Source: an uncultured Trueperaceae bacterium (GTDB lineage Bacteria > Deinococcota > Deinococci > Deinococcales > Trueperaceae). Taken from it: a stretch of DNA of 64,000 nucleotides. Each line of letters starts with the position of its first letter. Position 1 is the first letter of the stretch. A model generated the notes under the pieces. It had not been told where the DNA came from, did not search any database, and saw nothing but the letters and a program-made list of their open reading frames with translations. Position numbers and translations under genes: made by a program. Positions 1 through 64,000 of this stretch are shown one piece after another. The stretch covers positions 1 through 64,000 of the forward strand of contig CAJXOA010000005.1 in assembly GCA_913057685.1 (NCBI GenBank), written 5' to 3'.

Positions 1-1
1 G

Positions 2-199
2 GTGTGGCTGACGCTGGGGCTCGCCCGCCGGCCGCGCCGGCCGCGCGCGGGCGAGCGGCCCCCCGCCGACGCAGCGCGCCCGCCGGCCTCCCGCGCGAGG
101 CGGGACGGACCGGCGGGCGACGGGATGGCGGGCGGGGGTGCGCCGGCGCGCGAGGATCCGCTGGAGCGGTTCGCGCGGGCGAACGAGCGGCGCCGCTAG
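2..199 (+). CDS. C-terminal fragment of an unidentified protein
   Basis: The window opens inside a plus-strand reading frame that ends with a TAG stop at 199. The visible 65 residues begin with a short hydrophobic stretch (WLTLGLA), then an Arg/Pro/Ala-rich disordered region, and finish with a charged helical end, EDPLERFARANERRR. This looks like the cytoplasmic tail of a membrane protein, but nothing identifies the family. It converges on the bacilliredoxin gene with 22 bases between the stops. The third-position GC pattern fits coding sequence, but the frame is too short to be certain. Confidence 0.45.
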   Translation: MWLTLGLARRPRRPRAGERPPADAARPPASRARRDGPAGDGMAGGGAPAREDPLERFARANERRR

Positions 200-221
200 G
201 GCGCCGCCCTGCGCGAGGCCC

Positions 222-869
222 TCAGGCGGTCTCGAGCGCCTTCAGGCGGTCGTAGGCGGAGCGGGCGCGCGCCTCGAGCTGCGGGTCGCGGCCGCGGCCG
301 GCCATCATCATGTGCATCGTCGCGTGCCGCTGGTCGACGTCCCCGAAGATCGACCCGAGGATCTCGACCTCGGCGTTGGGGCGCAGGTTCGCGTCGTCGC
401 GGAACATCGTCGTGTAGTGCAGCTCGAACTGGGCGTCGTCCATGTCGCCGTGCAGGTACTGCTCGAGCACCTGCAGGTACGGACCCAGGTCGCTGCCCTG
501 CGCCGCGCCGGCCTGGACGGCCTCCCCCTGGGCGGGGAGGCGGCCGAAGCCCTCCTGCAACGTCTCGTGCGTGATGTTCCAGTTGTCGACGTCGAACACC
601 GCTTCGCCGTCGCGGAACACGATCACCTGCGGGCTTTCGTGGCGGATCCCGGTCTTGCTGGCCACCAGGTTGCTGGCGGGGCGGGCCTCGACGACCCGAA
701 TCACGCCGACCATCAGGTCCTCGCGGGGTTCCAGCCACTCCTGCAGGAACCCGAAGCCCTGCATGGTCTTGTGGCACGTCCCGGCCTTGAACACGATGCT
801 GGTCGGGTGGTCGCTCAGAAACGCGTCCACGTCCTCGGGACTCGTCAGATTCACGATGCGCTCTCGCAT
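222..869 (-). CDS. ytxJ: YtxJ/BrxC-type monothiol bacilliredoxin with a C-terminal extension
   Basis: 215 residues. The first ~105 match the bacillithiol-system redox protein YtxJ (BrxC): a thioredoxin-like fold with a single active cysteine (C32 in VFKAGTCHKT, in place of the family's TTCPIS) and the family block RPASNLVASKTGIRHESPQV. The family removes bacillithiol from mixed disulfides on cytosolic proteins. The start is ATG with AGGAGG seven bases upstream; a longer in-frame extension has no such site. Residues ~110-215 are not part of normal YtxJ (about 110 aa) and contain FELHYTTMF...ILGSIFGDVD, resembling the colicin-D-immunity-like fold. Agrees with bshB2 and yojF further along the window. 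Confidence 0.87.
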   Translation of the reverse strand: MRERIVNLTSPEDVDAFLSDHPTSIVFKAGTCHKTMQGFGFLQEWLEPREDLMVGVIRVVEARPASNLVASKTGIRHESPQVIVFRDGEAVFDVDNWNITHETLQEGFGRLPAQGEAVQAGAAQGSDLGPYLQVLEQYLHGDMDDAQFELHYTTMFRDDANLRPNAEVEILGSIFGDVDQRHATMHMMMAGRGRDPQLEARARSAYDRLKALETA

Positions 870-995
870 GGAGTGCCTCCTCTCGACGTTCCGGCGGTCA
901 GGGTACGCGCGCGGCGTAGCGCCCGACGTCGCCGACGCGCCAATCCTGACACGTCGGCTCCGCGTTTGCGGGTGGCCCCGCGACGACGGCGTTCG

Positions 996-1024
996 TTGAC
1001 CCCCCTCCCCCCGGTTGCTAGACT
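996..1024 (+). promoter_or_regulatory. Sigma-70 promoter of tRNA-Ser
   Basis: TTGACC (996-1001) and TAGACT (1019-1024) are separated by exactly 17 bases, and the -10 box lies 25 bases before the tRNA. This is the cleanest -35/-10 pair in the window and supports reading TANNNT hexamers elsewhere as -10 boxes. Confidence 0.75.
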
Positions 1025-1049
1025 CGCGGATGCTGGATTCGTGGCGCCT

Positions 1050-1141
1050 GGAGGGGTGTCCGAGTGGTTGAAGGAGCGCGCCTGGAAAGCGCGTATGTCG
1101 TGCAAACGGCATCGAGGGTTCGAATCCCTCTCCCTCCGCCA
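1050..1141 (+). tRNA. tRNA-Ser(GGA)
   Basis: A class II tRNA with a long variable arm. The acceptor GGAGGGG pairs with TCCCTCC (one G-T wobble), followed by discriminator G and an encoded CCA at 1139-1141. The anticodon loop CTGGAAA sits on a CGCGC/GCGCG stem, giving anticodon GGA at 1084-1086. The T arm contains GGTTCGAATCC. It decodes UCC/UCU serine codons. Confidence 0.97.
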
Positions 1142-1150
1142 ACGCCAACG

Positions 1151-1182
1151 ACGGTCGGTGCCCACGCGGCACCGACCGTTTT
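1151..1182 (+). terminator. Rho-independent terminator of tRNA-Ser
   Basis: A perfect 12-bp stem (1151-1162 with 1168-1179), a five-base loop and a TTTT tail, starting 10 bases after the tRNA CCA end. Confidence 0.9.
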
Positions 1183-1226
1183 CGTGGGCGGCGCCCCACG
1201 TGCGGGGCGCGTGCCATGCTGAGGGC

Positions 1227-1529
1227 ATGACGCTGCTGTTCTGGTTGCTCGTCGCCGGCCTCGTCGCCTACCTCGCCGGCCGCAAGGGCCGGCGGGCGTG
1301 GGTGTGGTTCCTCTACGGCTTCGCGATCTGGCCGCTGGCGCTGGTGCACGTCCTGTTGGCCCGACCGTCGCACGAGGCGCTCCGCGCGCGGCTAGTCGCG
1401 AGCGGGGCGCAACGCCCCTGCCCGCACTGCCAGGAGCTCGTGCGCAGCGACGCGACGGCGTGCCCCCACTGCGGGCGCGACATCGGCCCGACCGACGGCG
1501 CCTGGAGCCCGGCCCCGCACGACGGCTGA
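1227..1529 (+). CDS. Small membrane protein with C-terminal zinc ribbon
   Basis: 100 residues. There are two short hydrophobic segments (LLFWLLVAGLVAYLAG and WVWFLYGFAIWPLALVHVLL), then a cytoplasmic tail with CPHC...CPHCGRD, a rubredoxin-type zinc knuckle with two CxxC pairs. This layout is common in small bacterial membrane proteins of unknown role. CATGCT lies six bases before the ATG with no Shine-Dalgarno sequence, so the mRNA may be leaderless. The gene stands alone and converges on the lipoprotein gene at 1597-2052. Confidence 0.75.
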   Translation: MTLLFWLLVAGLVAYLAGRKGRRAWVWFLYGFAIWPLALVHVLLARPSHEALRARLVASGAQRPCPHCQELVRSDATACPHCGRDIGPTDGAWSPAPHDG

Positions 1530-1542
1530 CGCCGGCACGCGT

Positions 1543-1569
1543 CCGCCCCCGCGCGGGGCGCGGGGGCGG
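1543..1569. terminator. Bidirectional GC hairpin between convergent genes
   Basis: A perfect 12-bp GC stem (1543-1554 with 1558-1569) with a three-base loop lies in the gap between convergent genes ending at 1529 and 1597. There is no T tract, so termination strength is uncertain. Confidence 0.5.
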
Positions 1570-1596
1570 CGGCGGTTCGTCGGTCGGGGCGGTCGG

Positions 1597-2052
1597 TCAG
1601 TCGGGGACGGCGAACAGGTCGGTCGCGGTGCCTTCGCTCGTCGCGTCCGCCGCGACCCGCGTCGCCTCGATCGTGGCGTGGATGCGGTCCTCGCCCTCGG
1701 TGCGGCGGAGGCTGCCGTCGAAGCGGTCGGCGCCGGACCACTGGAGCTCGTACCAGATGCTTCGCTCCGTGTTGCCGGCGGTCAACTCCACGGTGGAGCC
1801 GCGCCGGAAGCCGGTGACGAGGGCGTCCGCGTCGCGGAACGTCATCGTGACGTACGGGCCGTCGGTCTCGACGGTGACGACGTCGGTCTGCACGACGCCT
1901 TCGCCGTCCTCGCCGGGCTGGTAGATCGGGATCGTCGATTCGGCGGTGGTTTCCGCGGTGAGGGCGTACGTGCCGTCGATCGCGGCCTCCCCGTCGGGAC
2001 TGCAGGCGGCCAGCGTCAGGGTCGCCAGGGCCAGGATGGTTGCGATGCGCAT
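1597..2052 (-). CDS. Putative lipoprotein of unknown function
   Basis: 151 residues. The signal peptide MRIATILALATLTLAAC ends in a lipobox (LAAC), so the mature protein should be lipid-anchored at C17. The remainder is a soluble beta-rich domain (for example VVTVETDGPYVTMTFRD) without a motif I recognise. The start is ATG with a GGAGG-type ribosome site (GAGGAGG) a few bases upstream. It is divergent from the pseudopilin operon by 137 bases. Secretion is clear; function is unknown. Confidence 0.78.
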   Translation of the reverse strand: MRIATILALATLTLAACSPDGEAAIDGTYALTAETTAESTIPIYQPGEDGEGVVQTDVVTVETDGPYVTMTFRDADALVTGFRRGSTVELTAGNTERSIWYELQWSGADRFDGSLRRTEGEDRIHATIEATRVAADATSEGTATDLFAVPD

Positions 2053-2189
2053 GGTGCCTCCTCTCCTCGTTCGGGCCCATCCTACCCCTCGCGCGGGGCG
2101 GCGGCGTTCCGGGCGGTACGGCGCGCCGCCCGGGGGTGCGCCGCGGCGTGTGCACCGCACGTCGGCCCTCCGGCGGGCATGATGGGGGC

Positions 2190-2735
2190 ATGACACGGCT
2201 CGGCCCTCCGTCGCGGGAGGCGCCGCGCGGGCGGCGCCCGCGCAGGCGGGTCGGCCTCACTCTCGTCGAGCTGCTCGTGGCGTTGGCGGTCCTCGGCGCG
2301 CTGGCGGGGGTGGCGACCGTGACGATGCCGACCGACCGCTTCGCGGTGAACGGCGAGGTCGAGGGCGTGGCCCGGCTGCTGCAACGCGCGAAGTTCCACG
2401 CCCTCGAGCGCGGCCGCTGGGTGTGGGTGGAGATCGACGACGCGAACGACCGCGTGATCGTGCGCAGCGGCGAGACGCCCGCCCTCGCCGATGCCGACGT
2501 CCGCGTCGAGGAACGACGGGTCGGGGCGGGCGGCGCCCCCCTCGCGCTGGAGGTGGCGGGCGCGACCCCGCCGGTCGCCCTGGTGTTCGACCCGCGCGGG
2601 ACCGGACAGGGGCTGCTGGAGGCGGGCGTGGCGACGGACGTCGACCGGTTCACCCTCACCGTTCGGCACGGGGGGAGCGGGTACGCGCGGGCGTTGGCCG
2701 TGAACCGCTACGCGGAGACGGAGGTGACGCCGTGA
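2190..2735 (+). CDS. GspH/FimT-type pseudopilin
   Basis: 181 residues. A prepilin leader ends at G22, followed by LTLVELLVALAVLGALAG with glutamate at +5, the hallmark of type IV pilin-like proteins cut by prepilin peptidase. The C-terminal part is a beta-rich minor-pilin domain with the GspH-like pattern RLLQRAKFHALERGRWVWVEI. First gene of a four-gene operon with 4-base overlaps (GTGA or ATGA). In related bacteria such clusters form the short pseudopilus needed for DNA uptake or type II-like secretion. CATGAT six bases before the ATG, without a ribosome site, suggests leaderless initiation. Confidence 0.85.
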   Translation: MTRLGPPSREAPRGRRPRRRVGLTLVELLVALAVLGALAGVATVTMPTDRFAVNGEVEGVARLLQRAKFHALERGRWVWVEIDDANDRVIVRSGETPALADADVRVEERRVGAGGAPLALEVAGATPPVALVFDPRGTGQGLLEAGVATDVDRFTLTVRHGGSGYARALAVNRYAETEVTP

Positions 2736-3193
2736 GGCGCACGAAGGGCCTGACGATGATCGAGGCGCTGTTGGCCCTCGCGATCCTGGGGGTGTTGCTC
2801 GCGACCGTCGCGTCGCTCCAGGTCTCGAACCTGACGGTGACGCGGGCGGCGGCGGCGGACGGCGAACGGTTGGAGGTGGCGCGCGCCGTGTTCGAAACGA
2901 CCGCGCGGCGGATCGAGGACGACTTCGCGGCGTACCGGTCGTGCGCCGGTGGGGCGGGCGCCTGCAGCGACGCGGGGACGCGCGACGGCTTCGCGTACAC
3001 GGTCGCCGTGTTCGGCGATCCGGTCGTGCGGCGGGTCGGGGGCGGGGACGTACCGACGCGGGGGTTGGTGCGCGTCGACGTGACGGTCGAGGGGCGCGGC
3101 GGCGCGACGTCGCTGCACCGCCACCTGTCGTGCCTCTCGGCGACCGCCCGCCCCGCGCCCAGCGTCGCGGACCCGGGAGCGGCGTGCGAATGA
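2732..3193 (+). CDS. PilV/GspI-like pseudopilin
   Basis: 153 residues, GTG start overlapping the previous stop by four bases. A very short leader ends at G6, followed by LTMIEALLALAILGVLLATV with E at +5. The globular part has a disulfide-capable pair (SCAGGAGAC) and late cysteines (LSC, AACE), consistent with an exported, disulfide-stabilised minor pilin. Order and size in the operon match the PilV position of minor pilin clusters. The exact subfamily is uncertain; membership in the pilin superfamily is not. Confidence 0.85.
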   Translation: MRRTKGLTMIEALLALAILGVLLATVASLQVSNLTVTRAAAADGERLEVARAVFETTARRIEDDFAAYRSCAGGAGACSDAGTRDGFAYTVAVFGDPVVRRVGGGDVPTRGLVRVDVTVEGRGGATSLHRHLSCLSATARPAPSVADPGAACE

Positions 3194-3873
3194 GGCGCCG
3201 AACGGTGGGCCTCACCCTCCTCGAGATCCTCGTCGCGTCGGCGGTGGCGGGGGTGGCGTTGGCGTTCCTGGGGACGTACTTCGCGCGGCAGGCGTCGATC
3301 TCGACCGACGTTCGCGACCGCGCGGCGTTGCACCTGACCCTCCGCACCGTCGCGGAGGCCGTCGCCCAGGACCTGACGTCGGCGGGCGCTCGCGCCGTCA
3401 CGGTCGGGGGGGTCCCGCGATTCGTGGACGCCGTCGACGTGACGTGCGGCGCGGTGTACGTCGCGTGCGGCGGGACGTCGGGGGTGGCGACGGTGACGTA
3501 CGCCTCGAGCCTGCACGCCGAGGTGCTGGGGGGGCTGGGGGCGGCCTGCCGGCAGGTGCGCTACACCCTCGCCGACCGCGCGGTGTACCGCCAGGACGTG
3601 GCGTGCGGCGACGCCTTCGCCGCGACGCCGGACTTCGGTGCGCGCCTCGCGCGGGGGGTCGACACCCTGGACCTTCGCTTCGTCTGCGCGGAACCGGATG
3701 CGGCGGGCGCGGTCGTGGAGACCGCGGACCCGTCCACCTGCCCGGTCGGCGTGCGCGCGGCGCGCATCGAGGTCGCCGGGACCGGTCCGTCGGGGACCCG
3801 GAGCGACGTCGTGACCCTGGAGGTCGGGATGCCCAACACCCGTGGGCGCGGCCTCGGAGAGGAGACGCCATGA
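3190..3873 (+). CDS. PilW/GspJ-like pseudopilin
   Basis: 227 residues, ATG overlapping the previous stop (ATGA). The prepilin cleavage site is G7, followed by LTLLEILVASAVAGVALAFLG with E at +5. The long globular domain holds several cysteines (DVTCGAVYVACGG, AACRQ, DVACGD, RFVCAEP, STCPVG), probably in disulfides in the periplasm. Third gene of the operon, matching the PilW slot, where the largest classical minor pilin usually lies. Confidence 0.84.
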   Translation: MRRRTVGLTLLEILVASAVAGVALAFLGTYFARQASISTDVRDRAALHLTLRTVAEAVAQDLTSAGARAVTVGGVPRFVDAVDVTCGAVYVACGGTSGVATVTYASSLHAEVLGGLGAACRQVRYTLADRAVYRQDVACGDAFAATPDFGARLARGVDTLDLRFVCAEPDAAGAVVETADPSTCPVGVRAARIEVAGTGPSGTRSDVVTLEVGMPNTRGRGLGEETP

Positions 3874-5561
3874 GGCGACGCGGCACGCGCCCGGCCGTCC
3901 GGGTGCGCACACGAGGCCCGCGCGACACCGGAGGCTTTCTGCTGGTGACGGTGTTGATCACCAGCCTGGTGCTGGTGGTGCTGGTTCTGGGGGCGTCGTT
4001 CGTCGCGCGCCTCGACCGGCAGGCGGCCGCGGAGCAACGCCGGGGGACCGGCGCGTACTACGTGGCGAAGGCGGGGATGGCGCACCTGGAGTCGACGATG
4101 CTGCTGGGCTTACACGACGCGTTCCTCGCGTCGGGCGGGGTGGGCGGGAGCGGTTCCGGCACGCCGGACGACCCGTGCGGCGTCGGCATCGAGGACGGCC
4201 TCGATTTCGGGGACGGCGTGCGGCTCTCCCCGAGCGACGCGACGACGCGGCACGAGGTGACGTTCGAGCTGGAGGGGGGCGGCACGTACGACCTGTCGTA
4301 CGCCGTCGAGGGGCCGTTGTTGTTGTTGCGGTCGGTCGGCAGCGACGGGGTGGCGCGCGCGACGGTGGACGTCGTCGCGACGGTCGGCGAGGGGGCGGCG
4401 TCGGTGTGGGACAACGCCTTGGTGGCGGGCACCCTGACGCCGGGCGCGGCGGGGGGCCTGGCGGGCACGATCGGCGTGTACGGCTCGGTGCACATCATCG
4501 CCGGCGACGCGACGGTCGATACCGACGTCGACCTGACCGGGAACGCCGGGATCTTCAACACGTACGCCGGGAAGGGCGACCCGCAGACCGACGTCCAGGC
4601 CGACGCGAACGCCCTGTTCGCCGACGACGCCCTGCGCTACCAGGACCTCTGCACGCGCGTGAAGATGGCGTCGGGCAACCTGGAGGTCGGCGCGCTGAAC
4701 AGCGCGGCCGGGACCCGCGTCGGCGCGGCGGGCACCACCGAGGGGGTCACGAACGCGATTCATGGGATCTACCTGGACCTCGAGGCGGGCGACCACGCGG
4801 TGCGCTCGAAGGGCGACGCGATCGATCCCGTCGCGGAGCCCTACGTGTTCGTCCGCAACCCCGTCCTGGACTACGACGCGTTCGCGTTCACGTCGCTGCC
4901 GAGCGTGGCCGACGGGCGGTACCCCCCGGTGAGCGCGGCCGACGTTCCGGTCCGGCGGGTGACGGCGGCGACGTGCCCGTGGATCGAGGTGAGCGGGGGG
5001 CGGACCGCGTTGCGGTTGCCCCCCTCGGAACCGTCCGCGGTGTGCGCCGACGACGCCGGCGACCCGGTGTTCACCTGGGATGCGGCGAGTGGCGTGCTGG
5101 ACGTGGTTCCGGACGGCCCGACGCCGGTCGCCTTCCCCGGCGCGGGGCTGGACGTGACGGGGGACGTCACCTACCGCGGGCGGACGACCTGGTTCTTCGG
5201 GGCGGACGGGACGACCGGCGACCCGGCGTACGTCGCCGACGCCGATGTCGGGGCGTCGCTGCGGTCCGTGGACGGCGACTACCTGACGGGGTCGGCGCTG
5301 GGGATCGTGACGAACGGGGACGTGACCGTCGATCCGAACGGGGTCGTGGCGGCGCTGACGTACGCCGAGGGGACGGTGGACGTCGCGAAGCAGACGACGC
5401 TGTTCGGCTCCGTCGTCGGGGAAACCGTGGTGATGCAGCAGGTGCCGCGCATCGCGACGAACCGGGAGGTCCCGCGCGTCGCCGCGGACCTGGGCATGCC
5501 CGGCGCGAACGAGGTGCAGGGTCCGGGGACGTTCCGGATCCTCAGCGAGGAGCGCCGCTGA
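3870..5561 (+). CDS. Large PilX-like / DUF4900-type pilus-associated protein
   Basis: 563 residues, last gene of the pseudopilin operon, starting inside the previous stop (ATGA). The N-terminal helix GGFLLVTVLITSLVLVVLVLG and the following RQAAAEQRRGTGAYYVAKAGMAHLE match PilX-type assembly proteins, which lack the E5 residue; indeed no Glu is present at +5. About 500 residues of beta-rich, Gly/Asp-rich sequence follow (for example SVHIIAGDATVDTDVDLTGNAGIF), probably a beta-helix exposed on the cell surface. DUF4900 is my best guess for the domain family. It may act as a tip adhesin or DNA-uptake component. Confidence 0.72.
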   Translation: MRRRGTRPAVRVRTRGPRDTGGFLLVTVLITSLVLVVLVLGASFVARLDRQAAAEQRRGTGAYYVAKAGMAHLESTMLLGLHDAFLASGGVGGSGSGTPDDPCGVGIEDGLDFGDGVRLSPSDATTRHEVTFELEGGGTYDLSYAVEGPLLLLRSVGSDGVARATVDVVATVGEGAASVWDNALVAGTLTPGAAGGLAGTIGVYGSVHIIAGDATVDTDVDLTGNAGIFNTYAGKGDPQTDVQADANALFADDALRYQDLCTRVKMASGNLEVGALNSAAGTRVGAAGTTEGVTNAIHGIYLDLEAGDHAVRSKGDAIDPVAEPYVFVRNPVLDYDAFAFTSLPSVADGRYPPVSAADVPVRRVTAATCPWIEVSGGRTALRLPPSEPSAVCADDAGDPVFTWDAASGVLDVVPDGPTPVAFPGAGLDVTGDVTYRGRTTWFFGADGTTGDPAYVADADVGASLRSVDGDYLTGSALGIVTNGDVTVDPNGVVAALTYAEGTVDVAKQTTLFGSVVGETVVMQQVPRIATNREVPRVAADLGMPGANEVQGPGTFRILSEERR

Positions 5562-5606
5562 CCCCGCCGCGCGCCGTCTTCACCGCGTTCCATCGTCCCT
5601 GACGAA

Positions 5607-5638
5607 GATCCGCCGCCCCGGCCATGGGGCGGCGGATC
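5607..5638. terminator. Terminator hairpin after the pseudopilin operon
   Basis: A perfect 13-bp stem (5607-5619 with 5626-5638) with a six-base loop, 45 bases after the operon stop and before the convergent disulfide oxidoreductase gene. The trailing sequence has only a short T run (TTTC), so it may serve both directions. Confidence 0.7.
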
Positions 5639-5725
5639 GGTTTCGGGAGCGACCGAAACGAAGAGGTGAGGGCCGGCGGGGAGGAGGCCCCGCGGCGGTG
5701 GGCCGAGCTCGGCCCGCGGACGTCG

Positions 5726-6394
5726 TCAGGCGGGGACTTGGGTCGCCGCCTGGATCGCCTCGACGAACTGCTTCTTGGGTTGCGCGCCGAGAAGCCGCGC
5801 GTCGTTGCTTTCGCCGATGATGGTGTCGGGCACGCTGCTGATCTTGAACGTGCGGCTGAGCACCGGGTACTCGTTCGCCTCGACGCCCTCAGCGATGATC
5901 GATTCGTTGCTCATCGCGAGGTCGAAGATCGTCAGGACCGCCTGCGGGCAGTAGGGGCAGGTGGGCGTGACGAACGTCTGCAGGGTCAGCGGTTCGTCGA
6001 GGGGGCCGACCTTGTCCTCGCGCTCCTCGCTGGGGCCGCCCAGCATGCGGATGGTCTCGAGGAGGGTGGTGAACTCGTAGCCGCTCGGCAGGCCGGTGAA
6101 GCGGAGGTTCGTGCGGGTCTCGCCCTTGCGGCGGAACAGCGTCGTCGGCGCGCGGGTGATGCCGGCCTCCTGGGCCTCCGCGTCGTCGGCGAGGGCGGCC
6201 TCGGTGACGTGGATCTTGTCGTTGAGTTCGGCGAGCTCGTGCAGCAGCTCGAGGGTTTCGTCCTGGTACCCCGTGGCGTCCTGCCCGGGGATCACGACGT
6301 CCCCGCCGGTCAGGACCTTCAGTTCGACCTCCTGCTCGAGGTCGGCCAGCATCGGGATGACCTGTTCCTTGACGTCGTCGGTGAGTAGCGGCAT
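5726..6394 (-). CDS. Glutaredoxin/PDO-like protein disulfide oxidoreductase
   Basis: 222 residues made of two thioredoxin-like units, the arrangement of archaeal and thermophile protein disulfide oxidoreductases. The second unit keeps the active site CPYC (C146, C149) and a cis-proline loop (SSVPDTII). The first unit has lost its CxxC: the equivalent loop is LTGGDVVIPGQ. It would therefore act as a one-site cytosolic dithiol-disulfide exchanger. The ATG has GGAGAGG six bases upstream. It is transcribed alone from a promoter whose spacer carries a CsoR-like palindrome, so control by copper or by sulfane sulfur is plausible. Confidence 0.82.
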   Translation of the reverse strand: MPLLTDDVKEQVIPMLADLEQEVELKVLTGGDVVIPGQDATGYQDETLELLHELAELNDKIHVTEAALADDAEAQEAGITRAPTTLFRRKGETRTNLRFTGLPSGYEFTTLLETIRMLGGPSEEREDKVGPLDEPLTLQTFVTPTCPYCPQAVLTIFDLAMSNESIIAEGVEANEYPVLSRTFKISSVPDTIIGESNDARLLGAQPKKQFVEAIQAATQVPA

Positions 6395-6465
6395 GGGTCC
6401 TCTCCTTCGTGGCCTCGTGGGCCGGGGTCACGGGGCCCGAGCGGCCTCCGCAACGCGATGGGACA

Positions 6466-6496
6466 AGGCTAGCACATACCCCCCGAGGGTATGCAA
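6466..6496 (-). promoter_or_regulatory. Promoter with CsoR/CstR-like operator
   Basis: On the minus strand TTGCAT (6491-6496) and TAGCCT (6466-6471) are 19 bases apart. Within that spacer lies a perfect palindrome CATACCC-N5-GGGTATG (6475-6493). The form ATACCC-N-GGGTAT resembles operators of the CsoR family (copper CsoR, persulfide CstR). Its position across the promoter suggests repression of the disulfide oxidoreductase gene. Confidence 0.6.
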
Positions 6497-6521
6497 CGGG
6501 GGCGAACGTCCCGCCCGGTGC

Positions 6522-6533
6522 TACCGTGAGGGC
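6522..6533 (+). promoter_or_regulatory. Leaderless -10 box of rph
   Basis: TACCGT is followed by six bases and then the ATG of rph, with no conventionally spaced Shine-Dalgarno sequence; transcription would start at or next to the A of ATG. Confidence 0.5.
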
Positions 6534-7259
6534 ATGCGTGACGGTCGCGACCCTGACGCCCTCCGCCCCCTCGCCCTCGAGGTCGGCACCCACCGCTGGG
6601 CGGAGGGCTCCGCCGACCTCACCTGGGGCGACACCCACGTCCGCGCCACCGTCACGATCGATCCCGGCCTCCCCCCGCACCTACGGGGCGGCAAGCACCG
6701 CAGCGGTTGGCTGACCGCCGAGTACGCCCTCCTCCCCCGCGCCACGACCTCCCGCCGCCCCCGCGAACGCCTCTACACCGGCGGACGCAGCCAGGAGATC
6801 CAGCGCCTCCTCGGGCGCGCCCTGCGCGCGGCGTGGGACCTCACCGCCCTCCCGAAAACGACGTTGATCCTCGACGTCGACGTGCTGCAGGCGGACGGCG
6901 GGACGCGCTGCGCCGGCGTCGTCGCCGGCTTCGCCGCCCTCCACGACCTCGCCGACCGCGCCGTCCGCGACGGCCGGTTGAGCGAGTGGCCGCTCCGCCA
7001 CGACGTCGGCGCGGTCAGCGTCGGCCTGCTGGACGGCGCGATGGTCACCGACCTCGATTACCGCGAGGACGACGCCGCCGACCTCGACCTCAACGTCGTC
7101 GCCACCGCCGACGGCCACCTGATCGAGGTCCAGGGCGGCAGCGAACGCGACCCGATCGACCCCGAACGCTACGTCGCCCTACTCGGGCGCGGCGTCGCGG
7201 CGGTCCCCCGCGTGCTCGACGCCATCCGCCCCGCCCTCGCCGGCGGAGGCCGGCGGTGA
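6534..7259 (+). CDS. rph: Ribonuclease PH
   Basis: 241 residues, a normal RNase PH length. It trims the 3' end of tRNA precursors by phosphorolysis. Family signatures are present: LRPLALEVGTHRWAEGS at the N terminus, the RxRLxTGGRSQEIQRLLGRALRA block around residues 80-100 that binds phosphate and RNA, GGTRCAGVVAG, and LDLDYxEDDAADLDLNVV near residue 175. Followed by rdgB with a GTGA overlap, a very common rph-rdgB pairing. Confidence 0.93.
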   Translation: MRDGRDPDALRPLALEVGTHRWAEGSADLTWGDTHVRATVTIDPGLPPHLRGGKHRSGWLTAEYALLPRATTSRRPRERLYTGGRSQEIQRLLGRALRAAWDLTALPKTTLILDVDVLQADGGTRCAGVVAGFAALHDLADRAVRDGRLSEWPLRHDVGAVSVGLLDGAMVTDLDYREDDAADLDLNVVATADGHLIEVQGGSERDPIDPERYVALLGRGVAAVPRVLDAIRPALAGGGRR

Positions 7260-7912
7260 CCGGCCCCGCGGACGACGCCCTCGTCCTCGCCAGCGGCAAC
7301 GCCGGCAAGATCGCCGAACTGCGCGCGGCGTTGGCGGGCGGCCCCACGACGGTGTACGCCCTCGCCGAACGCGCCCCGGACGGCCCCCCACCCCCACCCG
7401 AGGACGCCCCCGACTACGCCGGCAACGCCGCCATCAAGGCCCGCCACGCCGCCCACCTCACCGGCCTCCCCGCCCTCGCCGACGACTCCGGCCTCGAAGT
7501 CGACGCCCTGAACGGCCGTCCCGGCGTGCACTCCGCCCGCTACGGCGGACCGGGGCTCGACGACGCCGGCCGCGTCGCGCACCTCCTCGACGCCCTACGG
7601 GACGTCCCCGACGCGCGCCGGACCGCCCGCTTCGTCGCGGTCCTCGCCCTCGCCACCCCCGACGGCACCCTCCACGCGACCTTCGAGGGCACCTGCGAGG
7701 GGCGGATCCTGCACGCCCCCGAGGGCGCCCACGGGTTCGGCTACGACCCGGTCTTCCACGCCACCGACCTCGGGCAGGCGTTCGGGACCGCCGACCCCGC
7801 CGCCAAGCGGCGGGTCAGCCACCGCGCGCACGCCCTCGCGGCGTTCGCCGCCTGGTGGGACGGCCCCGCCGGGCGCGCGCTCCGCGCGCACCGCCCCGTC
7901 ACGCCCCCCTGA
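7256..7912 (+). CDS. rdgB: dITP/XTP pyrophosphatase (RdgB/HAM1 family)
   Basis: 218 residues. It hydrolyses deaminated purine triphosphates (dITP, XTP) to monophosphates, keeping them out of DNA. Seen: the N-terminal ASGNAGKIAELRAAL (family SxNxxKxxE), the active-site block GLPALADDSGLEVDALNGRPGVHSARYGG, and GFGYDPVFHATDLGQAFG near the C terminus. The GTG start overlaps the rph stop by four bases. A proline-rich insert (GPPPPPEDA) precedes the core helix. Confidence 0.93.
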   Translation: MTGPADDALVLASGNAGKIAELRAALAGGPTTVYALAERAPDGPPPPPEDAPDYAGNAAIKARHAAHLTGLPALADDSGLEVDALNGRPGVHSARYGGPGLDDAGRVAHLLDALRDVPDARRTARFVAVLALATPDGTLHATFEGTCEGRILHAPEGAHGFGYDPVFHATDLGQAFGTADPAAKRRVSHRAHALAAFAAWWDGPAGRALRAHRPVTPP

Positions 7913-7977
7913 CCCCGGCCGCACTACGATGACGACGGGCGCGCCCCGCCGCGCGCCGCCCGACGAAGGAGGCTCCC

Positions 7978-8874
7978 ATGCCCACACGCCGCGTGCCCCA
8001 CCCCACCCCCCGTAGCCTTGCGCCCCTCGCGCTCGTCCTGGTCGCTGCCCTCGCCACCGCCCTCGCGAGCGCCCAGGCGCCCCTCCCCGCCGACGCCCAA
8101 GCGCCCTACGACGCGGCGCGCGCGGCGATGGACCGGGCGATCGCCGACGACGTCCCGCCGTTCCCCGACCAACCGGCGTGGCGCGAGGCGGCCACGCAGG
8201 CCGAACGCGCGGTCGACGCCGCCCCGAACGACCCGCGGACCCTCGGGCTGCTCGCCGAGGTGTACGCCCGCAGTACCTTCCACGTGCGCGCCTGGGACGC
8301 CTGGCAGGCCTACCTCGCGACCGGCGCGTCGCTCGATGCGACGCAGGCGCCGCTGTTCGTCGAGGCGGGCGAGGAGCTCGCCTGGAGCGCCTACGAACGC
8401 GGCGACCTCGAGACCGCCGCGCGCTACCACGCCGCGGTCCTCGACGCGATCCCCTTCCAGCGCGACGCGCGCGTCTGGATGGGCCGCATCCGCATGGAGC
8501 AGGGCCGCCCCGCCGACGCCCTGCCGTACTGGGAGGCCGCCGCCGAACAGGACCCGACCGACGACCGTGCCGCCTACTTCGCGGACCTCGCCCGCGACCA
8601 GGTCCGGTGGGGCGTCGCGGCCGAAACCGCCTTCCGGGCCGGCGTCTCCACCTACGAGGCCGGCGACCTGGCGGGCGCCGCGAGCCGCTTCGCGGAGGCC
8701 ACCCGCGCGAACGACGCCTACGCCGAAGCGTGGGCGTGGCGGGGCCGCGTCGCCTTCGACCGCGGCGCGTACGCCGCCGCCGAGGCGCACTACGGCCGCG
8801 CCGCGGAGCTCGCCCCCGACGAGGACCTGTACGCCTACTTCGAAGCGGAATCGGCGCGCCGCGCCGCAGACTGA
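7978..8874 (+). CDS. Exported TPR-repeat protein
   Basis: 298 residues. The signal peptide runs to about residue 33 (LVLVAALATALASAQA). The mature part is alpha-helical with tetratricopeptide-like repeats: AATQAERAVDAAPNDPRTLGLLAEVY, AARYHAAVLDAIPFQRDARVWMGRI, ADALPYWEAAAEQDPTDDRAAYF, AASRFAEATRANDAYAEAWAWRGR, and AEAHYGRAAELAPDEDLYAYF. Such proteins act as periplasmic scaffolds; the partner is unknown. ATG with AGGAGG seven bases upstream, and a -10-like TACGAT at 7925-7930 gives a leader of about 45 bases. Confidence 0.8.
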   Translation: MPTRRVPHPTPRSLAPLALVLVAALATALASAQAPLPADAQAPYDAARAAMDRAIADDVPPFPDQPAWREAATQAERAVDAAPNDPRTLGLLAEVYARSTFHVRAWDAWQAYLATGASLDATQAPLFVEAGEELAWSAYERGDLETAARYHAAVLDAIPFQRDARVWMGRIRMEQGRPADALPYWEAAAEQDPTDDRAAYFADLARDQVRWGVAAETAFRAGVSTYEAGDLAGAASRFAEATRANDAYAEAWAWRGRVAFDRGAYAAAEAHYGRAAELAPDEDLYAYFEAESARRAAD

Positions 8875-8965
8875 CCCCGCGCGGCAGCGCACGCGCGGGC
8901 CACGCGGCGGACGGACCGCGGGGCGAACGGGGCGCCGGACCACGGCGCCCCGCCCCCGGGCCCGG

Positions 8966-8977
8966 TAGCCTCCGCGG
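8966..8977 (+). promoter_or_regulatory. Leaderless -10 box of the photolyase gene
   Basis: TAGCCT (8966-8971) is followed by six bases and the GTG start; there is no ribosome-binding site. Confidence 0.5.
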
Positions 8978-10570
8978 GTGAGCCTCCCCACCCTCGTCGT
9001 GCTCGGCGACCAACTGAGCCGCACGCACGGCCCCCTCGCCCGCCTCGGGCCCGAGGACGCGCGCATCCTCATGGTGGAGTCGCGCGCCCTCCTGCACGGC
9101 CTGCCCCACCACGCGCAGAAGGTGACGGCGTTCCTGTCCGCCATGCGGCACCTCGCCCGCGACCTGCGCGAGGACGGCTACGAGGTCCACTACAGGCGCC
9201 TCGACCACCCCGACGCCGACGACTTCGGGACCGCCCTCACCGCGCACCTGACGGCGGTCGGGGGCGAAGCGTGGTGGACGCGGCCCCGCGACGACGGCGT
9301 CGAGGCGGAGCTGCGCGCCGGCGCGGACGCCGCCGGCGCACCCATCCACACGTTCGAGGACGAGGGGTGGATCGTGCCCGACGCGGTGTTCGACGCGTGG
9401 GCGGAGGGCCGCACGACGCTCAAGATGGAGACCTTCTACCGGCACGTCCGCCGCTGGAGCGGGGTGCTGATGGACGACGACGGCGAGCCGGTCGGGGGGC
9501 GCTGGAACTACGACGCCGCCAACCGCGCCGGCCCGCCCCGCGACCGCACGCCCCCCACGCGCCCCACGCACGCGCCGGACGCGCTCACCCGCGAGGTGCA
9601 GGCGGACGTCGCCGCGCACCTCCCGCACGCCTGGGGCGCCCCGGAGCCGTTCGGTTGGCCCGTCACCCGCGCCGACGCCCTCGAGGTCCTCGACGCCTTC
9701 CTGCGCGATCGCTTCGTCGACTTCGGGCGCTACCAGGACGCCATGGTGAGCGGCGAACGCACCCTCTGGCACTCCACCCTGTCGGTCCCCCTCAACCTGG
9801 GGTTGCTCCACCCCCGCGAGGTCGTCGACGCCGCCCTCGCGCACGCCGAACGGGTCGGCACCCGCCCCCCCGACGGCGAGGACGACGCGGACGCCGCGAC
9901 CGCGGACGTCGCCGCCGTCCCCCTGAACGCCCTCGAGGGCTTCGTCCGGCAGGTCCTCGGCTGGCGCGAGTTCCTCCACCACGTCTACCGGACGCGCAGC
10001 GCGACGCTGCGCGCGGCGAACGTCCTCGACGCCCACGCCCCCCTCCCCCCCGCCTACTGGGGCGCCCCCACCGACCTGCACTGCCTCGCGACCACGATCG
10101 CGGGGCTCGAAGCGACCGGGTACGCCCACCACATCGAACGCCTCATGGTGACGGGCAACGTCGCGCAACTGCTCGGCGTCGACCCCACCGCCCTCCTCGA
10201 CTGGTTCACCGCCACGCACGTCGACGCCCTCGATTGGGTGATGGTCCCCAACGTGCTCGCCATGAGCCAGTACGCCGACGGTGGGGGCCTGACGACGAAA
10301 CCGTACGCGGCGGGCGCCAACTACCTGCACAAGCAGAGCGACGCGTGCGCCGCCTGCCGGTTCGACCCGAAGAAGCGCGAGGGCGAGGACGCCTGCCCCA
10401 TCACCGCCTGGTACTGGGCGTTCGTCGATCGGCACCAGGAACGCTTCACCACGAACCACCGCATGCGCATGATCGTCGCCGGGTGGCGCAAGCGCGACGC
10501 GGACGCCCGCGCGGCGATCCTCGCGCGCGCCGAGGCGACGCGCGCGGCCTTCCTCGCCGGCGAGCTCTAA
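8978..10570 (+). CDS. phrB: Iron-sulfur bacterial (6-4) photolyase (FeS-BCP / PhrB type)
   Basis: 530 residues. The N terminus LPTLVVLGDQLS is typical of the cryptochrome/photolyase-related group that repairs (6-4) photoproducts by light. Four cysteines for a [4Fe-4S] cluster lie at C369, C457, C460 and C473. Their spacing (88, 3, 13) equals that of Agrobacterium PhrB (C350, C438, C441, C454 as I recall), which is strong identification. FAD-domain blocks include VRQVLGWREFLHHVY and MVPNVLAMSQYADGGGL, followed by KPYAAGANYLHKQSD. GTG start without ribosome site, probably leaderless. The gene stands alone and converges on the diguanylate cyclase. Confidence 0.92.
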   Translation: MSLPTLVVLGDQLSRTHGPLARLGPEDARILMVESRALLHGLPHHAQKVTAFLSAMRHLARDLREDGYEVHYRRLDHPDADDFGTALTAHLTAVGGEAWWTRPRDDGVEAELRAGADAAGAPIHTFEDEGWIVPDAVFDAWAEGRTTLKMETFYRHVRRWSGVLMDDDGEPVGGRWNYDAANRAGPPRDRTPPTRPTHAPDALTREVQADVAAHLPHAWGAPEPFGWPVTRADALEVLDAFLRDRFVDFGRYQDAMVSGERTLWHSTLSVPLNLGLLHPREVVDAALAHAERVGTRPPDGEDDADAATADVAAVPLNALEGFVRQVLGWREFLHHVYRTRSATLRAANVLDAHAPLPPAYWGAPTDLHCLATTIAGLEATGYAHHIERLMVTGNVAQLLGVDPTALLDWFTATHVDALDWVMVPNVLAMSQYADGGGLTTKPYAAGANYLHKQSDACAACRFDPKKREGEDACPITAWYWAFVDRHQERFTTNHRMRMIVAGWRKRDADARAAILARAEATRAAFLAGEL

Positions 10571-10586
10571 CGCCCCGGGGCGTCCG

Positions 10587-11771
10587 TCACGACTCGTCGG
10601 GCAGGATCGGTGCGGCGCCGTCCGCCGCCAGCGACCGCGCCGCCGGCCAGCCGTCCCCCGACTTCGTCGGGTCGCCCGACCCGACCGGCTCGACGATCGC
10701 CTCGCCGTCGCTGCCCGTCGAGCGGAAGACGGCGTTGCGGCCCGCCCGCTTCGCGGCGTACATCGCCTGGTCGGCGCGGCGCACGACGTCCGCAGCGCTC
10801 TCCGCCGGCCGCAAGGCCGCCACCCCGAAACTGGCGGTGAGGGGCGCCCCCACCCCGAAGTCGTGCCCCGCGATCGCGACCCGGAGGCGTTCCGCGAGGC
10901 GCGAGGCGTCCTCCAGCGTCAGTTCCGGCGTCAGGATCAGGAACTCCTCCCCACCCCACCGGATCAGGAGGTCGCTGTCGCGCACGTCGCCCTCGAGGAG
11001 GGCGGGGAGGCGGCGCAGGACGCGGTCGCCCGCCGCATGCCCGAGCACGTCGTTGACGCGCTTGAACAGGTCGACGTCGAACAACACGACCGCCATCGGG
11101 CGCGCGTACCGCTCCGCGCGCTCGACCTCCTCCTCGAGGCGGCGTTCGCCCTGCCGACGGTTCGCGACCTGCGTCAGGGCGTCCGTCGTCGCCTCGTGCT
11201 CCATGTCCGACGCCACGCGCTCCGACGCCCGCAGGACCCGGGCGATGCCGGCGAACAACAACAGGATCACGCCGTCGACCAGGAGGAACTCGACGAGGAG
11301 CACCACCTCCTCGGCGGGGTGGGCGTGCGTCGGCAGCAGATGCACCGCCGCCGCGGCGCCGGTCACCGCCCACAACCCCGTCGCGATCCAGGCGCCGTTG
11401 CGCGCCCCGAACGCCAGGTAGACGAACGCGAAGATCGGCGGTAACCACGCCGCCTGCCGAATCAACTCCACCAACCGCCCCGACGACCCGGTCGTCACCG
11501 CCACGACGACCACCGACGCCGCCATCCCCAGGACGACGAACGCGACCAGGGCGCGTTCCGCCCGCACGAGCGGGATGCGGCGCGCAGCGACGACGTACGT
11601 GAACCCCAGCAACGCCGCCGCCGCAGCGAACCCCGCGACCGCGCCGCCCAGGGTGCCCCGCCCGGTCAGCACCCCGAACGTCGCGGTGATCGCCGAGACG
11701 ATCGCCGCGACCGGCAGCACCAACAGGTACGCCTGCCTCCGGGCCTGCTGTACGGGATCGACGGCCGCCAT
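10587..11771 (-). CDS. Membrane-bound diguanylate cyclase
   Basis: 394 residues: about six transmembrane helices over residues 12-180, a short coiled linker, and a GGDEF domain at ~193-355. The active site is GGEEF (273-277), with metal-binding FDVDLFKRVND. An RDSD inhibitory site (264-267) lies five residues before it, so product feedback by c-di-GMP is expected. The membrane part has no recognisable ligand domain and may be MASE-like. The ATG was chosen because TAGGCT lies eight bases upstream; a longer in-frame extension is low complexity. A C-terminal tail of ~40 residues looks disordered. Confidence 0.88.
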   Translation of the reverse strand: MAAVDPVQQARRQAYLLVLPVAAIVSAITATFGVLTGRGTLGGAVAGFAAAAALLGFTYVVAARRIPLVRAERALVAFVVLGMAASVVVVAVTTGSSGRLVELIRQAAWLPPIFAFVYLAFGARNGAWIATGLWAVTGAAAAVHLLPTHAHPAEEVVLLVEFLLVDGVILLLFAGIARVLRASERVASDMEHEATTDALTQVANRRQGERRLEEEVERAERYARPMAVVLFDVDLFKRVNDVLGHAAGDRVLRRLPALLEGDVRDSDLLIRWGGEEFLILTPELTLEDASRLAERLRVAIAGHDFGVGAPLTASFGVAALRPAESAADVVRRADQAMYAAKRAGRNAVFRSTGSDGEAIVEPVGSGDPTKSGDGWPAARSLAADGAAPILPDES

Positions 11772-11799
11772 ACGCGGAAAGCCTACCCCCGATCCGACG

Positions 11800-11858
11800 C
11801 CGGTTCGGTTCGGGTGCACCTCCTCCGTACCCCCCGAACCACGCCGGTACCGAACCGG
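11800..11858. repeat. Nested inverted repeats in a divergent intergenic region
   Basis: CCGGTTCGGT (11800-11809) is repeated inverted at 11849-11858 as ACCGAACCGG, and GGTTCGGG (11807-11814) pairs with CCCGAACC (11833-11840). The region separates the diguanylate cyclase (minus) from the RCC1 lipoprotein (plus), so it may be an operator or a structured element. It is unassigned. Confidence 0.5.
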
Positions 11859-12004
11859 GGCCGGTCGCCCCCGCGCCGTGGCGGCGGCCGCCGGTGTAGC
11901 GCCATCGCCACAACGCACACCCGCCGCGTCCACTACGCTCCCACGCGAACGCCCGGGACGTAGGCCGGGCCCTCGAGCGGCCTCCCGCTCCGGAAAGGTC
12001 CCCG

Positions 12005-14359
12005 ATGCCCCGCACCCCGCGCCCGCTCCCGACCCGCGTACCGATCCGCCTCGCAGCCCTCCTCCCGACCGTCCTCGCGCTCCTCGCCCTCGCGGTGGGC
12101 TGCAGCCGCAACGTGCCTCCGGAGGGAACGGAGCCCTACGTCACCGCGATCGCCCCCGCGTCGGGGCCGGCCGGGACCCGCGTCCAGCTCACGGGCCGCT
12201 TCACGGCGGACGTCGTCGTCACGCTCTGCGACGCACCGCTCCGCGACGTCGCGGTCCGCACGAACGACGCCGACGCCGCGTGGACGCCGATCGCCAGCGC
12301 GGATCCCGACGTCACCTACGACCGGGCGCGCGGCGTCGTCCCGGCCTTCCCCCCGGCGACGACGTGCCCCGTCACCCTGGTGCGCGACGGCGAGGTCGTG
12401 CCGCACCCGGACGCCGAGGCGGGCGACCCGCCCACCGTGACGTTCCACGTGCCGCCCGAACGCCCGAGCGCCCCCCACACGATCTCCGTCACCGACGGCG
12501 ACGGGCGCGCCACCCTCCGCTTCGCTCCGCCCGACGACCGGGGTCGCCCCCTCCTGCGCTACGAGACGAACCTGTCGGGCAGCGACGCCTGGATCCCCAC
12601 CGACGTGCCCGACGGAGCCGACGAGACCGACGAGGCCGACGGGGCCGAGGACCTCCAGGCGATCGTCGTCGACGCGCTCACCAACGGGGTGACGTACACC
12701 GCTCGGGTGCGCGCCGTCAACGCCGTCGGTCCGGGCGCACCCAGCGCCTGGGTGACGCTCACCCCCTACGGTCCCCCGGGTGCGGTGCGGGACCTCGTCG
12801 CCACGACCGACGCCACCACCCTCACGCTGACGTTCCGCCCGCCCCCGCCCTCCGGGCGGCCCCTGACGAACCTCGAGGTCCGCCTCGACGACGGCCCGTG
12901 GACCCCCCTCGACCCACCCCGCACCACGAGTCCCGTCTCGCTCACCGACCGCACGCCCGACACGGCGTACGACGTGGGCCTGCGCGGCGTCAACGCCGCC
13001 GGCCCCGGCACCCCCGCCACGCTCGAAGGCGTCACCACTGCCCCCACCCCCAGCGAACCCACCCCCGACGAACCCGACGCCCCCACCACCCCCGACGAGC
13101 CCGACCCGCCCGAGGACCCCGACCCACCGGCGGACCCCGACCCGACCGACGACCCCGACCCGACCGACCCCCCTGCGGACCCGGACCCGCCGTTCGACGC
13201 GACGCTCCCCACCGCGACGTTCACCGCGACCTCCGCGGGACCGACCCACGGCCTCGCCCTGACGTCGAGCGGGGACGTGTGGGCGTGGGGCCGGAACGAC
13301 CTCGGGCAATCGGCGCGCACCGTTCCCGACATCGCCCCCACCCTCACCCCCACCGACGCCGGCGTCGGTGGGGGCGTCCCGCTCGTGCAGACGGCGGCCG
13401 GCTTCACCTCGGGGGTCGCGATCGACGCCCTCGGGCGGCTCTGGACCTTCGGCTCGGACTCGCAGGGCCAGCGGGGCCGGACGGCCCCCACCGAGGCGTT
13501 GGTGCCGTCCCTGAGCGACGCCCCCTGGGGTGCGGGCGTCTCCATCGTCGACGTCGCCGCGGGGGGCTTCCACGTCCTCGCCCTCGACGAGACCGGGGTC
13601 GTGTGGGCGTGGGGGGACGGCAGCAACGGGGTCCTGGGGACCGGCGACACGGCGGACGTCGTCACCCCCACCCGAACCGATGCACCGTGGACGGCCGACG
13701 GCCGCACGATCACCGACGTGACCACCTTCGGGGACGTCTCCCTCGCGCGGGACGACACCGGCAACCTCTGGTCGTGGGGCGCGGACGACCGCGGCCAACT
13801 GGGACAACATGACGCGAACTCCGGATCCGTCCCCGGACCCGTCGCGCGCGATTGGGCGGACGAGTCCGGAGCCGTGACCGACGTGGCGGCGGGCGGCCAG
13901 CATGCGCTGGCCGTCGACGGGAGCGGCGTCGTGTGGGCCTGGGGCAGCAACGACGAAGGGCAACTCGCTCAGGACACGGGCCTACCGCAGATTTCCTTCC
14001 CCATCCCCGTCCAGGCCGACCTCGCCGGAGTCACCGTCGTCCGCGTCGCAGCCGGAGCCGACCACTCGCTCGCCCTCGACGACCAGGGACGCGTGTGGGC
14101 GTGGGGCCGGAACGTCGAGGGGCAACTGGGGACGGGCGGGACGGACGCCCGCATCACCACCCCGACCCTCACCGACGACGAGGCGTGGGCGGCGCACGGC
14201 GTGTCCATCACCGACGTCGTGGCGGGACCCGCCCATAGCCTCGCCATCGACACCGAGGGCCGGATCTGGGGGTGGGGCGACGGATCGAGTGCGCAGTTGA
14301 CCGAAGAACTCTCCTCCGGCGCCCGCACCCCGGTGAAGTTGAGCGAGGTCGCCCCCTGA
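12005..14359 (+). CDS. Surface lipoprotein: IPT-like domain, two FN3 domains and a seven-blade RCC1 propeller
   Basis: 784 residues. The signal peptide ends in a lipobox (LAVGC, about residue 33). Then come an IPT/TIG-like module (VTAIAPASGPAGTRVQLTGRFT), two fibronectin-III-like domains (each ending like VRAVNAVGPGAPSAWVTLTPYGPPGA), an Asp-Pro-rich linker of about 50 residues, and seven RCC1-type repeats of the form AAGxxHxLALDxxGxVWAWGxNxxGQLG. Seven repeats would close a complete beta-propeller outside the cell. The ligand is unknown. The N-terminal architecture recurs in the DUF285 lipoprotein at 34347-37064. A ribosome site GGAAAGG precedes the ATG; TACGCT at 11934-11939 is a candidate -10. 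Confidence 0.85.
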   Translation: MPRTPRPLPTRVPIRLAALLPTVLALLALAVGCSRNVPPEGTEPYVTAIAPASGPAGTRVQLTGRFTADVVVTLCDAPLRDVAVRTNDADAAWTPIASADPDVTYDRARGVVPAFPPATTCPVTLVRDGEVVPHPDAEAGDPPTVTFHVPPERPSAPHTISVTDGDGRATLRFAPPDDRGRPLLRYETNLSGSDAWIPTDVPDGADETDEADGAEDLQAIVVDALTNGVTYTARVRAVNAVGPGAPSAWVTLTPYGPPGAVRDLVATTDATTLTLTFRPPPPSGRPLTNLEVRLDDGPWTPLDPPRTTSPVSLTDRTPDTAYDVGLRGVNAAGPGTPATLEGVTTAPTPSEPTPDEPDAPTTPDEPDPPEDPDPPADPDPTDDPDPTDPPADPDPPFDATLPTATFTATSAGPTHGLALTSSGDVWAWGRNDLGQSARTVPDIAPTLTPTDAGVGGGVPLVQTAAGFTSGVAIDALGRLWTFGSDSQGQRGRTAPTEALVPSLSDAPWGAGVSIVDVAAGGFHVLALDETGVVWAWGDGSNGVLGTGDTADVVTPTRTDAPWTADGRTITDVTTFGDVSLARDDTGNLWSWGADDRGQLGQHDANSGSVPGPVARDWADESGAVTDVAAGGQHALAVDGSGVVWAWGSNDEGQLAQDTGLPQISFPIPVQADLAGVTVVRVAAGADHSLALDDQGRVWAWGRNVEGQLGTGGTDARITTPTLTDDEAWAAHGVSITDVVAGPAHSLAIDTEGRIWGWGDGSSAQLTEELSSGARTPVKLSEVAP

Positions 14360-14426
14360 ACGCGCCCGATCCCGTGCCGCGTTCCCTGGTCCGCGTCCAG
14401 GCGGTGCGCTACACTCGTGGGCGCGC

Positions 14427-14502
<76 letters not shown>

Positions 14503-14506
14503 CCCC

Positions 14507-14531
14507 AAGCCCCGTCTTCGACGGGGCTTTT
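14507..14531 (+). terminator. Rho-independent terminator of tRNA-Lys
   Basis: A 10-bp perfect stem (14507-14516 with 14520-14529), a three-base loop and a short T run, four bases after the tRNA end. Confidence 0.88.
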
Positions 14532-14730
14532 CGACGGAGTCGAACGGAGGGTGGCGCGGCGTCGCGGCGACGCACGCGCCGATTCCGACCCCCGTCCCGT
14601 GCCACGTCGGCGTCACGGGCCCTCGCGGCCCGCCGCCCGACCCCCTTGCACCCAAGAGCGTCCATGACGCAACCTAGGATTCGGCCCACGCCGTACCCCA
14701 CCGTCCCCGGGCCGACGAACGAGGTCTACG

Positions 14731-16383
14731 ATGCATCACGCGATTCCGTTGCCCCTCGACCTGTTTCGCACCCTCCCGCCGCTGCGCCTCGGGATCGGCG
14801 CGCTCGTCACGTTCCTCGCGCTCGCGCTGGGGTCCGGCGGGGCGACCGCGCAAGGGTGGCCGCTGCTGACCGGCGACCGCTGGCAGGCGATGACGCCCGA
14901 CGAGGTCCGGACGCTCCTGGCAGGGAACGACGTCGACGCCCGCTCGACGTCGTCGTTCTTCCCGGGCTACACCGCCGTCGTCGCCGCCGCCTGGCGCGGT
15001 GCGTCGCCCGACGTCGTCGAGGTCCTCCTCGACGCCGGCGCCGACCCGAACGCGATCACCGACGACGACTACACCGCCCTCCACCTCGTCGCGCGGGAGG
15101 ACGTCGCGCGCCTCCTCCTCGCGCGCGGCGCGGACCCCTCGATCCGGGGGCGAAGCGACGTGACGCCGCTGATGACCGCGCTGCGGAGCGAGGATTGGTC
15201 GGCCGGCATGGCGCAGGCGTTCCTCGACGCCGGCGTCCCCATCGACGCCACCGACGAGTTCGGGCAGACGGCGCTGTTCGACGCTGCCGAGTGGACGAAC
15301 GACCCCGCTGCGCTCCGCTGGCTGATCGAGCGCGGAGCGAACCACCGCCACCGCGACCAGTTCGGGGCCACCGCCCTCCACGCCGCCGCCGATAACGCGA
15401 CCGACCCGAGCGTCGTGCACGCCCTCATCGATCTGGGGATCGACCCGAACGCCACCGACGCCAGCGGCTCGACCCCGCTGCACGACGCCGTCCGCAACGA
15501 GGCGGTCGGCATCACCGAGGCGCTCCTCGCGCGGGGCGGGGACCCCAACGTGGTGGGGGCCAACGGCTTCACCCCCACCCTCCGCGCGGCGTACTTCGCG
15601 ATCGCTCCGGGCGTCCTCGAGGCGCTCCTGGACGCCGGGGGGCGCGTCGACCTCGTGGACGACGACGGCAGGAACGCCGCCGACCTCCTCACCCAGAACA
15701 CGTGGCTGCCCGCCGACGCGCGGGCGCGCTTCGCCGACCGCATCGACCGCGCCCTCGCCGCGGGTCCGCCCGCGGGCGCACCGGAGGCGGGCTCGGGCGG
15801 CGCGAACACCGACGCGACCCCCGACGCGAACGCCGACCCCCCCGCCGGGGCGGCCGACGACGTCGACGCCGCCGACCCCCCGTTCGGGGATGACGGCGGG
15901 GACCGGGGCCGGTTGGGGGGGAAGGACGACGGACCCGAGACCGGGGGGGACGGCGCGGACGGCGGAAGCGACCCCGACGCGACCCCCGCGCCGGACGACG
16001 CCCCGCCGTTCGACGGGGACGGGGGCGGGGGACGCCTCGGACCGATCGATGGCGACGCCCCCGATCCCGCCACCGGACCCCGCATCGCCCTGGAGGCGTA
16101 CGTCATCCCCCGCGGCGCGCCGCTCACCGTCACCTTCGCCGGAGGACCGGGCAACCCGCGCGATTGGATCGGCGTCTATGCGGCGGGCGCGGAGACCGGC
16201 ACGAACTACATCGGGTGGTCGTACGTCAACGGTTCGCAGACCGCGGGCGCCGGCCTCACCGAGGGACGCATCACCTTCCCCCGCGTCGATCTACCGCCCG
16301 GCGCGTACGACGTGTGGTTCTTCGTCGACGACGGCTACGACACGATCGCCGGACCGGAACGCTTCGAGGTGCGCGCACCCTGA
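14731..16383 (+). CDS. Exported ankyrin-repeat protein with Asp/Gly-rich linker and beta-sandwich C-terminal domain
   Basis: 550 residues. The signal sequence runs to about residue 41 (LVTFLALALGSGGATAQG). Residues ~55-340 carry about seven ankyrin repeats (for example VVEVLLDAGADPNAITDDDYTALHL and VVHALIDLGIDPNATDASGSTPLHD). A disordered Asp/Gly/Ala/Pro linker (~345-445) follows. The C-terminal ~100 residues hold the motif NPRDWIGVYAAG...YIGWSYVNG, a beta-sandwich also seen at the N terminus of some secreted phosphoesterases. Probably a periplasmic or surface protein-binding scaffold. The start was chosen for the signal peptide; no strong ribosome site is visible. Confidence 0.8.
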   Translation: MHHAIPLPLDLFRTLPPLRLGIGALVTFLALALGSGGATAQGWPLLTGDRWQAMTPDEVRTLLAGNDVDARSTSSFFPGYTAVVAAAWRGASPDVVEVLLDAGADPNAITDDDYTALHLVAREDVARLLLARGADPSIRGRSDVTPLMTALRSEDWSAGMAQAFLDAGVPIDATDEFGQTALFDAAEWTNDPAALRWLIERGANHRHRDQFGATALHAAADNATDPSVVHALIDLGIDPNATDASGSTPLHDAVRNEAVGITEALLARGGDPNVVGANGFTPTLRAAYFAIAPGVLEALLDAGGRVDLVDDDGRNAADLLTQNTWLPADARARFADRIDRALAAGPPAGAPEAGSGGANTDATPDANADPPAGAADDVDAADPPFGDDGGDRGRLGGKDDGPETGGDGADGGSDPDATPAPDDAPPFDGDGGGGRLGPIDGDAPDPATGPRIALEAYVIPRGAPLTVTFAGGPGNPRDWIGVYAAGAETGTNYIGWSYVNGSQTAGAGLTEGRITFPRVDLPPGAYDVWFFVDDGYDTIAGPERFEVRAP

Positions 16384-16393
16384 ACGCCGCGGC

Positions 16394-16436
16394 GCGGCGC
16401 GCGGGGTCCGGACGTTCCCCGGATCCCGCGCGCCGC
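16394..16436. terminator. Long bidirectional hairpin between convergent genes
   Basis: An 18-bp stem (16394-16411 with 16419-16436, one G-T pair) with a seven-base loop, between the ankyrin gene stop (16383) and the protease gene stop (16454). It lacks a T tract. Confidence 0.55.
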
Positions 16437-16453
16437 CATGGGCCGGCGGTCGC

Positions 16454-18682
16454 TCAACGGTCGCGCGACGCCCGGAGCGCCCGCTCCAGCGCCGCGCGTT
16501 GGGCGTCCCCGAGCGACGGACCGTCCGCATTCGCCGCCTCCAGCGCGGCCGTGGGCTCCAGGACGACGTCGACGCCGGCCCGCGTCCCTCCCGGGGTCAC
16601 GGTCACCCACCCGTCGTGCACGCCGAGGTAGTCGCCACCGTCGACCTCCCCGTTGCCGTTCTCGTCCGACCAACCGATCACCTGGTACGTCCCGGGAGCG
16701 GCGTCGAAGCGGTAGGTGTCGAACGCCCCGGCGCGTTGCGTACCCCCTCCGACCTCCGGTTCGCCGCCGTCCGCCGGATACCGGAATCCGGCGACGAGCA
16801 TCGGGCCCGACAACGACGGCGCGACGTCGGTCCCCTGCTCGAAGCTGCCGTACAGGTACTCCGGGACGCCGTCGACGACGATCTCCACGGCGAACTCGTA
16901 GAAGCCGTCGGTGGGGACGGACGAGCGGTTGACGCCGATCTCGACGCGCGTCGACGCGCCGGGCGCCAGGGTGCCCTCGAGGGGGTAGGGCTCGACGTAG
17001 ATCGCGCCGTTGGGCAGCTTCCCCGGGTTGGCGTCGCTCTCGAAGAAGTACGTCGCGTCGTACGTGACGGGGGTGTCCGACACGTTGCGTAGCGTCACCT
17101 CCCGTCCCGACGCCGACGCCCCGAGGTCGATGCGCGACGGCGCGAACGTCAGGGTGCCGGGCACGTCGGGCGCCGGCGCGCCGGCGTCCGGGTCGAGCGC
17201 CCGCAACGCCGCGTCCGCCTGGATGAGGCCCGCTCCGCAGCCCGCCCCGCACAACGAATCGTTCAGGGGTCGGGCGGTGTCGGTCAGGATCGCCCGTACG
17301 GCGTCCGCACCGACGTTCGGGTCGACGCTCCGCATGAGCGCCGCGACGCCGGCGACGTGCGGAGCCGCCATCGAGGTGCCCTCGAAGTAGCGGTACGTCA
17401 TCCCGTCGCCCCCGCGGTCGTACACCGTGCTCAGGACGCCGTCCGCGTCGCCGTTGCCGTCGGCGTCGACGCTCAAGTTCCCACCCGGTGCCACGACGTC
17501 GATTCCGGCACCGTAGTTCGAGTACGGCGCGCGGACGCCGCCGTACCCGGTCGCCCCGACCGTGAGGACGTTCCGGCAGTTCGCCGGTGCGAACCGTTCC
17601 GCTTCGATGTTCTCGTTCCCCGCAGCGACCACGACGATCGCTTCGGTTTCCTCACGCACGCGGTCGTAGGCGCGTTGCTCCAGTTGGCTACAGCCGCGCT
17701 CCGAACCGAGGCTCAGGTTGATCACGTCCGCCGGGTGGGGATTGCGGGGGACGCCGTCGACGTCGAACCCCGCCGCCCACAGGACGCCGTCGACGATGTC
17801 GGTGCTGTACCCCGAACCGTTGACCCCCAGCGCCCGGACGGGCAGGATTCGGCCGTTCCAATCGACCCCGGCGACGCCCCGACCGTCGTTCGTCGACGCC
17901 GCGATCGTGCCCGCGACGTGACTCCCGTGATCGCTCGTATCCTTGGCGAACTCCTCGTGGGGGTCGGCGTCGCGACCGTCGCCGTCGCCGCCCGAGCGGG
18001 GGTCGGCGACGAAGTCGTACCCCGGAAGCACCTTGCCGGCCAGGTCCGGGTGCGTCGCAGACCCGTCCCCGTCCCGCCACAGGATGCCGGTATCGACCAC
18101 CGCGGACACGACGTCCGACGACCCGGTCGTGAGGTCCCAGGCGGCGGGAAGACCGATCGCGTCGTAGTGCCACTGGCGAACGTAGAAGGGATCGTTCGGG
18201 GTCGCTTGGCGCTCGACGATGGCGTTGGGCTCCGCGAAGGCGATGCCGGGCCGCGACGCGAGCTCCGCCGCCACCTCGAGCGTCGCGGCGGCGTCGAGGG
18301 TCGGGTCGCGCCACACCACCGTGTCGAGCACGGCGTTCGACCCCGCACGCCGAAGCGTCGCGCCCTGCACCGTCAGCGTCGCGCCGGCCTGCGCCAGCCC
18401 CTGCGCGTCGTCGTAGCCGACGACGATCTCGCCGGGCGCGAAGCGGGCGGCCTCCCGATCGGGGAACAGGTCGGCGACGCCGCCCGACGGGAGGCCGTCC
18501 GGCGCCACCGCCGCCTGCCCGGCGGCCCCGAACCGTACGTCCACGTTCCCCGCAATGGCTCCCATGCCGGGGGAGGTCGGCGGCGGCCCACCGAAACCCG
18601 TACCCGCCCCCTCGTCGCACCCCACCATCGCCGCTGCCGCCAGTAGCAGCGACCCCACGAACCACGCTCTCGTTCGTCGCAC
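16454..18682 (-). CDS. Subtilisin-family (S8) serine protease, probable lipoprotein
   Basis: 742 residues from a GTG (18680-18682) with GGAAGGG eight bases upstream; the open frame extends further without signal features. The signal sequence ends near C22 (AAAAMVGCDEG), a possible lipobox. A propeptide-like region (FAPGEIVVGYDD...GIAFAEPNAIVE) occupies ~80-158. The catalytic triad is D197 (VVDTGI), H252 (DHGSHVAGT) and S437 (EGTSMAAPHVAG), with oxyanion N356 (AAGNEN). After ~480 there are two beta-sandwich domains (TLTFAPSRIDLGASASGREVTL and AGAFDTYRFDAAPGTYQVIGW), the latter like pre-peptidase C-terminal domains. Extracellular protein degradation is the likely role. Confidence 0.9.
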   Translation of the reverse strand: MRRTRAWFVGSLLLAAAAMVGCDEGAGTGFGGPPPTSPGMGAIAGNVDVRFGAAGQAAVAPDGLPSGGVADLFPDREAARFAPGEIVVGYDDAQGLAQAGATLTVQGATLRRAGSNAVLDTVVWRDPTLDAAATLEVAAELASRPGIAFAEPNAIVERQATPNDPFYVRQWHYDAIGLPAAWDLTTGSSDVVSAVVDTGILWRDGDGSATHPDLAGKVLPGYDFVADPRSGGDGDGRDADPHEEFAKDTSDHGSHVAGTIAASTNDGRGVAGVDWNGRILPVRALGVNGSGYSTDIVDGVLWAAGFDVDGVPRNPHPADVINLSLGSERGCSQLEQRAYDRVREETEAIVVVAAGNENIEAERFAPANCRNVLTVGATGYGGVRAPYSNYGAGIDVVAPGGNLSVDADGNGDADGVLSTVYDRGGDGMTYRYFEGTSMAAPHVAGVAALMRSVDPNVGADAVRAILTDTARPLNDSLCGAGCGAGLIQADAALRALDPDAGAPAPDVPGTLTFAPSRIDLGASASGREVTLRNVSDTPVTYDATYFFESDANPGKLPNGAIYVEPYPLEGTLAPGASTRVEIGVNRSSVPTDGFYEFAVEIVVDGVPEYLYGSFEQGTDVAPSLSGPMLVAGFRYPADGGEPEVGGGTQRAGAFDTYRFDAAPGTYQVIGWSDENGNGEVDGGDYLGVHDGWVTVTPGGTRAGVDVVLEPTAALEAANADGPSLGDAQRAALERALRASRDR

Positions 18683-18909
18683 GTCGACATCCCTTCCGCA
18701 GGCGCGCTGCAGCCGTTCGGGCCGCCCGGCGGCGGGCGTCGCACACGGCGCCCGCCGGGCTCGCGCCCCCGCTCCGGTCGCAATGTACGACGCGGGCTCG
18801 GAGGCCGCAACGTGCCCGTCCTCCTCGCGCGACGGTCCGCCGGTGCGTACCCTGTCGGCGGGGGTGCACGCGACCCGCGCCACGTCACCCCCACCCTCTG
18901 GAGGCCGTC

Positions 18910-19782
18910 ATGCCCGGACCGACCTACGCCAAGCGCTACCTCGACGTCGCCCTCGTGCAGATGGACTGCGTCCTGGGGGACGTCGACCACAACCTCGAGC
19001 GGATCCACCGGGAGATCGCGGCGCACCGCGACGCCGCCGACCTGATCGTCTTCCCGGAACTCGCGACCACCGGGTACGGGATCGGCTCGCGCTTCACGGA
19101 AACCGCGCTGCACGTCGACTCCGCGGAGGTGCGCGCCCTGCGCGACGCCAGCACCGGCACGCACGTCGCGCTGGGGATGAGCGAGGAGACGTCGTCGTTC
19201 AACTTCTACAACGCCCAGGTCCACCTGAAGGACGGGGCGCTGCGGCACGTCCACCACAAGATCTACCTCCCCAACTACGGGATCTTCGAGGAACGCAAGT
19301 ACTTCACGCCCGGCCGCCGCTACCAGACGTTCGAGGAGGACGGCTGGCGCTTCGCGCCGTTCGTGTGCGGGGACGCCTGGAACCCCGCGCTGGTGCACTT
19401 CGCCGCCGCGGAGCTCGCGCACGTCCTCGTGTTCAGCGTCAACAGCCCCGAGGGCGGGATGGGCTCGCGTATCTCCAGCAAGGAGGGCTGGCAGCGCCTC
19501 TCGCGCTTCTACGCCGCGGTGTACGGCTGCTACGTGATCATGGTCAACCGGGTCGGGACCGAACAGGGGGTGCGGTTCTGGGGCGAGAGCGAGGTGATCG
19601 ACCCGTTCGGACGCCGCGTCGTCGCCAGCGACGGCGACGACGAGGAGGTCCTCACGGCACGCCTCGACCTCGACGAGGTCCGTACCGCGCGCACGGCGTT
19701 GCACACGATCCGCGACGAGGACTTCGGCTTCCTCGCGCGCCGCCTCGCCGACGTCACCGAGGTCCACCGGACCTCCGGCTGA
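18910..19782 (+). CDS. Nitrilase-superfamily carbon-nitrogen hydrolase
   Basis: 290 residues. The Glu-Lys-Cys triad is visible: E50 (FPELATTGY), K117 (HHKIYLPNYG) and C153 (VCGDAWNP). Members hydrolyse nitriles, amides or carbamoyl groups in the cytosol; the exact substrate cannot be read here. The ATG has GGAGG five bases upstream, and TACCCT at 18848-18853 may be its -10. It lies 103 bases upstream of kynureninase in the same direction, so an amide of the kynurenine route is conceivable, but this is only inference from proximity. Confidence 0.88.
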   Translation: MPGPTYAKRYLDVALVQMDCVLGDVDHNLERIHREIAAHRDAADLIVFPELATTGYGIGSRFTETALHVDSAEVRALRDASTGTHVALGMSEETSSFNFYNAQVHLKDGALRHVHHKIYLPNYGIFEERKYFTPGRRYQTFEEDGWRFAPFVCGDAWNPALVHFAAAELAHVLVFSVNSPEGGMGSRISSKEGWQRLSRFYAAVYGCYVIMVNRVGTEQGVRFWGESEVIDPFGRRVVASDGDDEEVLTARLDLDEVRTARTALHTIRDEDFGFLARRLADVTEVHRTSG

Positions 19783-19885
19783 CGCCGCCGCACCCCGCGC
19801 CCCCCCGCACGACCCCCCGCGGCGTCACCGACGCCGTGGGGTACCCTCGCCGTCCCCCGCGCCGCTTCGCGCCCCAGGAGGCCCC

Positions 19886-21172
19886 ATGACCCGTTCGCCG
19901 CTGCGTCCCTCCGACCCCCGCCTGGACCTCGAGGAGGCCCGCGCGCTCGACGCCCGCAACCCCCTCGCGGGGTTCCGCGAGGCGTTCGTCGTCGCCGACC
20001 CGGATGAAATCTACCTGGACGGCAACTCCCTTGGGCGGCTCCCCGTCCGCGCGCGGGAGGTCGTGCGCGCCGCGGTCGACGAGGCGTGGGGCGAGCGCCT
20101 GATCCGCAGTTGGGGGGAGGGCTGGTGGGGTGCGGCGAGCCGCATCGGGGGGCGCCTCGCACCGCTCGTGGGGGCGGGCGAGGACGAGGTCGTCGTCGCC
20201 GACCAGACGAGCGTGAACCTGTACAAGCTGGCGACCGCCGCGCTCGAGGATCGCGCGCCCCGCACCCGCATCGTGTCGGACGCGCTGAACTTCCCGAGCG
20301 ACCTGTACGTGCTCGAGGGCGTCGCACGGCGCTTCGGGGGGCGCCTGGAGATCGTCCCGGCCGCCGCGGACGGCGTGCACGCCGACGAGGCGGCGATCCG
20401 CGCGGCGTTGGACGACGACGTCGCGCTGCTGTCGCTGTCCGAGGTGGCGTTCGCGAGCGGGTACCGCTACGACGCCGCCCGCCTGACGGAGGCGGCGCAC
20501 GCGGCGGGCGCGCTCGTGCTGTGGGACCTCTCGCACGCGGTCGGTGCGACGCCGGTCGACCTGGCGGGCTGGGGCGCGGACCTGGCGGTCGGGTGCACCT
20601 ACAAGTACGTGAACGGCGGGCCGGGCGCGCCGGCGTTCGCGTACGTCCGCCGCGACCTGCAGGACCGCCTGACGCAACCGATCCACGGCTGGTTCGGGCA
20701 GGCCGACCCGTTCGACTTCGGCCTCGCGTACGCCCCCGCGCCGGGCATGGCGCGCTTCACGGTCGGCACCCCACCGGTCCTGTCGCTCCTGGCGATGGAG
20801 CCGGGCGTCGAACTGCTCCGGGACGCCGGCATCGGCACGGTCCGCGACGTCTCGGTCGCCCTGACGGAGTACCTGATCGCGTTGGTGGACGCCCGCCTCG
20901 CGCCGCACGGGGTGGAGGTCGTGAGCCCCCGCGATCCGGAGCGGCGCGGGTCGCACGTGACGATCGCGCACCCCGACGCCTACCGGCTCACGAAGGCGAT
21001 GATCGACGCCGGCGTGATCCCCGACTACCGCGAGGGGAGCGGCATCCGCCTGGGCGTCGCGCCGCTGTACGTCGGGTTCGAGGACCTGTGGCGCGCCGTC
21101 GAGCGCACCGAGGCGCTCCTCGCGCGCGGGGACCACCTCGCCTACGACGACGCGCGGGCCACCGTCACCTGA
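19886..21172 (+). CDS. kynU: Kynureninase
   Basis: 428 residues, PLP-dependent aminotransferase class V fold. Kynureninase cleaves kynurenine to anthranilate and alanine. Signatures: IYLDGNSLGRLP (41-52), TSVNLYKL, SDALNFPSDLYVLEG, DLSHAVGATPVDL, and the PLP lysine K240 in CTYKYVNGGPGAPAF. The C-terminal part RGSHVTIAHPDA...GVIPDYREGSGIRLGVAPLYVGFED is typical. ATG with AGGAGG six bases upstream. No tryptophan dioxygenase or kynurenine formamidase is in the window, so the pathway is incomplete here. Confidence 0.94.
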   Translation: MTRSPLRPSDPRLDLEEARALDARNPLAGFREAFVVADPDEIYLDGNSLGRLPVRAREVVRAAVDEAWGERLIRSWGEGWWGAASRIGGRLAPLVGAGEDEVVVADQTSVNLYKLATAALEDRAPRTRIVSDALNFPSDLYVLEGVARRFGGRLEIVPAAADGVHADEAAIRAALDDDVALLSLSEVAFASGYRYDAARLTEAAHAAGALVLWDLSHAVGATPVDLAGWGADLAVGCTYKYVNGGPGAPAFAYVRRDLQDRLTQPIHGWFGQADPFDFGLAYAPAPGMARFTVGTPPVLSLLAMEPGVELLRDAGIGTVRDVSVALTEYLIALVDARLAPHGVEVVSPRDPERRGSHVTIAHPDAYRLTKAMIDAGVIPDYREGSGIRLGVAPLYVGFEDLWRAVERTEALLARGDHLAYDDARATVT

Positions 21173-21290
21173 GGCGCCCGCGGGACCCCCCACCGGCGTC
21201 CTCGTCGGGGGACGACCCGATCTCCTCCCGGTACGGCGTGATGGGGTCGCCGGACGCCGCGCAGCGGGTCGTGCCGTCGAAACGGGGAAT

Positions 21291-22136
21291 CTACCGCACG
21301 GTCGGGGTCGTGCGCAGCGCACCGTCGCCGCCGGCGTGGCCGTCGAGGACGCTGCGTACGCGGGCGGCGTCGGCGAGCAGCGCCGCGGCGTCGCGGCCGT
21401 ACTCGAGGGTCACCCCCCACGGCGCGGTGCGGTCGAGCGTCCAGGCGAGCAGCGCGAGGTCGTCGTCGCGGAGCGTCGCGTGGGCGTCGTCGAGGGTGCC
21501 GTCCCCACGGGGGCGGGGGCCGGACAGGTGGATCTGGCGGACGCGGTCGAGGGGGAGGGCGGCGAGGTAGGCGTGCACGTCCGTGCCCTGCGCCGCGGCG
21601 CTCACCTGGGCGTGCGCCAGGTCGAGCAGCAGGCCGACGTCGGCGGCGAGGATGAGCTCGCGGAGGAAGCTGGGTTCGCACACGTGGGCGTAGGCGGGAA
21701 AGGCGGGCCGTTCCCCGTCCGGGGTGGGGTGCGCCTGGTCGTCGAGGTTCTCCGCGAGGAGGGGGACGTCCAGCGCCGCCCGGAGCGCGCGCAGCGTGGC
21801 GGTGGCGCGGGCGAGGACGACGTCGCGGGGGAGGGCGGGGGTGCGGGCCTGCATGCCGCCGTCGTAGCCGACCTCGGCGGCGGCGAAGCCGACGTGCACG
21901 CTGAGCCACGGCGCGCCGGTCGCCGCGAGGCGGGCGCGGGTGCGGGCGAGGGCGTCCCGGTGGTGGAGGGCATCGGGGTGCGCGAGCGACCAGTCCCAGA
22001 CGGGGACGTGCAGCCACAGGGGGCGGCCGGGGTAGGCGCCGGGGGCGTCGTCGGTCTTGGCGCCGCTCGTCTCGACCGCCCCATCCGGGAGGCGCCCCTC
22101 GCCGGCGAGCCGCCGGGCGAGGGGCGTGTCGTTCAG
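21291..22136 (-). CDS. DUF692 / MNIO-type multinuclear iron oxidase, last gene of the hydrogenase operon
   Basis: About 281 residues if read from CTG at 22134-22136 (FALNDTPL...). TIM-barrel blocks match DUF692: LWLHVPVWDWSLAHPDAL, LSVHVGF, LLAENLDD, EPSFLRELILAADVGLLLDLAHAQVSA, AYLAALPLDRVRQIHLSG, LDDAH and VTLEYGRD. The His/Glu/Asp residues that bind iron in MNIO enzymes (MbnB, TglH) appear kept. MNIOs modify cysteines of peptide substrates with help of a partner protein. There is no ATG or GTG in frame before 21899, where the GTG start would delete the barrel's first strands, so the true start is unclear: CTG, or a sequence error. It follows the BFD-like gene by 16 bases. Confidence 0.75.
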   Translation of the reverse strand: MNDTPLARRLAGEGRLPDGAVETSGAKTDDAPGAYPGRPLWLHVPVWDWSLAHPDALHHRDALARTRARLAATGAPWLSVHVGFAAAEVGYDGGMQARTPALPRDVVLARATATLRALRAALDVPLLAENLDDQAHPTPDGERPAFPAYAHVCEPSFLRELILAADVGLLLDLAHAQVSAAAQGTDVHAYLAALPLDRVRQIHLSGPRPRGDGTLDDAHATLRDDDLALLAWTLDRTAPWGVTLEYGRDAAALLADAARVRSVLDGHAGGDGALRTTPTVR

Positions 22137-22152
22137 GGCGAAACGGGGCGGG

Positions 22153-22707
22153 TCAGTGCGCGTCCTTCGACCTCCGCAGCTCCTGCAGCAGGAGTTTCGT
22201 GACGGCGGTGTGGCAGGTGGAGCAGGAGACGTCGGTCCCGAGGAACGGCGCGAGCTCCTCGAAGCTGGTGACGCCGTGCTCGCGGATGGCGTCGCGGACC
22301 CGGGCGCTGCTGAGGGCGTGCTCTTCGCAGACGTCGTGGTGCTCGACCTCCGCCAGGTCCCAGCGGTCGGGATCGGCCTGGTACTCGGCGTAGCGCGCCT
22401 CCCAGAAGGTGCGTTCGAACTCGACCATGGCGACCTCGAACCCCTCCATGTCGTTGGCGAGGTCGATGCCGTGCGCGGCGAGGCGGGCCTCCTCCTCGAG
22501 GAACGGCACCTCGAGGTCGACGAGCAGGTCGACGGCGCGCGCGACGAACGGACCGAGTTCGTCGCTGCGTTCGCGCAGGCCGCGGATCCGTTCGGGGGTC
22601 CAGGGGTCGTCGGGGGTGTCGACCATCAGGACCGGTAGGACGAGGTCCTTGGCGTCGCCGACCGCGGCGACGGCCGCTTCGATGAAGGCGCGTTCGTTGC
22701 GGATCAC
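22153..22707 (-). CDS. BFD-like [2Fe-2S] domain protein in the hydrogenase operon
   Basis: 184 residues from GTG with GGAGG five bases upstream, 10 bases after hypE. Residues ~1-120 are acidic and helical with no known domain. The C-terminal ~60 (HHDVCEEHALSSARVRDAIREHGVTSFEELAPFLG...SCSTCHTAVTKLLLQEL) match the bacterioferritin-associated-ferredoxin fold. In the usual CxC...CxxC set the second cysteine is missing (VCEE), leaving three cysteines with His nearby as a possible substitute. It could donate electrons to hydrogenase maturation or serve the adjacent DUF692 oxidase. Function is inferred from position only. Confidence 0.65.
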   Translation of the reverse strand: MIRNERAFIEAAVAAVGDAKDLVLPVLMVDTPDDPWTPERIRGLRERSDELGPFVARAVDLLVDLEVPFLEEEARLAAHGIDLANDMEGFEVAMVEFERTFWEARYAEYQADPDRWDLAEVEHHDVCEEHALSSARVRDAIREHGVTSFEELAPFLGTDVSCSTCHTAVTKLLLQELRRSKDAH

Positions 22708-22717
22708 GGCGACCTCC

Positions 22718-23818
22718 CTAGCAGATCCGGGGCAGCTGCTCCTCGATGGGCATCTCGAGGATGCGGCGGCTGCCGTAGGCGGTTTCGACGATGGGGGTGC
22801 CGGCGGGCTCCTTGACGATGTCGCCGATGATCGCCGCCTCCCGGCCGTGCGGGTGGGCCTTCATCGCGCCGAGCGCGGCGTCCGCCTCGTCGGGGGGGAC
22901 GACCATCAGGACCTTGCCTTCGTTGGCGGCGAGGAGCGGGTCGATGCCGAGCATCTCGCTGACGTCCTCGACGACGTCGTGGATCGGGACGGCGACGTCG
23001 AAGATCCGCAGGCCCCAGGGGCGGTCGAGGACGATCTCGTTGCCGACCGCCGCGAGCCCCCCGCGGGTCACGTCGCGCATGAAGCGGACGTTCGGGGCGA
23101 CGTCGCGGACGCGGGCGATCAGGTCGGTGAGGGGCGCGACGTCGGACTCCAGCTCGACGCCGATGTCGAGCCCTTCGCGCCGCGACATGACGGCGATCCC
23201 GTGATCGCCGAGCGTGCCGTTGACGAGGATCTTGTCGCCGGGCCGGATCTCGCCGGCGCCCATGCGGACGTCGTCGGGGAGGAACCCGACGCCGGCGGTG
23301 TTGACGAACAGCCCGTCGCCCTTGCCGCGCTCGAGGACCTTGGTGTCCCCCGCGACGATGGCGACGCCCGCCTCGTCGGCGGTGGCCTTCATCGAGCGGA
23401 CGACCCGCTCGAGCTCCGCCATGTCGTACCCCTCCTCCAGCAGGAAGGCGGCGGTGAGGTAGGCGGGGGTGGCACCCATGACGGCGAGGTCGTTGACCGT
23501 CCCCGCGACCGCGAGGCGGCCGATGTCGCCGCCGGGGAAGAAGGTCGGCGTGACGGTGTGCGAGTCGGTGCAGAAGGTCAGGCGGCCGGGCCGGTTCTCG
23601 AGCACCGCGGCGTCGGTGAGCTCCGCGAGGGGGGCGTTGCCGAACTCCGCGACGAACAGCTCCTGGATGAGTTCGAGGCTGAGTTTGCCGCCCGACCCGT
23701 GCGCGAGGCGAACGGAGCCGTAGCGGGAGCGGCCGGCCGTCCCCGTCCCTTCGCTGGAGGCGGGAGCGTCGGCGGTGGGGGTCCCGGCGGTGGGGGCGTC
23801 GTCAGGCGACTTCGACAT
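22718..23818 (-). CDS. hypE: Hydrogenase maturation factor HypE
   Basis: 366 residues. HypE dehydrates the thiocarbamate carried on its C-terminal cysteine to thiocyanate, source of the CN ligands of the [NiFe] active site. The protein ends in PRIC (C366), the carbamoylated residue. AIR-synthase-like ATP motifs are present: RLAHGSGGKLSLELIQELF, FCTDSHTVTPTFFPGGDIG, GTVNDLAVMGA and MRDVTRGGLAAVGNE. The first ~33 residues are a Thr/Ala/Pro-rich extension. The ATG overlaps the hypD stop by 17 bases. Its normal partner HypF is not encoded in the window. Confidence 0.95.
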   Translation of the reverse strand: MSKSPDDAPTAGTPTADAPASSEGTGTAGRSRYGSVRLAHGSGGKLSLELIQELFVAEFGNAPLAELTDAAVLENRPGRLTFCTDSHTVTPTFFPGGDIGRLAVAGTVNDLAVMGATPAYLTAAFLLEEGYDMAELERVVRSMKATADEAGVAIVAGDTKVLERGKGDGLFVNTAGVGFLPDDVRMGAGEIRPGDKILVNGTLGDHGIAVMSRREGLDIGVELESDVAPLTDLIARVRDVAPNVRFMRDVTRGGLAAVGNEIVLDRPWGLRIFDVAVPIHDVVEDVSEMLGIDPLLAANEGKVLMVVPPDEADAALGAMKAHPHGREAAIIGDIVKEPAGTPIVETAYGSRRILEMPIEEQLPRIC

Positions 23819-25019
23819 GAATCTTCTCCTTGCCCATGCCGAACAGGTACCAGGCGCGGCAGGTGCCCTCGTGGCTCACCATGCAGGGGCCGTAGGGGGC
23901 GTCGGGGGTGCAGAGCTTGCCGAAGACGCCGCACTCGTCGGGACGGATCTGGCCGAGGGTGACCTCGGCGCAGCGGCAGCCCTTGGGGTGCTCCGCGCCG
24001 GCGAGGTCGACGGCCTCGAGGTGCCCCGCGAATCGGTCGGTGGCGCTGTAGTGGCGGTAGGCGGGCCGCAGCTTGTAGCCCGACGCGGGGATCTCCGCGA
24101 TGCCGCGCCAGCGGATGGGGGCGATCTCGAACACCTCGTCGAGTTCGCGTTTCGCCTTCTCGTTGCCGTCGTACTTCACGAGGCGGTTGTAGGGGTTGTC
24201 GATGCGGGGGGTGCCGTCGCGGATCTGTTCGAGCAGCGCGACGATGGAGACGAGCACGTCGGCGGGTTCGAAGCCGCCGGCGGCGCAGGCGATCCCCTGT
24301 TCGGGGAGGTGTTCGTACACCCGCAGGCCGGTGATGGTGACGGCGTGACCGGGAAGGATGAACCCTTCGATGTCGAACCCGTCGAGGGTGGGCAGCAGGT
24401 TCGTCGCGGGCGGCGTGTAGTAGTTCGCCTCGATGATGCTGAGGTTGTCGGGCGCGCCGCGCTTCAGCATGGCGGCGACGGCGACGACGGTCGTTTCGAA
24501 GCCGACGCTGAAGAACACGACCTCCTTGTCGGGGTTCTCCTTCGCGAGCGTCGCGGCGTCGAAGACGCTGTAGACGGTGCGGACGTCGCCGCCCTGCGCG
24601 CGCGCGTCGAGCAGGCTCATGCGGACGTCGCCGCGCCGTTCCCCCTCGAGGGGGATGCTGCCGGGGACCGCCAGCATGTCGCCGAAGCTGGTGACGATCG
24701 TGTCGGGGCGTTGCGAAAGCTGGATGGCGAGGTTGATGTACTCGTTGTCGCAGACGCAGACGGGACACCCGGGGCCGGCGAGCACCTCGACCGATTCGGG
24801 GATGAGGTCGCGCAGCGCGAAGCGACCCATCTCGTGCTCGTGCGTGCCGCAGATGTGCATGAGCTTGACGGGGCGCCCGATCTCGTCGGCGAGCGACGCG
24901 ATCTTGGCCTGCAGGCCGGCGACGACGTCGGCGTCCTTGTAGACGTGCGGATCGAAGGCGTCGTGCGCGTCCGTCGCCCGGGGCGGCGCCTCGTGCGTGC
25001 GGGGGTCGGCGTCAGGCAC
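23802..25019 (-). CDS. hypD: Hydrogenase maturation factor HypD
   Basis: 405 residues from GTG, overlapping hypC by eight bases. HypD, with HypC, builds the Fe(CN)2CO unit. Seen: MHICGTHEHEM, the redox pair GPGCPVCV, FFSVGFETT, and the C-terminal cysteines for the [4Fe-4S] cluster (KGCRCAEV, DECGVFGKLC, YGPCMVSHEGTC). A ~20-residue N-terminal extension (Pro/Asp/His-rich) precedes the conserved start. Confidence 0.95.
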   Translation of the reverse strand: MPDADPRTHEAPPRATDAHDAFDPHVYKDADVVAGLQAKIASLADEIGRPVKLMHICGTHEHEMGRFALRDLIPESVEVLAGPGCPVCVCDNEYINLAIQLSQRPDTIVTSFGDMLAVPGSIPLEGERRGDVRMSLLDARAQGGDVRTVYSVFDAATLAKENPDKEVVFFSVGFETTVVAVAAMLKRGAPDNLSIIEANYYTPPATNLLPTLDGFDIEGFILPGHAVTITGLRVYEHLPEQGIACAAGGFEPADVLVSIVALLEQIRDGTPRIDNPYNRLVKYDGNEKAKRELDEVFEIAPIRWRGIAEIPASGYKLRPAYRHYSATDRFAGHLEAVDLAGAEHPKGCRCAEVTLGQIRPDECGVFGKLCTPDAPYGPCMVSHEGTCRAWYLFGMGKEKIHVEVA

Positions 25020-25242
25020 GGGTCTCGGGCTCCAGGTACGTCTGGATGAGTTGCAGGTTGGCCTTCGCCTCCTCCGGTTCGATCCGGTCGATGGCGAAGC
25101 CGGCGTGGACGACGACCCACTCGCCGGGCTTCAGGTCCTCGACGAGGCCGATGAAGCAGTGCTGCTTCACGTCGCCGACCTTGATGAGGCAGGTGTCCTC
25201 GTCCATCACGTCGACGACCTCATGGGGGATGCCTAAGCACAT
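25012..25242 (-). CDS. hypC: Hydrogenase maturation chaperone HypC
   Basis: 76 residues. It begins MCLGIP; the Cys2 thiol (after Met removal the N terminus) carries the Fe(CN)2CO group to the large-subunit precursor. The small OB-fold core VGDVKQHCFIGLVEDLKPGEWVVVHAGFAIDRIE is standard. GGGAGACC lies before the ATG. Placed between hypB and hypD. Confidence 0.95.
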   Translation of the reverse strand: MCLGIPHEVVDVMDEDTCLIKVGDVKQHCFIGLVEDLKPGEWVVVHAGFAIDRIEPEEAKANLQLIQTYLEPETRA

Positions 25243-25279
25243 GGTGGTCTCCCTTCCTCGAACATCGTGCCGGCGCCTC

Positions 25280-26044
25280 TCAGCGCGCGGCGGCGACGCC
25301 GGCGCCCGCAGGTGCCCCGGCGATGGTGCTGCGTTTCTCGGCCTGGCGTTCGCGTAGCCACGCGGTCCAGGCGTCCATCCCCTCGCCGGTGCGAGCGGAG
25401 GTTTCGAAGACGGTGGCGGACGGCGCCACCTTCCGCACGGCGTCGAGCGCCGCGTCGCGATCGAAGCCGACGGCGTCGGCGATGTCGATCTTGTTGATGA
25501 TGACCGCGTCGGCGTCCTTGAAGATGCGCGGGTACTTCAGCGGCTTGTCCTCGCCCTCGGTCGTGCTCAGCATCGTGACGCGCAGGTCCTCGCCGAGGTC
25601 CCAGGCGGCGGGACAGACGAGGTTGCCGACGTTCTCGATGACGACGACGTCGAGCTGGTCGACGTCGAGGCCGTCGACGGCGCGCGCGACCATCTCCGCT
25701 TCGAGGTGGCAGACGGCGCCGGTCACGATCTGGACCGACGGCGCGCCGGCCCCGTGGATGCGGACGGCGTCGTTGTCGGTCTCGAGGTCGCCGACGACCA
25801 CGCCGACGCGGAGGGTCTCGGCGAGGTCGGCGACGGTGCGTTCCATCAACGCGGTCTTGCCGGACCCGGGCGAGGAGACGATGTTGAGGACGAGGCGGTC
25901 GCCGAACCGCGTGCGGTTCTCGGCGGCGACGCCGTCGTTGTGCGTCATCAACGACTTCTGGACCTGGACGGTGCGGACGTCGCTGCCGTCGACGCCGCCG
26001 TGCGCGTGGAGCGCGACGTCGCGGGTGCCGGGGTTCGTGCTCAT
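25280..26044 (-). CDS. hypB: Nickel-insertion GTPase HypB
   Basis: 254 residues. SIMIBI GTPase that delivers nickel to the hydrogenase large subunit together with HypA. Walker A is SSPGSGKTALM; other blocks are VVGDLETDNDA, TGAVCHLEAEMV (metal-site cysteine and histidine), VVIENVGNLVCPAAWDLGE and INKIDIAD. The N terminus has neither the CxxCGC nickel motif nor a His-rich tail, so nickel storage is not expected; only a few scattered His (HAHGG) occur. Confidence 0.95.
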   Translation of the reverse strand: MSTNPGTRDVALHAHGGVDGSDVRTVQVQKSLMTHNDGVAAENRTRFGDRLVLNIVSSPGSGKTALMERTVADLAETLRVGVVVGDLETDNDAVRIHGAGAPSVQIVTGAVCHLEAEMVARAVDGLDVDQLDVVVIENVGNLVCPAAWDLGEDLRVTMLSTTEGEDKPLKYPRIFKDADAVIINKIDIADAVGFDRDAALDAVRKVAPSATVFETSARTGEGMDAWTAWLRERQAEKRSTIAGAPAGAGVAAAR

Positions 26045-26063
26045 GATGGACCTCCCGTTCGCA

Positions 26064-26411
26064 TCACGTGACCTCGAGGTGGGCGAGCTGCAGCTCGCGC
26101 CCCTGCCATAGGTTCGCCGATGGCGTGCCGCAGGTGGGGCACAACGCCACGCCGTAGCGGTTGTCGAGTTCGAAGTCGGATTCGCAGGCGGCGCAGCGGG
26201 CCATCGCGGGCAGGTAGTCCACCTCGAGCCGGGCGCCTTCGGCCATCGTGCCGTCGCGCGCGCCTTGGAAGGCGAACTCGAGCGCTTCGGGCACGACGCC
26301 GGCGAGGGCGCCGATCTCGAGGTGGATGGCGTCGATGCGCGACGCCCCCTCCTCGCGGGCGGAGTGTTCGGCGAGGTCGAGCATGCTCAGCACGATCGAC
26401 ATCTCATGCAT
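26064..26411 (-). CDS. hypA: Nickel metallochaperone HypA
   Basis: 115 residues. It starts MHEMSI, where His2 binds nickel, and carries the structural zinc site CAAC...CPTC in the last third. Works with HypB. The ATG overlaps the protease gene hyaD by eight bases. Confidence 0.95.
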   Translation of the reverse strand: MHEMSIVLSMLDLAEHSAREEGASRIDAIHLEIGALAGVVPEALEFAFQGARDGTMAEGARLEVDYLPAMARCAACESDFELDNRYGVALCPTCGTPSANLWQGRELQLAHLEVT

Positions 26412-26988
26412 GCGCGAGCTCCTCCTGCGCGGCGATGGCGCCCATGACGATCGCTTCGGTGTCGAAGGGCTCGTCGGGGCGGATCGTGGGGTCGCGGTCG
26501 GTGACCGTGACGCCGTGCGCCTCGAGTTCGCGCAGGACGACGGTCGCGAGCGCGCCGAGGCGTTCGCGGATCGTTTCGCTCAGGACCGCACCGACCTCGC
26601 CGGTCTCGAACTCGAGGGGGCGGACGCCGATCGCGGTGATGGTGACGTCGGGCAGGTCGCCGTGGAGGTCCATGGCGGACAGCAGGTCGGGAACCTCCCA
26701 CTCGTGGGAGGAGAGTTTTCCGTAGCCGATTTCGCTGGGGACGTCGTCGCGCCCGAACCGGTAGACCTTCCCGGTGGGCGCGGCGACGGCGTCGACGAGG
26801 ACGACGTGGTCGTACTCGGCGATGAGGTTCAGCAGGTGCCATCCCAGGGTGCCGCCGTCGACGACGTCGACGTGGTCGGGGAAGGCGTAGCGGGTGCGCA
26901 GGTAGTGCATGAGGTGCACGCCCGCCCCCTCGTCGCCGTAGTAGACGTTGCCGACGCCGAGCACCAACAGCGGGCGTGCTTCGCTCAT
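26404..26988 (-). CDS. hyaD: Hydrogenase maturation endopeptidase (HyaD/HupD family)
   Basis: 194 residues. It cleaves the C-terminal extension of the large subunit after nickel insertion. The family N terminus LLVLGVGNVYYGDEGAGVHLMHYL carries the nickel-sensing Glu (DEG). VVDGGTLG supplies the Asp and SSHEWEVPDLL the His ligand. Located directly after the cytochrome gene and before hypA, as in hya operons. Its substrate's 16-residue tail is present in HyaB. Confidence 0.93.
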   Translation of the reverse strand: MSEARPLLVLGVGNVYYGDEGAGVHLMHYLRTRYAFPDHVDVVDGGTLGWHLLNLIAEYDHVVLVDAVAAPTGKVYRFGRDDVPSEIGYGKLSSHEWEVPDLLSAMDLHGDLPDVTITAIGVRPLEFETGEVGAVLSETIRERLGALATVVLRELEAHGVTVTDRDPTIRPDEPFDTEAIVMGAIAAQEELAHA

Positions 26989-26992
26989 GTCC

Positions 26993-27820
26993 TCACCCTT
27001 CCTTCGTCGTGTCCTCGGCCGCCGGTTCGCCCGGGGCCTCGAAGTCGTCGTCGGTCGCCTCGCGGGCGTCCGGCATGTCCTTGGCGGCGAATCCGGAGAT
27101 GATGCCTTCGACCAGCAGGTTACCGGTCCGCATGCTGTTCCAGACGGCCATGTAGATGTGCACCAGGGTGAAGAGGATGAAGAACCACATCGTCACGTGG
27201 TGCAGCGTGCGTACGTTGGCGATCCCGCCGAGGGCGGTCTCGATGGGCGACAGCAGGCCGGCGCTCCAGACCGCGACCCCGCTCTGCAGGTAGGGCGCGG
27301 CGATGAGGATGCCGGTGACGCTGATGATCAACAGCGCGGCGTACAGCGCGGTGTAGACCAGGTACTGCAGGGGGCCGTAGTTGCTGTACGTGAAGTGCGG
27401 GTGCTCGCGGCGCATCAGCAGGTAGAAGGCGAGCTGGTCGCGCCACGCCTTCCAGTTCACCAGGATGGGCGCCATCTTGAGTTCCTTGCCGAGGCCGAGG
27501 CGGCCGCGTTCGTTGATGAACAGGAACTGGTAGATGCGCGCGATGGTGAAGGCGAGCAGGATCCAGCCGGCGGCGACGTGCCACCCGCGGACCTGCGCGA
27601 GCGTGAAGGTGCTCGACGTGTCGCCGGTGAGGCTGCGCGCGAGGAACGGGTTGCCGAGGTAGATGCCGCTCAGCACCAACCAGATCAGCAACGCGTTGCG
27701 GATCCAGTGGGCCGCCCGGACGTAGCGCCCGAAGACGTACACCACCATGCGGGGGCGTCCCTCGCGTTCCAGCACCACCGCATCCTTGCGGGGCGGCAGG
27801 CGGCGGGTGTCGGTCGTCAC
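26993..27820 (-). CDS. hyaC: Hydrogenase b-type cytochrome subunit
   Basis: 275 residues from GTG, four bases after the hyaB stop. Four transmembrane helices with histidines placed for two b haems: RAAHWIRNALLIWLVLSGIYL, VRGWHVAAGWILLAFTIARIY, ALYAALLIISVTGILIA, and RTLHHVTMWFFILFTLVHIYMAVW. HyaC anchors the periplasmic enzyme and passes electrons from H2 to quinone. The loop with LGLGKELKMAPILVNWKAWRDQLAFYLL matches the family. The C-terminal tail is acidic and probably cytoplasmic. Confidence 0.94.
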   Translation of the reverse strand: MTTDTRRLPPRKDAVVLEREGRPRMVVYVFGRYVRAAHWIRNALLIWLVLSGIYLGNPFLARSLTGDTSSTFTLAQVRGWHVAAGWILLAFTIARIYQFLFINERGRLGLGKELKMAPILVNWKAWRDQLAFYLLMRREHPHFTYSNYGPLQYLVYTALYAALLIISVTGILIAAPYLQSGVAVWSAGLLSPIETALGGIANVRTLHHVTMWFFILFTLVHIYMAVWNSMRTGNLLVEGIISGFAAKDMPDAREATDDDFEAPGEPAAEDTTKEG

Positions 27821-27824
27821 GGCG

Positions 27825-29519
27825 TCACACCTCCACTTCGAAGCGGGCGATCTCCTCCCCGTCGCGGTTCAGCACGTGGACCGCGCAGGCGAGGCAGGGG
27901 TCGAACGAGTGGATGGTGCGGACCACCTCGAGCGGGCGCTCGGGGTCGCTCATGGGTTGCGTGACGAGGGCGGCCTCGTAGGCGCCGCGCTGTTCGCGGC
28001 CGTCCTTCGGGCTGGCGTTCCAGGTCGAGGGGACGACCGCCTGGTAGTTGGCGACCGAGCCGTTCTCGATGGTCAGCCAGTGGCTGAGGCTGCCGCGGGG
28101 CGCTTCGCCCATCGCCCACCCGGGCCCGTCCTTGGGCTCGTAGCGGTTGAAGAAGCGGTCGTCGCCGCTGGCGACGTTCTGCGTGAGGTTCGTGACGAGT
28201 TCGGGCACGTAGTCGGCGATGATCTTCGTCTCCAGCCCGCGGGCGACGGTGCGACCGACGGTGGAGTACCAGAAGTCGAAGGGGACGCCGATCGTGTCGG
28301 TGAAGTCGTCCATGACGGTCTGGACCTTCTCGTCGCCGGCGGCGTACGCCACGATGAGGCGCGCGAGCGGGCCGACCTCGACGGGTTGCCCGTCGTACCT
28401 CGGCGACTTGATCCAGCTGTAGCCGCCCTCGGTCTTGAGGGTGCCGTCCTCGTTGAGGCCCTCGTAGTTCGGGTTCGTCTGGCCGTCGAGGGGGTGCAGC
28501 GCCGTTTCGCCGCCCTCGTAGTCGTACCAGGCGTGCGCGACCTCCTCGGCGATCTTCATGGGGTCGACGTCGTGCACGGTGCTCAGGTCGCGGTCGAGGA
28601 CCAGGCCGGCGGGCAGGAAGTGCGCGCGCTGGTCCCAGGGCCGCTCGTCGAGGCTCATGGCGCCGAACGACATGTAGTTGCGCAGGCCGCCCCCTTCGCC
28701 GGCGAGCGCTTCGGTGCGGTAGCGCCGGGCGATGAGTTCGAGGTCGGGCAGGTAGGCGCGCTCGACGAAGTCGGCGGACTTCTGGATGAGGAACTGGTAC
28801 TCGGCGATGCGGTGCGCGTCGAGCGCGTCGCGGGCCGAGGTCATGCCGCCGACGATGAGGCTTTGCGGGTGCGGGTTCTTGCCGCCGAAGATCGCGCTGG
28901 CCTTCGCGCTCATGCGCTGCACCGCGAGGTTGTCGAGGTAGTGGCTGGCGATGATCAGGTTCTCTTCGGGGCTGAGGCGGTACTTGGGGTGCCCCCAGTA
29001 GCCGCCGGCGAACGGGCCGAGCTGGCCGGACTGCACGAACGCCAGGAGGCGTTCGGCGACCTGGGTGTAGTGCGACTCCGAGGCGTTGTACGGCGTGCGG
29101 TGGAACTGGTGCGCGATCTCGGTCGCGGCGACGGGGTCGGCGTCGAGGGCGCTGACGACGTCGAACCAGTCCATCGCGTGCAGTTGGTAGAAGTGCGTCG
29201 TGTGGTCGTTGATCGCCTGCGCCGCCCAGATGAGGTTGCGGAGCATGCGGGCGTTCGGCGGGAGGGTGACGCCGAAGGCGTCCTCGGTCGCTTCGACGCC
29301 GCGTTCGTAGTGGTGGAAGGTGCACACGCCGCAGATGCGTTGCGCGAACATGCCGACGTCCTTCGGGTCGCGGCCGCGCATGATGTTCTCGAACCCGCGG
29401 AAGGCGGTGCTACTGCTGGCCGCCTCCTCGACGACGTTGTTCGTCTCGTCGACTTCGATCTCGATGCGCAGGTGCCCTTCGATGCGGGTGATGGGGTCGA
29501 TGACGTGTTTCGCGGCCAC
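27825..29519 (-). CDS. hyaB: [NiFe]-hydrogenase large subunit
   Basis: 564 residues from GTG. Catalytic subunit for H2 oxidation. Nickel ligands are C63 and C66 (RICGVC) and C542 and C545 (DPCLACAVH). A 16-residue tail after H548 is the peptide removed by HyaD. Typical group 1 blocks: DPITRIEGHLRIEIEVD, GGYWGHPKYRLSPEENLIIASHYLDNL, and APRGSLSHWLTIENGSVANYQAVVPSTWNASPKD. It has no signal peptide and would be exported with the Tat-tagged small subunit. Confidence 0.96.
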   Translation of the reverse strand: MAAKHVIDPITRIEGHLRIEIEVDETNNVVEEAASSSTAFRGFENIMRGRDPKDVGMFAQRICGVCTFHHYERGVEATEDAFGVTLPPNARMLRNLIWAAQAINDHTTHFYQLHAMDWFDVVSALDADPVAATEIAHQFHRTPYNASESHYTQVAERLLAFVQSGQLGPFAGGYWGHPKYRLSPEENLIIASHYLDNLAVQRMSAKASAIFGGKNPHPQSLIVGGMTSARDALDAHRIAEYQFLIQKSADFVERAYLPDLELIARRYRTEALAGEGGGLRNYMSFGAMSLDERPWDQRAHFLPAGLVLDRDLSTVHDVDPMKIAEEVAHAWYDYEGGETALHPLDGQTNPNYEGLNEDGTLKTEGGYSWIKSPRYDGQPVEVGPLARLIVAYAAGDEKVQTVMDDFTDTIGVPFDFWYSTVGRTVARGLETKIIADYVPELVTNLTQNVASGDDRFFNRYEPKDGPGWAMGEAPRGSLSHWLTIENGSVANYQAVVPSTWNASPKDGREQRGAYEAALVTQPMSDPERPLEVVRTIHSFDPCLACAVHVLNRDGEEIARFEVEV

Positions 29520-29522
29520 GGT

Positions 29523-30773
29523 TCACTGCTCCTTCTTCGCGTCGCTGCGCGATTCGGTCGCGGCTTTGAGGGCGGTCGCGCCGGCGTGGATCGCGACGCC
29601 CGCCGCGGCGGCGCCGAGGGCGACGGTGCCGATGGTGTCGGCGTCCGCGTCGGTCCCGAACGGCGTGGAGTAGACGCGCCCGGCGAGGGGCACTTCGAAC
29701 GGCGTGAGGGTGTCCCAGAAGCCCGGTTCGCTGCAGCCGATGCAGCCGTGGCCGGCCATGATGGGCCAGGAGGCGCCTTCGTTGTAGCGGACGACGCCGC
29801 AGTTGTTGTACGCCATCGGGCCCTTGCAGCCGACCTTGAAGAGGCACAGCCCCGCCTTGAGGCCTTCGATGTCGGTCCAGCCTTCGACGAACTCGCCGGC
29901 GTCGAAGTGCCCGCGGCGTTCGCACTTGTCGTGGATGCGGTCCTGGTACGCCCAGAGGGGCCGACCGTAGGCGTCGAGCGACGGCAGGCGGCCGAACATG
30001 GCGTACTCGAGGATCGTGCCGACGACGTTGGTGCTGGAGACCGGGCAGGCGGGCAGGTTCACGACCGGCGTGCCGATGCCGCGCTGGCCGAGGAAGTCCG
30101 CGACGCCCATGGCGGTCGTCGGGTTGGGGCGCGCGGCGGGGATGCCGCCGTAGGCGCTGCAGGTGCCGGCGGCGATGACCGCGGCGGCGTGGCGGGAGAT
30201 GTGCTCGACCTTGTGGACGCCGGTCTCGCCGGTCGGGCCGATCGTGAGGTAGCCGCCGTCCTCGGCGACGGGGACGGAGCCCTCGAACACCGCGATGTAC
30301 TGCCCGTCGTAGCGTTCGATCGCGTCGGCGAGGACGTCCTCGGCCGCTTGGCCGGAGGGCGCCATGAGGATCTCGGCGTACTCGAGGCTGATCAGGTCGA
30401 GGAGCAGCTCGTCGGTGCCGGGGTTGGCGTTGCGGATGAGCGCCATGCTGTTGCCGCTGCAGGACTGCAGCTCCTGCCAGATGACCGGCAGGCGGGTGGC
30501 GACCTCCTGGGCGCGGGCGACGCGCAGGTCGAACATCGGGGGAAGACCCAGCGTCGCGGTCATCACCGCCGACATCTTGAGGAAGTCGCGGCGGCTGAGG
30601 CCACGTCGCTTGAGGACGTCGTCGAGCGTGACGTCGTGGACCGGATCCTGCGCTTCGAGCCGGTCGAGGTTCTTGTCGGCCTCCGCCGCGAGCCACTCGT
30701 AGTGTTCCTGGGTTCGTGCCTCCAGGTCGTGGTGGGTCGGGTCGGGGCCTGCGTGCCTACGTGCTGTCGTCAT
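29523..30773 (-). CDS. hyaA: [NiFe]-hydrogenase small subunit, Tat-exported, with altered proximal cluster ligands
   Basis: 416 residues from ATG with GAGGAG upstream. The Tat motif RRDFLK is at 61-66, behind an unusually long (~60 residue) charged N-region. The proximal [4Fe-4S] site has C105, C205 and C243, but the motif CxxC is CSGN (N108), so one expected cysteine is missing; CSGN is, from memory, a feature of actinobacterial-type group 1h enzymes. Distal and medial cluster ligands (HDKC, LCLF, GCKGP, NNC, SWPIM, GCIGC) are intact. A C-terminal transmembrane helix anchors it. First gene of the operon. Confidence 0.93.
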   Translation of the reverse strand: MTTARRHAGPDPTHHDLEARTQEHYEWLAAEADKNLDRLEAQDPVHDVTLDDVLKRRGLSRRDFLKMSAVMTATLGLPPMFDLRVARAQEVATRLPVIWQELQSCSGNSMALIRNANPGTDELLLDLISLEYAEILMAPSGQAAEDVLADAIERYDGQYIAVFEGSVPVAEDGGYLTIGPTGETGVHKVEHISRHAAAVIAAGTCSAYGGIPAARPNPTTAMGVADFLGQRGIGTPVVNLPACPVSSTNVVGTILEYAMFGRLPSLDAYGRPLWAYQDRIHDKCERRGHFDAGEFVEGWTDIEGLKAGLCLFKVGCKGPMAYNNCGVVRYNEGASWPIMAGHGCIGCSEPGFWDTLTPFEVPLAGRVYSTPFGTDADADTIGTVALGAAAAGVAIHAGATALKAATESRSDAKKEQ

Positions 30774-30975
30774 GCGCTCCTCCTCGCGCGGTCGATGCGT
30801 CCCCCGGGGCGCATCGTGGGCGGGCCGGGTCGCTCCCTCGGCCCTGGGTTCACGGGTTCGGATCGGCCCCGACCGCATGGCCGGCGATCGGGGCGTGGGG
30901 AGATCCGTCCCTCGCGATGCGGCGAACGTAGCAGCGCACCCCGTGGCCGTGATGGGGCATCCGTCCCCTGACCTC

Positions 30976-30989
30976 GTGAACGTTTTCAC
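30976..30989. promoter_or_regulatory. CRP/FNR-family binding site
   Basis: GTGA (30976-30979), six bases, TCAC (30986-30989); the palindrome extends one base pair on each side (C...G). Its centre is about 64 bases upstream of the expected hyaA transcription start, close to the -61.5 class I spacing. It is flanked by CCGTCCCC (30961-30968) and GGGACGG (30994-31000) in inverted orientation. Confidence 0.6.
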
Positions 30990-31023
30990 GTGAGGGACGG
31001 GGGTGCGCCACCCCCCCGCGCGC

Positions 31024-31037
31024 GGGACGTTCGTCCC
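31024..31037. promoter_or_regulatory. DosR-box-like palindrome
   Basis: A perfect 14-base palindrome, GGGAC-GTTC-GTCCC, in the hydrogenase/peroxidase control region. Its half-sites and N4 spacing equal those of the mycobacterial DosR consensus core (GGGAC-TWWA-GTCCC). Confidence 0.5.
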
Positions 31038-31204
31038 TCGGGCCCCTCATCCGGCGCTCATACGCTGACGTCACCGACGCGACGGCCGCCCCTGCGGCAG
31101 GTCCCCGTCGCCGCACGGGCGCCGGCCCCCCACGCACCGGGCGTGGCGCACGCCGCCCCCTCGCCCCCGGGAGGAACAGGGCCTCCCGAAAGGACGGAAC
31201 CGAC

Positions 31205-32308
31205 ATGACGCGACGTTCCCTTCCCCGCCTCCTCGCCCTCGCCGTGGCGATCGCCTCGCTCGCCGCGTTCCTCGGGACCGCCACCGCCCAGGACGACCCG
31301 GTCGACCCGCTGATCGCCCGCGCCCAAGCGCTGTTCGAACCGATCCCCGAGGGCCACGCCGAACTCGAGGACAACCCCTACAGCGAGGCCAAGATGGAGC
31401 TCGGCCGCATGCTGTGGTTCGACCCGCGCCTCTCCGCCTCGTGGGCGATCAGCTGCAACAGCTGCCACAACGTCGGGATGGCCGGCGTCGACCTGCAACC
31501 GAAATCGATCGGCCACAACTGGCAGCGCGGCGGCCGCAACTCCCCCACGATGCTGAACGCGGTGTTCAACATCGCGCAGTTCTGGGACGGTCGCAGCGAG
31601 GACCTCGCCGCCCAGGCGATGGGCCCGATCCAGGACGCCCTCGAGATGGCGAACACCCCCGAGCGGGCAGTCGAGACCCTGAAGAGCATGCCCGGGTACG
31701 TCGAGGCGTTCGAAGCCGCCTTCCCCGACCAGGCGGACCCGGTGACCTTCGAGAACGTCGCGCTGGCGATCGAGGTCTTCGAATCGACGCTCCTCACCCC
31801 CAACGCGCCGTTCGACCTGTTCATGCAGGGCGACGAGGACGCGCTGACGCAGGAGGAGAAGGACGGCTTCGAGCTGTTCGTCAACAAGGGCTGCGTCAGC
31901 TGCCACATGGGCATCAACATTGGCGGCACCGGCTACTTCCCGTTCGGCGTCGTCGAGCGCCCCGACGCGTTCATCCTCCCCGAGGACGACCTCGGCCGCT
32001 ACTCGGTCACGAACGTCGAGGCGGACAAGTACGCCTTCAAGTCGCCCAGCCTGCGCAACATCGAACTCACCCCGCCGTACTTCCACTCCGGCTCCGTCTG
32101 GAGCCTCGAGGACGCGGTCCGCATCATGGGCGACGCGCAGCTCGGCGCGACCCTGACCGACGACGACGTCGCCAAGATCACCGCCTTCCTGCGCAGCCTC
32201 ACCGGCGACCAGCCCGAGGTGACCGTCCCGGCCCTGCCGGAGATCACCGAGGACACGCCGCTCCCCGTCGCCGCCCCGCAGGAGGACGCCAGCGCCTCCG
32301 CCGACTGA
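31205..32308 (+). CDS. Di-haem cytochrome c peroxidase (CCP/MauG family)
   Basis: 367 residues with a Sec signal peptide (cleavage near TATAQ, residue 29). Two c-haem sites: C84-x-x-C87-H88 (CNSCH) and C230-x-x-C233-H234 (CVSCH). Family blocks NPYSEAKMELGRMLWFDPRLS, RNSPTMLNAVFN and FKSPSLRNIELTPPYFHSGSVWSLEDAV are intact. It would reduce H2O2 in the periplasm using cytochrome c electrons. The divergent promoter shared with the hydrogenase suggests coupled expression, perhaps protecting the enzyme when O2 is present. The tail after ~340 is disordered. Confidence 0.94.
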   Translation: MTRRSLPRLLALAVAIASLAAFLGTATAQDDPVDPLIARAQALFEPIPEGHAELEDNPYSEAKMELGRMLWFDPRLSASWAISCNSCHNVGMAGVDLQPKSIGHNWQRGGRNSPTMLNAVFNIAQFWDGRSEDLAAQAMGPIQDALEMANTPERAVETLKSMPGYVEAFEAAFPDQADPVTFENVALAIEVFESTLLTPNAPFDLFMQGDEDALTQEEKDGFELFVNKGCVSCHMGINIGGTGYFPFGVVERPDAFILPEDDLGRYSVTNVEADKYAFKSPSLRNIELTPPYFHSGSVWSLEDAVRIMGDAQLGATLTDDDVAKITAFLRSLTGDQPEVTVPALPEITEDTPLPVAAPQEDASASAD

Positions 32309-32354
32309 CGCCCCCGCCGCGCCGGGCCCCCGGCCCGGCCCGGCGCCACACGAC

Positions 32355-32386
32355 GCGGCGCCCGCCCCCGAGGGGGCGGGCGCCGC
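32355..32386. terminator. Hairpin between convergent genes
   Basis: Arms at 32355-32369 and 32372-32386 are perfectly complementary, all GC, between the peroxidase stop and the convergent DUF2892 gene. No T tract. Confidence 0.55.
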
Positions 32387-32404
32387 GCACGTTCGGGCGT
32401 CGGG

Positions 32405-32620
32405 TCAGCCCGGGTTCTTCGGGGCCGGGCAGGTGTTCACGCCGAGCACGCGGTACAGCCCGCAGTAGCCCAGCGCGCCGGTCGCGATCAGCACGACGGC
32501 GACGATGCCGACCGCCCACGCGGCCCCACCGCCGACGACCCCGAACACCGGCAACGCCCCCAACACGATTCCGGCCACCACGCGAAGCGCTCGATCCAAC
32601 GGTCCTTCGTTCTTGGTCAT
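32405..32620 (-). CDS. DUF2892 small membrane protein
   Basis: 71 residues. NEGPLDRALRVVAGIVLGAL, a second hydrophobic helix, then GYCGLYRVLGVNTCPAPK: the standard DUF2892 (YgaP-like inner-membrane domain) pattern with two late cysteines. In other proteins the domain is fused to rhodanese; here it stands alone. Often linked to sulfur or redox handling, but no role can be shown here. Confidence 0.9.
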   Translation of the reverse strand: MTKNEGPLDRALRVVAGIVLGALPVFGVVGGGAAWAVGIVAVVLIATGALGYCGLYRVLGVNTCPAPKNPG

Positions 32621-32733
32621 GACGACCTCCTCGCCCCCACGCTACCCCCGGGCCGGGCGGCCGGACGCGACGCGTACGACGCGTGCGCCCTGCCGTGCAG
32701 CCACTTCGTAGTTCGGCATACACTTCGGCTCCG

Positions 32734-34344
32734 ATGGGCCGCACGCACCGACCCCGTCCCCACCCCACCCGGGCCACCCCCCTCGCCGTCGCGGGGGCGG
32801 CCGCCACGATCTTCGGGGTCTCGATGGGGATCGTGGCGCTCCTGACGTGGACCTCCTACCGAGGCCTGCACGACGCCCGCATCGCGACCCTCGCCGCACG
32901 CGCCGACGCCGACCTCGGCGTCGCCGCGTCCCGCATGGAGCGCACCTACGCCGAGATCGCCGGGGACGTCGCCGTCACCGCCGCCGCCCCCTCGATCCGC
33001 GCCGCCGCGAGCGGCGACGCCGAGGCCCGCGCCGACGCGACGAGCTACCTCCTCCGCGTCGTCCAAACGTACGGGCGCTACGCCCGCATCCGCCTCGTCG
33101 ACGCCGACGGCCGCGAAGCGCTGCACGTCGTCCGCGGAAACGGCGACCCCCTCGCCGTCCCTCCGAGCACGACCCCCGATCCGGAGCTCGCCGCCCGCCT
33201 CGCCGGGGCATTCGCCGGCCCCCACGACCGCATCGTCGTCGTCGACCTCACCACGCCCACCACCGACGCCCTGCACGGCGACGACGCCGTGGCGCTGATC
33301 GGGTTCGCGCTGCACGTCGCCCCGACCCCCGACGTCGCACCCCACGCGCTCCTGGTGGAGTTCGACGCCACCGACCTGCTGCGCCGCACGTTCGCCGCCC
33401 TCACGAGGACCGTCGACGGCGCCCAGGCGATCGTCCTGCGCCCCGGCCACGTCCTGTGGGCGCCGCCCGCGCCCGGGGCGGCCTGGAGCGAGGCCGTGCC
33501 GCCGGGCGGTCCCCACCCGCTCCTGGCCCGCCACCCCGGCGCCGCTGCGATCCTGGCCGGCGACGCCACGACGGTCCGCGACGCGCAGGGCCTGCTCGTC
33601 GCGCGCACCGTCGAACCCTCCCACACCGAGAACGGCCGCTTCCACCGCCCCGGGGGCACCGCACCCGAACGGTGGACGTTGATCCGCCACGTCCCCACGC
33701 CCGTCCTCGCCGCCCTCGATCCGTTACGCGACGCGAGCCAACGACGCATCCTGGTCGCCGTCGCCGCCGTCCTGGCGGCCCTCTCCCTCGCGCTGGGTGC
33801 CACGCAGGAACGCGTTCGCGCCGACCGCCGACGCTTCCGCGACGACGCGCTGCACGACGCCCTCACCGGACTCGGCAACCGCCGCGCCTGCGACGAGGCG
33901 CTGGCCCGCGAGCGGGCCCGCGCCGAGCGGCACGACACCCCCCTCGCGGTCGCCGCCCTCGACCTCGATCACTTCAAGGCGATCAACGACCGGCACGGCC
34001 ACCCGGCCGGGGACGCGGTCCTGCGCGCCTTCGCCGACCTCGCGCAGGCGCACCTCCGCGATACCGACGAACTGTTCCGCGTCGGCGGCGAGGAGTTCGT
34101 CGCGCTCCTGCCGACGACGAGCGAAGACGACGCGCACGCCGTCCTCGAGCGGCTCCGGGACGTCGTCGCCACGACGCCCATCCCCCTCCCCGAGGGCGCG
34201 ACGACGCCGCTCACGACGTCGGTCGGGCTCGCCGTCCTCCAGCCGGGCACCGGGACGCCCGGCGACCCCCTCGCCGCCGCCGACGCCGCGCTGTACGAAG
34301 CGAAGCGCGCGGGGCGCGACCGCATCGTCGTCGCCGGCGGCTGA
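32734..34344 (+). CDS. Diguanylate cyclase with periplasmic sensor domain
   Basis: 536 residues. Transmembrane helix at ~16-38 (LAVAGAAATIFGVSMGIVALL), a large extracytoplasmic sensor domain of about 300 residues of the Cache/CHASE type (RYARIRLVDADGREALHVVRGNG), a second helix (ILVAVAAVLAALSLALGA) and a GGDEF domain. GGEEF is at 451-455, with an RDTD inhibitory site five residues before it and LDLDHFKAINDRHGH for metal and GTP. Synthesises c-di-GMP in response to an external signal. ATG chosen since TACACT lies nine bases before it; an earlier in-frame ATG at 32683 adds no useful sequence. Stops three bases from the convergent DUF285 gene. Confidence 0.9.
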   Translation: MGRTHRPRPHPTRATPLAVAGAAATIFGVSMGIVALLTWTSYRGLHDARIATLAARADADLGVAASRMERTYAEIAGDVAVTAAAPSIRAAASGDAEARADATSYLLRVVQTYGRYARIRLVDADGREALHVVRGNGDPLAVPPSTTPDPELAARLAGAFAGPHDRIVVVDLTTPTTDALHGDDAVALIGFALHVAPTPDVAPHALLVEFDATDLLRRTFAALTRTVDGAQAIVLRPGHVLWAPPAPGAAWSEAVPPGGPHPLLARHPGAAAILAGDATTVRDAQGLLVARTVEPSHTENGRFHRPGGTAPERWTLIRHVPTPVLAALDPLRDASQRRILVAVAAVLAALSLALGATQERVRADRRRFRDDALHDALTGLGNRRACDEALARERARAERHDTPLAVAALDLDHFKAINDRHGHPAGDAVLRAFADLAQAHLRDTDELFRVGGEEFVALLPTTSEDDAHAVLERLRDVVATTPIPLPEGATTPLTTSVGLAVLQPGTGTPGDPLAAADAALYEAKRAGRDRIVVAGG

Positions 34345-34346
34345 CG

Positions 34347-37064
34347 TCAGCCGGGGGGCGGGCGACAGACGACGTCGCTGGTCGATACGCCCGCGATCGT
34401 CCAGCCCAGCCCGTCGACGAGCGCGTCGCAGGCGGCCTGCGCCTCGGGCGTGGAGGGACGCATCGCATCCACGGTCTGGCCGCCACCGGGGAACCCGGGC
34501 GGCCCGAGCTCGACGCCCTGGACGGGGAGGGGGACGACCGACCCCTCGAGCGCACCGGCGAGGCTCTGCGCAACCTCCAGGCCCACCGGCAACGCCAGCT
34601 CGCGCGCTGCGTCGGCCGCGAAGGCGTCGGTCTGCGCGACGTTCAGGTAGACGTCGGTGAAGCTCGCGTCCGCGGTGACGAGGCGCACCCAGAAGCGGTC
34701 CTCGTCCTCCGTCGCCCGGAGGGCCCCGAAGGGGATCCCGTGGGGCGACTCCAGGACGACGACCGACGAGGCCGACACCGTCGTATCGCTCGCCGAGAGG
34801 TCGCCCCGGTAGATCCGCGGGACGGCGGCGTCGGCGGGGCTGAACGGGCGGGCGTCCACCACCCGGATCGGCGCGCCCTCCCCCCGGACGGCGTCCGCCC
34901 ACCCCACGAGGGTCGCGTCGTAGTTCGCCTGCGACAGGCCGCTGGCCTCGAACGCCAGGTTCATCTTCGCGACGGTGCGGACGTCCCACCCGCCGAGGTC
35001 CCGGTCGAAGGAGGTCGCGTTCTCGAAGGCGTAGGACATGTCCTGGACCGACGACACGTCCCATCCGCCGATGGCCCCGTCGAACGCCTGCGCGCCCCGG
35101 AACGTCCCGTACAGGCTCGTCGCCGACCCGGTCTCCCACGTACGCACGTCGCCGTCGAACGCCAGGGCGTTCCGGAAGGTGTTCGTGAAGTCCTCGACCT
35201 GCGCGACGTCCCAGTCCCCGAGGTCCTCGTCGAACGCCACGGCGCCTGCGAAGGTCGAGTCCAGCGAGGAGACGTTCGCGACGTCCCACGCCCCGACGCC
35301 CGCGGTGAACGACGTCGCCCCGGCGAACGTCGAGGTCAGATTCGTGACCCCCGAGGTGTCCCAGCCCGAGAGGTCGGCGTCGAACGACGTGGCGTCCTGG
35401 AACGCCTTGGAGAGGTCGGTGACGGTGGACGGAAGCCACGTCGGGACCCTCGTCAGATTGGACGCCCCCTGCATCACCCCGTCGAACGACGTCGCGCCGG
35501 TCGCGCCCCAGGAGACGACCTCCGTGACGGTCTGGGCTCCGCTCCACGCCACCCCACTCCCGTAGGCATCCAGCGGCCCCTCGATGCGCAGCTCGTAGGG
35601 GACCGGCGCGCTCGGCGGTCCGGCGTCGGCGACGCCGATCAGCGGCCCGTTCGGGCCCGGCTTTTTGCTCGCTTCCGAGATCCCGTCCGGCCACGCCACC
35701 GACACGCTGGTGGGGCTCACCGGGAGGGCGAAGACCTGATCGGTGTTCGGGTTCACGTCGCCGGACGAGATCGTTCCGCGCAGGACCATCGCGCGGGTGA
35801 CGGGGGCGTAGGTCGCGGCGGGGCCGGGGCCCGCCGCGTTGACGGCGCGCAGTTCGACGACGTGATCGTTCCAGTCGGGGAGGGCGCCGGCGTACGCGAC
35901 GCGCCGCCCCCGCGGCCCCGTGGGCGACGCCCCGAGCCCCTCGACCACCGTCCATGCGGTCCAGTCGCTGCCGCTCACGGCGCGGCGGCGGGCCTCGTAC
36001 CGCACGACCGGCGCGCCGCCGTCGTCCGGCGGGTCGAAGCGCAGCACGGTGCGGGCCGGGAGGCCGGCGGCCGCGTCGGCGACCTCGGGCCAGGCGACGA
36101 ACGCGGTCGGGGCCGCGGGCACGGTGCGGGGGGTGCCGGCGACGGGCGCCGACGCGGCACCGGGCCCCGCGGGCGTGACCGCCCGCAGGCGGAGCGCGTA
36201 GGCGCGCCCGACGTCGAGGCCGGACACCGTCACGGGCGGCGCGGCATCGGGCGGGGCGAGGGGGGTCCACGTCGCGCCGTCGTCGGCGCTCCAGGCGTAG
36301 TTCGTGATCGACACGCCGGTGGGGGACGGCGGCGTGAAGTCGACGGTCAGGAACCCGTCCCCGGGCGACGTGGCGAGGTCGCTGGGCGCCCCGGGGGGAC
36401 CGACGGGCGTGACGGTCACCGGCGCCGAGGCCGGGCCGACGCCCGCGGCGTTACGGGCGCGCAGCCGAATCGTGGCGGGCACGCCGTTCGGGAGGTCGGG
36501 CACCACGACGGGGGGCGTGGGGTCGGGGGGCGCGAGGTCGGTCCACGTCGCGCCGTCGTCGAGGCTGTAGGCGTGGTTCGTGACGCCGTCCCCGGCGGGG
36601 GTGAAGGCGATCTCCGCCGCTCCGTCGCGCGGCGTCGCGACGAGGTCGGTGGGCGCACCGGGCGCGGCGGACGGGGGCGCGAGGATCGTGACCGTGACGC
36701 CCTCCTGGGCGGGGCCCGCGACGCCGTCGACGACCAGCTGTACGTCGCAGACCGAGCCGGGCTCGAGGGCCGGCACCTCGCCGAGCAGGCGGGGGTACCG
36801 CGCCGCGGTGGCGTCGGCGGCGGAGACGACGGCGCCGTCGTCGGTCGCGAACCGCGGCGCGTCGAGCGGCGTCTCGCACGCCGCGAGGCGGGTGGCGGGC
36901 GTGAAGAGGCCGCGACCCTCGAGGGTCGTGCCGGGGGCGGCGCGGGTGGGCGTGATGGATTCGAGGACGGGCTCGACGGCGGCGCGGTTCGATCCGCAGC
37001 CGCTCAGGCCCGCGAACGCCAACCCGAGGGCCAGCGACGGTAGCAGCCAACGACGTAACAACAT
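34347..37064 (-). CDS. Surface lipoprotein: IPT-like domain, FN3 domains and BspA/DUF285 repeats
   Basis: 905 residues. Lipobox LSGC at about residue 23. It shares with the RCC1 lipoprotein an N-terminal module (ITPTRAAPGTTLEGRGLFT with a following LAAC...PL) and a series of fibronectin-III-like domains (ending like RARNAAGVGPASAPVTVTP). Instead of a propeller, it ends in about seven 26-residue DUF285 repeats (for example ATSFDADLSGWDTSGVTNLTSTFAG), a leucine-rich-like solenoid typical of BspA adhesins. A ~190-residue C-terminal domain follows. ATG preferred over TTG at 37088 because a -35/-10 pair ends seven bases before it. Confidence 0.85.
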   Translation of the reverse strand: MLLRRWLLPSLALGLAFAGLSGCGSNRAAVEPVLESITPTRAAPGTTLEGRGLFTPATRLAACETPLDAPRFATDDGAVVSAADATAARYPRLLGEVPALEPGSVCDVQLVVDGVAGPAQEGVTVTILAPPSAAPGAPTDLVATPRDGAAEIAFTPAGDGVTNHAYSLDDGATWTDLAPPDPTPPVVVPDLPNGVPATIRLRARNAAGVGPASAPVTVTPVGPPGAPSDLATSPGDGFLTVDFTPPSPTGVSITNYAWSADDGATWTPLAPPDAAPPVTVSGLDVGRAYALRLRAVTPAGPGAASAPVAGTPRTVPAAPTAFVAWPEVADAAAGLPARTVLRFDPPDDGGAPVVRYEARRRAVSGSDWTAWTVVEGLGASPTGPRGRRVAYAGALPDWNDHVVELRAVNAAGPGPAATYAPVTRAMVLRGTISSGDVNPNTDQVFALPVSPTSVSVAWPDGISEASKKPGPNGPLIGVADAGPPSAPVPYELRIEGPLDAYGSGVAWSGAQTVTEVVSWGATGATSFDGVMQGASNLTRVPTWLPSTVTDLSKAFQDATSFDADLSGWDTSGVTNLTSTFAGATSFTAGVGAWDVANVSSLDSTFAGAVAFDEDLGDWDVAQVEDFTNTFRNALAFDGDVRTWETGSATSLYGTFRGAQAFDGAIGGWDVSSVQDMSYAFENATSFDRDLGGWDVRTVAKMNLAFEASGLSQANYDATLVGWADAVRGEGAPIRVVDARPFSPADAAVPRIYRGDLSASDTTVSASSVVVLESPHGIPFGALRATEDEDRFWVRLVTADASFTDVYLNVAQTDAFAADAARELALPVGLEVAQSLAGALEGSVVPLPVQGVELGPPGFPGGGQTVDAMRPSTPEAQAACDALVDGLGWTIAGVSTSDVVCRPPPG

Positions 37065-37071
37065 GGGCGCC

Positions 37072-37101
37072 AAAATACGCCGGTTCAAGGGTTTGGGTCA
37101 A
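37072..37101 (-). promoter_or_regulatory. Leaderless promoter of the DUF285 lipoprotein
   Basis: On the minus strand TTGACC (37096-37101), an 18-base spacer and TATTTT (37072-37077), then seven bases to the ATG at 37064. No ribosome site exists between the -10 box and the start, so the mRNA should begin at the start codon. Confidence 0.65.
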
Positions 37102-37198
37102 CCTGAGAGGCGCACTGGAGAGAACCAAGGCCCGAACCTCTCACCGACCCGATCGGTCACATGTGTAACGGCATGCGCCGCCGTGCGCAGCGCCGGGA

Positions 37199-38092
37199 TC
37201 AGCTCTGCGCCGCGACCTCCGCCTCCCACGCCGCGCGGCCCGCCGCGTCGAGCGCCTCGACCTCGTCCGCCGACAACGTCAGGTGCGCCGCCGCGACGTT
37301 CACCTCCAGGTGCGCCACCTTCCCCGTCCCGGGGATCGGCAGCATCACCGGACTCCGGTGCAACAACCAGGCGAGGGCGACGCTCGCGTGCGGCACGCCG
37401 TGCCGCTCGGCGACCTCGTCCAGCACGGTGCCCGGCGCGGCGAGCGCGCCGGCGGCCAGCGGGTACCACGGGATGAAGCCGATCCCGTGCTGCTCGCAGT
37501 ACGCCAGCACCTCTTCGCTGTCGCGGCGCGTGAGGTTGTACAGGTTCTGCACCGTCGCGACCTCGAACCACCGCGACGCCTCGCGGATCTCCTCCACCCC
37601 GACCTGACTGAGGCCGACGTGGCGGATGAGGCCCTCCGCCTGCAGGTCGCGCAGCACCCCGAACTGTTCGTCCATGCTCACCGCCGGGTCGACGCGGTGC
37701 AGCTGCCACAGGTCGATGCGCTCGACGCCGAGCCGGCGCAGGCTCATCAGGACGCACTGCCGCAGGTACTCCGGGCGCCCCACCGGCTTCCAGACGTTCG
37801 GCCCGTGCCGCGTCAGGCCGCCCTTCGTCGCCACCACCAGCCCGTCGTAGGGGTGCAGCGTCTCGCGCAGCAGGTCCTCGCTCACGAACGGCCCGTAGGC
37901 GTCCGCGGTATCGATCAACGACACGCCGAGCTCCGGCAGGCGCGCCAGCACCCGCCGCGCCTCGACGCCGTCGGCGGGGTCGCCCCACACCCCGTCGCCC
38001 GTCACCCGCATCGCCCCGAAGCCCAGGCGGGCGACCGGAAGGTCGCCGCCGATCGAAAAGGTCCCACTCGCACGTGCGTCCGGTTCGCTCAT
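37199..38092 (-). CDS. Aldo/keto reductase
   Basis: 297 residues, NADPH-dependent (alpha/beta)8 barrel. Catalytic set: Asp and Tyr in [11 protein letters not shown], Lys in VVATKGG, His in [13 protein letters not shown]-binding end: [18 protein letters not shown]. Closest in pattern to the general stress AKRs (YdbC/Tas-like). ATG overlaps the GH65 gene stop by four bases, so it is the last gene of a channel-GH65-AKR operon. Substrate unknown. Confidence 0.92.
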
Positions 38093-40461
38093 GCGGAGGA
38101 GGCTACCAACTGCGCGCCGGGCGCCAGCGCCCGGAACGCCCCGTACGCGGTGACCGGCACCGGCCCGTCGTTGTCCGCCGCACCGGTCACCGTCACGCCG
38201 TCCCGGTCCGCCTCGACGACCGCGCGGCGGCCCCGGAAGGTCGCCGTGAAGCGCAGCCGCGTCCAGCCGTCCGGGAGGAGCGGCGCGACGTGCAGGCCGT
38301 CCCCGTCGACCCACAAGCCCCCGAACCCCTCGACCGCCGCCTGCCACGTGCCGGCGCACGCGGCGGTGTGCACCCCCCCGATGAACGTCCCACCGCTGAC
38401 CGCCTTGAAGTCGCCCGCGAGGTCGGTGAGGGCGCTCTTGCGGAAGTACCGCAGCGCGTCGCCCGTCCGCCCCAGGCGGGCGGCGGCGACGGCATGCACC
38501 GAGGGACTGAGCGAACTGCCGTGCTGCGTGCGCGGCTCGTAGTAGGCGTAGTTCGCCTCCAGCACCTCGCGGGGCGTGTCGCCCTCCTGCACCAGGCGCT
38601 GCAGCACGTCCGCCTGCTTCAGGACCTGCGTGTGGACCGCCACGCCGATCGGCCAGCCCCAGTACTCGCCGGGATCGATCAGGCGCTCGCGCAGCACGTC
38701 GGGCGTGACGTCCTCGTGCGCGAAGTAGCCGCGGAACTGCTCGATCACGCCGGTCGCGGGGTCGGGCTCCGGGACGAACAACGCGTCCGCCACCGACCGC
38801 CAGGTCGCCGGCTCGTCCGCCTGCAACGCGATGGCCTCCGCGACGCGCGCCAGCGCCTCCGGCGCCTCGCGCGCGAGGCGCTCGTGAACGTCGGCGGCGA
38901 ACGCCAAGGCGCGGCGCGCCTGGTGGTTCGTGAAGGCGTCGTCGTCGACGAACTCGTGGTACTCGTCCGGCCCGAGCACCGTATGGATCTCCCACCGCGC
39001 GCGGTGCGGGACCCACACGACGCGCGACGCGAGGAAGCGCGCCACCTCGAAGGCGATCTCCGCGCCGTAGTCGCGGAGGAACGCCTCGTCGCCGGTCGCC
39101 GTGACGTACCGGTCGACCGCCACGACGACGTCCGGCGCGACGTGGATCTGCTGGTCGTTGAAGTGGTTGCGGATGTCCCGCCCCGTCACCACCTCGCGGA
39201 AGAACCAGTCGGGGCACAACTCCGCCCCGTCGTCGCCGCTGATCCAGGCGTAGAAAGCGCCGGCGTACCCCAACCGCTTCGCCTTCGCGCGCGCCCCGTC
39301 CAGCGTGCGCCAGCGGTACGTCAGGAGCGCCCGCGCGACCGCCGGGTCGGCGTGCAGCCAGGGCACCAGGTTGTAGGTCTCCTGATCCCAGAACGCGGCC
39401 CCCTGGTACGCCTGGCACGACAGACCGCGCGCCCCGACCGGCAACCGGTCGGAGTGCGCGGGCGTCGCGATGCGGTTGTGGTAGATCCCGAACCGCAACG
39501 CGCGTTGCGCCTCGACGTCACCGTCCACCTCGACGTCGGCGACCGCCCAGTACGCCGCCCACGATGCGGCGTTCGCCGCGTGCAGCGCCGCCCACCCCGC
39601 CGCCAACGCCCGCTCGACGCTCGCCTCCGCCGCCCCCGCCGGATCCCCCCCGACGTCGGTGGCGGGGTCGACGTCGTTCCCGCTGGCGACCGCGAAGGCG
39701 CGCAGCACCTCCACCGACCCGCCGGCCGGCAGCGTCAGGCGGAGGCGCCGCAGCCGCCGCCCGTCGCCGGTCGCGGGCGCCGCCTCTTCCGCGACGCGCG
39801 CGCCGGGCGAGGGCGCCAGCGCGACGCCCTCGCGCACCGCGATCGGCACCCCGCGCTCGACCGTGCGGAGGTCGACCCCGAGGCGTTCGTGCCCCACCTC
39901 GCCGTCGGGCGCGTCCGTACGCACGTCGTGTACCGCGGCGAAGTGGTCGCCGTGGAGGCTCCACACGTCGCCGTCGATGCCGACGTCCAACGTGAGGGTC
40001 GTGGCCCGCTCCGCCGCGACCACGAGGCGTGCGGCGACCAGGTGCAGGTCGTCGTAGCTCGCGAAGCGTTCCGCGACGACCGACACCCCCGCGGGCCCCG
40101 ACGGCGCCCAGGCGTGCCGCACCGTCCCGGTCCGCAGGTCCAACGTCCGCGACAGCCGGTCCGGAGCGACCTCCGCCAGGTACGCCCGACCGTCGTCGTC
40201 GCGCAGGTCGGCGTACAGGCCGTTCGGGACCGTCACCAACTCCCGCCAACGCCCGTCGGCGAGGTCGTAACTGTCGGACAGGGTGATGGCGGGGAAGCGT
40301 TCGGCGCGCCACGGTTCGAGGGTGCCGCGCACCCCCAGGTAGCCGTTGCCGGCCAGGAAGTTGCTCGCGTCGCGCGCGACGACGGCCTCCTCGAAGCCGT
40401 CGGCGCGCACCGTCCAGGTCGGATCGGTCGGGGTCGGATCGGTCGGGGTCGGATCGCTCAC
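38089..40461 (-). CDS. GH65 disaccharide phosphorylase (maltose/trehalose/kojibiose type)
   Basis: 790 residues from GTG with GGAGGAGG upstream. The N-terminal beta-sandwich (residues ~17-280) begins [24 protein letters not shown]. The helical barrel contains [43 protein letters not shown] and the catalytic acid in [30 protein letters not shown] and [18 protein letters not shown] are phosphate-side loops. Members split an alpha-glucosyl disaccharide with phosphate to beta-glucose 1-phosphate; the exact disaccharide cannot be told. The first residues are a Thr-Asp-Pro repeat from a 15-base DNA repeat. Confidence 0.92.
40421..40456. repeat. 15-base tandem repeat at the 5' end of the GH65 gene
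   Basis: Unit GGATCGGTCGGGGTC at 40421-40435 and 40436-40450, then a partial copy to 40456. It encodes the [15 protein letters not shown] terminus. In-frame expansion or contraction would only change a disordered leader. Confidence 0.8.
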
Positions 40462-41291
40462 GTCGCCTCCTCCTCCGCGCGGGGCGGGCCGCCGTCGAGC
40501 GGCGCGCCGCACGCCCGGCAGTACGTCGCGTCGGGGGCGTGCCCCCCGACCCCACAGGTCGGGCAGCGCGCCTCGCGCACCCGCGGGCCGGACGCCCGCG
40601 CCAGTTCGCTCGTCACGATGCCGGTCGGCACCGCGATGATGCTGTAGCCCAGGATCATCACCGCCGCGGACAACGCCTTGCCGGCCGCGGTGCCGGGCGC
40701 GATGTCGCCGTAGCCGACGGTCGTCAACGTCACGATCGCCCAGTACACCGCCGTCGGGATGTCGTCGAACCCGTGCGCCGGCCCCTCCAGCAGGTACATC
40801 GCGGAACCGATCAGCAGCACCAACGTCAGCACCGTGAACAGGAACACCGTGATCTTCTCGCGGCTCGCGCGGAGCGCGGTGCCGAGCACGTGGGCCTGCC
40901 CGACGAAGCGCATCGCCTTGACGACGCGGAACACCCGCAGGAGCCGCAGCGCCCGCACCACCGCCAGGTACTGCGAGCCCGCCACCAGCAGGCTCAGGTA
41001 CGTCGGCACGATCGCCAGCAGGTCCACGACGCCGTAGAAGCTCCGCACGTAGCGGCCGCGCTCGCGCGCCGACCAGACGCGCGCGGCGTACTCGACGGTG
41101 AAGGCGATCGTGAAGCTCCACTCCAGGATGCGCAACTCCCGCAACCAGCGCGCCCGCACCCCCGCGACGCTCTCCGCCACCACCAGCGCGACGCTCATCA
41201 CGATCGCGATCAGCAGCGCGACGTCGAAGGCGCGCGCCGCCGGCGTATCGGTCTCGAAGATCACGGTGCCCACCCGCTCGCGGAGGCTCAC
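40458..41291 (-). CDS. Voltage-gated-like potassium channel with zinc-ribbon tail
   Basis: 277 residues from GTG. Six transmembrane segments; S4 carries regular arginines (RALRLLRVFRVVKAMRF), the pore has the K+ selectivity filter TLTTVGYGD, and S6 is ALSAAVMILGYSIIAVPTGIVTSEL. The C-terminal ~45 residues form a cytoplasmic zinc ribbon (RCPTCGVGG...CRACGAPL). Four-base overlap with the GH65 gene links the three genes in one operon, an unusual combination. TAGCCT (41298-41303) is six bases before the start. Confidence 0.92.
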   Translation of the reverse strand: MSLRERVGTVIFETDTPAARAFDVALLIAIVMSVALVVAESVAGVRARWLRELRILEWSFTIAFTVEYAARVWSARERGRYVRSFYGVVDLLAIVPTYLSLLVAGSQYLAVVRALRLLRVFRVVKAMRFVGQAHVLGTALRASREKITVFLFTVLTLVLLIGSAMYLLEGPAHGFDDIPTAVYWAIVTLTTVGYGDIAPGTAAGKALSAAVMILGYSIIAVPTGIVTSELARASGPRVREARCPTCGVGGHAPDATYCRACGAPLDGGPPRAEEEAT

Positions 41292-41297
41292 GCGACG

Positions 41298-41357
41298 AGG
41301 CTACCCGAACGACCGTGACCGCGGGCCCCAAGGGACGCACGCCCCGCCGGGTAGAGT
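41298..41357. promoter_or_regulatory. Divergent leaderless -10 boxes (K+ channel / acyl-CoA dehydrogenase)
   Basis: Minus strand TAGCCT at 41298-41303, six bases from the channel GTG; plus strand TAGAGT at 41352-41357, six bases from the dehydrogenase GTG. Both genes lack ribosome sites. Confidence 0.5.
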
Positions 41358-41363
41358 GCGGTC

Positions 41364-42944
41364 GTGACGCAGGCTGCCGACCCCCCCTCGACCGCCGCGC
41401 CCGACCCCACCCGGGCGCCCGACGCGGAGGCGTCCCTCGACGCCTTCCTCGACCGCTACGCGGCCGTGCTCCGCCGGGTGTTCCGCGAAGCGCCGGACGG
41501 CGCGGCCGTGCACCTCCGCCGCGGCCTGCCCGCCGCCGACCTCCGCGCGCTGCTGGCCACGAAACCGTTGTCGGTGTTCATCCCCCGCCGCCACGGCGGC
41601 CGCGCCGGCCCCGCCGCCGAGGGCGGCGACGGCGTCGCCGGCGGCCTCGCGATGCTCGAACGCAGCGCCTACGAGTCGCTGGCGATGGCCCTCACGATGG
41701 GCATCAACGGTGCGCTGTTCCTGCAACCGGTCGCGAAGTACGCCCGCGAGGGCGTCCAGAACGAGGTGTTCCCGCGCTTCCTGGCGCACCAGAACATGGG
41801 CGGCCTCATGATCACCGAACCGGACTACGGCTCCGACGCCCTCTCGATGGAGACCGCCTGGACGGAGGAGGGGGACGGCTACCGCATCCGCGGCACGAAG
41901 CACTGGGCCGGCCTCACCGGGCTCGCCGACCTGTGGCTCATGACCGCCCGCAAGCGCGGCGACGACGGCCGCCTCGCGCGCGACGTCGACTTCTTCGTGC
42001 TCGACGCGCACGACCCCGCCCAGAGCCTCGTCGTCGAGGAACGCTTCCACGCCCTCGGGCTGTACCCGATCCCCTACGGCCGCAACGGCGTCGACGTGCA
42101 CGTCCCCGCCGCCCACCGGCTGGAGCCGACCCGCAACGGCCTGACGATGATGCTGGACCTGCTGCACCGCAGCCGCCTGCAGTTCCCCGGCATGGCGCTC
42201 GGGTTCCTGCACCGCCTCGCCGACGAGGCGCTGCAGCACGTCCGCACCCGCGCGGTCGGCGGCAAGAGCCTGCTGCACTACGACCAGGTCCGCCGCCGCC
42301 TCGCCGACCTGCAGGCCTCCGTGACGCTCGCCGACGCGATGAACCTGCACGCCGCGGAGCACGCCGACCCCGACGCCGACCTCGCCAAGGACGGCCTCCG
42401 CGCGAACGTCGTCAAGACCGTCGTGACCGACAAGATGCAGGGCGCCGCGCAGTCGCTGCTGCAACTCGTCGGCGCGGCCGGCTACAAGCTCGACCACGTC
42501 GCCGGGCGCGGCCTGATCGACTCCCGCCCGTTCCAGATCTTCGAGGGCAGCAACGACATCCTCTACGAACAGATCGCCGGCACGACCCTCAAGGCCATGA
42601 AGGCGGCGAACGAGGTGCGCCTCGACGCCTTCCTCCGCGGGCACGCCCTCACCGCCCGCGCCGCGGAACGGCTCGGCGACCTCCTGCACGTCCGCATCGA
42701 CGGCGACGTCCCGCAACGCCGCCGCGTCGACCTCGGCCGCATCGTCGGTCGCGTCGCCGGCCTCGACATGACCCTCGAGCTCGCCGAACGCGGCTACGAC
42801 GCCGGCCGCGTCGAGGTCGCCGTGCAGGCGCTGCGCACCGAGATCGCCGCGCTGCTCGGCGCGCTGCACCAGGGGCACGACGCCGACCCCAGCGACGCGC
42901 CGGCGTCGCTGGGCGCCTGGCGGGCGGTGCTGCGGACCGGCTGA
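41364..42944 (+). CDS. Acyl-CoA dehydrogenase family protein
   Basis: 526 residues, FAD-dependent. Middle-domain blocks GGLMITEPDYGSDALSMETAW and YRIRGTKHWAGLTGLADLW are the FAD/acyl-binding loops. The C-terminal helical bundle carries QLVGAAGYKLDHVAGRGLIDSRPFQIFEGSNDILYEQIAG, where the catalytic-base segment is placed in many members. The C-terminal ~90 residues extend beyond the shortest ACADs. Substrate chain length unknown. No other beta-oxidation gene lies nearby. Confidence 0.9.
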   Translation: MTQAADPPSTAAPDPTRAPDAEASLDAFLDRYAAVLRRVFREAPDGAAVHLRRGLPAADLRALLATKPLSVFIPRRHGGRAGPAAEGGDGVAGGLAMLERSAYESLAMALTMGINGALFLQPVAKYAREGVQNEVFPRFLAHQNMGGLMITEPDYGSDALSMETAWTEEGDGYRIRGTKHWAGLTGLADLWLMTARKRGDDGRLARDVDFFVLDAHDPAQSLVVEERFHALGLYPIPYGRNGVDVHVPAAHRLEPTRNGLTMMLDLLHRSRLQFPGMALGFLHRLADEALQHVRTRAVGGKSLLHYDQVRRRLADLQASVTLADAMNLHAAEHADPDADLAKDGLRANVVKTVVTDKMQGAAQSLLQLVGAAGYKLDHVAGRGLIDSRPFQIFEGSNDILYEQIAGTTLKAMKAANEVRLDAFLRGHALTARAAERLGDLLHVRIDGDVPQRRRVDLGRIVGRVAGLDMTLELAERGYDAGRVEVAVQALRTEIAALLGALHQGHDADPSDAPASLGAWRAVLRTG

Positions 42945-42950
42945 GGCGAC

Positions 42951-44171
42951 TCAGCCGGCGACGCGCCGCACCAACGCCCCCAGGACCGCCTCGAGCACCT
43001 CGACGCTCGCGAGGTCCACCCACTCCCCCGGCTGGTGGATGCCGCCCCCGACCGGCCCGTACAGGACGGTCGGGTGGCCGGCGTCCGCCACCAGCGCGGC
43101 GTCGGTCCAGTAGGGCGCGCCGACGCGCGCCGGGGCGCTCCCCGTCACCGCCTCCGCCGCCGCCGCGACGTGCGCCGCGGCGACCGAGGCGTCGCCCGCC
43201 TCGAACGCCTCGCGCGCGACGACCGTGCGGGTCTCCGCGCGCACGTCCGGGTCCTGGGCGGCGAGGGCGTCCAGCCACGCCCGGACCTCGTCCTCCGCGC
43301 CGCCGGGGCCCGCCGCCCGCTCGCCCGGCACCGTCCGGCGTTCCAGCGACGCGGTCGCCCGGTCGGGCGTCGTGAACAGCTCCCGCCCGCCCGACGCGAG
43401 GACCGCCTGCCACGCCCCCGCGCCGAGGAGCGGGTGGGCGGGGCCGCCCGCGAGGGCGGCGTTCGCCGCCTCCGCGGCGGCCAGCAACCGCCCGAGGTGC
43501 GTCACGGCGTTCACCCCGTCGGCCGGGCGGGAGGTGTGCGACGCCCGCCCGGTCAGGGTCACGTCGACGACCGCGAAGCCGCGGTGCGCGACGTGCAGCG
43601 TCAGGTCGGTCGGTTCGGTGACCACCGCGACGTCGAACGGTCCCTCCGGCGCGAGCGCCGCGAGGGTCTCGCGCGTCCCGATGCTGTCGTGCTCCTCGTC
43701 CGCGACGGCGGTGAGGACGACCTCCCCGTCGAGCCGCCCCGCGCGCGCCGCGTCCGCCGCCGCCGCGACGACCCGGAGGCAGGCGGCGAGGCTGGCCTTC
43801 ATGTCCATCGCCCCCCGCGCGTACAGCCGGCCGTCCACTTCGCGCGGCGCGAACGGCGCCTCCATGCCCGCGACGCCGACCGTGTCGAGGTGCGCGTTCA
43901 GCAGCACCCGCCCCCCGCCGCGCGCCGGGCCGCCCGCGCCGTCGCCGCTGCGCACGATCACGCTCGGTCGGTCGGGCGTCCCCTCGAGCCAGGTGACGTC
44001 CAGGCCCCGCGCACGCGCCCACGCGGCGATGAGCCGCGCCGCCTCCCCCTCCCCCGGCCGCGCCGGGTCGAGCGCCGGATTGACGGAATCGATGCGGATC
44101 AGCGCGTCCAACAGACCCCGCAACGTCGCGGTGTCGCCGCCCGCCGCGCGCCCGGCGTCGCCGCCGCTCAT
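42951..44171 (-). CDS. M20-family metallopeptidase (ArgE/DapE/ACY1 type)
   Basis: 406 residues. Metal-binding motifs: LLNAHLDTVGV (His, with catalytic Asp), GAMDMKASLAA (bridging Asp), and VADEEHDSIGTRE (catalytic Glu pair). The dimerisation domain has HRGFAVVDVTLTGRASHTSRPADGVNAV. C-terminal His is in GPVGGGIHQPGEWV. It would hydrolyse an N-acyl amino acid or a dipeptide in the cytosol; ArgE, DapE and carboxypeptidase G2 types cannot be told apart. ATG overlaps the preceding DoxX gene stop by four bases. Confidence 0.9.
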   Translation of the reverse strand: MSGGDAGRAAGGDTATLRGLLDALIRIDSVNPALDPARPGEGEAARLIAAWARARGLDVTWLEGTPDRPSVIVRSGDGAGGPARGGGRVLLNAHLDTVGVAGMEAPFAPREVDGRLYARGAMDMKASLAACLRVVAAAADAARAGRLDGEVVLTAVADEEHDSIGTRETLAALAPEGPFDVAVVTEPTDLTLHVAHRGFAVVDVTLTGRASHTSRPADGVNAVTHLGRLLAAAEAANAALAGGPAHPLLGAGAWQAVLASGGRELFTTPDRATASLERRTVPGERAAGPGGAEDEVRAWLDALAAQDPDVRAETRTVVAREAFEAGDASVAAAHVAAAAEAVTGSAPARVGAPYWTDAALVADAGHPTVLYGPVGGGIHQPGEWVDLASVEVLEAVLGALVRRVAG

Positions 44172-44545
44172 GCGGCGCCCAGGGGCACGGCGGGCGTCAC
44201 CGCCAACGACGCCGTCAACGCCAGCATCGCGATGGCGATCGCCGCCCCGAGCGACCGCCGGTGCGTGACCTGCAACCACGACGCGCCGACCATCAACGCC
44301 GCCAAGCCCGCCGCCGCGAGGCGCGCGACCGTCGGGGGGAGGCCCAGCAGGCTCGGCGCGAGCAGGCCGACCGCCCCCAGCAGCTCGAGGACCGCGACGG
44401 CGACGACCGCGCGGCGCGGGAGGCCCGCGACGACCTGCATGCCGACCTTCGCGAGCCCGGCGGGGGGCAGGGCGATCTTGACCAGGGCGGCAGCGAGGAA
44501 GGCGGCGGCGACGAGGAGGCGGAGGACGCTGGTGAGGGGCTCCAT
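44168..44545 (-). CDS. DoxX-like small membrane protein
   Basis: 125 residues with four transmembrane segments (VLRLLVAAAFLAAALVKIALP..., AVVAVAVLELLGAVGLLAPSLLG, LAAAGLAALMVGASWLQV, GAAIAIAMLALTASLAV). The pattern matches DoxX-like proteins. The role is unclear; relatives are linked to thiol or oxidative stress. ATG with TACCCT seven bases upstream. First gene of a two-gene unit with the M20 peptidase. Confidence 0.8.
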   Translation of the reverse strand: MEPLTSVLRLLVAAAFLAAALVKIALPPAGLAKVGMQVVAGLPRRAVVAVAVLELLGAVGLLAPSLLGLPPTVARLAAAGLAALMVGASWLQVTHRRSLGAAIAIAMLALTASLAVTPAVPLGAA

Positions 44546-44577
44546 GGCCCGCAGGGTAGCGCGCGGTAGCATCCCCC
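44546..44577. promoter_or_regulatory. Minimal divergent promoter, 32 bases
   Basis: The gap between divergent starts contains TACCCT on the minus strand (44553-44558) and TAGCAT on the plus strand (44567-44572), each 5-7 bases from its start codon. Any -35 box must lie inside the opposite gene. Confidence 0.55.
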
Positions 44578-45042
44578 ATGACCGCCGCGCGCCGCACCCC
44601 CCCACCCGCCGGCGGGCGTCCCGACCGCGACCGCGTCGTCGCGCGGCTGCGTTCGGCGTTCGGCCCGCTCTACCCCACGCTGATCGAGGAGGCGCCGGAA
44701 CGCGAAGCGTGGAGCGCCCTGGGGTTCGACGCCGTCGAGGCCGCCATCGAGCGGGCCCGCGCGCGGGTCGGCGAACCGGGGCACGCGCTGGGGTTCAAGA
44801 CCCTGTTGAAGCAGGAGCTCGACGCGACCTGCGACCTCGCGCCCCCCATCCAACCGTTCGAGGCGTCGTCGTTGCCGCCCGACCGCGCCTGGCGACAACG
44901 CGAGGTCCGTCGCGACGAGCGGGCCCGCGACCGCGAACGCGCCGCGCAAGCGCGCCGCGACGACCTGTACGCCCAAGCGCGCGACCTGCTCGACCCCGCC
45001 GCGGGTCCGGCCCGCGGGCCCCGCGGCGACGACGACGGGTGA
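44578..45042 (+). CDS. Conserved-looking hypothetical protein
   Basis: 154 residues, soluble and charged. It reads RDRVVARLRSAFGPLYPTLIEEAPEREAWSALGFDAVEAAIERARARVGEPGHALGFKTLLKQELD, then a tail dominated by Arg, Glu and Asp (REVRRDERARDRERAAQARRDD) that should form a coiled helix. I do not recognise the family. It overlaps the next gene (LysE-type exporter) by four bases, so the two are co-transcribed. Confidence 0.7.
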   Translation: MTAARRTPPPAGGRPDRDRVVARLRSAFGPLYPTLIEEAPEREAWSALGFDAVEAAIERARARVGEPGHALGFKTLLKQELDATCDLAPPIQPFEASSLPPDRAWRQREVRRDERARDRERAAQARRDDLYAQARDLLDPAAGPARGPRGDDDG

Positions 45043-45710
45043 GCGACGCCGCCGGGACCGCCCTCGCCGGCCTCGCCCTCCCCGGCCTCGCCGCCGCCGC
45101 CCCGTGGACCGCGTTCGGGTTGGGGCTCGCCGCCGCCTCGCAGCCGGGACCGTTCCAGGCGTTCCTCGTCGCGCGCACGCTGCGCGACGGCGCCGCGCGC
45201 ACCTGGCCGCTGGCGTTCGGGCCGCTGCTGAGCGACGGCGTCGTCGCCGCCGTCGCCCTGAGCCTCCTCGCGACCGCGCCCGACGCCGCCCTGCGGGTCC
45301 TGGCGGGGCTCGGCGCGATCGCGGTCGCCGCGCTCGCCTGGGAGAGCGGCCGGTCGCTGCTCGCCTCGGGCCCGGCGGACCGACCCACCCCCGACGCGCC
45401 CCCCGACGGCGTCCGCGGGGGGCTGCTGCGCGCGGCGCTCGTCAACGTCCTCAACCCCGCCCCGTGGACGTTCTGGGCGCTGGTGTTGGGGCCGCTCGCG
45501 GTCGCCGCCTGGGCGCGCGGGCCGGCGCACGGCGTCGCGGTCGTCGCCGCCTTCTACGCCGCGCTCGTGGGGGGCGGCGTCGCGTTGGTCGTCGCGTTCG
45601 GGGCGGCGGCGCGCCTCGGGGCGCGCGTCCGGACGGCGCTACGCGCGACGTCCACCGTCGCCCTCGCCGGCTTCGCGGTCCTGCTCGCCGTCCGCGCCCT
45701 CGGTCTCTGA
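45039..45710 (+). CDS. LysE/RhtB-family exporter
   Basis: 223 residues from GTG overlapping the preceding stop. About six hydrophobic segments. FGLGLAAASQPGPFQAFLVARTLRDG near the N terminus is the LysE/RhtB signature (GxxxxPGPxxxxxxxxxxxxG), and LVNVLNPAPWTFWALVLGPL is the matching NPK/NP-type motif in the second half. Such proteins export amino acids or related small molecules across the inner membrane. Its last 72 bases overlap the convergent pabC gene. Confidence 0.85.
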   Translation: MSDAAGTALAGLALPGLAAAAPWTAFGLGLAAASQPGPFQAFLVARTLRDGAARTWPLAFGPLLSDGVVAAVALSLLATAPDAALRVLAGLGAIAVAALAWESGRSLLASGPADRPTPDAPPDGVRGGLLRAALVNVLNPAPWTFWALVLGPLAVAAWARGPAHGVAVVAAFYAALVGGGVALVVAFGAAARLGARVRTALRATSTVALAGFAVLLAVRALGL

Positions 45711-46355
45711 CGCGCCCAGGGGCGGATCCGAAGGGTGCAGCCGCGCCCGCCGGAGGCCGCGCAGGGCGTTGCCGATCGCGAGGTCCTCGGCGTGCGCGAC
45801 GTCGGCGGGCGTCAGGGAGCGCTCCTGCACCCGCCCCCGCGCGAGCAGCCCCTCGCGCAGCACCCCCGGCAGCGCGCCGTCCTCCACCGGCGGCGTCCAC
45901 CACGTCCCCCCGAGCCGGACGAAGACGGTGCTGACGGCGCCCTCGGCGAGGGTGCCGCGGTCGTTGCGGTAGACGAGGTCGGCGAGGCCGCGCTCCGTGG
46001 CGCGGCGCGCCCCGCGGTCGTAGATCGCGCGGTCGCGGGTCTTGTGGCGGCGGGCCGGCGCGTCCGCCACGACGACCTCGTCCGCCCACGCCACCCGGAC
46101 GCCCGCCCCCCGCCGCCGGGGCGGGGCGAACGGCGCGACCTGCAGGTGCGGGACGCCGTCGGGCGTCACCTCGAGGCGGGCGCGGTGCACGCCGGTCGCG
46201 GGCAGCGTCGCGAGCGCCGCGGCGAGCGCCCCCTCGTCCAGCGGCACCGCGAGGGCGGTGCAGGTGCGGCGGAGGCGGGCGAGGTGCCGCGCGCCGAACG
46301 CGATCCGGCCCCGCGCGACGCGGAACGTCTCGAAGGGGGTCCGCGCGTCGCTCAC
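45639..46355 (-). CDS. pabC: Class IV aminotransferase, probable 4-amino-4-deoxychorismate lyase
   Basis: 238 residues from GTG overlapping the pabB stop by four bases. Fold-type IV PLP enzyme: FETFRVARGRIAFGARHLARLRR (N-terminal loop), PLP lysine in RRHKTRDRAIYDR, and the Glu region LVYRNDRGTLAEGAVSTVFVRLGG with ALPGVLREGLL. It releases pyruvate from aminodeoxychorismate to give p-aminobenzoate for folate. Pairing with pabB supports this over a branched-chain aminotransferase. The last ~25 residues are acidic, low complexity, and lie antisense to the exporter gene. Confidence 0.88.
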   Translation of the reverse strand: MSDARTPFETFRVARGRIAFGARHLARLRRTCTALAVPLDEGALAAALATLPATGVHRARLEVTPDGVPHLQVAPFAPPRRRGAGVRVAWADEVVVADAPARRHKTRDRAIYDRGARRATERGLADLVYRNDRGTLAEGAVSTVFVRLGGTWWTPPVEDGALPGVLREGLLARGRVQERSLTPADVAHAEDLAIGNALRGLRRARLHPSDPPLGASETEGADGEQDREAGEGDGGRRA

Positions 46356-47572
46356 GCCGACTCCATGAAGCGCCCCTTGAGGAGCGCCTCGTCGTACTCG
46401 GCGTCGGCGTCGCTGTCGACGACGACGCCGCCGCCCAACCCCAGGACGCCGCGTCCGCCCGCGACCTCCGCGGTGCGGATCGCGACGTTGAAGACGAACC
46501 GCCCGTCCGGCGCGGCGTAGCCGATCGCCCCGCAGTACGCGCCGCGCGGGCCGTCCTCGAGGTCGTGCAGCAGCGCCATCGTGGCGCGCTTCGGGGCGCC
46601 GGTCACGGAGCCGCACGGGAACGCCGCCTCCAGCGCCGGCCCGAGCGCCCGCCCCCGCAGGGCGGCGGGGAGGCGCGCGCGGACGGTGGAGGTCACCTGC
46701 CAGACGGTGGCGTAGCGCTCCACCTCGAACAGCGCGGGCACGTCCACCCCACCCGCTTCGGCGACCCGCCCCAGGTCGTTGCGCAGGAGGTCGACGATCA
46801 TCACGTGCTCCGCGCGGGTCTTGGCGTCGGCGACGAGCGCGTCGGCCTGCCGCGCGTCGCGGTGGGGGTCGGCGAGGCGCGGCGCGGTGCCCTTCATCGG
46901 GCGGGTCCAGACCGCGTCGCCGTCGCTGCGTAGGAACAGCTCCGGCGAGAGGCTGACGATCTCGCGGTCCGCGTCGGGCCGCAGGTACGCCGCGAACGGG
47001 ACGGGGTGCGCCGCCAACCAGGCGCGGTAGGCGGCGAAGCCGCCGTGCGGCGCGTCGAACGCGCGGCGGCCGGTGAGGTTCACCTGGTACGTCTCCCCCG
47101 CCCGGAGCGCCGCCTGCACGGCGGCGATCCGCCGGCGCCACGTCGCCGGATCGGGCGTGAAGCGGCCCGGCGTGACGCCCGACGCGGGATGGGGCGGGGG
47201 CGCCCCGTCGACGGGGCCGGCGGAACGCCGCTCGCGGGCGGGCCGGTCGTACGCCCCGAACCAGGCGAGGGGCGGCCCGCCGGTCGGGAGCGGCAGGCCG
47301 TGCCGGGCGTGCGCCGCCTCGTACGCGAGGTAGCCCGCCACCCAGCGGCCGGCGTCGAGGTGCGCCTGCAGGCGGGCGTAGAGGTCCGCCGGGTCGTCGC
47401 CCGCCGCCAGGGTCTCCACCGCGACGGGCGCCTCGAAGTGCAGGCCGTGCGCCCCGTCGCGGTCGGCGCGGCCGGCGTCGAGGTGGACGCTGCCGACCGG
47501 CGGGACGGTGGGCGGGCCGGAGGGCGAGCCGGGGGGCGGACCGGTCGGTGGACCGGGGGGCGGGCCGGGCAT
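46352..47572 (-). CDS. pabB: Aminodeoxychorismate synthase component I
   Basis: 406 residues. Chorismate-binding enzyme. AGETYQVNLTGRRAFDA, SLSPELFLR, and the PabB-type lysine in RPMKGTAPR distinguish it from isochorismate synthases. KTRAEHVMIVDLLRNDLGRVAEAGGV, FPCGSVTGAPKRATMALLHDLE and GAYCGAIGYAAPDGRFVFNVAIRT complete the active site. A 25-residue Pro/Gly repeat lies at the N terminus (PGPPPGPPTG). The glutaminase partner PabA is not in the window. A leaderless -10 TACCCT precedes the ATG. Confidence 0.94.
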   Translation of the reverse strand: MPGPPPGPPTGPPPGSPSGPPTVPPVGSVHLDAGRADRDGAHGLHFEAPVAVETLAAGDDPADLYARLQAHLDAGRWVAGYLAYEAAHARHGLPLPTGGPPLAWFGAYDRPARERRSAGPVDGAPPPHPASGVTPGRFTPDPATWRRRIAAVQAALRAGETYQVNLTGRRAFDAPHGGFAAYRAWLAAHPVPFAAYLRPDADREIVSLSPELFLRSDGDAVWTRPMKGTAPRLADPHRDARQADALVADAKTRAEHVMIVDLLRNDLGRVAEAGGVDVPALFEVERYATVWQVTSTVRARLPAALRGRALGPALEAAFPCGSVTGAPKRATMALLHDLEDGPRGAYCGAIGYAAPDGRFVFNVAIRTAEVAGGRGVLGLGGGVVVDSDADAEYDEALLKGRFMESA

Positions 47573-47579
47573 GGGGCGA

Positions 47580-47614
47580 AGGGTACCGCCGTGCCGCACG
47601 CCGGGCGGTACCCT
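47580..47614. promoter_or_regulatory. Symmetric divergent promoter pabB / polX
   Basis: A perfect 11-bp inverted repeat, AGGGTACCGCC (47580-47590) and GGCGGTACCCT (47604-47614), 13 bases apart. Its outer ends are the two TACCCT -10 boxes, lying 7 and 6 bases from the start codons of pabB (minus) and polX (plus). Confidence 0.6.
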
Positions 47615-47620
47615 GCGGGC

Positions 47621-49366
47621 ATGGTGCGCAACGCCCCCCTGGCCGACGAACTCGAGGAGATCGGCGACCTGCTCGAGCTGCAGGACGCCAACCCGTTCCG
47701 GGTGCGCGCGTGGCGCAACGCCGCGCGCACCGTCGCCGACCTGGAGCGCTCCGTCGCGAGCATGGTCGAGGCGGGCGAGGACCTGACCGACCTCCCGGGC
47801 GTCGGCAAGGACATCGCCGCGCAACTGGAGGCGCGCGTCCAGGGCGCGTCGATGCCGGCCCTGCTCGAGGCGCGCGAGGCGGTCCCGGCCGGCCTGCTGG
47901 ACGTCGTGCGCGTCCCCGGGGTGGGGCCGAAGAAGGCGCGGGCGCTCTGGAAGGAGCTGGGCGTCGAGAGCCTCGACGCGCTCGAGGCGGCCGCCCGGGA
48001 GGGCCGCATCGAGGACCTGAAGGGGTTCGGCGCGAAGACGCAGACCCGCATCGAGCAGGGCGTCGAGCAGGTGCGGCGCTTCCAGGCGCGGCGGCGCCGC
48101 GCCGACGCCGAAGCGGACGTCGACGACCTGCTACGGGTGCTGCGCGCCGTCCCGGGCGTCGAACGGTGCGAGGTGGCGGGCAGCTACCGCCGGGGCCGGG
48201 ACACGGTCGGGGACGTCGACCTGCTCGTCGTCGCCGACGACCCCGCCGGCGCGATGGCGGCGTTGCGGGACCACCCGAGCGTCGAGCGGGTGATCGGTTC
48301 GGGCGAGGAGAAGACCAGCGTCCTGCTGACCGACGGCCTGCAGGTGGACCTGCGGGTGGTCGAGGCCGCGGCGTTCGGGGCCGCCTGGCTGTACTTCACC
48401 GGCAGCAAGGCGCACAACGTCCGCCTGCGTGGCCGCGCGCAGGACCGCGACGCGCGCCTGAACGAGTACGGCCTGTGGACCGCGGACGGGGACACGCGGA
48501 TCGCGGGCGCGAGCGAGGGGGAGGTGTACGCCGCCCTCGACCTGTCGTTCGTGCCGCCGGAGCTGCGCGAGGACCGCGGCGAGGTCGAGCGGGCGGAACG
48601 GGGGACGCTGCCCGACCTGGTGACGGTGGACGACGTCCGCGCCGACCTGCACGCGCACACCGACTGGAGCGACGGCCAGGCGGACCTGGAGACGATGCTG
48701 CGCGCCGCCGCCGACCGCGGCCTGGAGGTGCTCGCGATCACCGATCACGGGCCGACGCTGCGCATGACGGGGGGGCTGGACCGCGACGCGCTGCTGCGGC
48801 AGGCGGACGCGATCGACGCCGCCCGCGACGTCGCGCCCGGCCTGACGGTGTTGCGGGGGGTCGAAACCGACGTCCTGGAGGACGGACGGCTCGACCTCGA
48901 CGACGAGCTCCTCGCGGGCCTCGACGTCGTCGTCGCCAGCGTGCACACGCACCTCGCCTTGGACGCCGCGGCGCAGACCGAACGGATCCTCCGCGCGGTC
49001 CGCCACCCCGCGGTGAACGTTCTGGGGCACCCCACGGGCCGCCTGATCAACCGCCGCGAGGGGATGGCGTTCGACCTGCACGCCGTCGTCGAGGCCGCCG
49101 CGGAGCACGGCGTCGCGCTGGAGATCAACGCCCACCCCGCCCGGCTGGATCTCGACGACGGCGCCGCCCGCGCCGCGGTGGCGGCGGGGGCGAAGATCGC
49201 GGTGAACACCGATGCGCACGCGACGACCGACCTGGACCTGCTTCGTCACGGGATCGTGCAGGCGCGCCGTGCGGGCCTCGAGGCGGACGACGTCGTCAAC
49301 ACCTGGTCGACCGCGCGGCTGCGGGCGTTCCTCGCGAAGGAGACCGTCGGCACCGACCGCGGCTGA
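47621..49366 (+). CDS. polX: DNA polymerase/3'-5' exonuclease PolX
   Basis: 581 residues, the standard bacterial PolX length. The N-terminal helix-hairpin-helix region (LPGVGKDIAAQLEARV, VPGVGPKKARALWKELGV) leads to the X-family palm: EVAGSYRRGRDTVGDVDLLVV with two catalytic Asp, and LQVDLRVVEAAAFGAAWLYFTGSKAHN with the third. The C-terminal PHP exonuclease domain has LHAHTDWSDG, AITDHG, HTHLAL, HPTGRL and NTDAHATTDLDL metal sites. It fills short gaps in base-excision or double-strand break repair, as known for Deinococcus PolX. Confidence 0.96.
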   Translation: MVRNAPLADELEEIGDLLELQDANPFRVRAWRNAARTVADLERSVASMVEAGEDLTDLPGVGKDIAAQLEARVQGASMPALLEAREAVPAGLLDVVRVPGVGPKKARALWKELGVESLDALEAAAREGRIEDLKGFGAKTQTRIEQGVEQVRRFQARRRRADAEADVDDLLRVLRAVPGVERCEVAGSYRRGRDTVGDVDLLVVADDPAGAMAALRDHPSVERVIGSGEEKTSVLLTDGLQVDLRVVEAAAFGAAWLYFTGSKAHNVRLRGRAQDRDARLNEYGLWTADGDTRIAGASEGEVYAALDLSFVPPELREDRGEVERAERGTLPDLVTVDDVRADLHAHTDWSDGQADLETMLRAAADRGLEVLAITDHGPTLRMTGGLDRDALLRQADAIDAARDVAPGLTVLRGVETDVLEDGRLDLDDELLAGLDVVVASVHTHLALDAAAQTERILRAVRHPAVNVLGHPTGRLINRREGMAFDLHAVVEAAAEHGVALEINAHPARLDLDDGAARAAVAAGAKIAVNTDAHATTDLDLLRHGIVQARRAGLEADDVVNTWSTARLRAFLAKETVGTDRG

Positions 49367-49490
49367 GGTGCGTGCGCCGCGCCGCGCCCCTGCCGCGTCC
49401 CGCCACGTCCCTGCCGCGCTCCTGCCGCCCCCCAGCCGACGCACCGGCCCCCGCGCGGGCGGTAGGGTCGGGGGTCTGCGAGGAGGTGCC

Positions 49491-49847
49491 GTGGAACCGA
49501 TCGACCCCGCCGCCGTGACCGATGCGCTCGCCGCCCTGGCGAACCGCGACGTGTACCTGCACCTGGAGACGACCACCGGGACGTACACCGCCCTCGGGCC
49601 GGAGAAGACCCCCCCGGTCGTCGCCTTCGTCCGCAACGCCGTCGTGCGCTACGAGCGCGGCGCGGTGAAGGGCGAGGGGCCCTACCGGGTGGGGCTGAAG
49701 ATGGAGGGCGGTTGGGTGTACGGCGACGGCCTGACGCACGCCACGACCGACGACGCCGGCCGCCTCCTGATGGCCGGCTACGACGACGAGGGGCGCCTGC
49801 GCATCGCCCTGCAGGTCGGCACGACACCGTTCCGGGAGGGCACGTGA
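49491..49847 (+). CDS. yojF: YojF family protein (DUF1806)
   Basis: 118 residues from GTG with AGGAGG just upstream; TAGGGT (49463-49468) is a candidate -10. The sequence follows YojF closely: NRDVYLHLETTTGTYTA, FVRNAVVRYERGAVKGEGPYRVGLKMEGGWVYGDGLTHA and GRLRIALQVGTTPF. YojF has no established activity but is regularly next to the BshB2 deacetylase, as here (four-base overlap), so it probably assists bacillithiol synthesis or use. Confidence 0.9.
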   Translation: MEPIDPAAVTDALAALANRDVYLHLETTTGTYTALGPEKTPPVVAFVRNAVVRYERGAVKGEGPYRVGLKMEGGWVYGDGLTHATTDDAGRLLMAGYDDEGRLRIALQVGTTPFREGT

Positions 49848-50584
49848 GCGACACGGCGAACCCCGCGAATCCCGCGACGCCGGAGTGGACCGTCCAGGGG
49901 CCCGTCGCGCAGCGCCACCTGCTGGTGGTGCTGCCGCACCCCGACGACGAAAGCTTCTCCTCGGGCGGCACGATCGCCCTGCACCGCGACGCCGGCGTGC
50001 CGGTCACGTACCTGTGCGGCACCTACGGCGACATGGGCCGCAACATGGGCGTGCCGTTCTTCGCGCACCGCGAGACGCTGCGCGACGTCCGCGAGCAGGA
50101 GCTCCGCGAGGCCTGCCGCATCCTCGATTGCGACCTGCGCTTCCTGGGGTTGCGCGACAAGACCGTCGAGTTCGAGGATCCCGACGCCCTCGCCGACGCC
50201 GTCGCGGACGTCATCCGCGAGCTGGACGCCGACCTGGTGATCGGCTTCTACCCCGGGCACGGGGTGCACCCCGACCACGACGCCCTCGGGGAGGCGGTGC
50301 GGCGGGCGGTGCCCCGCATCGACGCCGCCCGGCGCCCACGGCATTGGGCGGTCGCCGTCGGCCACCGCGAGGCCCTCGAGGCGGAATTGGGGGTGGCGGA
50401 CGTCCGCGTCGACGTGCGCGCCTGGGGCGACCGCAAGCGCGCGGCGCTGGAGGCGCACGCGACGCAGACCAAGGCGATGTTCGCGCGCATGGACCGGCGC
50501 GACGCCGCCGACGAGGCGCAACGCCTCCGCATGGAGGAGGCGAAACGTACCGAGCGCTTTTACACACTGTCCGGCGAACCGTGA
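49844..50584 (+). CDS. bshB2: Bacillithiol biosynthesis deacetylase BshB2
   Basis: 246 residues. LmbE-like zinc deacetylase: LLVVLPHPDDESFSSGGTIAL supplies the His-Asp-Asp zinc/catalytic motif, and GHGVHPDHDALGEAVRRA the second zinc His. It removes acetate from GlcNAc-malate, or hydrolyses bacillithiol conjugates in the Bca role. The YojF pairing identifies the BshB2 type. It supports bacillithiol as the low-molecular-weight thiol of this organism, with YtxJ at 222-869. Confidence 0.92.
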   Translation: MSDTANPANPATPEWTVQGPVAQRHLLVVLPHPDDESFSSGGTIALHRDAGVPVTYLCGTYGDMGRNMGVPFFAHRETLRDVREQELREACRILDCDLRFLGLRDKTVEFEDPDALADAVADVIRELDADLVIGFYPGHGVHPDHDALGEAVRRAVPRIDAARRPRHWAVAVGHREALEAELGVADVRVDVRAWGDRKRAALEAHATQTKAMFARMDRRDAADEAQRLRMEEAKRTERFYTLSGEP

Positions 50585-50664
50585 GGCACGGGCGTGCGCA
50601 CCCCCGAACGATGCAGTAGACTGCGTCTGGTCGGCCGCCGTGAGCGGCCCCCGGAGGGACACAC

Positions 50665-51051
50665 ATGGACCACGTCGAAGTGAAAGTTTGGGTTCCCGAG
50701 GCGCGCCTCACCGAGTTCTACGCCCTGATGGGGCGGTGGCTCGCGGGGGACGCGGACCTGCCCAGCGCGCGTCGCGGCGCGCGGCGGTCGCGGCGCGCGA
50801 GCGGCCCCTCGGCCAGCAGTTACGCCGCCATCGGCACGCACCTCGCCGACGTCAGCGAAGGCGAAAAGACGCTGTCGTTCGACGAGATCGAATCGATCAT
50901 CGGGCGGGCGCTCCCCGCGAGCGCGCACCGGCACCGCGCCTGGTGGGCGAACACCGATACGCACTCGCAGGCGCTCACCTGGCTGTCCGCCGGGTGGAAG
51001 GTCGAGGCCGCCGACCTCGACGCCCGCGAAGTCACCTTCGTTCGCGACTGA
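50665..51051 (+). CDS. DUF7662 domain protein
   Basis: 128 residues. After a short N-terminal beta segment and an Arg/Ser-rich linker, residues ~53-127 form the DUF7662-type domain: YAAIGTHLADVSEGEKTLSFDEIESIIGRALPASAHRHRAWWANTDTHSQALTWLSAGWKVEAADL. The fold is often tied to restriction or nucleic-acid-binding proteins, but no activity is known. GGAGGG ribosome site; TAGACT at 50617-50622 gives a leader of about 36 bases. Its last 20 bases overlap the convergent antiporter gene. Confidence 0.75.
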   Translation: MDHVEVKVWVPEARLTEFYALMGRWLAGDADLPSARRGARRSRRASGPSASSYAAIGTHLADVSEGEKTLSFDEIESIIGRALPASAHRHRAWWANTDTHSQALTWLSAGWKVEAADLDAREVTFVRD

Positions 51052-52309
51052 CCGACCGGTCGCTCCCCTGCGGCACCGCGCCGCCCCCGCGCATGGCCTC
51101 GAGCTCCGCGCGGCGGGCGGCGTCGCGTTTGCGGGCCGCCGGACTGCGCAGCAGCCGCCCCAACCGGTCGCTGACCGCGTCGTAGCGGGCGAACACCACG
51201 CTGCCGAGCAGGATCGACGCGACGACGTACGCCGACACCGTCGCGTACAGCGCGACGCGGACGTCCGCAGGAATCTGCGGCGCGGCGGCGGCGAGCCCCA
51301 GGATCACGAGGCTGAACTCGCCGCGGGGCAGCAGCATCAGGCCGTGCCCCGCCGCCCCCCGCCACGACAGGCCGGTCGCGCGGCCCGCCACCGTCCCGGT
51401 CGCGATCTGCGTCGCCACCATCAGCGCGAGCAACCCCAGCGCCTGCGGGAGGACCGCCCACGCCGCCGCCAACTCGACGTGAAGGCCGACGTCGAAGAAG
51501 AACACCGCCCCCGCGACCGCCAACCAACTCGCGAGCGCCCCCTCCACCCGCTCGCGGTGCGTCGAGCCGGCGACCGCCATGCCCAGCAGGAACGCCGCGA
51601 CCGCTTCGGGGAACCCCAGCGTCTTCGCGGCCAACGACGCCACCAGCAGGCCCCCGAGCAGGAGCAGCACGAGCGTCTCCCCCTCGCGCTCCAGGAGCCG
51701 CTCGAGGGCGTCCCGGCCGAACCGCACCAGCACGACGTAGCCGAGCAGCACCGCCGCGACCCCCGCGAACCGCCACGGGTCGCCGCCCGCCGTCGCCAGG
51801 CCGAGCCCGCCCAGCACCACGACCATCGCCAGGTCCTCGAACACCAGCACGCCGAGCGTGCGTTCCGCCTCGGGGTAGGCGATCAACGCGCGTTCGCTCA
51901 ACAACTTCGCGATCACCCCGCTGCTGCTGATGTACACCGCCGCCCCGAGGAACACCGCCCCCCACGCGCCGAACCCCAACGCCAGGCCGGCGGCGATCCC
52001 GACGACGAGGTTGATCAGGTCGATCGAGCCCGCGAGCAGCGTCGCGCGGCCGCCCTCCACGAACCGCTGGACGGTGAACTCGAGCCCCATCGTGAACAAC
52101 AGCAACAACAGCCCCAACTCCGCCAGCAGGTCGGTGACCGGTCCCGGCTCGAACGGCGCGACCGGCCCGCCGGCGAGGACGCCGCCCGGACCGACGACCA
52201 TCCCGAGCACCAGGAACCCCGCGACGCTCGAGACGCCGACCTTGCGCGACCCCCACGCCGCGGCGAACAGCGCGAGGGCCAACAGCCCGAAGGTCCAGGC
52301 GGCGTTCAC
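51032..52309 (-). CDS. khtU: CPA2-family K+(Na+)/H+ antiporter, KhtU-like
   Basis: 425 residues from GTG, four-base overlap with the regulatory subunit gene. About 12 transmembrane segments; typical blocks GFLVLGMVVGPGGVLAG, LGLLLLLFTMGLEFTVQRF, AVYISSSGVIAKLL, and FEDLAMVVVL, the acidic pair region of monovalent cation/proton antiporters. GEFSLVILGLA is the later conserved motif. The pairing with a TrkA-C/KhtT-like protein points to K+ efflux (KhtTU). The C-terminal tail is Arg/Ala-rich. Confidence 0.9.
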   Translation of the reverse strand: MNAAWTFGLLALALFAAAWGSRKVGVSSVAGFLVLGMVVGPGGVLAGGPVAPFEPGPVTDLLAELGLLLLLFTMGLEFTVQRFVEGGRATLLAGSIDLINLVVGIAAGLALGFGAWGAVFLGAAVYISSSGVIAKLLSERALIAYPEAERTLGVLVFEDLAMVVVLGGLGLATAGGDPWRFAGVAAVLLGYVVLVRFGRDALERLLEREGETLVLLLLGGLLVASLAAKTLGFPEAVAAFLLGMAVAGSTHRERVEGALASWLAVAGAVFFFDVGLHVELAAAWAVLPQALGLLALMVATQIATGTVAGRATGLSWRGAAGHGLMLLPRGEFSLVILGLAAAAPQIPADVRVALYATVSAYVVASILLGSVVFARYDAVSDRLGRLLRSPAARKRDAARRAELEAMRGGGAVPQGSDRSVSRERR

Positions 52310-52833
52310 CGCCCGGCGTCGAGCCCGCCGTCGGTCGCTTCGACGACCGCCCTCGCGGCGTCGGTCTGCGCTTCGCTGCCGATCAGGACCAGCACGTCGC
52401 CCGCCTCGAACACCGCCCCGACGTCGGGGTTGGCGATCGCCTCCTCGCCGCGCAGGATCGCGACGACGCTGGCGCCGGTCCGGCGTCGTAACCGCGACTC
52501 ACCGAGCGTGTGCCCCACCAGCGGCGAGGCGTCGGGCACGTCGACCCACTCGATCTCCAGCGCCCCGAGCACCAGGTCCATGCGTTCGGGGTCGGGCGCC
52601 GCGACGGGCGGCGTCCCGAGGAGCGCCGCGACCTGGCGGCCCTCCTCGGGCTGCATCGTCACGACGTCGCAGGGGCGGTCGTCGTCCTCGAGGAAGTGGA
52701 ACAGCTGCCGTTCGCCGCTCGGCTTGACGAGGAGCGTGACGCTCCCCCCCGACGCGAGCGGCATGACGTACTTCGTGCCGACGCCGGGCAGCGTCGACGT
52801 GTAGACCTCGGGCGCTTCGGGGGCCTCGCTCAT
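52306..52833 (-). CDS. khtT: Regulatory subunit of the antiporter, KhtT-like with TrkA-C domain
   Basis: 175 residues. The N-terminal half (TLPGVGTKYVMPLASGGSVTLLVKPSGERQLFHF) matches the KhtT N domain. The C-terminal RCK/TrkA-C domain (LGESRLRRRTGASVVAILRGEEAIANPDVGAVFEAGDVLVLIGSEAQ) binds a nucleotide such as c-di-AMP in KhtT. It gates the adjacent antiporter at the inner membrane. Confidence 0.88.
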   Translation of the reverse strand: MSEAPEAPEVYTSTLPGVGTKYVMPLASGGSVTLLVKPSGERQLFHFLEDDDRPCDVVTMQPEEGRQVAALLGTPPVAAPDPERMDLVLGALEIEWVDVPDASPLVGHTLGESRLRRRTGASVVAILRGEEAIANPDVGAVFEAGDVLVLIGSEAQTDAARAVVEATDGGLDAGR

Positions 52834-52839
52834 GGGCCC

Positions 52840-52845
52840 AGGATA
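52840..52845 (-). promoter_or_regulatory. Leaderless -10 box of khtT
   Basis: Minus-strand TATCCT, six bases before the khtT ATG, without a ribosome site. Only 16 bases separate khtT from the end of the upstream response regulator gene, so read-through from it is also possible. Confidence 0.45.
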
Positions 52846-52849
52846 CGCC

Positions 52850-53488
52850 TCAGTCGACCAGGCCGTGCTCCAACGCCCACCGCACCAGTTCGGCGCGGGT
52901 GCGGACCCCCAACTTCTCGCTGGCCCGCTCGCGGTACGTCGCGACGGTCTTCTCGCTGATCCCGAGCTGCGCGGCGATCTCGCGGTACGTCGCGCCCTGC
53001 GCGATCTGCGTCACGACCTCCCCCTCCCGCCGCGTGAGGGTCGCGTGCTGGAACGGGTCGCCGTTCGCCATCGCCCGCGCGACGTCCGCCAACAACCGGG
53101 CGGGGGCGTAGTACTCCCCCCGCGCGACCGCCCGGATGGCGTCGACGAGGTCGGTTTCGACGCTGGTCTTGGGCACGTACCCCGACCCGCCCGCCTCGAG
53201 GAAGGCGTGGACGTACTCCGCGTCCTCGTGCATCGAGAGCGCCACGAGGCGCGCGTCGGGCGCGCGTTCGCGCAGCAGCGCGACCGCCTCGATGCCGTTC
53301 ATGCCGGGCAGCGACAGGTCCAACAGCACGACGTCGGGACCGGCGGCCGACACCCGCTCGAGCGCCTCCTCCGCCGAGCCCGCCTCGCCGACGACGTCGA
53401 AGCCGACCTCGTCCTCGAGCAGCAGCCGGACGCCGGCGCGGAGGATGGCGTGATCGTCGACGACGAACAGGCGAAGGGGGGACGTCAT
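52850..53488 (-). CDS. NarL/FixJ-family response regulator
   Basis: 212 residues. Receiver domain: acidic pair D11-D12, phospho-acceptor D57 (VLLDLSLPGMNG), switch S85, K107 (GYVPKTS). The LuxR-type HTH at ~148-212 reads LTRREGEVVTQIAQGATYREIAAQLGISEKTVATYRERASEKLGV. Follows the sensor kinase gene on the same strand by nine bases. TAGAAT (53495-53500) lies six bases before the ATG and overlaps the kinase's TAG stop, so it may also have its own leaderless promoter. DNA target unknown; a DosR-like box lies in the hydrogenase region. Confidence 0.93.
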   Translation of the reverse strand: MTSPLRLFVVDDHAILRAGVRLLLEDEVGFDVVGEAGSAEEALERVSAAGPDVVLLDLSLPGMNGIEAVALLRERAPDARLVALSMHEDAEYVHAFLEAGGSGYVPKTSVETDLVDAIRAVARGEYYAPARLLADVARAMANGDPFQHATLTRREGEVVTQIAQGATYREIAAQLGISEKTVATYRERASEKLGVRTRAELVRWALEHGLVD

Positions 53489-53497
53489 GCCCCGATT

Positions 53498-54334
53498 CTA
53501 GTGCGTCGCGCGGGGGAGGCGGACGTACACCGCCGCACCGCGGCCGGGCTGCGACTCGATGCGCAGGCGGCCGCCCACCCCCTCCACCCGCGCGCGGAGG
53601 TCGCCGAGGCCGCCCCCGCCGGCGGGGGGAACGCCACCTGCGTCGAAGCCGACGCCGTCGTCCTCGACGACCAGGTCGACGCGGTCCGGTCCGGCGGTCG
53701 CGACGACCGACGCGCAGTCGGCGTCGGCGTGACGGACGACGTTCGCGAGGGCTTCGCGCCCCGCGAGGTCCAGCAGCCGCTCGTGCCGGCGCGGGAGGCG
53801 CGGAAGCGTCGCGGTGACGACCACCGGAAGGCCGTAGCGGAGGGACGCCTCCCGGGCGGTGGTCCGCAGGGCGGCCGCCACCCCGAGGTCGTCGAGGACC
53901 GAACCGCGCAACGCCGACGCCACGCGCCGGACCTCCGCCCGGGCGTGCGCCGCCAGCGCCCGCACCCGCCCCGGTGCGACGGCGTCCCCGCCGCCCTCCA
54001 GCACGAGCGCCGTCAGGGTCTGGCCGACCTCCTCGGTCAGGACGTGCGCCACCCGCGCGCGTTCGGCCTCCTGCGCCCGCTCGAGCGCGTCGAGCCGGTC
54101 GCGGCGGGCGGCGCGGTCGCGGGTCGCCTCCGCCTCGGCGCGGACGCGCGCGAGGTTGCCGCGCACGACGCCGTCGACCGCCGCCCGCCAGGTGGCCTCC
54201 CCCACCCCGCGGGGCGGCGGGACGCGGCGGGCGGCGGCCCGCACGGCCGCCTCGTCGGTCGCGCCGGCGGCGGCGGACGCCAGGTCGGCGAGCCGGCGGG
54301 CGGCGGCGTCCGCGCCGCCCGACCCGGCGTTCAC
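53498..54334 (-). CDS. Sensor histidine kinase (HisKA_3 type) lacking the usual phospho-acceptor histidine
   Basis: 278 residues from GTG overlapping the Usp gene stop by four bases. No transmembrane segment; residues 1-75 are a helical N domain. The dimerisation segment reads ERARVAHVLTEEVGQTLTAL (91-110), where the family has ERxRIARELHDxVGQxL: the histidine is T100, with H97 three residues earlier. The ATPase domain is intact: REALANVVRHAD (N198), VEDDGVGFD and GGGLGDLRARVEGVGG. It may use H97, act only as phosphatase, or signal by binding. The two Usp proteins upstream are candidate inputs. Confidence 0.85.
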   Translation of the reverse strand: MNAGSGGADAAARRLADLASAAAGATDEAAVRAAARRVPPPRGVGEATWRAAVDGVVRGNLARVRAEAEATRDRAARRDRLDALERAQEAERARVAHVLTEEVGQTLTALVLEGGGDAVAPGRVRALAAHARAEVRRVASALRGSVLDDLGVAAALRTTAREASLRYGLPVVVTATLPRLPRRHERLLDLAGREALANVVRHADADCASVVATAGPDRVDLVVEDDGVGFDAGGVPPAGGGGLGDLRARVEGVGGRLRIESQPGRGAAVYVRLPRATH

Positions 54335-54888
54335 GCCGAGGGGGCCGCCTCGGTCTCGACGTCGCCCTCGTCGCGGACGGCGTCGGGGCGGACCATCAGG
54401 ACGGGGACGCCCAAGCGGCGCAGCGCCCGCTCCGCGACGCTGCCGACCAACGCCCGGGCGACGCCGGTCCGGCCGTGCGTCGCCATGGCGACCAGGTCGG
54501 GCGCGCGGTCCCGTGCGGTGCGGACGATCTCCGGGGCGGGGTCGCCGAACGCCGTGGCGGTCTCGACCTCCCAACCGTCGCGCCGAAGCCGCCGCGCGAC
54601 GGGCGCGAGGACGTCCTCGAGCTCCGCGCGGGCGCTCGCCCACTCCTGCGAATCCCAGACGTGCGTCTCGTCGTCGGGATCGGGCGTCGCGGCGTCGGCG
54701 AGGACCGCGTCGCTCGGGACGAACGGGCGGGTGGGGGCGGTCGACCCGGGGTGGGGCGGGGCGTCCCCGACGTGCAGCAGCACCAGCTGGACGTCGGCCG
54801 GGTCGAACAGCCGGACCAGCGCATCCAGCGCCGCCTGCCCGAGGTCGGAGCCGTCGAGCGGCACCAGGACGGTGCGGCGGTCGGTCAC
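54331..54888 (-). CDS. Universal stress protein (UspA family), operon copy 2
   Basis: 185 residues from GTG. UspA fold: VLVPLDGSDLGQAALDALVRLF at the start, and the ATP-binding signature MATHGRTGVARALVGSVAERALRR near the end (G-2x-G-9x-G-S). A long insert (~50 residues, with PTRPFVPSDAVLADAATPDPDDETHVWDSQE) separates the halves. Second gene of a Usp-Usp-kinase-regulator operon, each junction overlapping by four bases except the last. Probably an ATP-binding sensor or stress protein. Confidence 0.9.
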   Translation of the reverse strand: MTDRRTVLVPLDGSDLGQAALDALVRLFDPADVQLVLLHVGDAPPHPGSTAPTRPFVPSDAVLADAATPDPDDETHVWDSQEWASARAELEDVLAPVARRLRRDGWEVETATAFGDPAPEIVRTARDRAPDLVAMATHGRTGVARALVGSVAERALRRLGVPVLMVRPDAVRDEGDVETEAAPSA

Positions 54889-55367
54889 GCCGCGGCCCCC
54901 TCCCCGTCGCCGGCCTCGTCGTCCTCGGCGCCGTCGCTGTGGATGATCAGGAACGGCTTCGAGGAGCGCCGCAGGGCGCCCTCGGCGACGCTGCCGAACA
55001 TCCAGCGGTCGACGCCGCGCCGGCCGTGCGTCCCCATGACGACGAGGTCGTGGTCGGCTTCGGCGTCGTGGATCGCGTCGGCGGGGCGGCGGTTCTCGAC
55101 GAGGCGGGCGTCCGCCTCGACGCCGTGATCGGCGGCCTCGGCGAGGGCGCCGTCGAGCACCTCGCGGCCGGCCTGCTTGAGGTCCTGGTACAGCTGCGCC
55201 GAGTACGGCAGCGCCTCCGGCGCGGCGTACCCCGCGACCAGCGGGTTCTCCAGGACGTGGAGGAAGGTCACCTTCGCCCCGAGCTGCTTCGCCAGCTCGA
55301 GGCCTTTGCGCGTCGCGTTCCTGGCGCAGGCGCTTCCATCGGTGGGCATCAGGATGGTTCCGTACAC
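54885..55367 (-). CDS. Universal stress protein (UspA family), operon copy 1
   Basis: 160 residues from GTG with AGGAGG seven bases upstream. ILMPTDGSACARNATRKGLELAKQLGAKVTFLHVLENP opens the fold; VVMGTHGRRGVDRWMFGSVAEGALRRS is the ATP-binding loop. First gene of the Usp-Usp-kinase-regulator operon, divergent by 340 bases from the calcium ATPase. Confidence 0.92.
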   Translation of the reverse strand: MYGTILMPTDGSACARNATRKGLELAKQLGAKVTFLHVLENPLVAGYAAPEALPYSAQLYQDLKQAGREVLDGALAEAADHGVEADARLVENRRPADAIHDAEADHDLVVMGTHGRRGVDRWMFGSVAEGALRRSSKPFLIIHSDGAEDDEAGDGEGAAA

Positions 55368-55707
55368 CGTGCACCTCCTTCGCGGGTGGGCCCGCTTCGC
55401 ACGCGGATGGCCCGCTTCGCGAGCGGGGGCCCGCTGCCTCCAGCGTGGCACGCCGACCGGCCCTCGCGGGGCGGAGACGCACCACGCTTCGGGTCGGAAA
55501 ACCACCGACACGGGGCGAGGGGTCGGCGTGGTGCCATGACGTCAGCCCGAACCCGTGGGTCCACCGCGGTGCAGGGTCGAACGGTCCCCGTGGCGTCCCC
55601 CGGCAGCCCGCAGCCACGGGGGCCGTTCCGTGTCGCGTCGCGGCCCCCCCGAACGGCCGACCCCCACCTGCACGTCGCCGGCGCGACGCCCGGCGGTAGC
55701 GTGCCCC
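55368..55707. other. Intergenic region between the Usp operon and the Ca2+-ATPase
   Basis: 340 bases without a credible gene. Near the Usp side GGCCCGCT occurs three times (55388-55434), one copy forming the hairpin CCCGCT-N5-AGCGGG (55411-55427) in the likely leader. GTCGG-N7-CCGAC lies at 55493-55509, and GGGTC-N5-GTCCC, a degenerate relative of the DosR-like box, at 55574-55588. On the ATPase side TAGCGT (55697-55702), five bases before the ATG, looks like a leaderless -10. Confidence 0.5.
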
Positions 55708-58224
55708 ATGCCCGACCGACCCCACGGCGCCGATGGGGAGGCCGCCCCGGGGCTCGACGCCGCGACCGCCGCCGCCCGCCTCGAGGAGGTCGGCCCCAAC
55801 CGCCTGCCCGAGGAGGCGCCCACGCCGCTCGGTCGGCGGGTGCTCGACGCGCTCCGCAGCCCCCTGGTCCTGTTGCTCCTCGCCGCCGCCGCCCTCGACA
55901 TCACCGCCTGGACGCTGGAGGGGGCGCACGGCACGCCGTTCGAGACCCTCGCGATCCTCGCCATCGTCCTCCTCAACGCCGGCCTCGAGGTGGGGCAGGG
56001 CTGGCGCGCCGAGCGGGCGCTCGCCGAACTCGCGGCGCTCGCGACGCCGCAGGTGGAGGTGTGGCGCGACGGTCGGCTCGTGCGCCGCCCGACCGACGAA
56101 CTGGTGCCCGGCGACCGGGTGCACCTGCCGGCGGGCACGCGCGTACCGGCCGACGGGCGACTCGTCGAGGCGAGCGGCGTGAAGCTGGATACGTCGGCGT
56201 TGACCGGCGAGTCGGTCCCCGAGGACCGGACGGTCGGCGACGACGTCGCGGCGGGCACGACCCTCGTCGCCGGCCGCGCGGCGATGGAGGTCACCGCCAC
56301 CGGCGCCGACTCGGCGATGGGTCGCCTCGCGACGCTGCTGGGCGGCATCGACCGCAGCCCCACGCCGCTGCAGCGCCGCATGGCGGCGTTCGGGCGGCGC
56401 GTCGCGTGGGTCGCGGCCGCGCTCGCCGCCGCGATGCTGGCGGCGGGCTGGGCGTTGGGCGGCGACCCGGTCGACAGCCTCCTGCTCGCCGTGGCGCTGG
56501 CGGTCGCCGCGGTCCCCGAGGGCCTGCCGGCGGTCATGACCGGCGCGCTGGCGCTGGGGACGCAACGCATGGCGCGCCGCAACGCCGTCGTCCGCCGCCT
56601 CGCGGCGGTCGAAACGCTGGGGTCCGTCGACGTCGTCGCGGCGGACAAGACCGGCACCCTGACGCGCAACCGCATGCGCCTCGCCGCCCTCGCGACGCCC
56701 GACGGGCCGCTGGAGCTGCGCGGCGACGCCGGGACGGAGGCCCTACGCGCGGGCGTCCTGGCGAGCGACGCGCCCGCCGACGGGGACGCCGGCGACCCGA
56801 TCGAGCGAGCGCTCCTCGACGCCGCCCGCGACGCCGACCTCGATCCGGCCGCGGTGCGGCGGGCGGCGCCCCGGGTCGACGAACGCCCGTTCGACGCCGC
56901 CTGGTCGTTCCTCCGCGCGACGGTCGAAGACGACCGCGTGGGCGGCGAGGAGGTCGCCTACCTCAAGGGCGCGCCGGAGGCGCTCCTCGCGCGCTGTGCG
57001 TTGGACGACGACGCCCGTGCGGCGTGGCGGGCGGCGAACGACGCGCGCGCCGAAGCGGGGGAACGCACGCTGTTGCTCGCGCGCGGCGCCGGCCGCGCCG
57101 AGGAGGACCTGACGCCGATCGCCCTCGCGGCGTTCCGCGACCCGCCGCGCGAGGGGGCGGCGGACGCCGTCGCCGCCGCCGGGCGGGCGGGCGCCCGCCT
57201 CGTGATGATCACCGGCGACCACCCGGCGACCGCCCGGGCGGTCGCCGCGGAGGTGGGCCTCCCCACCGACGTCGTCGCGGTCGGGGACGAGGTCGCGGAG
57301 CACCGCGAGGCGGGCACCCTGCGGACCGTCGACGTGTTCGCGCGCACGCCACCGGAACGCAAGTTGGACATCGTCGAGGCGTACCAGGCGGCCGGCGCGA
57401 CGGTCGCGATGACCGGGGACGGCGTGAACGACGCGCCGGCGTTGCGGCGCGCGGACGTCGGCGTGGCGATGGGGGACCGCGGCAGCGACGTCGCGCGCGA
57501 AGCGGCGGACGTCGTGCTGCTCGACGACGACGTCGCCACCCTCGTCGCCGCGATTCGCGAGGGGCGGGGGGTCGCGGCGAACCTGCGGGCGTTCGTCCGC
57601 TTCCTGTTCGCCGCGAACGCCGCGGAGGTCGTGACGATCGCGACCGGGTTCGTGTTGGCGCTCACGGCGAGCGGACGGGACGCCGTCCCGCCGTTGGCGG
57701 CGGCCCAAATCCTGTGGATCAACCTCGTGACCGACGCCCTCCCGGCGTTGGCGCTCGCCTGGGACCGCCGGCCCGGCCTGATGGACGACCCGCCCCACGC
57801 CGCCGACGCCCCGCTGTTGTCCGCCACCACCCTGCGGTTCGTCGGCCTCGGTGGGGGCACCGTCGCCGCGCTCGCCCTCGCCCCGCGGGCGTGGGCGCCC
57901 GCCCTGGGGGCGTCGGGCGAGGCGGCGGCGACGGCGACGTTCATGGTGTTGGTCCTCGCGCAACTCGCGCTGCTCGACGGGGCGCGCCGCGAACGCCACC
58001 GGCCCGCCCCGAACCGGGGGTTGTGGGCGGCGCTCGCGTTCAGCGGCGCGCTGCAGGTCGCGGCGGTCGGCCTCCCCCCGCTCCGCACCCTGCTGGGGCT
58101 CGCTCCGCTCCCGCTCGCCGCCGTCCCGGCGGTGCTCGCCTCGACGGCGGTCGCCTGGGCGGCGGGGCGGGCGGTGGCGGCGTGGGGTGGGCCGCGCACG
58201 CCCGCCCGAGGCGAGGGCGCCTGA
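55708..58224 (+). CDS. P2-type cation-transporting ATPase (Ca2+ type)
   Basis: 838 residues. N-terminal cation ATPase segment (GLDAATAAARLEEVGPNRLPEEAPTP), actuator TGES (166-169), M4 motif PEGLP (270-274), phosphorylation site D313 in DKTGT, nucleotide domain with LKGAPE, hinge TGDGVNDAPAL, and M6 NLVTDALPALALA. PEGLP plus NxxTD is the signature of Ca2+/Mn2+ pumps. Start chosen at the ATG preceded by TAGCGT; the longer frame upstream is non-conserved. Followed by a tandem Usp gene, a combination known from the mycobacterial DosR regulon (CtpF and Usps). Confidence 0.93.
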   Translation: MPDRPHGADGEAAPGLDAATAAARLEEVGPNRLPEEAPTPLGRRVLDALRSPLVLLLLAAAALDITAWTLEGAHGTPFETLAILAIVLLNAGLEVGQGWRAERALAELAALATPQVEVWRDGRLVRRPTDELVPGDRVHLPAGTRVPADGRLVEASGVKLDTSALTGESVPEDRTVGDDVAAGTTLVAGRAAMEVTATGADSAMGRLATLLGGIDRSPTPLQRRMAAFGRRVAWVAAALAAAMLAAGWALGGDPVDSLLLAVALAVAAVPEGLPAVMTGALALGTQRMARRNAVVRRLAAVETLGSVDVVAADKTGTLTRNRMRLAALATPDGPLELRGDAGTEALRAGVLASDAPADGDAGDPIERALLDAARDADLDPAAVRRAAPRVDERPFDAAWSFLRATVEDDRVGGEEVAYLKGAPEALLARCALDDDARAAWRAANDARAEAGERTLLLARGAGRAEEDLTPIALAAFRDPPREGAADAVAAAGRAGARLVMITGDHPATARAVAAEVGLPTDVVAVGDEVAEHREAGTLRTVDVFARTPPERKLDIVEAYQAAGATVAMTGDGVNDAPALRRADVGVAMGDRGSDVAREAADVVLLDDDVATLVAAIREGRGVAANLRAFVRFLFAANAAEVVTIATGFVLALTASGRDAVPPLAAAQILWINLVTDALPALALAWDRRPGLMDDPPHAADAPLLSATTLRFVGLGGGTVAALALAPRAWAPALGASGEAAATATFMVLVLAQLALLDGARRERHRPAPNRGLWAALAFSGALQVAAVGLPPLRTLLGLAPLPLAAVPAVLASTAVAWAAGRAVAAWGGPRTPARGEGA

Positions 58225-58321
58225 GGGCCGTGCGCCGCGTGCGGGGCGGCCGGGCGGGCCCGAGGGCGCGTGCTACGTTGCAGCCAGGTTCCGCCGCTGC
58301 GGTGGCGACGAGGAGGTCCGC

Positions 58322-59161
58322 ATGAAGATCCTGCACCCGACCGATTTCTCGCAGACGGCGGAGAAGGCCCGCCGCATCGCGCTGTCGCTCCGCGACCGTC
58401 TGGGCGGCGACCTGCACCTGATCTACGTCCAGGAGCGCTTCGAGAGCGACGAGCGTCGCTACCTGCAGCCGACCGCCGACACCCTGAACCCCGAGTGGGT
58501 GCGGCGCATCGAGGAGGGCCGCGCGACCGAGGTGAAGCGCATCCAGGAGCGCCTGAAGAACCTCTCGAGCGAGGGGGGCACGTCGGAGTTGCGGTGGGGC
58601 CACCCGGTCCCGGAGATCCTGGAGACGGCGGAGCAGGAGGGGTGCGACCTGATCGTGATGGGGGCGCACGGCGCGAACCGCCTCGACGCCTTCTTCCTGG
58701 GCGGCACCGCCGGCCGGGTGGTGCGGCGCGCCCGCATGCCGGTCCTCACCGTGCGCGACGAAGCGGAGGCGCGCGACGTCTCGAAGGTCCTGCTCGCCAC
58801 CGACTTCGGGGACGCCTCCCGGCACGCCTGGGAGGCCGTGGAGGGGTGGGCGGACGCCGGCGTGGAGCTCGCCCTCGCCCACGTCGTCGACGACCCCCGC
58901 TACCACGGCGACGCGGACTACGCCCGCCGCGCCGAGGAGGCGATGCGGGAGATGACGCACGGCCGGTCGGTGGAGACGCTGCTGCGCGAGGGCAACCCCA
59001 TCGACACCCTGCCGGCGCTCGCCGCGGAGGTCGGCGCCGACCTGATCGCGGTCGGCGTCCGCCGCCACGCCGGCGCGGTCGGGCTGCTGCTGGGCTCGCG
59101 CGCCGACGCGCTGCTGCGCAGCTCGCGGGTGCCGATCCTCAGCGTGCCGCACCGCCCCTGA
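58322..59161 (+). CDS. Tandem universal stress protein
   Basis: 279 residues, two Usp domains. The first (1-~147) has ILHPTDFSQTAEKARRIALSL and VMGAHGANRLDAFFLGGTAGRVVRR; the second (~155-279) has VLLATDFGDASRHAWEAVEGW and GVRRHAGAVGLLLGSRADALLRSS. Both keep most of the nucleotide-binding loop. GAGGAGG ribosome site six bases before the ATG. It lies 97 bases after the ATPase gene and may be expressed with it; TACGTT upstream could be its own -10. Confidence 0.92.
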   Translation: MKILHPTDFSQTAEKARRIALSLRDRLGGDLHLIYVQERFESDERRYLQPTADTLNPEWVRRIEEGRATEVKRIQERLKNLSSEGGTSELRWGHPVPEILETAEQEGCDLIVMGAHGANRLDAFFLGGTAGRVVRRARMPVLTVRDEAEARDVSKVLLATDFGDASRHAWEAVEGWADAGVELALAHVVDDPRYHGDADYARRAEEAMREMTHGRSVETLLREGNPIDTLPALAAEVGADLIAVGVRRHAGAVGLLLGSRADALLRSSRVPILSVPHRP

Positions 59162-59179
59162 CGGGGCGGACGGCCGCGG

Positions 59180-60823
59180 TCAGGCGCCCCCGAAGGCGGC
59201 CTGCACCACTTCGCGCGCCTCGCGCTCGAGGCGTTCCAGGTGCACCTCGCCGCGGACGCTTTCGGCGTACACCTTGTAGATCGCTTCGGTGCCCGACGGT
59301 CGGGCGGCGAACCAGCCGCCGTCGGTGACGACCTTCAGCCCGCCCAACGGCGCGCCGGAGGCGGCGTGGGTGCGGACCTCGCGGACGGGGTCGCCCGCCA
59401 CCTCGCGCGCCGTGACGGCGTCCGCGTCGAGCGCCTTCAGGGCGGCGCGCTGCGCGTCGCTCGCCGGCGCGTCGCTGCGCCGGTAGGCGAACGCGCCGTG
59501 GGCGGCCTCGAGCCGCGCGTAGTGGGCGGCCGGCGTCCGGCCGGTGCGGGCGGTCATCTCCGCGGCGAGCAACGCCGCGACGACGCCGTCCTTGTCGGTC
59601 GTCCACACGGTGCCGTCGCGCCGCAGCAGCGTCGCGCCGGCCGACTCCTCGGCGGCGAAGCCGGTGCTGCCGTCCAGGAGGCCGTCGACGAACCACTTGA
59701 AGCCGACCGGCGTCTCGCGCAGGGGGCGCCCGTGGGCGGCGGCGACGCGGTGCAGCATGTGGGTGGTGACGGCAGTGGTGGCGACGGCGGCGTCGTGCCG
59801 CCAACCGTCGCGCGCGCCGAGCAGGTAGTCGGCGGCGGCGGCGAGGTAGTGGTTGGGGTTCATCAACGCGCCGTCGACGACGATGCCGTGCCGGTCGACG
59901 TCCGGGTCGGTGCCGAAGGCGACGTCGTAGCGGTCGGCGAGCTCCAGGAGGCCCGCCATCGCGTGCGGGCTGGAGCAGTCCATCCGCACGACGCCGTCGT
60001 GGTCGCAGCGCATGAACGCGAAGGCGGGATCGATGCGCGGGTCGACGACCTCGAGGTCGAGGCCGTAGGTCTCGGCGACGCGGGGCCACAACGGCACCGC
60101 GGCGCCCCCCAGCGGGTGCGCGCCGAGCTTCAGGCCGGACGCGGCGACCGCGTCGAGGTCGACGACGCTCCCGAGGTCGGCGACGTACGCGCCGACGAGG
60201 TCGCGGCGTTCCGCGCCCGCGAGCGCCTCGCGGACGGGGAGGCGGGGGATGCGCTCCACGCCGGCGTCGAGCCAGGCGTTCGCGCGGTCCTGAATGGCGC
60301 GCGTGACGTCGGTGCCCGCCGGCCCGCCGTGCGGTGGGTCGTACTTGAGGCCGCCGTCCCCGGGGGGGTTGTGGGAGGGGGTGAGGACGATGCCGTCCGC
60401 GCCCGCCCCACCCCGGCGGTTGTGCGTCAGGACCGCGTGGCTGACGACCGGCGTCGGGACCGGCCCCAGGTCGGCGTCGACCCACAACGGCACGCCGGCG
60501 GCGGCGAGGACGGACACCGCCGTCCGGAACGCCGGTTCGCTGAGCGCGTGCGTGTCCGCCCCGAGCACCAGCGGGCCGCGGTGGCCCCGTTCGGCGCGGT
60601 GGTCCGCGATGGCGGCGGCGATGGCGACGACGTGCGCTTCGTTGAAGGTGCCCGCGAGCGACGACCCGCGGTGGCCCGACGTCCCGAACGCGACGCGCTG
60701 GCCGGGGTCGGCCGGGTCGGGGGCGACGTCGTAGTAGGCGGCGACGAGGCGGGGGACGTGCTCGAGGCGATCGCGGGGCACGGGGCGGCCGGCGTGCGGG
60801 TCGGGCACGGTTCCGTTCGGCAT
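59180..60823 (-). CDS. pgm: Phosphoglucomutase (alpha-D-glucose-1-phosphate)
   Basis: 547 residues, the standard Pgm length. Interconverts glucose 1- and 6-phosphate. Motifs: [17 protein letters not shown], phosphoserine loop [15 protein letters not shown], metal loop [11 protein letters not shown], sugar loop region WTTDKDGV and phosphate-binding [16 protein letters not shown] seven bases before the ATG. It converges on the tandem Usp gene. It could use glucose 1-phosphate from the GH65 phosphorylase, although that enzyme makes the beta anomer, which needs a different mutase first. Confidence 0.95.
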
Positions 60824-61077
60824 GGCGGACCTCCGGCGCGAGGGTAGCAGGGGTTCGTCGTCCAGACGGCGCGGGGGGCACGGACCCGCGTGCTACCTTG
60901 GGCAAGTTGCCGGGGCGGAGGTGCCCCGCGGCCCGCCCGGCCCCCGAACGGCCCGACGACGCCCCCGCACCGCACCTCCGCCCCACGGTCCACCGCCCCC
61001 TGCGCCTCCGCGACGGCGCCCGGTTTCCGGGTGTCCGCGCGCGCCGCGCCGCCTCGGGGCCGACGAACGGAGGGGTC

Positions 61078-62523
<1,446 letters not shown>

Positions 62524-62570
62524 CCCCCCGGGGCGTCGCCCCTGCCACCCCACCCACGACCGCCCCACCG

Positions 62571-62599
62571 ACCGCCGCCCGAGCATGGGCGGCGGTTTT
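62571..62599 (+). terminator. Rho-independent terminator of rpoD
   Basis: A perfect 10-bp stem (62571-62580 with 62587-62596), six-base loop and TTTT tail, 48 bases after the stop. Confidence 0.92.
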
Positions 62600-62674
62600 G
62601 TGGTCCTATGAACTATTTCGGATGCTGAATGAATGTCGCGTGGATTGCGGTGCATCCGCCCCCACCCCCGCACG

Positions 62675-63163
62675 ATGGAGCGCGTGTCGAACCTGACCTC
62701 CACCCCCCGCCCCGCCGGCGACCGGCCCCCCGACGACGCCGGCGACCGCGAACGCCTCCTCCACGACCTGTCCGCGCTGACCCTGCCCCTGATGTGGTCG
62801 CTGCGGCAGGCGTCGATGCGGGCGCTCGAGCCGCACGGCCTGCGCCCCATCCAGGCCCTCGTCCTCGCCTCGATCGCGCAGGGCCAGGGGTCCCCGAAGA
62901 CCCTCAGCGAAATCGTCGAGACCGCCCCCCCGATGATGTCCAGCCTGCTCGGCGACCTCGAGGACCGCGGGCTCGTCACCCGCAGCCCCGACCCCGAGGA
63001 CCGTCGCCGCATCCGCGTCGACGCGACCGACGCCGGGCACGCCCTCGCCCGCGCCGTCGACGACGCTTGGCTCGACGCCAGCCGCGAGCGTTTCGCGGAC
63101 GTCTCCGACGACGACCTCCGCACCCTGGTCGACGTCTACACCACCCTCGTGAGGACCCCCTGA
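62675..63163 (+). CDS. MarR-family transcriptional regulator
   Basis: 162 residues. Winged-helix dimer: LPLMWSLRQASMRALEPHGLRPIQALVLASIAQGQGSPKTLSEIVETAPPMMSSLLGDLEDRGLVTRSPDPEDRRRIRVDATDAG, with the DxRxxR-type wing (PEDRRRIRV). It precedes the TolC-family gene with stop and start sharing one base (TGATG), so it probably controls an efflux operon. An earlier ATG at 62633 is possible, but the upstream AT-rich patch (62605-62645) looks like promoter/operator sequence. Confidence 0.88.
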   Translation: MERVSNLTSTPRPAGDRPPDDAGDRERLLHDLSALTLPLMWSLRQASMRALEPHGLRPIQALVLASIAQGQGSPKTLSEIVETAPPMMSSLLGDLEDRGLVTRSPDPEDRRRIRVDATDAGHALARAVDDAWLDASRERFADVSDDDLRTLVDVYTTLVRTP

Positions 63164-64000
63164 TGCCGACCCCCCGCCCCCCGCTCGCCCCCCGCGCCGA
63201 AGCCCGCCCGGCCGCGCACCGCCGCGCCGCACCCCGGCTCGCCGCCCTCCTCCTCGCCGCCCTGCTCGCGCTGCCCCACGCCGCCGCCCAGGAGGCCACC
63301 CAGACCCCCACGCCGGCCGACGACGCGCTTCCGCTCGGGGAGGTCGCGACGTTCCTCGCCGCGGTCGACGAGCACCCCAGCCTGCGCGCCGCGCGCCGCA
63401 ACGTCGCCGCCGCCGACGCCGAACTCGGCGGCCTGCGCTTCCCGCTGGCGCTGTCGGGCAGCGTCGACGGCACCACCCTCGGCGTCACCAGCCCCGACCC
63501 CCTCCCGGACGACGTGATCGACGACGTCCAGGAGTGGAGCACCACCACCTCGATCCGCGCCACCCTGCGGCCGTTCCTGGTCGGCGACCTCGCCGACGCC
63601 GAACGCCAACGCCGCCTCGCCCTCGTCCAGGCCCGCCAGGGCCTCGACGAAGCCCGCGCGGCGCTCGAGGTCGGCGCCATCCGCAGCGGCGCGGGGGTCC
63701 TCCTCGCCGAACGCGGCGTCCGCATCGCCGAAGCCTCCCTCGCCCTCGCCCGCGAAGCGCGCGACGTCGCGGCGCTCCGCGTCGAGCGTGGCGCCGCCCG
63801 CCCCCGCGACCTCGAGCGCGCCGACCTGGACGTCGCCCGCGCCGAGGAGTCGCTGCGCTCCGCGAGCGCGCGCCTGCGCATCGCCGAAGCCCGCCTCGCC
63901 GACCTCGTCGGCGACGGCGTCCGCCTCCCCGGCCTCCCCGACCCCGCCGCGCTCCCGCCGCTGCCCGACGCCGACGCGGTCGCCCCGTCGGTCGTCGCCG
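63163..64000 (+). CDS. TolC-family outer membrane efflux protein, N-terminal part
   Basis: The frame is open to the window end, giving 279 residues. The signal peptide ends near residue 43 (LAALLLAALLALPHAAAQ). Then ATFLAAVDEHPSLRAARRNVAAADAELGGLRFPLALSGSV and ARAALEVGAIRSGAGVLLAERGVRIAEASLALAREARDVAALRVERGAARPRDLERADLDVARAEESL, the long-helix pattern of outer membrane efflux proteins. Likely followed by further efflux components. Third-position GC is very high. Confidence 0.85.
   Translation, partial: MPTPRPPLAPRAEARPAAHRRAAPRLAALLLAALLALPHAAAQEATQTPTPADDALPLGEVATFLAAVDEHPSLRAARRNVAAADAELGGLRFPLALSGSVDGTTLGVTSPDPLPDDVIDDVQEWSTTTSIRATLRPFLVGDLADAERQRRLALVQARQGLDEARAALEVGAIRSGAGVLLAERGVRIAEASLALAREARDVAALRVERGAARPRDLERADLDVARAEESLRSASARLRIAEARLADLVGDGVRLPGLPDPAALPPLPDADAVAPSVVA

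Follow-up and report, generated by a model that had tools for sequence, protein, structure and literature searches.

The window analysed here, a stretch of 64,000 nucleotides from the genome of an uncultured Trueperaceae bacterium, encodes on its minus strand a [NiFe]-hydrogenase small subunit in which an asparagine is found in place of one of the four cysteines expected around the proximal iron–sulfur cluster. In such enzymes, catalytic bias and the response to O2 depend in part on the cluster beside the NiFe site. The locus raises the questions of whether this asparagine is an error or a genuine feature, to which kind of hydrogenase the protein belongs, and which cluster it would hold.

An intact operon for a membrane-bound uptake hydrogenase

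The small subunit (416 aa; 29523–30773, minus strand) was recognized by TIGR00391 with 410 bits (cut-off 179.5) and by PF14720, PF01058, and PF10518. It carries a twin arginine, R61-R62, within the sequence SRRDFLK (30588–30593, minus strand), with TIGR01409 and PF10518 both above cut-off, and a C-terminal hydrophobic helix at approximately residues 378–402 (29568–29642, minus strand; hydropathy peak at 384, helix predicted over 378–415) corresponding to a membrane anchor. It is followed on the same strand by the large subunit (27825–29519; PF00374), which starts with GTG and shows the motifs QRICGVCTFHH (L1) and SFDPCLACAVH (L2), by a b-type cytochrome subunit with four hydrophobic stretches (26993–27820; TIGR02125, 155 bits, cut-off 121.5), and by a HyaD/HupD-type maturation protease (26404–26988; PF01750, TIGR00072). 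The accessory genes hypA (26064–26411; TIGR00100), hypB (25280–26044; TIGR00073), hypC (76 aa; 25012–25242; PF01455), hypD (23802–25019; TIGR00075), and hypE (22718–23818; PF00586, PF02769), the latter of the AIR synthase type and ending in PRIC, complete the operon, also on the minus strand. The order small subunit, large subunit, cytochrome b, protease, and hypABCDE is intact, and from the small subunit to hypB it is kept across Trueperaceae. A Tat-dependent small subunit with a C-terminal anchor, a NiFe large subunit, and a b-type cytochrome in a single operon are the features of group 1 membrane-bound H2-uptake hydrogenases; three elements of this architecture (Tat signal, anchor, and cytochrome), already proposed in the preliminary description, are backed by the HMMs, the hydropathy, and the structure model.

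The twin arginine of this small subunit is placed much further into the sequence than those of HyaA and HoxK, after a long N-terminal stretch (residues 14–57; 30603–30734, minus strand) for which a helix is predicted with high confidence at about residues 20–50. This stretch was found in Trueperaceae and, in part, in the Asn-type enzymes of Sulfobacillus and Campylobacterota. Around the operon, a gene of the di-haem cytochrome c peroxidase/MauG family (31205–32308, plus strand) is oriented divergently from it, and a BFD-like [2Fe-2S] domain is present in a small protein encoded immediately 3′ of hypE (22153–22707, minus strand), possibly an Fe-S helper or an electron carrier. A further ORF (21291–21899, minus strand) matches the C-terminal half only of the MbnB/TglH/ChrH (DUF692) family and may be frameshifted or truncated.

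The host genome (2.29 Mb, 98% complete) contains a single [NiFe]-hydrogenase large subunit, the one of this operon, with hypF on a different contig. Two haem-copper oxidase subunits were detected in it, and no match to RuBisCO. From what is known of the family, this Tat-exported, membrane-anchored enzyme would split H2 on the outer side of the membrane, and its electrons would pass through three Fe-S clusters to the b-type cytochrome, the quinone pool and, in an aerobic host, finally to oxygen.

The proximal site consists of three cysteines and an asparagine

The small subunit was aligned with HoxK, HyaA, and HofK. Codons 105 to 108 read TGC AGC GGC AAC (CSGN), so that C105 (30459–30461, minus strand) occupies the position of Hyd-1 C17 and N108 (AAC; 30450–30452, minus strand) that of Hyd-1 C20, the fourth proximal cysteine; C205 (30159–30161, minus strand) and C243 (30045–30047, minus strand) correspond to the ligands C115 and C149. 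Both the residue numbers given earlier for these four positions and the asparagine itself were therefore correct. The ligands of the other two clusters are all kept, these being H281, C284, C310, and C316 for the distal one, and C325, C344, and C347, with P337, for the medial one. A search for a hidden cysteine in both subunits revealed no spare residue that could provide a fourth proximal sulfur ligand, as each of the nine small-subunit cysteines has its place (three proximal, three distal together with H281, and three medial) and the four of the large subunit are all NiFe ligands. In addition, the extra cysteines C19 and C120 of group 1d align with G107 and G210. As read from the alignment, then, the proximal site is made of three cysteines and N108, and is not the six-cysteine [4Fe-3S] site of group 1d. 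In this it differs from Cupriavidus necator HoxK and Escherichia coli Hyd-1, the closest solved sequences, which otherwise share with it the Tat signal, the anchor, and the cytochrome b.

An AlphaFold model of the small subunit, built on a 24-row alignment, had a mean pLDDT of 65.8, falling below 50 at residues 105–107 and across 304–366. Foldseek confirmed the hydrogenase small-subunit fold with rmsd values of 9–17 Å and, given this weakness of the model at the clusters, ligand distances were not taken from it.

The asparagine is conserved in Deinococcota

The simplest explanation for N108 would be a sequencing error or gene decay, by which a standard four-cysteine enzyme of group 1d or 1b would appear with a damaged codon. 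The one point in its favour is the 40–57% identity of the protein to standard enzymes. However, Asn was present in all the other Deinococcota homologues with a readable site (13 of 13, from three families), within the motif CSGN in the genus of the window and CTGN in the remaining ones, and the seven small subunits measured were 65–92% identical to that of the window over the mature region. Such invariance indicates that N108 is not a sequencing error, and the presence of Asn in other lineages, as well as the intact operon, also speaks against decay. Moreover, a single clade with the 1d enzymes HoxK and HyaA was rejected by the AU test on small plus large subunits (p = 3e-6). A 1d enzyme with an error at this codon, one of the outcomes that the preliminary description had named as fatal to its reading, is ruled out by Asn conservation and the AU test, and the probability that we leave to error or decay as a whole is close to nil.

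Assignment to a hydrogenase group

The CSGN motif had been attributed to actinobacterial-type (group 1h) enzymes, in which a non-cysteine ligand would provide O2 tolerance. The window protein and HofK, the solved 1h enzyme, do share a non-cysteine residue at the fourth position, and the Asp found there in group 1h is reported as a [4Fe-4S] ligand (PMC5364354, PMC7174314). However, the motif of HofK is CDGD, its sequence lacks a Tat signal and shares 28% identity with that of the window protein, group 1h is characterized by the lack of both Tat signal and anchor, which the window protein has, and the 1h motifs TSRICGICGDNH (L1) and SFDPCLPCGVH (L2) (PMC5364354) are absent from the large subunit described above. 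Motif, export signal, and identity rule out membership of group 1h, and a 1h-like enzyme is thus very improbable; CSGN belongs instead to group 2a, where it is found in HucS and in plasmid-borne 2a enzymes. HydDB does not separate group 1l from its neighbour 1h (PMC11519504), and the window protein, not 1h-like in its motifs, was compared to 1l through this kinship only, with a tree that included no named 1l sequence.

Two observations concern the 1h-like proteins themselves. The gene of HofK (L015:9963–11018, plus strand) carries the public annotation “hydrogenase expression protein HypE”, which is misleading and is shared by further 1h small subunits on plasmids. On the other hand, a second, 1h/1l-like small subunit encoded in another Deinococcota genome (G084, L112:1501–2373, plus strand) reads CDGC, with Cys where HofK has Asp.

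Phylogenetic analysis was carried out on a small-subunit alignment from which the N108 column had been removed, and on small plus large subunits, leaving out in the latter case the large subunit of one Arcobacter entry (L019) that belonged to a second operon. In the small-subunit tree, the window protein grouped with the other Deinococcota and with Sulfobacillia in one clade with support of 100/97, which was retained at 95/99 with both subunits. In the tree of both subunits this clade was nested in a set that also includes Campylobacter-type (1b-like) and Desulfurellales enzymes (99/95), apart from the Asn enzymes of Campylobacterota. Group 2a was split from the window protein by a 100/100 branch. 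A single clade with the Geobacter-type Asp enzymes was rejected (p = 2.4e-5), and one with the Campylobacterota Asn enzymes was rejected more weakly (p = 0.018), a value that is suggestive only because the groups were picked partly after the first tree had been seen. With the small subunit alone, placement beside 1b, beside the Campylobacterota Asn clade, or beside the Asp enzymes was not separable, and the AU test for the window protein with the Campylobacter-type sequences gave p = 0.30. As Asn enzymes fall in separate clades, the Asn state was probably gained or lost more than once, and the Asn type is probably not a single clade.

These features point to more than one group. With group 1f, where the fourth proximal residue is Asn or Asp, the window protein shares this kind of site combined with a Tat signal (PMC5364354). 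In contrast to the CTGC of group 1b, carried by all the sampled Campylobacter/Helicobacter-type sequences, the window protein reads CSGN. The Asn of group 2a is present, but so are a Tat signal and H281, and the protein lies outside the 2a clade. The enzyme is, provisionally, 1f by motif and near 1b by tree, on a reference set in which Geobacter-type Asp enzymes, and not those of Roseiflexus, Frankia, or Acidobacteria, represented 1f. The suggestion that it marks an unusual subgroup holds insofar as the Deinococcota and Sulfobacillia form a distinct, well-supported lineage that is not 1d; the combination of Tat signal and Asn, however, had already been published.

Asparagine sites in other hydrogenases

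In fact, Asn in a Tat-bearing membrane hydrogenase is already on record, and the window adds a further case, from Deinococcota. HupS of mesophilic verrucomicrobial methanotrophs carries a Tat signal and Asn for one of its four proximal cysteines, group 1f of Roseiflexus, Geobacter, and Frankia has Asn or Asp at the proximal position, and Asn occurs there in group 2a too (PMC5364354). The verrucomicrobial and 1f proteins are likened here to the window protein, as Tat membrane enzymes with Asn (Asp in some 1f) for one proximal cysteine, from their published description, the sequences compared being those of the Desulfuromonadota Asp enzymes only. A Cys-to-Asn change in the proximal site is also listed for Nostoc HupS (PMC4070099).

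One of the closest systems is the Sulfobacillus acidophilus plasmid hydrogenase Sulac_3618–3620 (CP003180), with a Tat-type small subunit (CDGN), a large subunit, a cytochrome b, and a protease. It falls in the same clade as the window protein, but identity is about 52–56% and the accessory genes are in a different order. The CAGN hydrogenases of Campylobacterota and Aquificota, such as that on a Sulfurimonas paralvinellae plasmid, also combine the Asn site with an exported small subunit and a cytochrome b, in a clade of their own. Two CAGN-type small subunits (L042 and L048), about 30 kb apart, were detected in contig JAHJGM010000009.1 of a marine biofilm bacterium. Finally, mycobacterial HucS, from the group 2a enzyme Huc of Mycobacterium smegmatis (PDB 7uur/7utd), carries the sequence GGACSGNTM here (7uur), with a CSGN identical to that of the window protein. 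Unlike the window enzyme, Huc has neither Tat signal nor anchor, its distal His is replaced, and it is octameric, with a HucM stalk (PMC10017518).

The distribution of the site was followed in a table of about 100 small subunits recovered from a scan of named genomes and plasmids; this sample is biased, as the best 80 matches of the scan were kept and they were found via two sequence patterns. Among the sampled sequences, Asn was found in Deinococcota and group 2a, as well as in Sulfobacillia (CDGN) and in a second, large type of hydrogenase from Campylobacterota and Aquificota (CAGN). Desulfuromonadota enzymes (CSGD) and HofK of group 1h (CDGD) have Asp instead, and the residue is Cys in the enzymes of the Campylobacter/Helicobacter type and of groups 1c, 1d, and 2b. 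The residue at this position goes together with others around it. In the Cys-type group 1 sequences of the same biased sample, E104 (35/35), Q212 (34/35), and P245 (34/35) are the rule, and H101 is present in most, whereas in the Asn and Asp sequences of group 1 position 104 is S or D, position 212 is P (A in one), and position 245 is V or A (M in one). By alignment, positions 101, 104, 212, and 245 are equivalent to H13, E16, Q122, and P151 of Hyd-1, near the ligands C17, C115, and C149 in the sequence. These second-shell changes are common to the lineage of the window, that of the Campylobacterota Asn enzymes, and the Asp lineage, and P at 212 is also found in group 2a. Since the second-shell residues co-vary across lineages, the pattern, although it comes from a biased sample and is no test of function, favours a concerted arrangement around the Asn over damage to one ligand.

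Which cluster would occupy the proximal site

The motif is thus known, but the type of cluster that it holds is disputed. In Huc, three [3Fe-4S] clusters were assigned on the basis of cryo-EM maps, the residue at the fourth coordinating position, and EPR spectra, in which a [4Fe-4S] signal was absent (PMC10017518). In contrast, the proximal cluster of Nostoc HupS is described in a review as [4Fe-4S], held by one Asn and three Cys (PMC6616624).

On balance we favour for the window protein a Huc-like proximal [3Fe-4S] cluster, its open corner next to N108, over a [4Fe-4S] cluster ligated by Asn, and give this analogy-based reading a probability of only about one half (0.52). In its favour are the invariance of N108 in Deinococcota with all the other ligands kept and no spare cysteine, and the replacement of E104, Q212, and P245 in the Asn and Asp lineages, with group 2a sharing P212; in addition, it follows the cluster assignment made for an enzyme with the same CSGN. 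Against it, the 2a enzymes that serve as the model are about 28% identical to the window protein and do not have the distal His, and Asp occupies the site in Geobacter-type enzymes and is reported to act as a [4Fe-4S] ligand in 1h. To our knowledge, a proximal [3Fe-4S] cluster has so far been reported for group 2a only.

The competing proposal, a proximal [4Fe-4S] cubane in which the side chain of N108 would ligate the fourth iron through its oxygen, as Asp does in group 1h, is also quite plausible, although it comes second. HofK and the Desulfuromonadota enzymes have Asp in this column. On the other hand, amide oxygen seldom serves as a ligand for Fe-S clusters and binds weakly. The Nostoc cluster has been described in these terms (PMC6616624), a small subunit of the Asn kind is reported to have contained intact [4Fe-4S] clusters (PMC4070099), and an Alteromonas hydrogenase in which Asn or Asp replaced the proximal cysteine still showed measurable H2 evolution (PMC4070099). 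However, the exact CSGN motif has been seen in one high-resolution structure, that of Huc, and there the cluster was modelled as [3Fe-4S].

If the proximal cluster is indeed [3Fe-4S], its potential would be higher, as argued for Huc, and catalysis in air would then be shifted towards H2 oxidation. More tentatively, and with less confidence than in either cluster type, it is conceivable that group 1 membrane-bound hydrogenases switched more than once between a four-cysteine site and an Asn/Asp site accompanied by fixed second-shell residues, and that the Asn enzymes carry a proximal [3Fe-4S] cluster tuned to scavenge low H2 in air.

The hydrogenase described here is exported, simple in its three-subunit make-up, and endowed with the CSGN motif, and would allow the dispute over the cluster to be tested in an enzyme other than the 833 kDa Huc complex; its operon represents a candidate H2-uptake enzyme in an aerobic family of Deinococcota.

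Follow-up and report, generated by a model that had tools for sequence, protein, structure and literature searches.

A DosR/OsdR-like palindrome between divergent hydrogenase and di-haem peroxidase genes is a predicted operator of respiratory genes in Trueperaceae

Results

The stretch of 64,000 nucleotides analysed here (the window) belongs to the genome of a Trueperaceae bacterium (G000; 2.29 Mb, 74.5% GC), a member of the Deinococcota and not of the Actinobacteria. A [NiFe] hydrogenase operon on the minus strand and a di-haem peroxidase gene on the plus strand diverge from a common control region, in which box 1 (GGGAC-GTTC-GTCCC) is located (Table 1). This is the only exact GGGAC-N4-GTCCC match within the window. 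The hydrogenase of a Trueperaceae relative is 87% identical to the one described here. Box 1 had been described in the original prediction as a perfect palindrome, which holds for its half-sites and not for its centre, which reads GTTC on one strand and GAAC on the other. Three more half-sites had been announced nearby and are indeed present (30905-30914, 30961-30970 and 30991-31000, the last on the minus strand). Four CGTCCCY half-sites within 140 bases form the densest cluster of the window, although their number is only marginally unusual under uniform placement (P ~0.09).

The palindrome lying between boxes 1 and 2 could provide a second input, of the CRP or Rex type, and a similar string, GTGAAGGTTCTCAC, adjoins the box of a flavin dehydrogenase gene. 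The one-mismatch match GGGAGATCCGTCCC is probably a half-site at most, because its left half is not kept in the close relative G004. The small protein encoded among the maturation genes gave a weak match to NifU/bacterioferritin-associated-ferredoxin-like proteins.

Table 1. Features of the window. Gene calls are mechanical; the assignment of gene starts and -10 hexamers relied on visual inspection and mechanical open reading frames.
Feature	Position	Strand	Remarks
Box 1, GGGACGTTCGTCCC	31024..31037		Predicted operator of the MauG-type di-haem peroxidase promoter
Box 2, GGGGCATCCGTCCC	30954..30967		Predicted operator of the hydrogenase promoter
GTGAACGTTTTCAC	30977..30990		CRP/FNR- or Rex-like palindrome between the boxes, ~65 bp 5' of the inferred hydrogenase start site
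GGGAGATCCGTCCC	30898..30911		One mismatch to the box pattern
-10 hexamer TACGTT, hydrogenase operon	30925..30930	-	Inferred; kept in three species inside diverged sequence
-10 hexamer TACGCT, di-haem peroxidase gene	31061..31066	+	Inferred; kept in three species
[NiFe] hydrogenase small subunit, TAT signal	29523..30773	-	TIGR00391
[NiFe] hydrogenase large subunit	27825..29519	-	
Hydrogenase cytochrome b subunit	26993..27820	-	TIGR02125
Hydrogenase maturation: HyaD/HybD-type protease, hypA, hypB, hypD, hypE, small protein	22153..26988	-	
MauG/MbnH-like di-haem cytochrome c peroxidase family protein	31205..32308	+	Divergent to the hydrogenase
913-aa protein with DUF285 repeats and an fn3 domain	34347..37088	-	Unusual for the group
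NarL-type response regulator	52850..53488	-	Reader of box 1 in the original prediction; recognition helix SEKTVATYRERASEK (KTVATY)

A genome-wide scan for GGGAC-N4-GTCCC had been proposed as a check. Pattern searches of the whole genome gave 13 such sites, whereas 5-16 are expected from Markov models of order 0-3, and the loose count was thus discarded as evidence since it equals chance. In contrast, the exact 14-mer of box 1 was found eight times against 0.06-0.25 expected, a 30- to 130-fold excess, and the centre GTTC/GAAC is carried by 8 of the 13 loose sites. In the window, one-mismatch matches likewise stay close to chance expectation (13 against 12.0), and loose-pattern counts in the genome G002 are mostly background. 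The reversed pattern had no match in the source genome, a control that is weak owing to composition. Across the 94 genomes of the order, the form with an RWWY centre was counted at 135 places, compared with 15 for the reversed pattern, both figures being sums over listed genome rows. As the GWWC centre was picked after seeing the data, independent tests weigh more. All eight exact copies appear upstream of or between genes, as judged from mechanical open reading frames and Pfam domain starts. With the loose pattern at chance and the 14-mer enriched, it is not the N4 pattern that carries significance but the conserved centre, the location at promoters and the persistence in relatives.

Eight exact copies of the 14-mer are likewise found in the close relative G004, and five of the eight sites of the source genome lie in regions that align with this relative. 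At the TctC site the centre flips between GAAC and GTTC from one genome to the other while the half-sites are unchanged. Box 1 is kept in G004 and has one mismatch in G003, a species of the same genus whose assembly is 89% complete. Much of the region has diverged in G003, yet the two boxes and the two -10 hexamers are still present there, box 2 as the perfect palindrome GGGACGCACGTCCC. The position of GTGAACGTTTTCAC reads GGGACATTTGTGCC in G003 and is GGGAC-like. Two other Trueperaceae hydrogenase operons (L177 and L178) have promoters without a GGGAC box. In each of these loci an Rrf2-like regulator gene, recognised by eye from its translation, lies 5' of the operon, ~2.9-3.5 kb into the locus.

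The spacing between boxes and hexamers was compared between promoters. Exactly 23 nt separate the end of box 1 from TACGCT and the end of box 2 from TACGTT on the minus strand, and the same 23 nt spacing is observed at the PEPCK|6PGD site in three species. Overall, 11 of 92 directions (8 separate promoters) have a -10-like TAnnnT hexamer 22-25 nt from a box, while ~2 are expected from other positions. A different spacing, usually 13 nt, separates box and hexamer in genus g20. At TctC a good promoter (TTGACG-17-TATGCT) is found upstream of the box, which would fall near +23, and at the flavin dehydrogenase gene a TACTCT hexamer is followed by the box.

In the source genome, exact copies are found at the hydrogenase and di-haem peroxidase genes, a Pyr_redox_2-family flavin-dependent dehydrogenase, TctC, a SorT/SorA-like sulfite dehydrogenase, DUF302, DUF3105, PEPCK|6PGD and SDR|V-type ATPase. 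Boxes with other centres are associated with COX2-COX1, an SQR-like gene and a CoA-transferase. In relatives, sites lie upstream of Pyr_redox_2 dehydrogenases (G014, G019, G022, G023 and G026), a family-level assignment that covers NDH-2 or quinone reductases. Others are found at cytochromes c (G029, G030 and G014), a multicopper oxidase (G014), DUF302 (G019), COX2 (G008, two boxes 33 bp apart) and near a COX2-like gene read from its translation (G018). In other families, sites occur at a sulfite dehydrogenase, an MBL-rhodanese protein and an oxidase-assembly-like gene, the last read from sequence. Nearly every genome of genus g20 contains 1-3 sites, 18 loci of which form one cluster, with the site upstream of a QrcA-like multihaem cytochrome in two loci read (one of them scanned).

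CsoR/CstR-like palindromes, (A)TACCCC..GGG(G)TA, were noticed beside the box at DUF302, SQR-like and MBL-rhodanese genes (L007, L013, L225 and L250), and this proximity suggests combined control by a sulfur sensor.

When symmetrised, the site reads (A/C)GGGAC(G/A)WW(C/T)GTCCC(T/G). By sequence it is closest to the boxes of OsdR and DosR, with which it has the GGG/CCC half-site frame and the spacing in common. Like the DosR (DevR) consensus of Mycobacterium tuberculosis, TTSGGGACTWWAGTCCCSAA (PMC2275270), it consists of GGGAC/GTCCC half-sites with N4 spacing around an A/T-containing centre and is linked to respiration or hypoxia genes. It does not fit the full 20-nt consensus: the DosR box has a T-W-W-A centre and outer TT/AA, whereas the site has a G-W-W-C centre (R-W-W-Y in the general form) and, in place of outer TT/AA, only a preference for outer A/C. 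The targets also differ from the DosR regulon, as they comprise hydrogenase, oxidases, cytochromes and sulfur oxidation, and the Usp and ATPase genes of the window are without a box. The OsdR 16-mer of Streptomyces coelicolor, AGGGCCGATCGGCCCT (PMC5069765), resembles the site in being a 16-nt palindrome with a G-W-W-C centre and outer A/T, but its consensus differs at the fourth half-site base, which is C and not A; one of the predicted OsdR sites, that of SCO0200, lies upstream of the gene and has the sequence GGGGCCGACCGTCCCT (PMC5069765).

The site also falls into the xxGA-N6-TCxx register of CRP/FNR sites, with which it shares a predicted class II position and respiratory targets. CRP sites prefer T at the outer position, whereas T is excluded there in the sites described here (6%), which moreover have a GGGA half-site and no A/T-rich flanks. 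In Thermus, a conserved palindrome of the CRP/FNR kind, CTTGACCNNGGTCATGG, overlaps the DnrT footprint and contains GAC-N4-GTC (PMC5748679).

Candidate regulators were examined for the base-contact residues of DosR, Lys179, Lys182 and Asn183 (PMC4082495). Among the four GerE-domain proteins of the genome, a DosR-like helix (K, R, N) is found only in the response regulator G000:C41:3366-4028 (hereafter the C41 regulator). Its helix, SEKTVRNRLSEVFSK (KTVRN), retains two of the three residues, Lys179 and Asn183, and carries Arg at the position of Lys182, a conservative change; the K182R variant of DosR retains DNA binding (PMC5999986). The NarL-type regulator of the window keeps Lys179, but Ala and Thr replace Lys182 and Asn183. 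By these residues, the C41 regulator fits a DosR/OsdR-like box better than the window regulator.

The recognition helix of the C41 regulator is invariant over the order in the alignment, f5 genomes included, and homologues are present in the two g25 genomes searched. However, the RWWY site was found in none of four f5 and none of 17 g25 genomes. The distribution of the C41 regulator thus does not follow that of the operator, and co-occurrence lends it no support. A search in front of its gene and of the genes of other candidate regulators gave no box with fewer than two mismatches. Beside the sites themselves, the only regulator gene was a distant L014-like match, several kb off at one G004 locus. 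Unlike OsdR, whose gene adjoins the kinase gene osdK, the C41 regulator is an orphan, with no adjoining kinase gene in the locus read. The only HisKA_3 kinase found in the genome has a GAF domain and is encoded on a different contig (G000:C4). On C41 of G000 and on the matching contigs of relatives, the gene of the DosR-like regulator has a CRP-family gene of the L116 type within a few kb, a neighbourhood conserved in many Trueperaceae genomes.

At least five CRP-family proteins are encoded in the genome, one of which, L122, was compared across genomes. It appeared at first to be the match, being present within the genus only in G000, G002 and G004, and was then rejected as an order-wide regulator because it is absent from G008, G022 and G029, three genomes with sites at genes of the same kinds.

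Discussion

Near-identical copies 5' of hydrogenase, cytochrome, oxidase and sulfur-oxidation genes indicate, at the level of sequence, that the palindrome is a real regulatory site. The original prediction of a DosR-like box in the hydrogenase control region is borne out as a predicted DosR/OsdR-like operator, whose copies in the genome precede redox genes. The sites point to a respiratory gene network, apparently undescribed, in this bacterium and its relatives. No match to the motif strings was found in the literature searched, which lay mostly outside subscription papers; because most of the latter fell outside its scope, this is weak evidence of novelty.

We propose that boxes 1 and 2 are read by one dimeric transcription factor that would act at both divergent promoters, that of the hydrogenase and that of the di-haem peroxidase. 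Each box is centred ~42 bp 5' of the inferred start, so that the factor would contact RNA polymerase in the manner of a class II activator. At TctC and the flavin dehydrogenase gene, where the box is at or just 3' of the inferred start, it should repress. In Trueperaceae and related families, the same operator, (A/C)GGGAC-RWWY-GTCCC(T/G), would control a regulon for respiration and lithotrophy, with hydrogenase, cytochromes c, cytochrome oxidases, flavin dehydrogenases, sulfite dehydrogenase and DUF302 as putative members. The likeliest regulator, though an uncertain one, would be the C41 regulator, perhaps driven by the GAF-domain HisKA_3 kinase in response to a respiratory or redox signal, which is a guess. 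Taken as a whole, with one factor, class II position, a shared regulon and the C41 regulator as likeliest reader, we favour this model with modest confidence.

The main rival is that the boxes are operators of the CRP/FNR family, read as GGGA-N6-TCCC, with GTGAACGTTTTCAC as a related site. The register of the boxes, their class II position near -42 and a redox gene content typical of FNR are consistent with it, as are the GGGAC-like box that occupies the GTGA site position in G003, the number of CRP-family proteins and the GAC-N4-GTC of the Thermus palindrome at the DnrT footprint. The exclusion of outer T, the flanks that are not A/T-rich and the lack of L122, the one paralogue compared, where sites exist argue against it, and we consider this rival possible but rather unlikely. 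Still less probable is that the boxes are read by another family, e.g. Rrf2, GntR or ArsR. The C41 regulator and L122 both differ from the motif in phyletic distribution, and an Rrf2-like gene is upstream in two other Trueperaceae hydrogenase operons; yet these two operons have no GGGAC box, and a 14-bp palindrome with an N4 centre is a standard form of NarL-type or CRP/FNR operators.

It had originally been suggested that the window regulator is the equivalent of DosR, which would bind box 1 and control hydrogenase, Usp and cation ATPase genes. It is a NarL-type protein that aligns to DevR over its length, and kinase, Usp and P-type ATPase genes adjoin it. Nevertheless, two of the three DosR base-contact residues differ (KTVATY in place of KTVKN), and the regulator, Usp and ATPase genes are not preceded by any box with fewer than two mismatches. 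We thus regard this assignment as very improbable. The counterparts of DosR-regulon genes exist as Usp and P-type ATPase genes, but without such a box. For these members, the proposed correspondence to the mycobacterial regulon therefore does not hold. In the window, a Na+/H+ exchanger, a TrkA-C protein, the NarL-type regulator, the kinase, Usp and the P-type cation ATPase are encoded together (51032-58224); a good GGGAC box was not found in this segment. Finally, a chance match in a GC-rich genome agrees with the frequency of the loose N4 pattern, but is practically dismissed by the excess of the exact 14-mer, the position and spacing kept in relatives and the order-wide excess over the reversed control.

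Coming back to the favoured model of one factor and a shared operator, we tentatively suggest, as a possibility somewhat short of probable, that Trueperaceae and related Deinococcota have an apparently undescribed respiration and lithotrophy regulon, in which a DosR/OsdR-like operator and a DosR-like regulator outside Actinobacteria would switch hydrogen oxidation, sulfur oxidation and terminal oxidases together. If this is true, a poorly studied phylum would gain a global respiratory regulator, one operator would tie hydrogen and sulfur oxidation to the oxidases, and DosR-type logic would extend beyond Actinobacteria.
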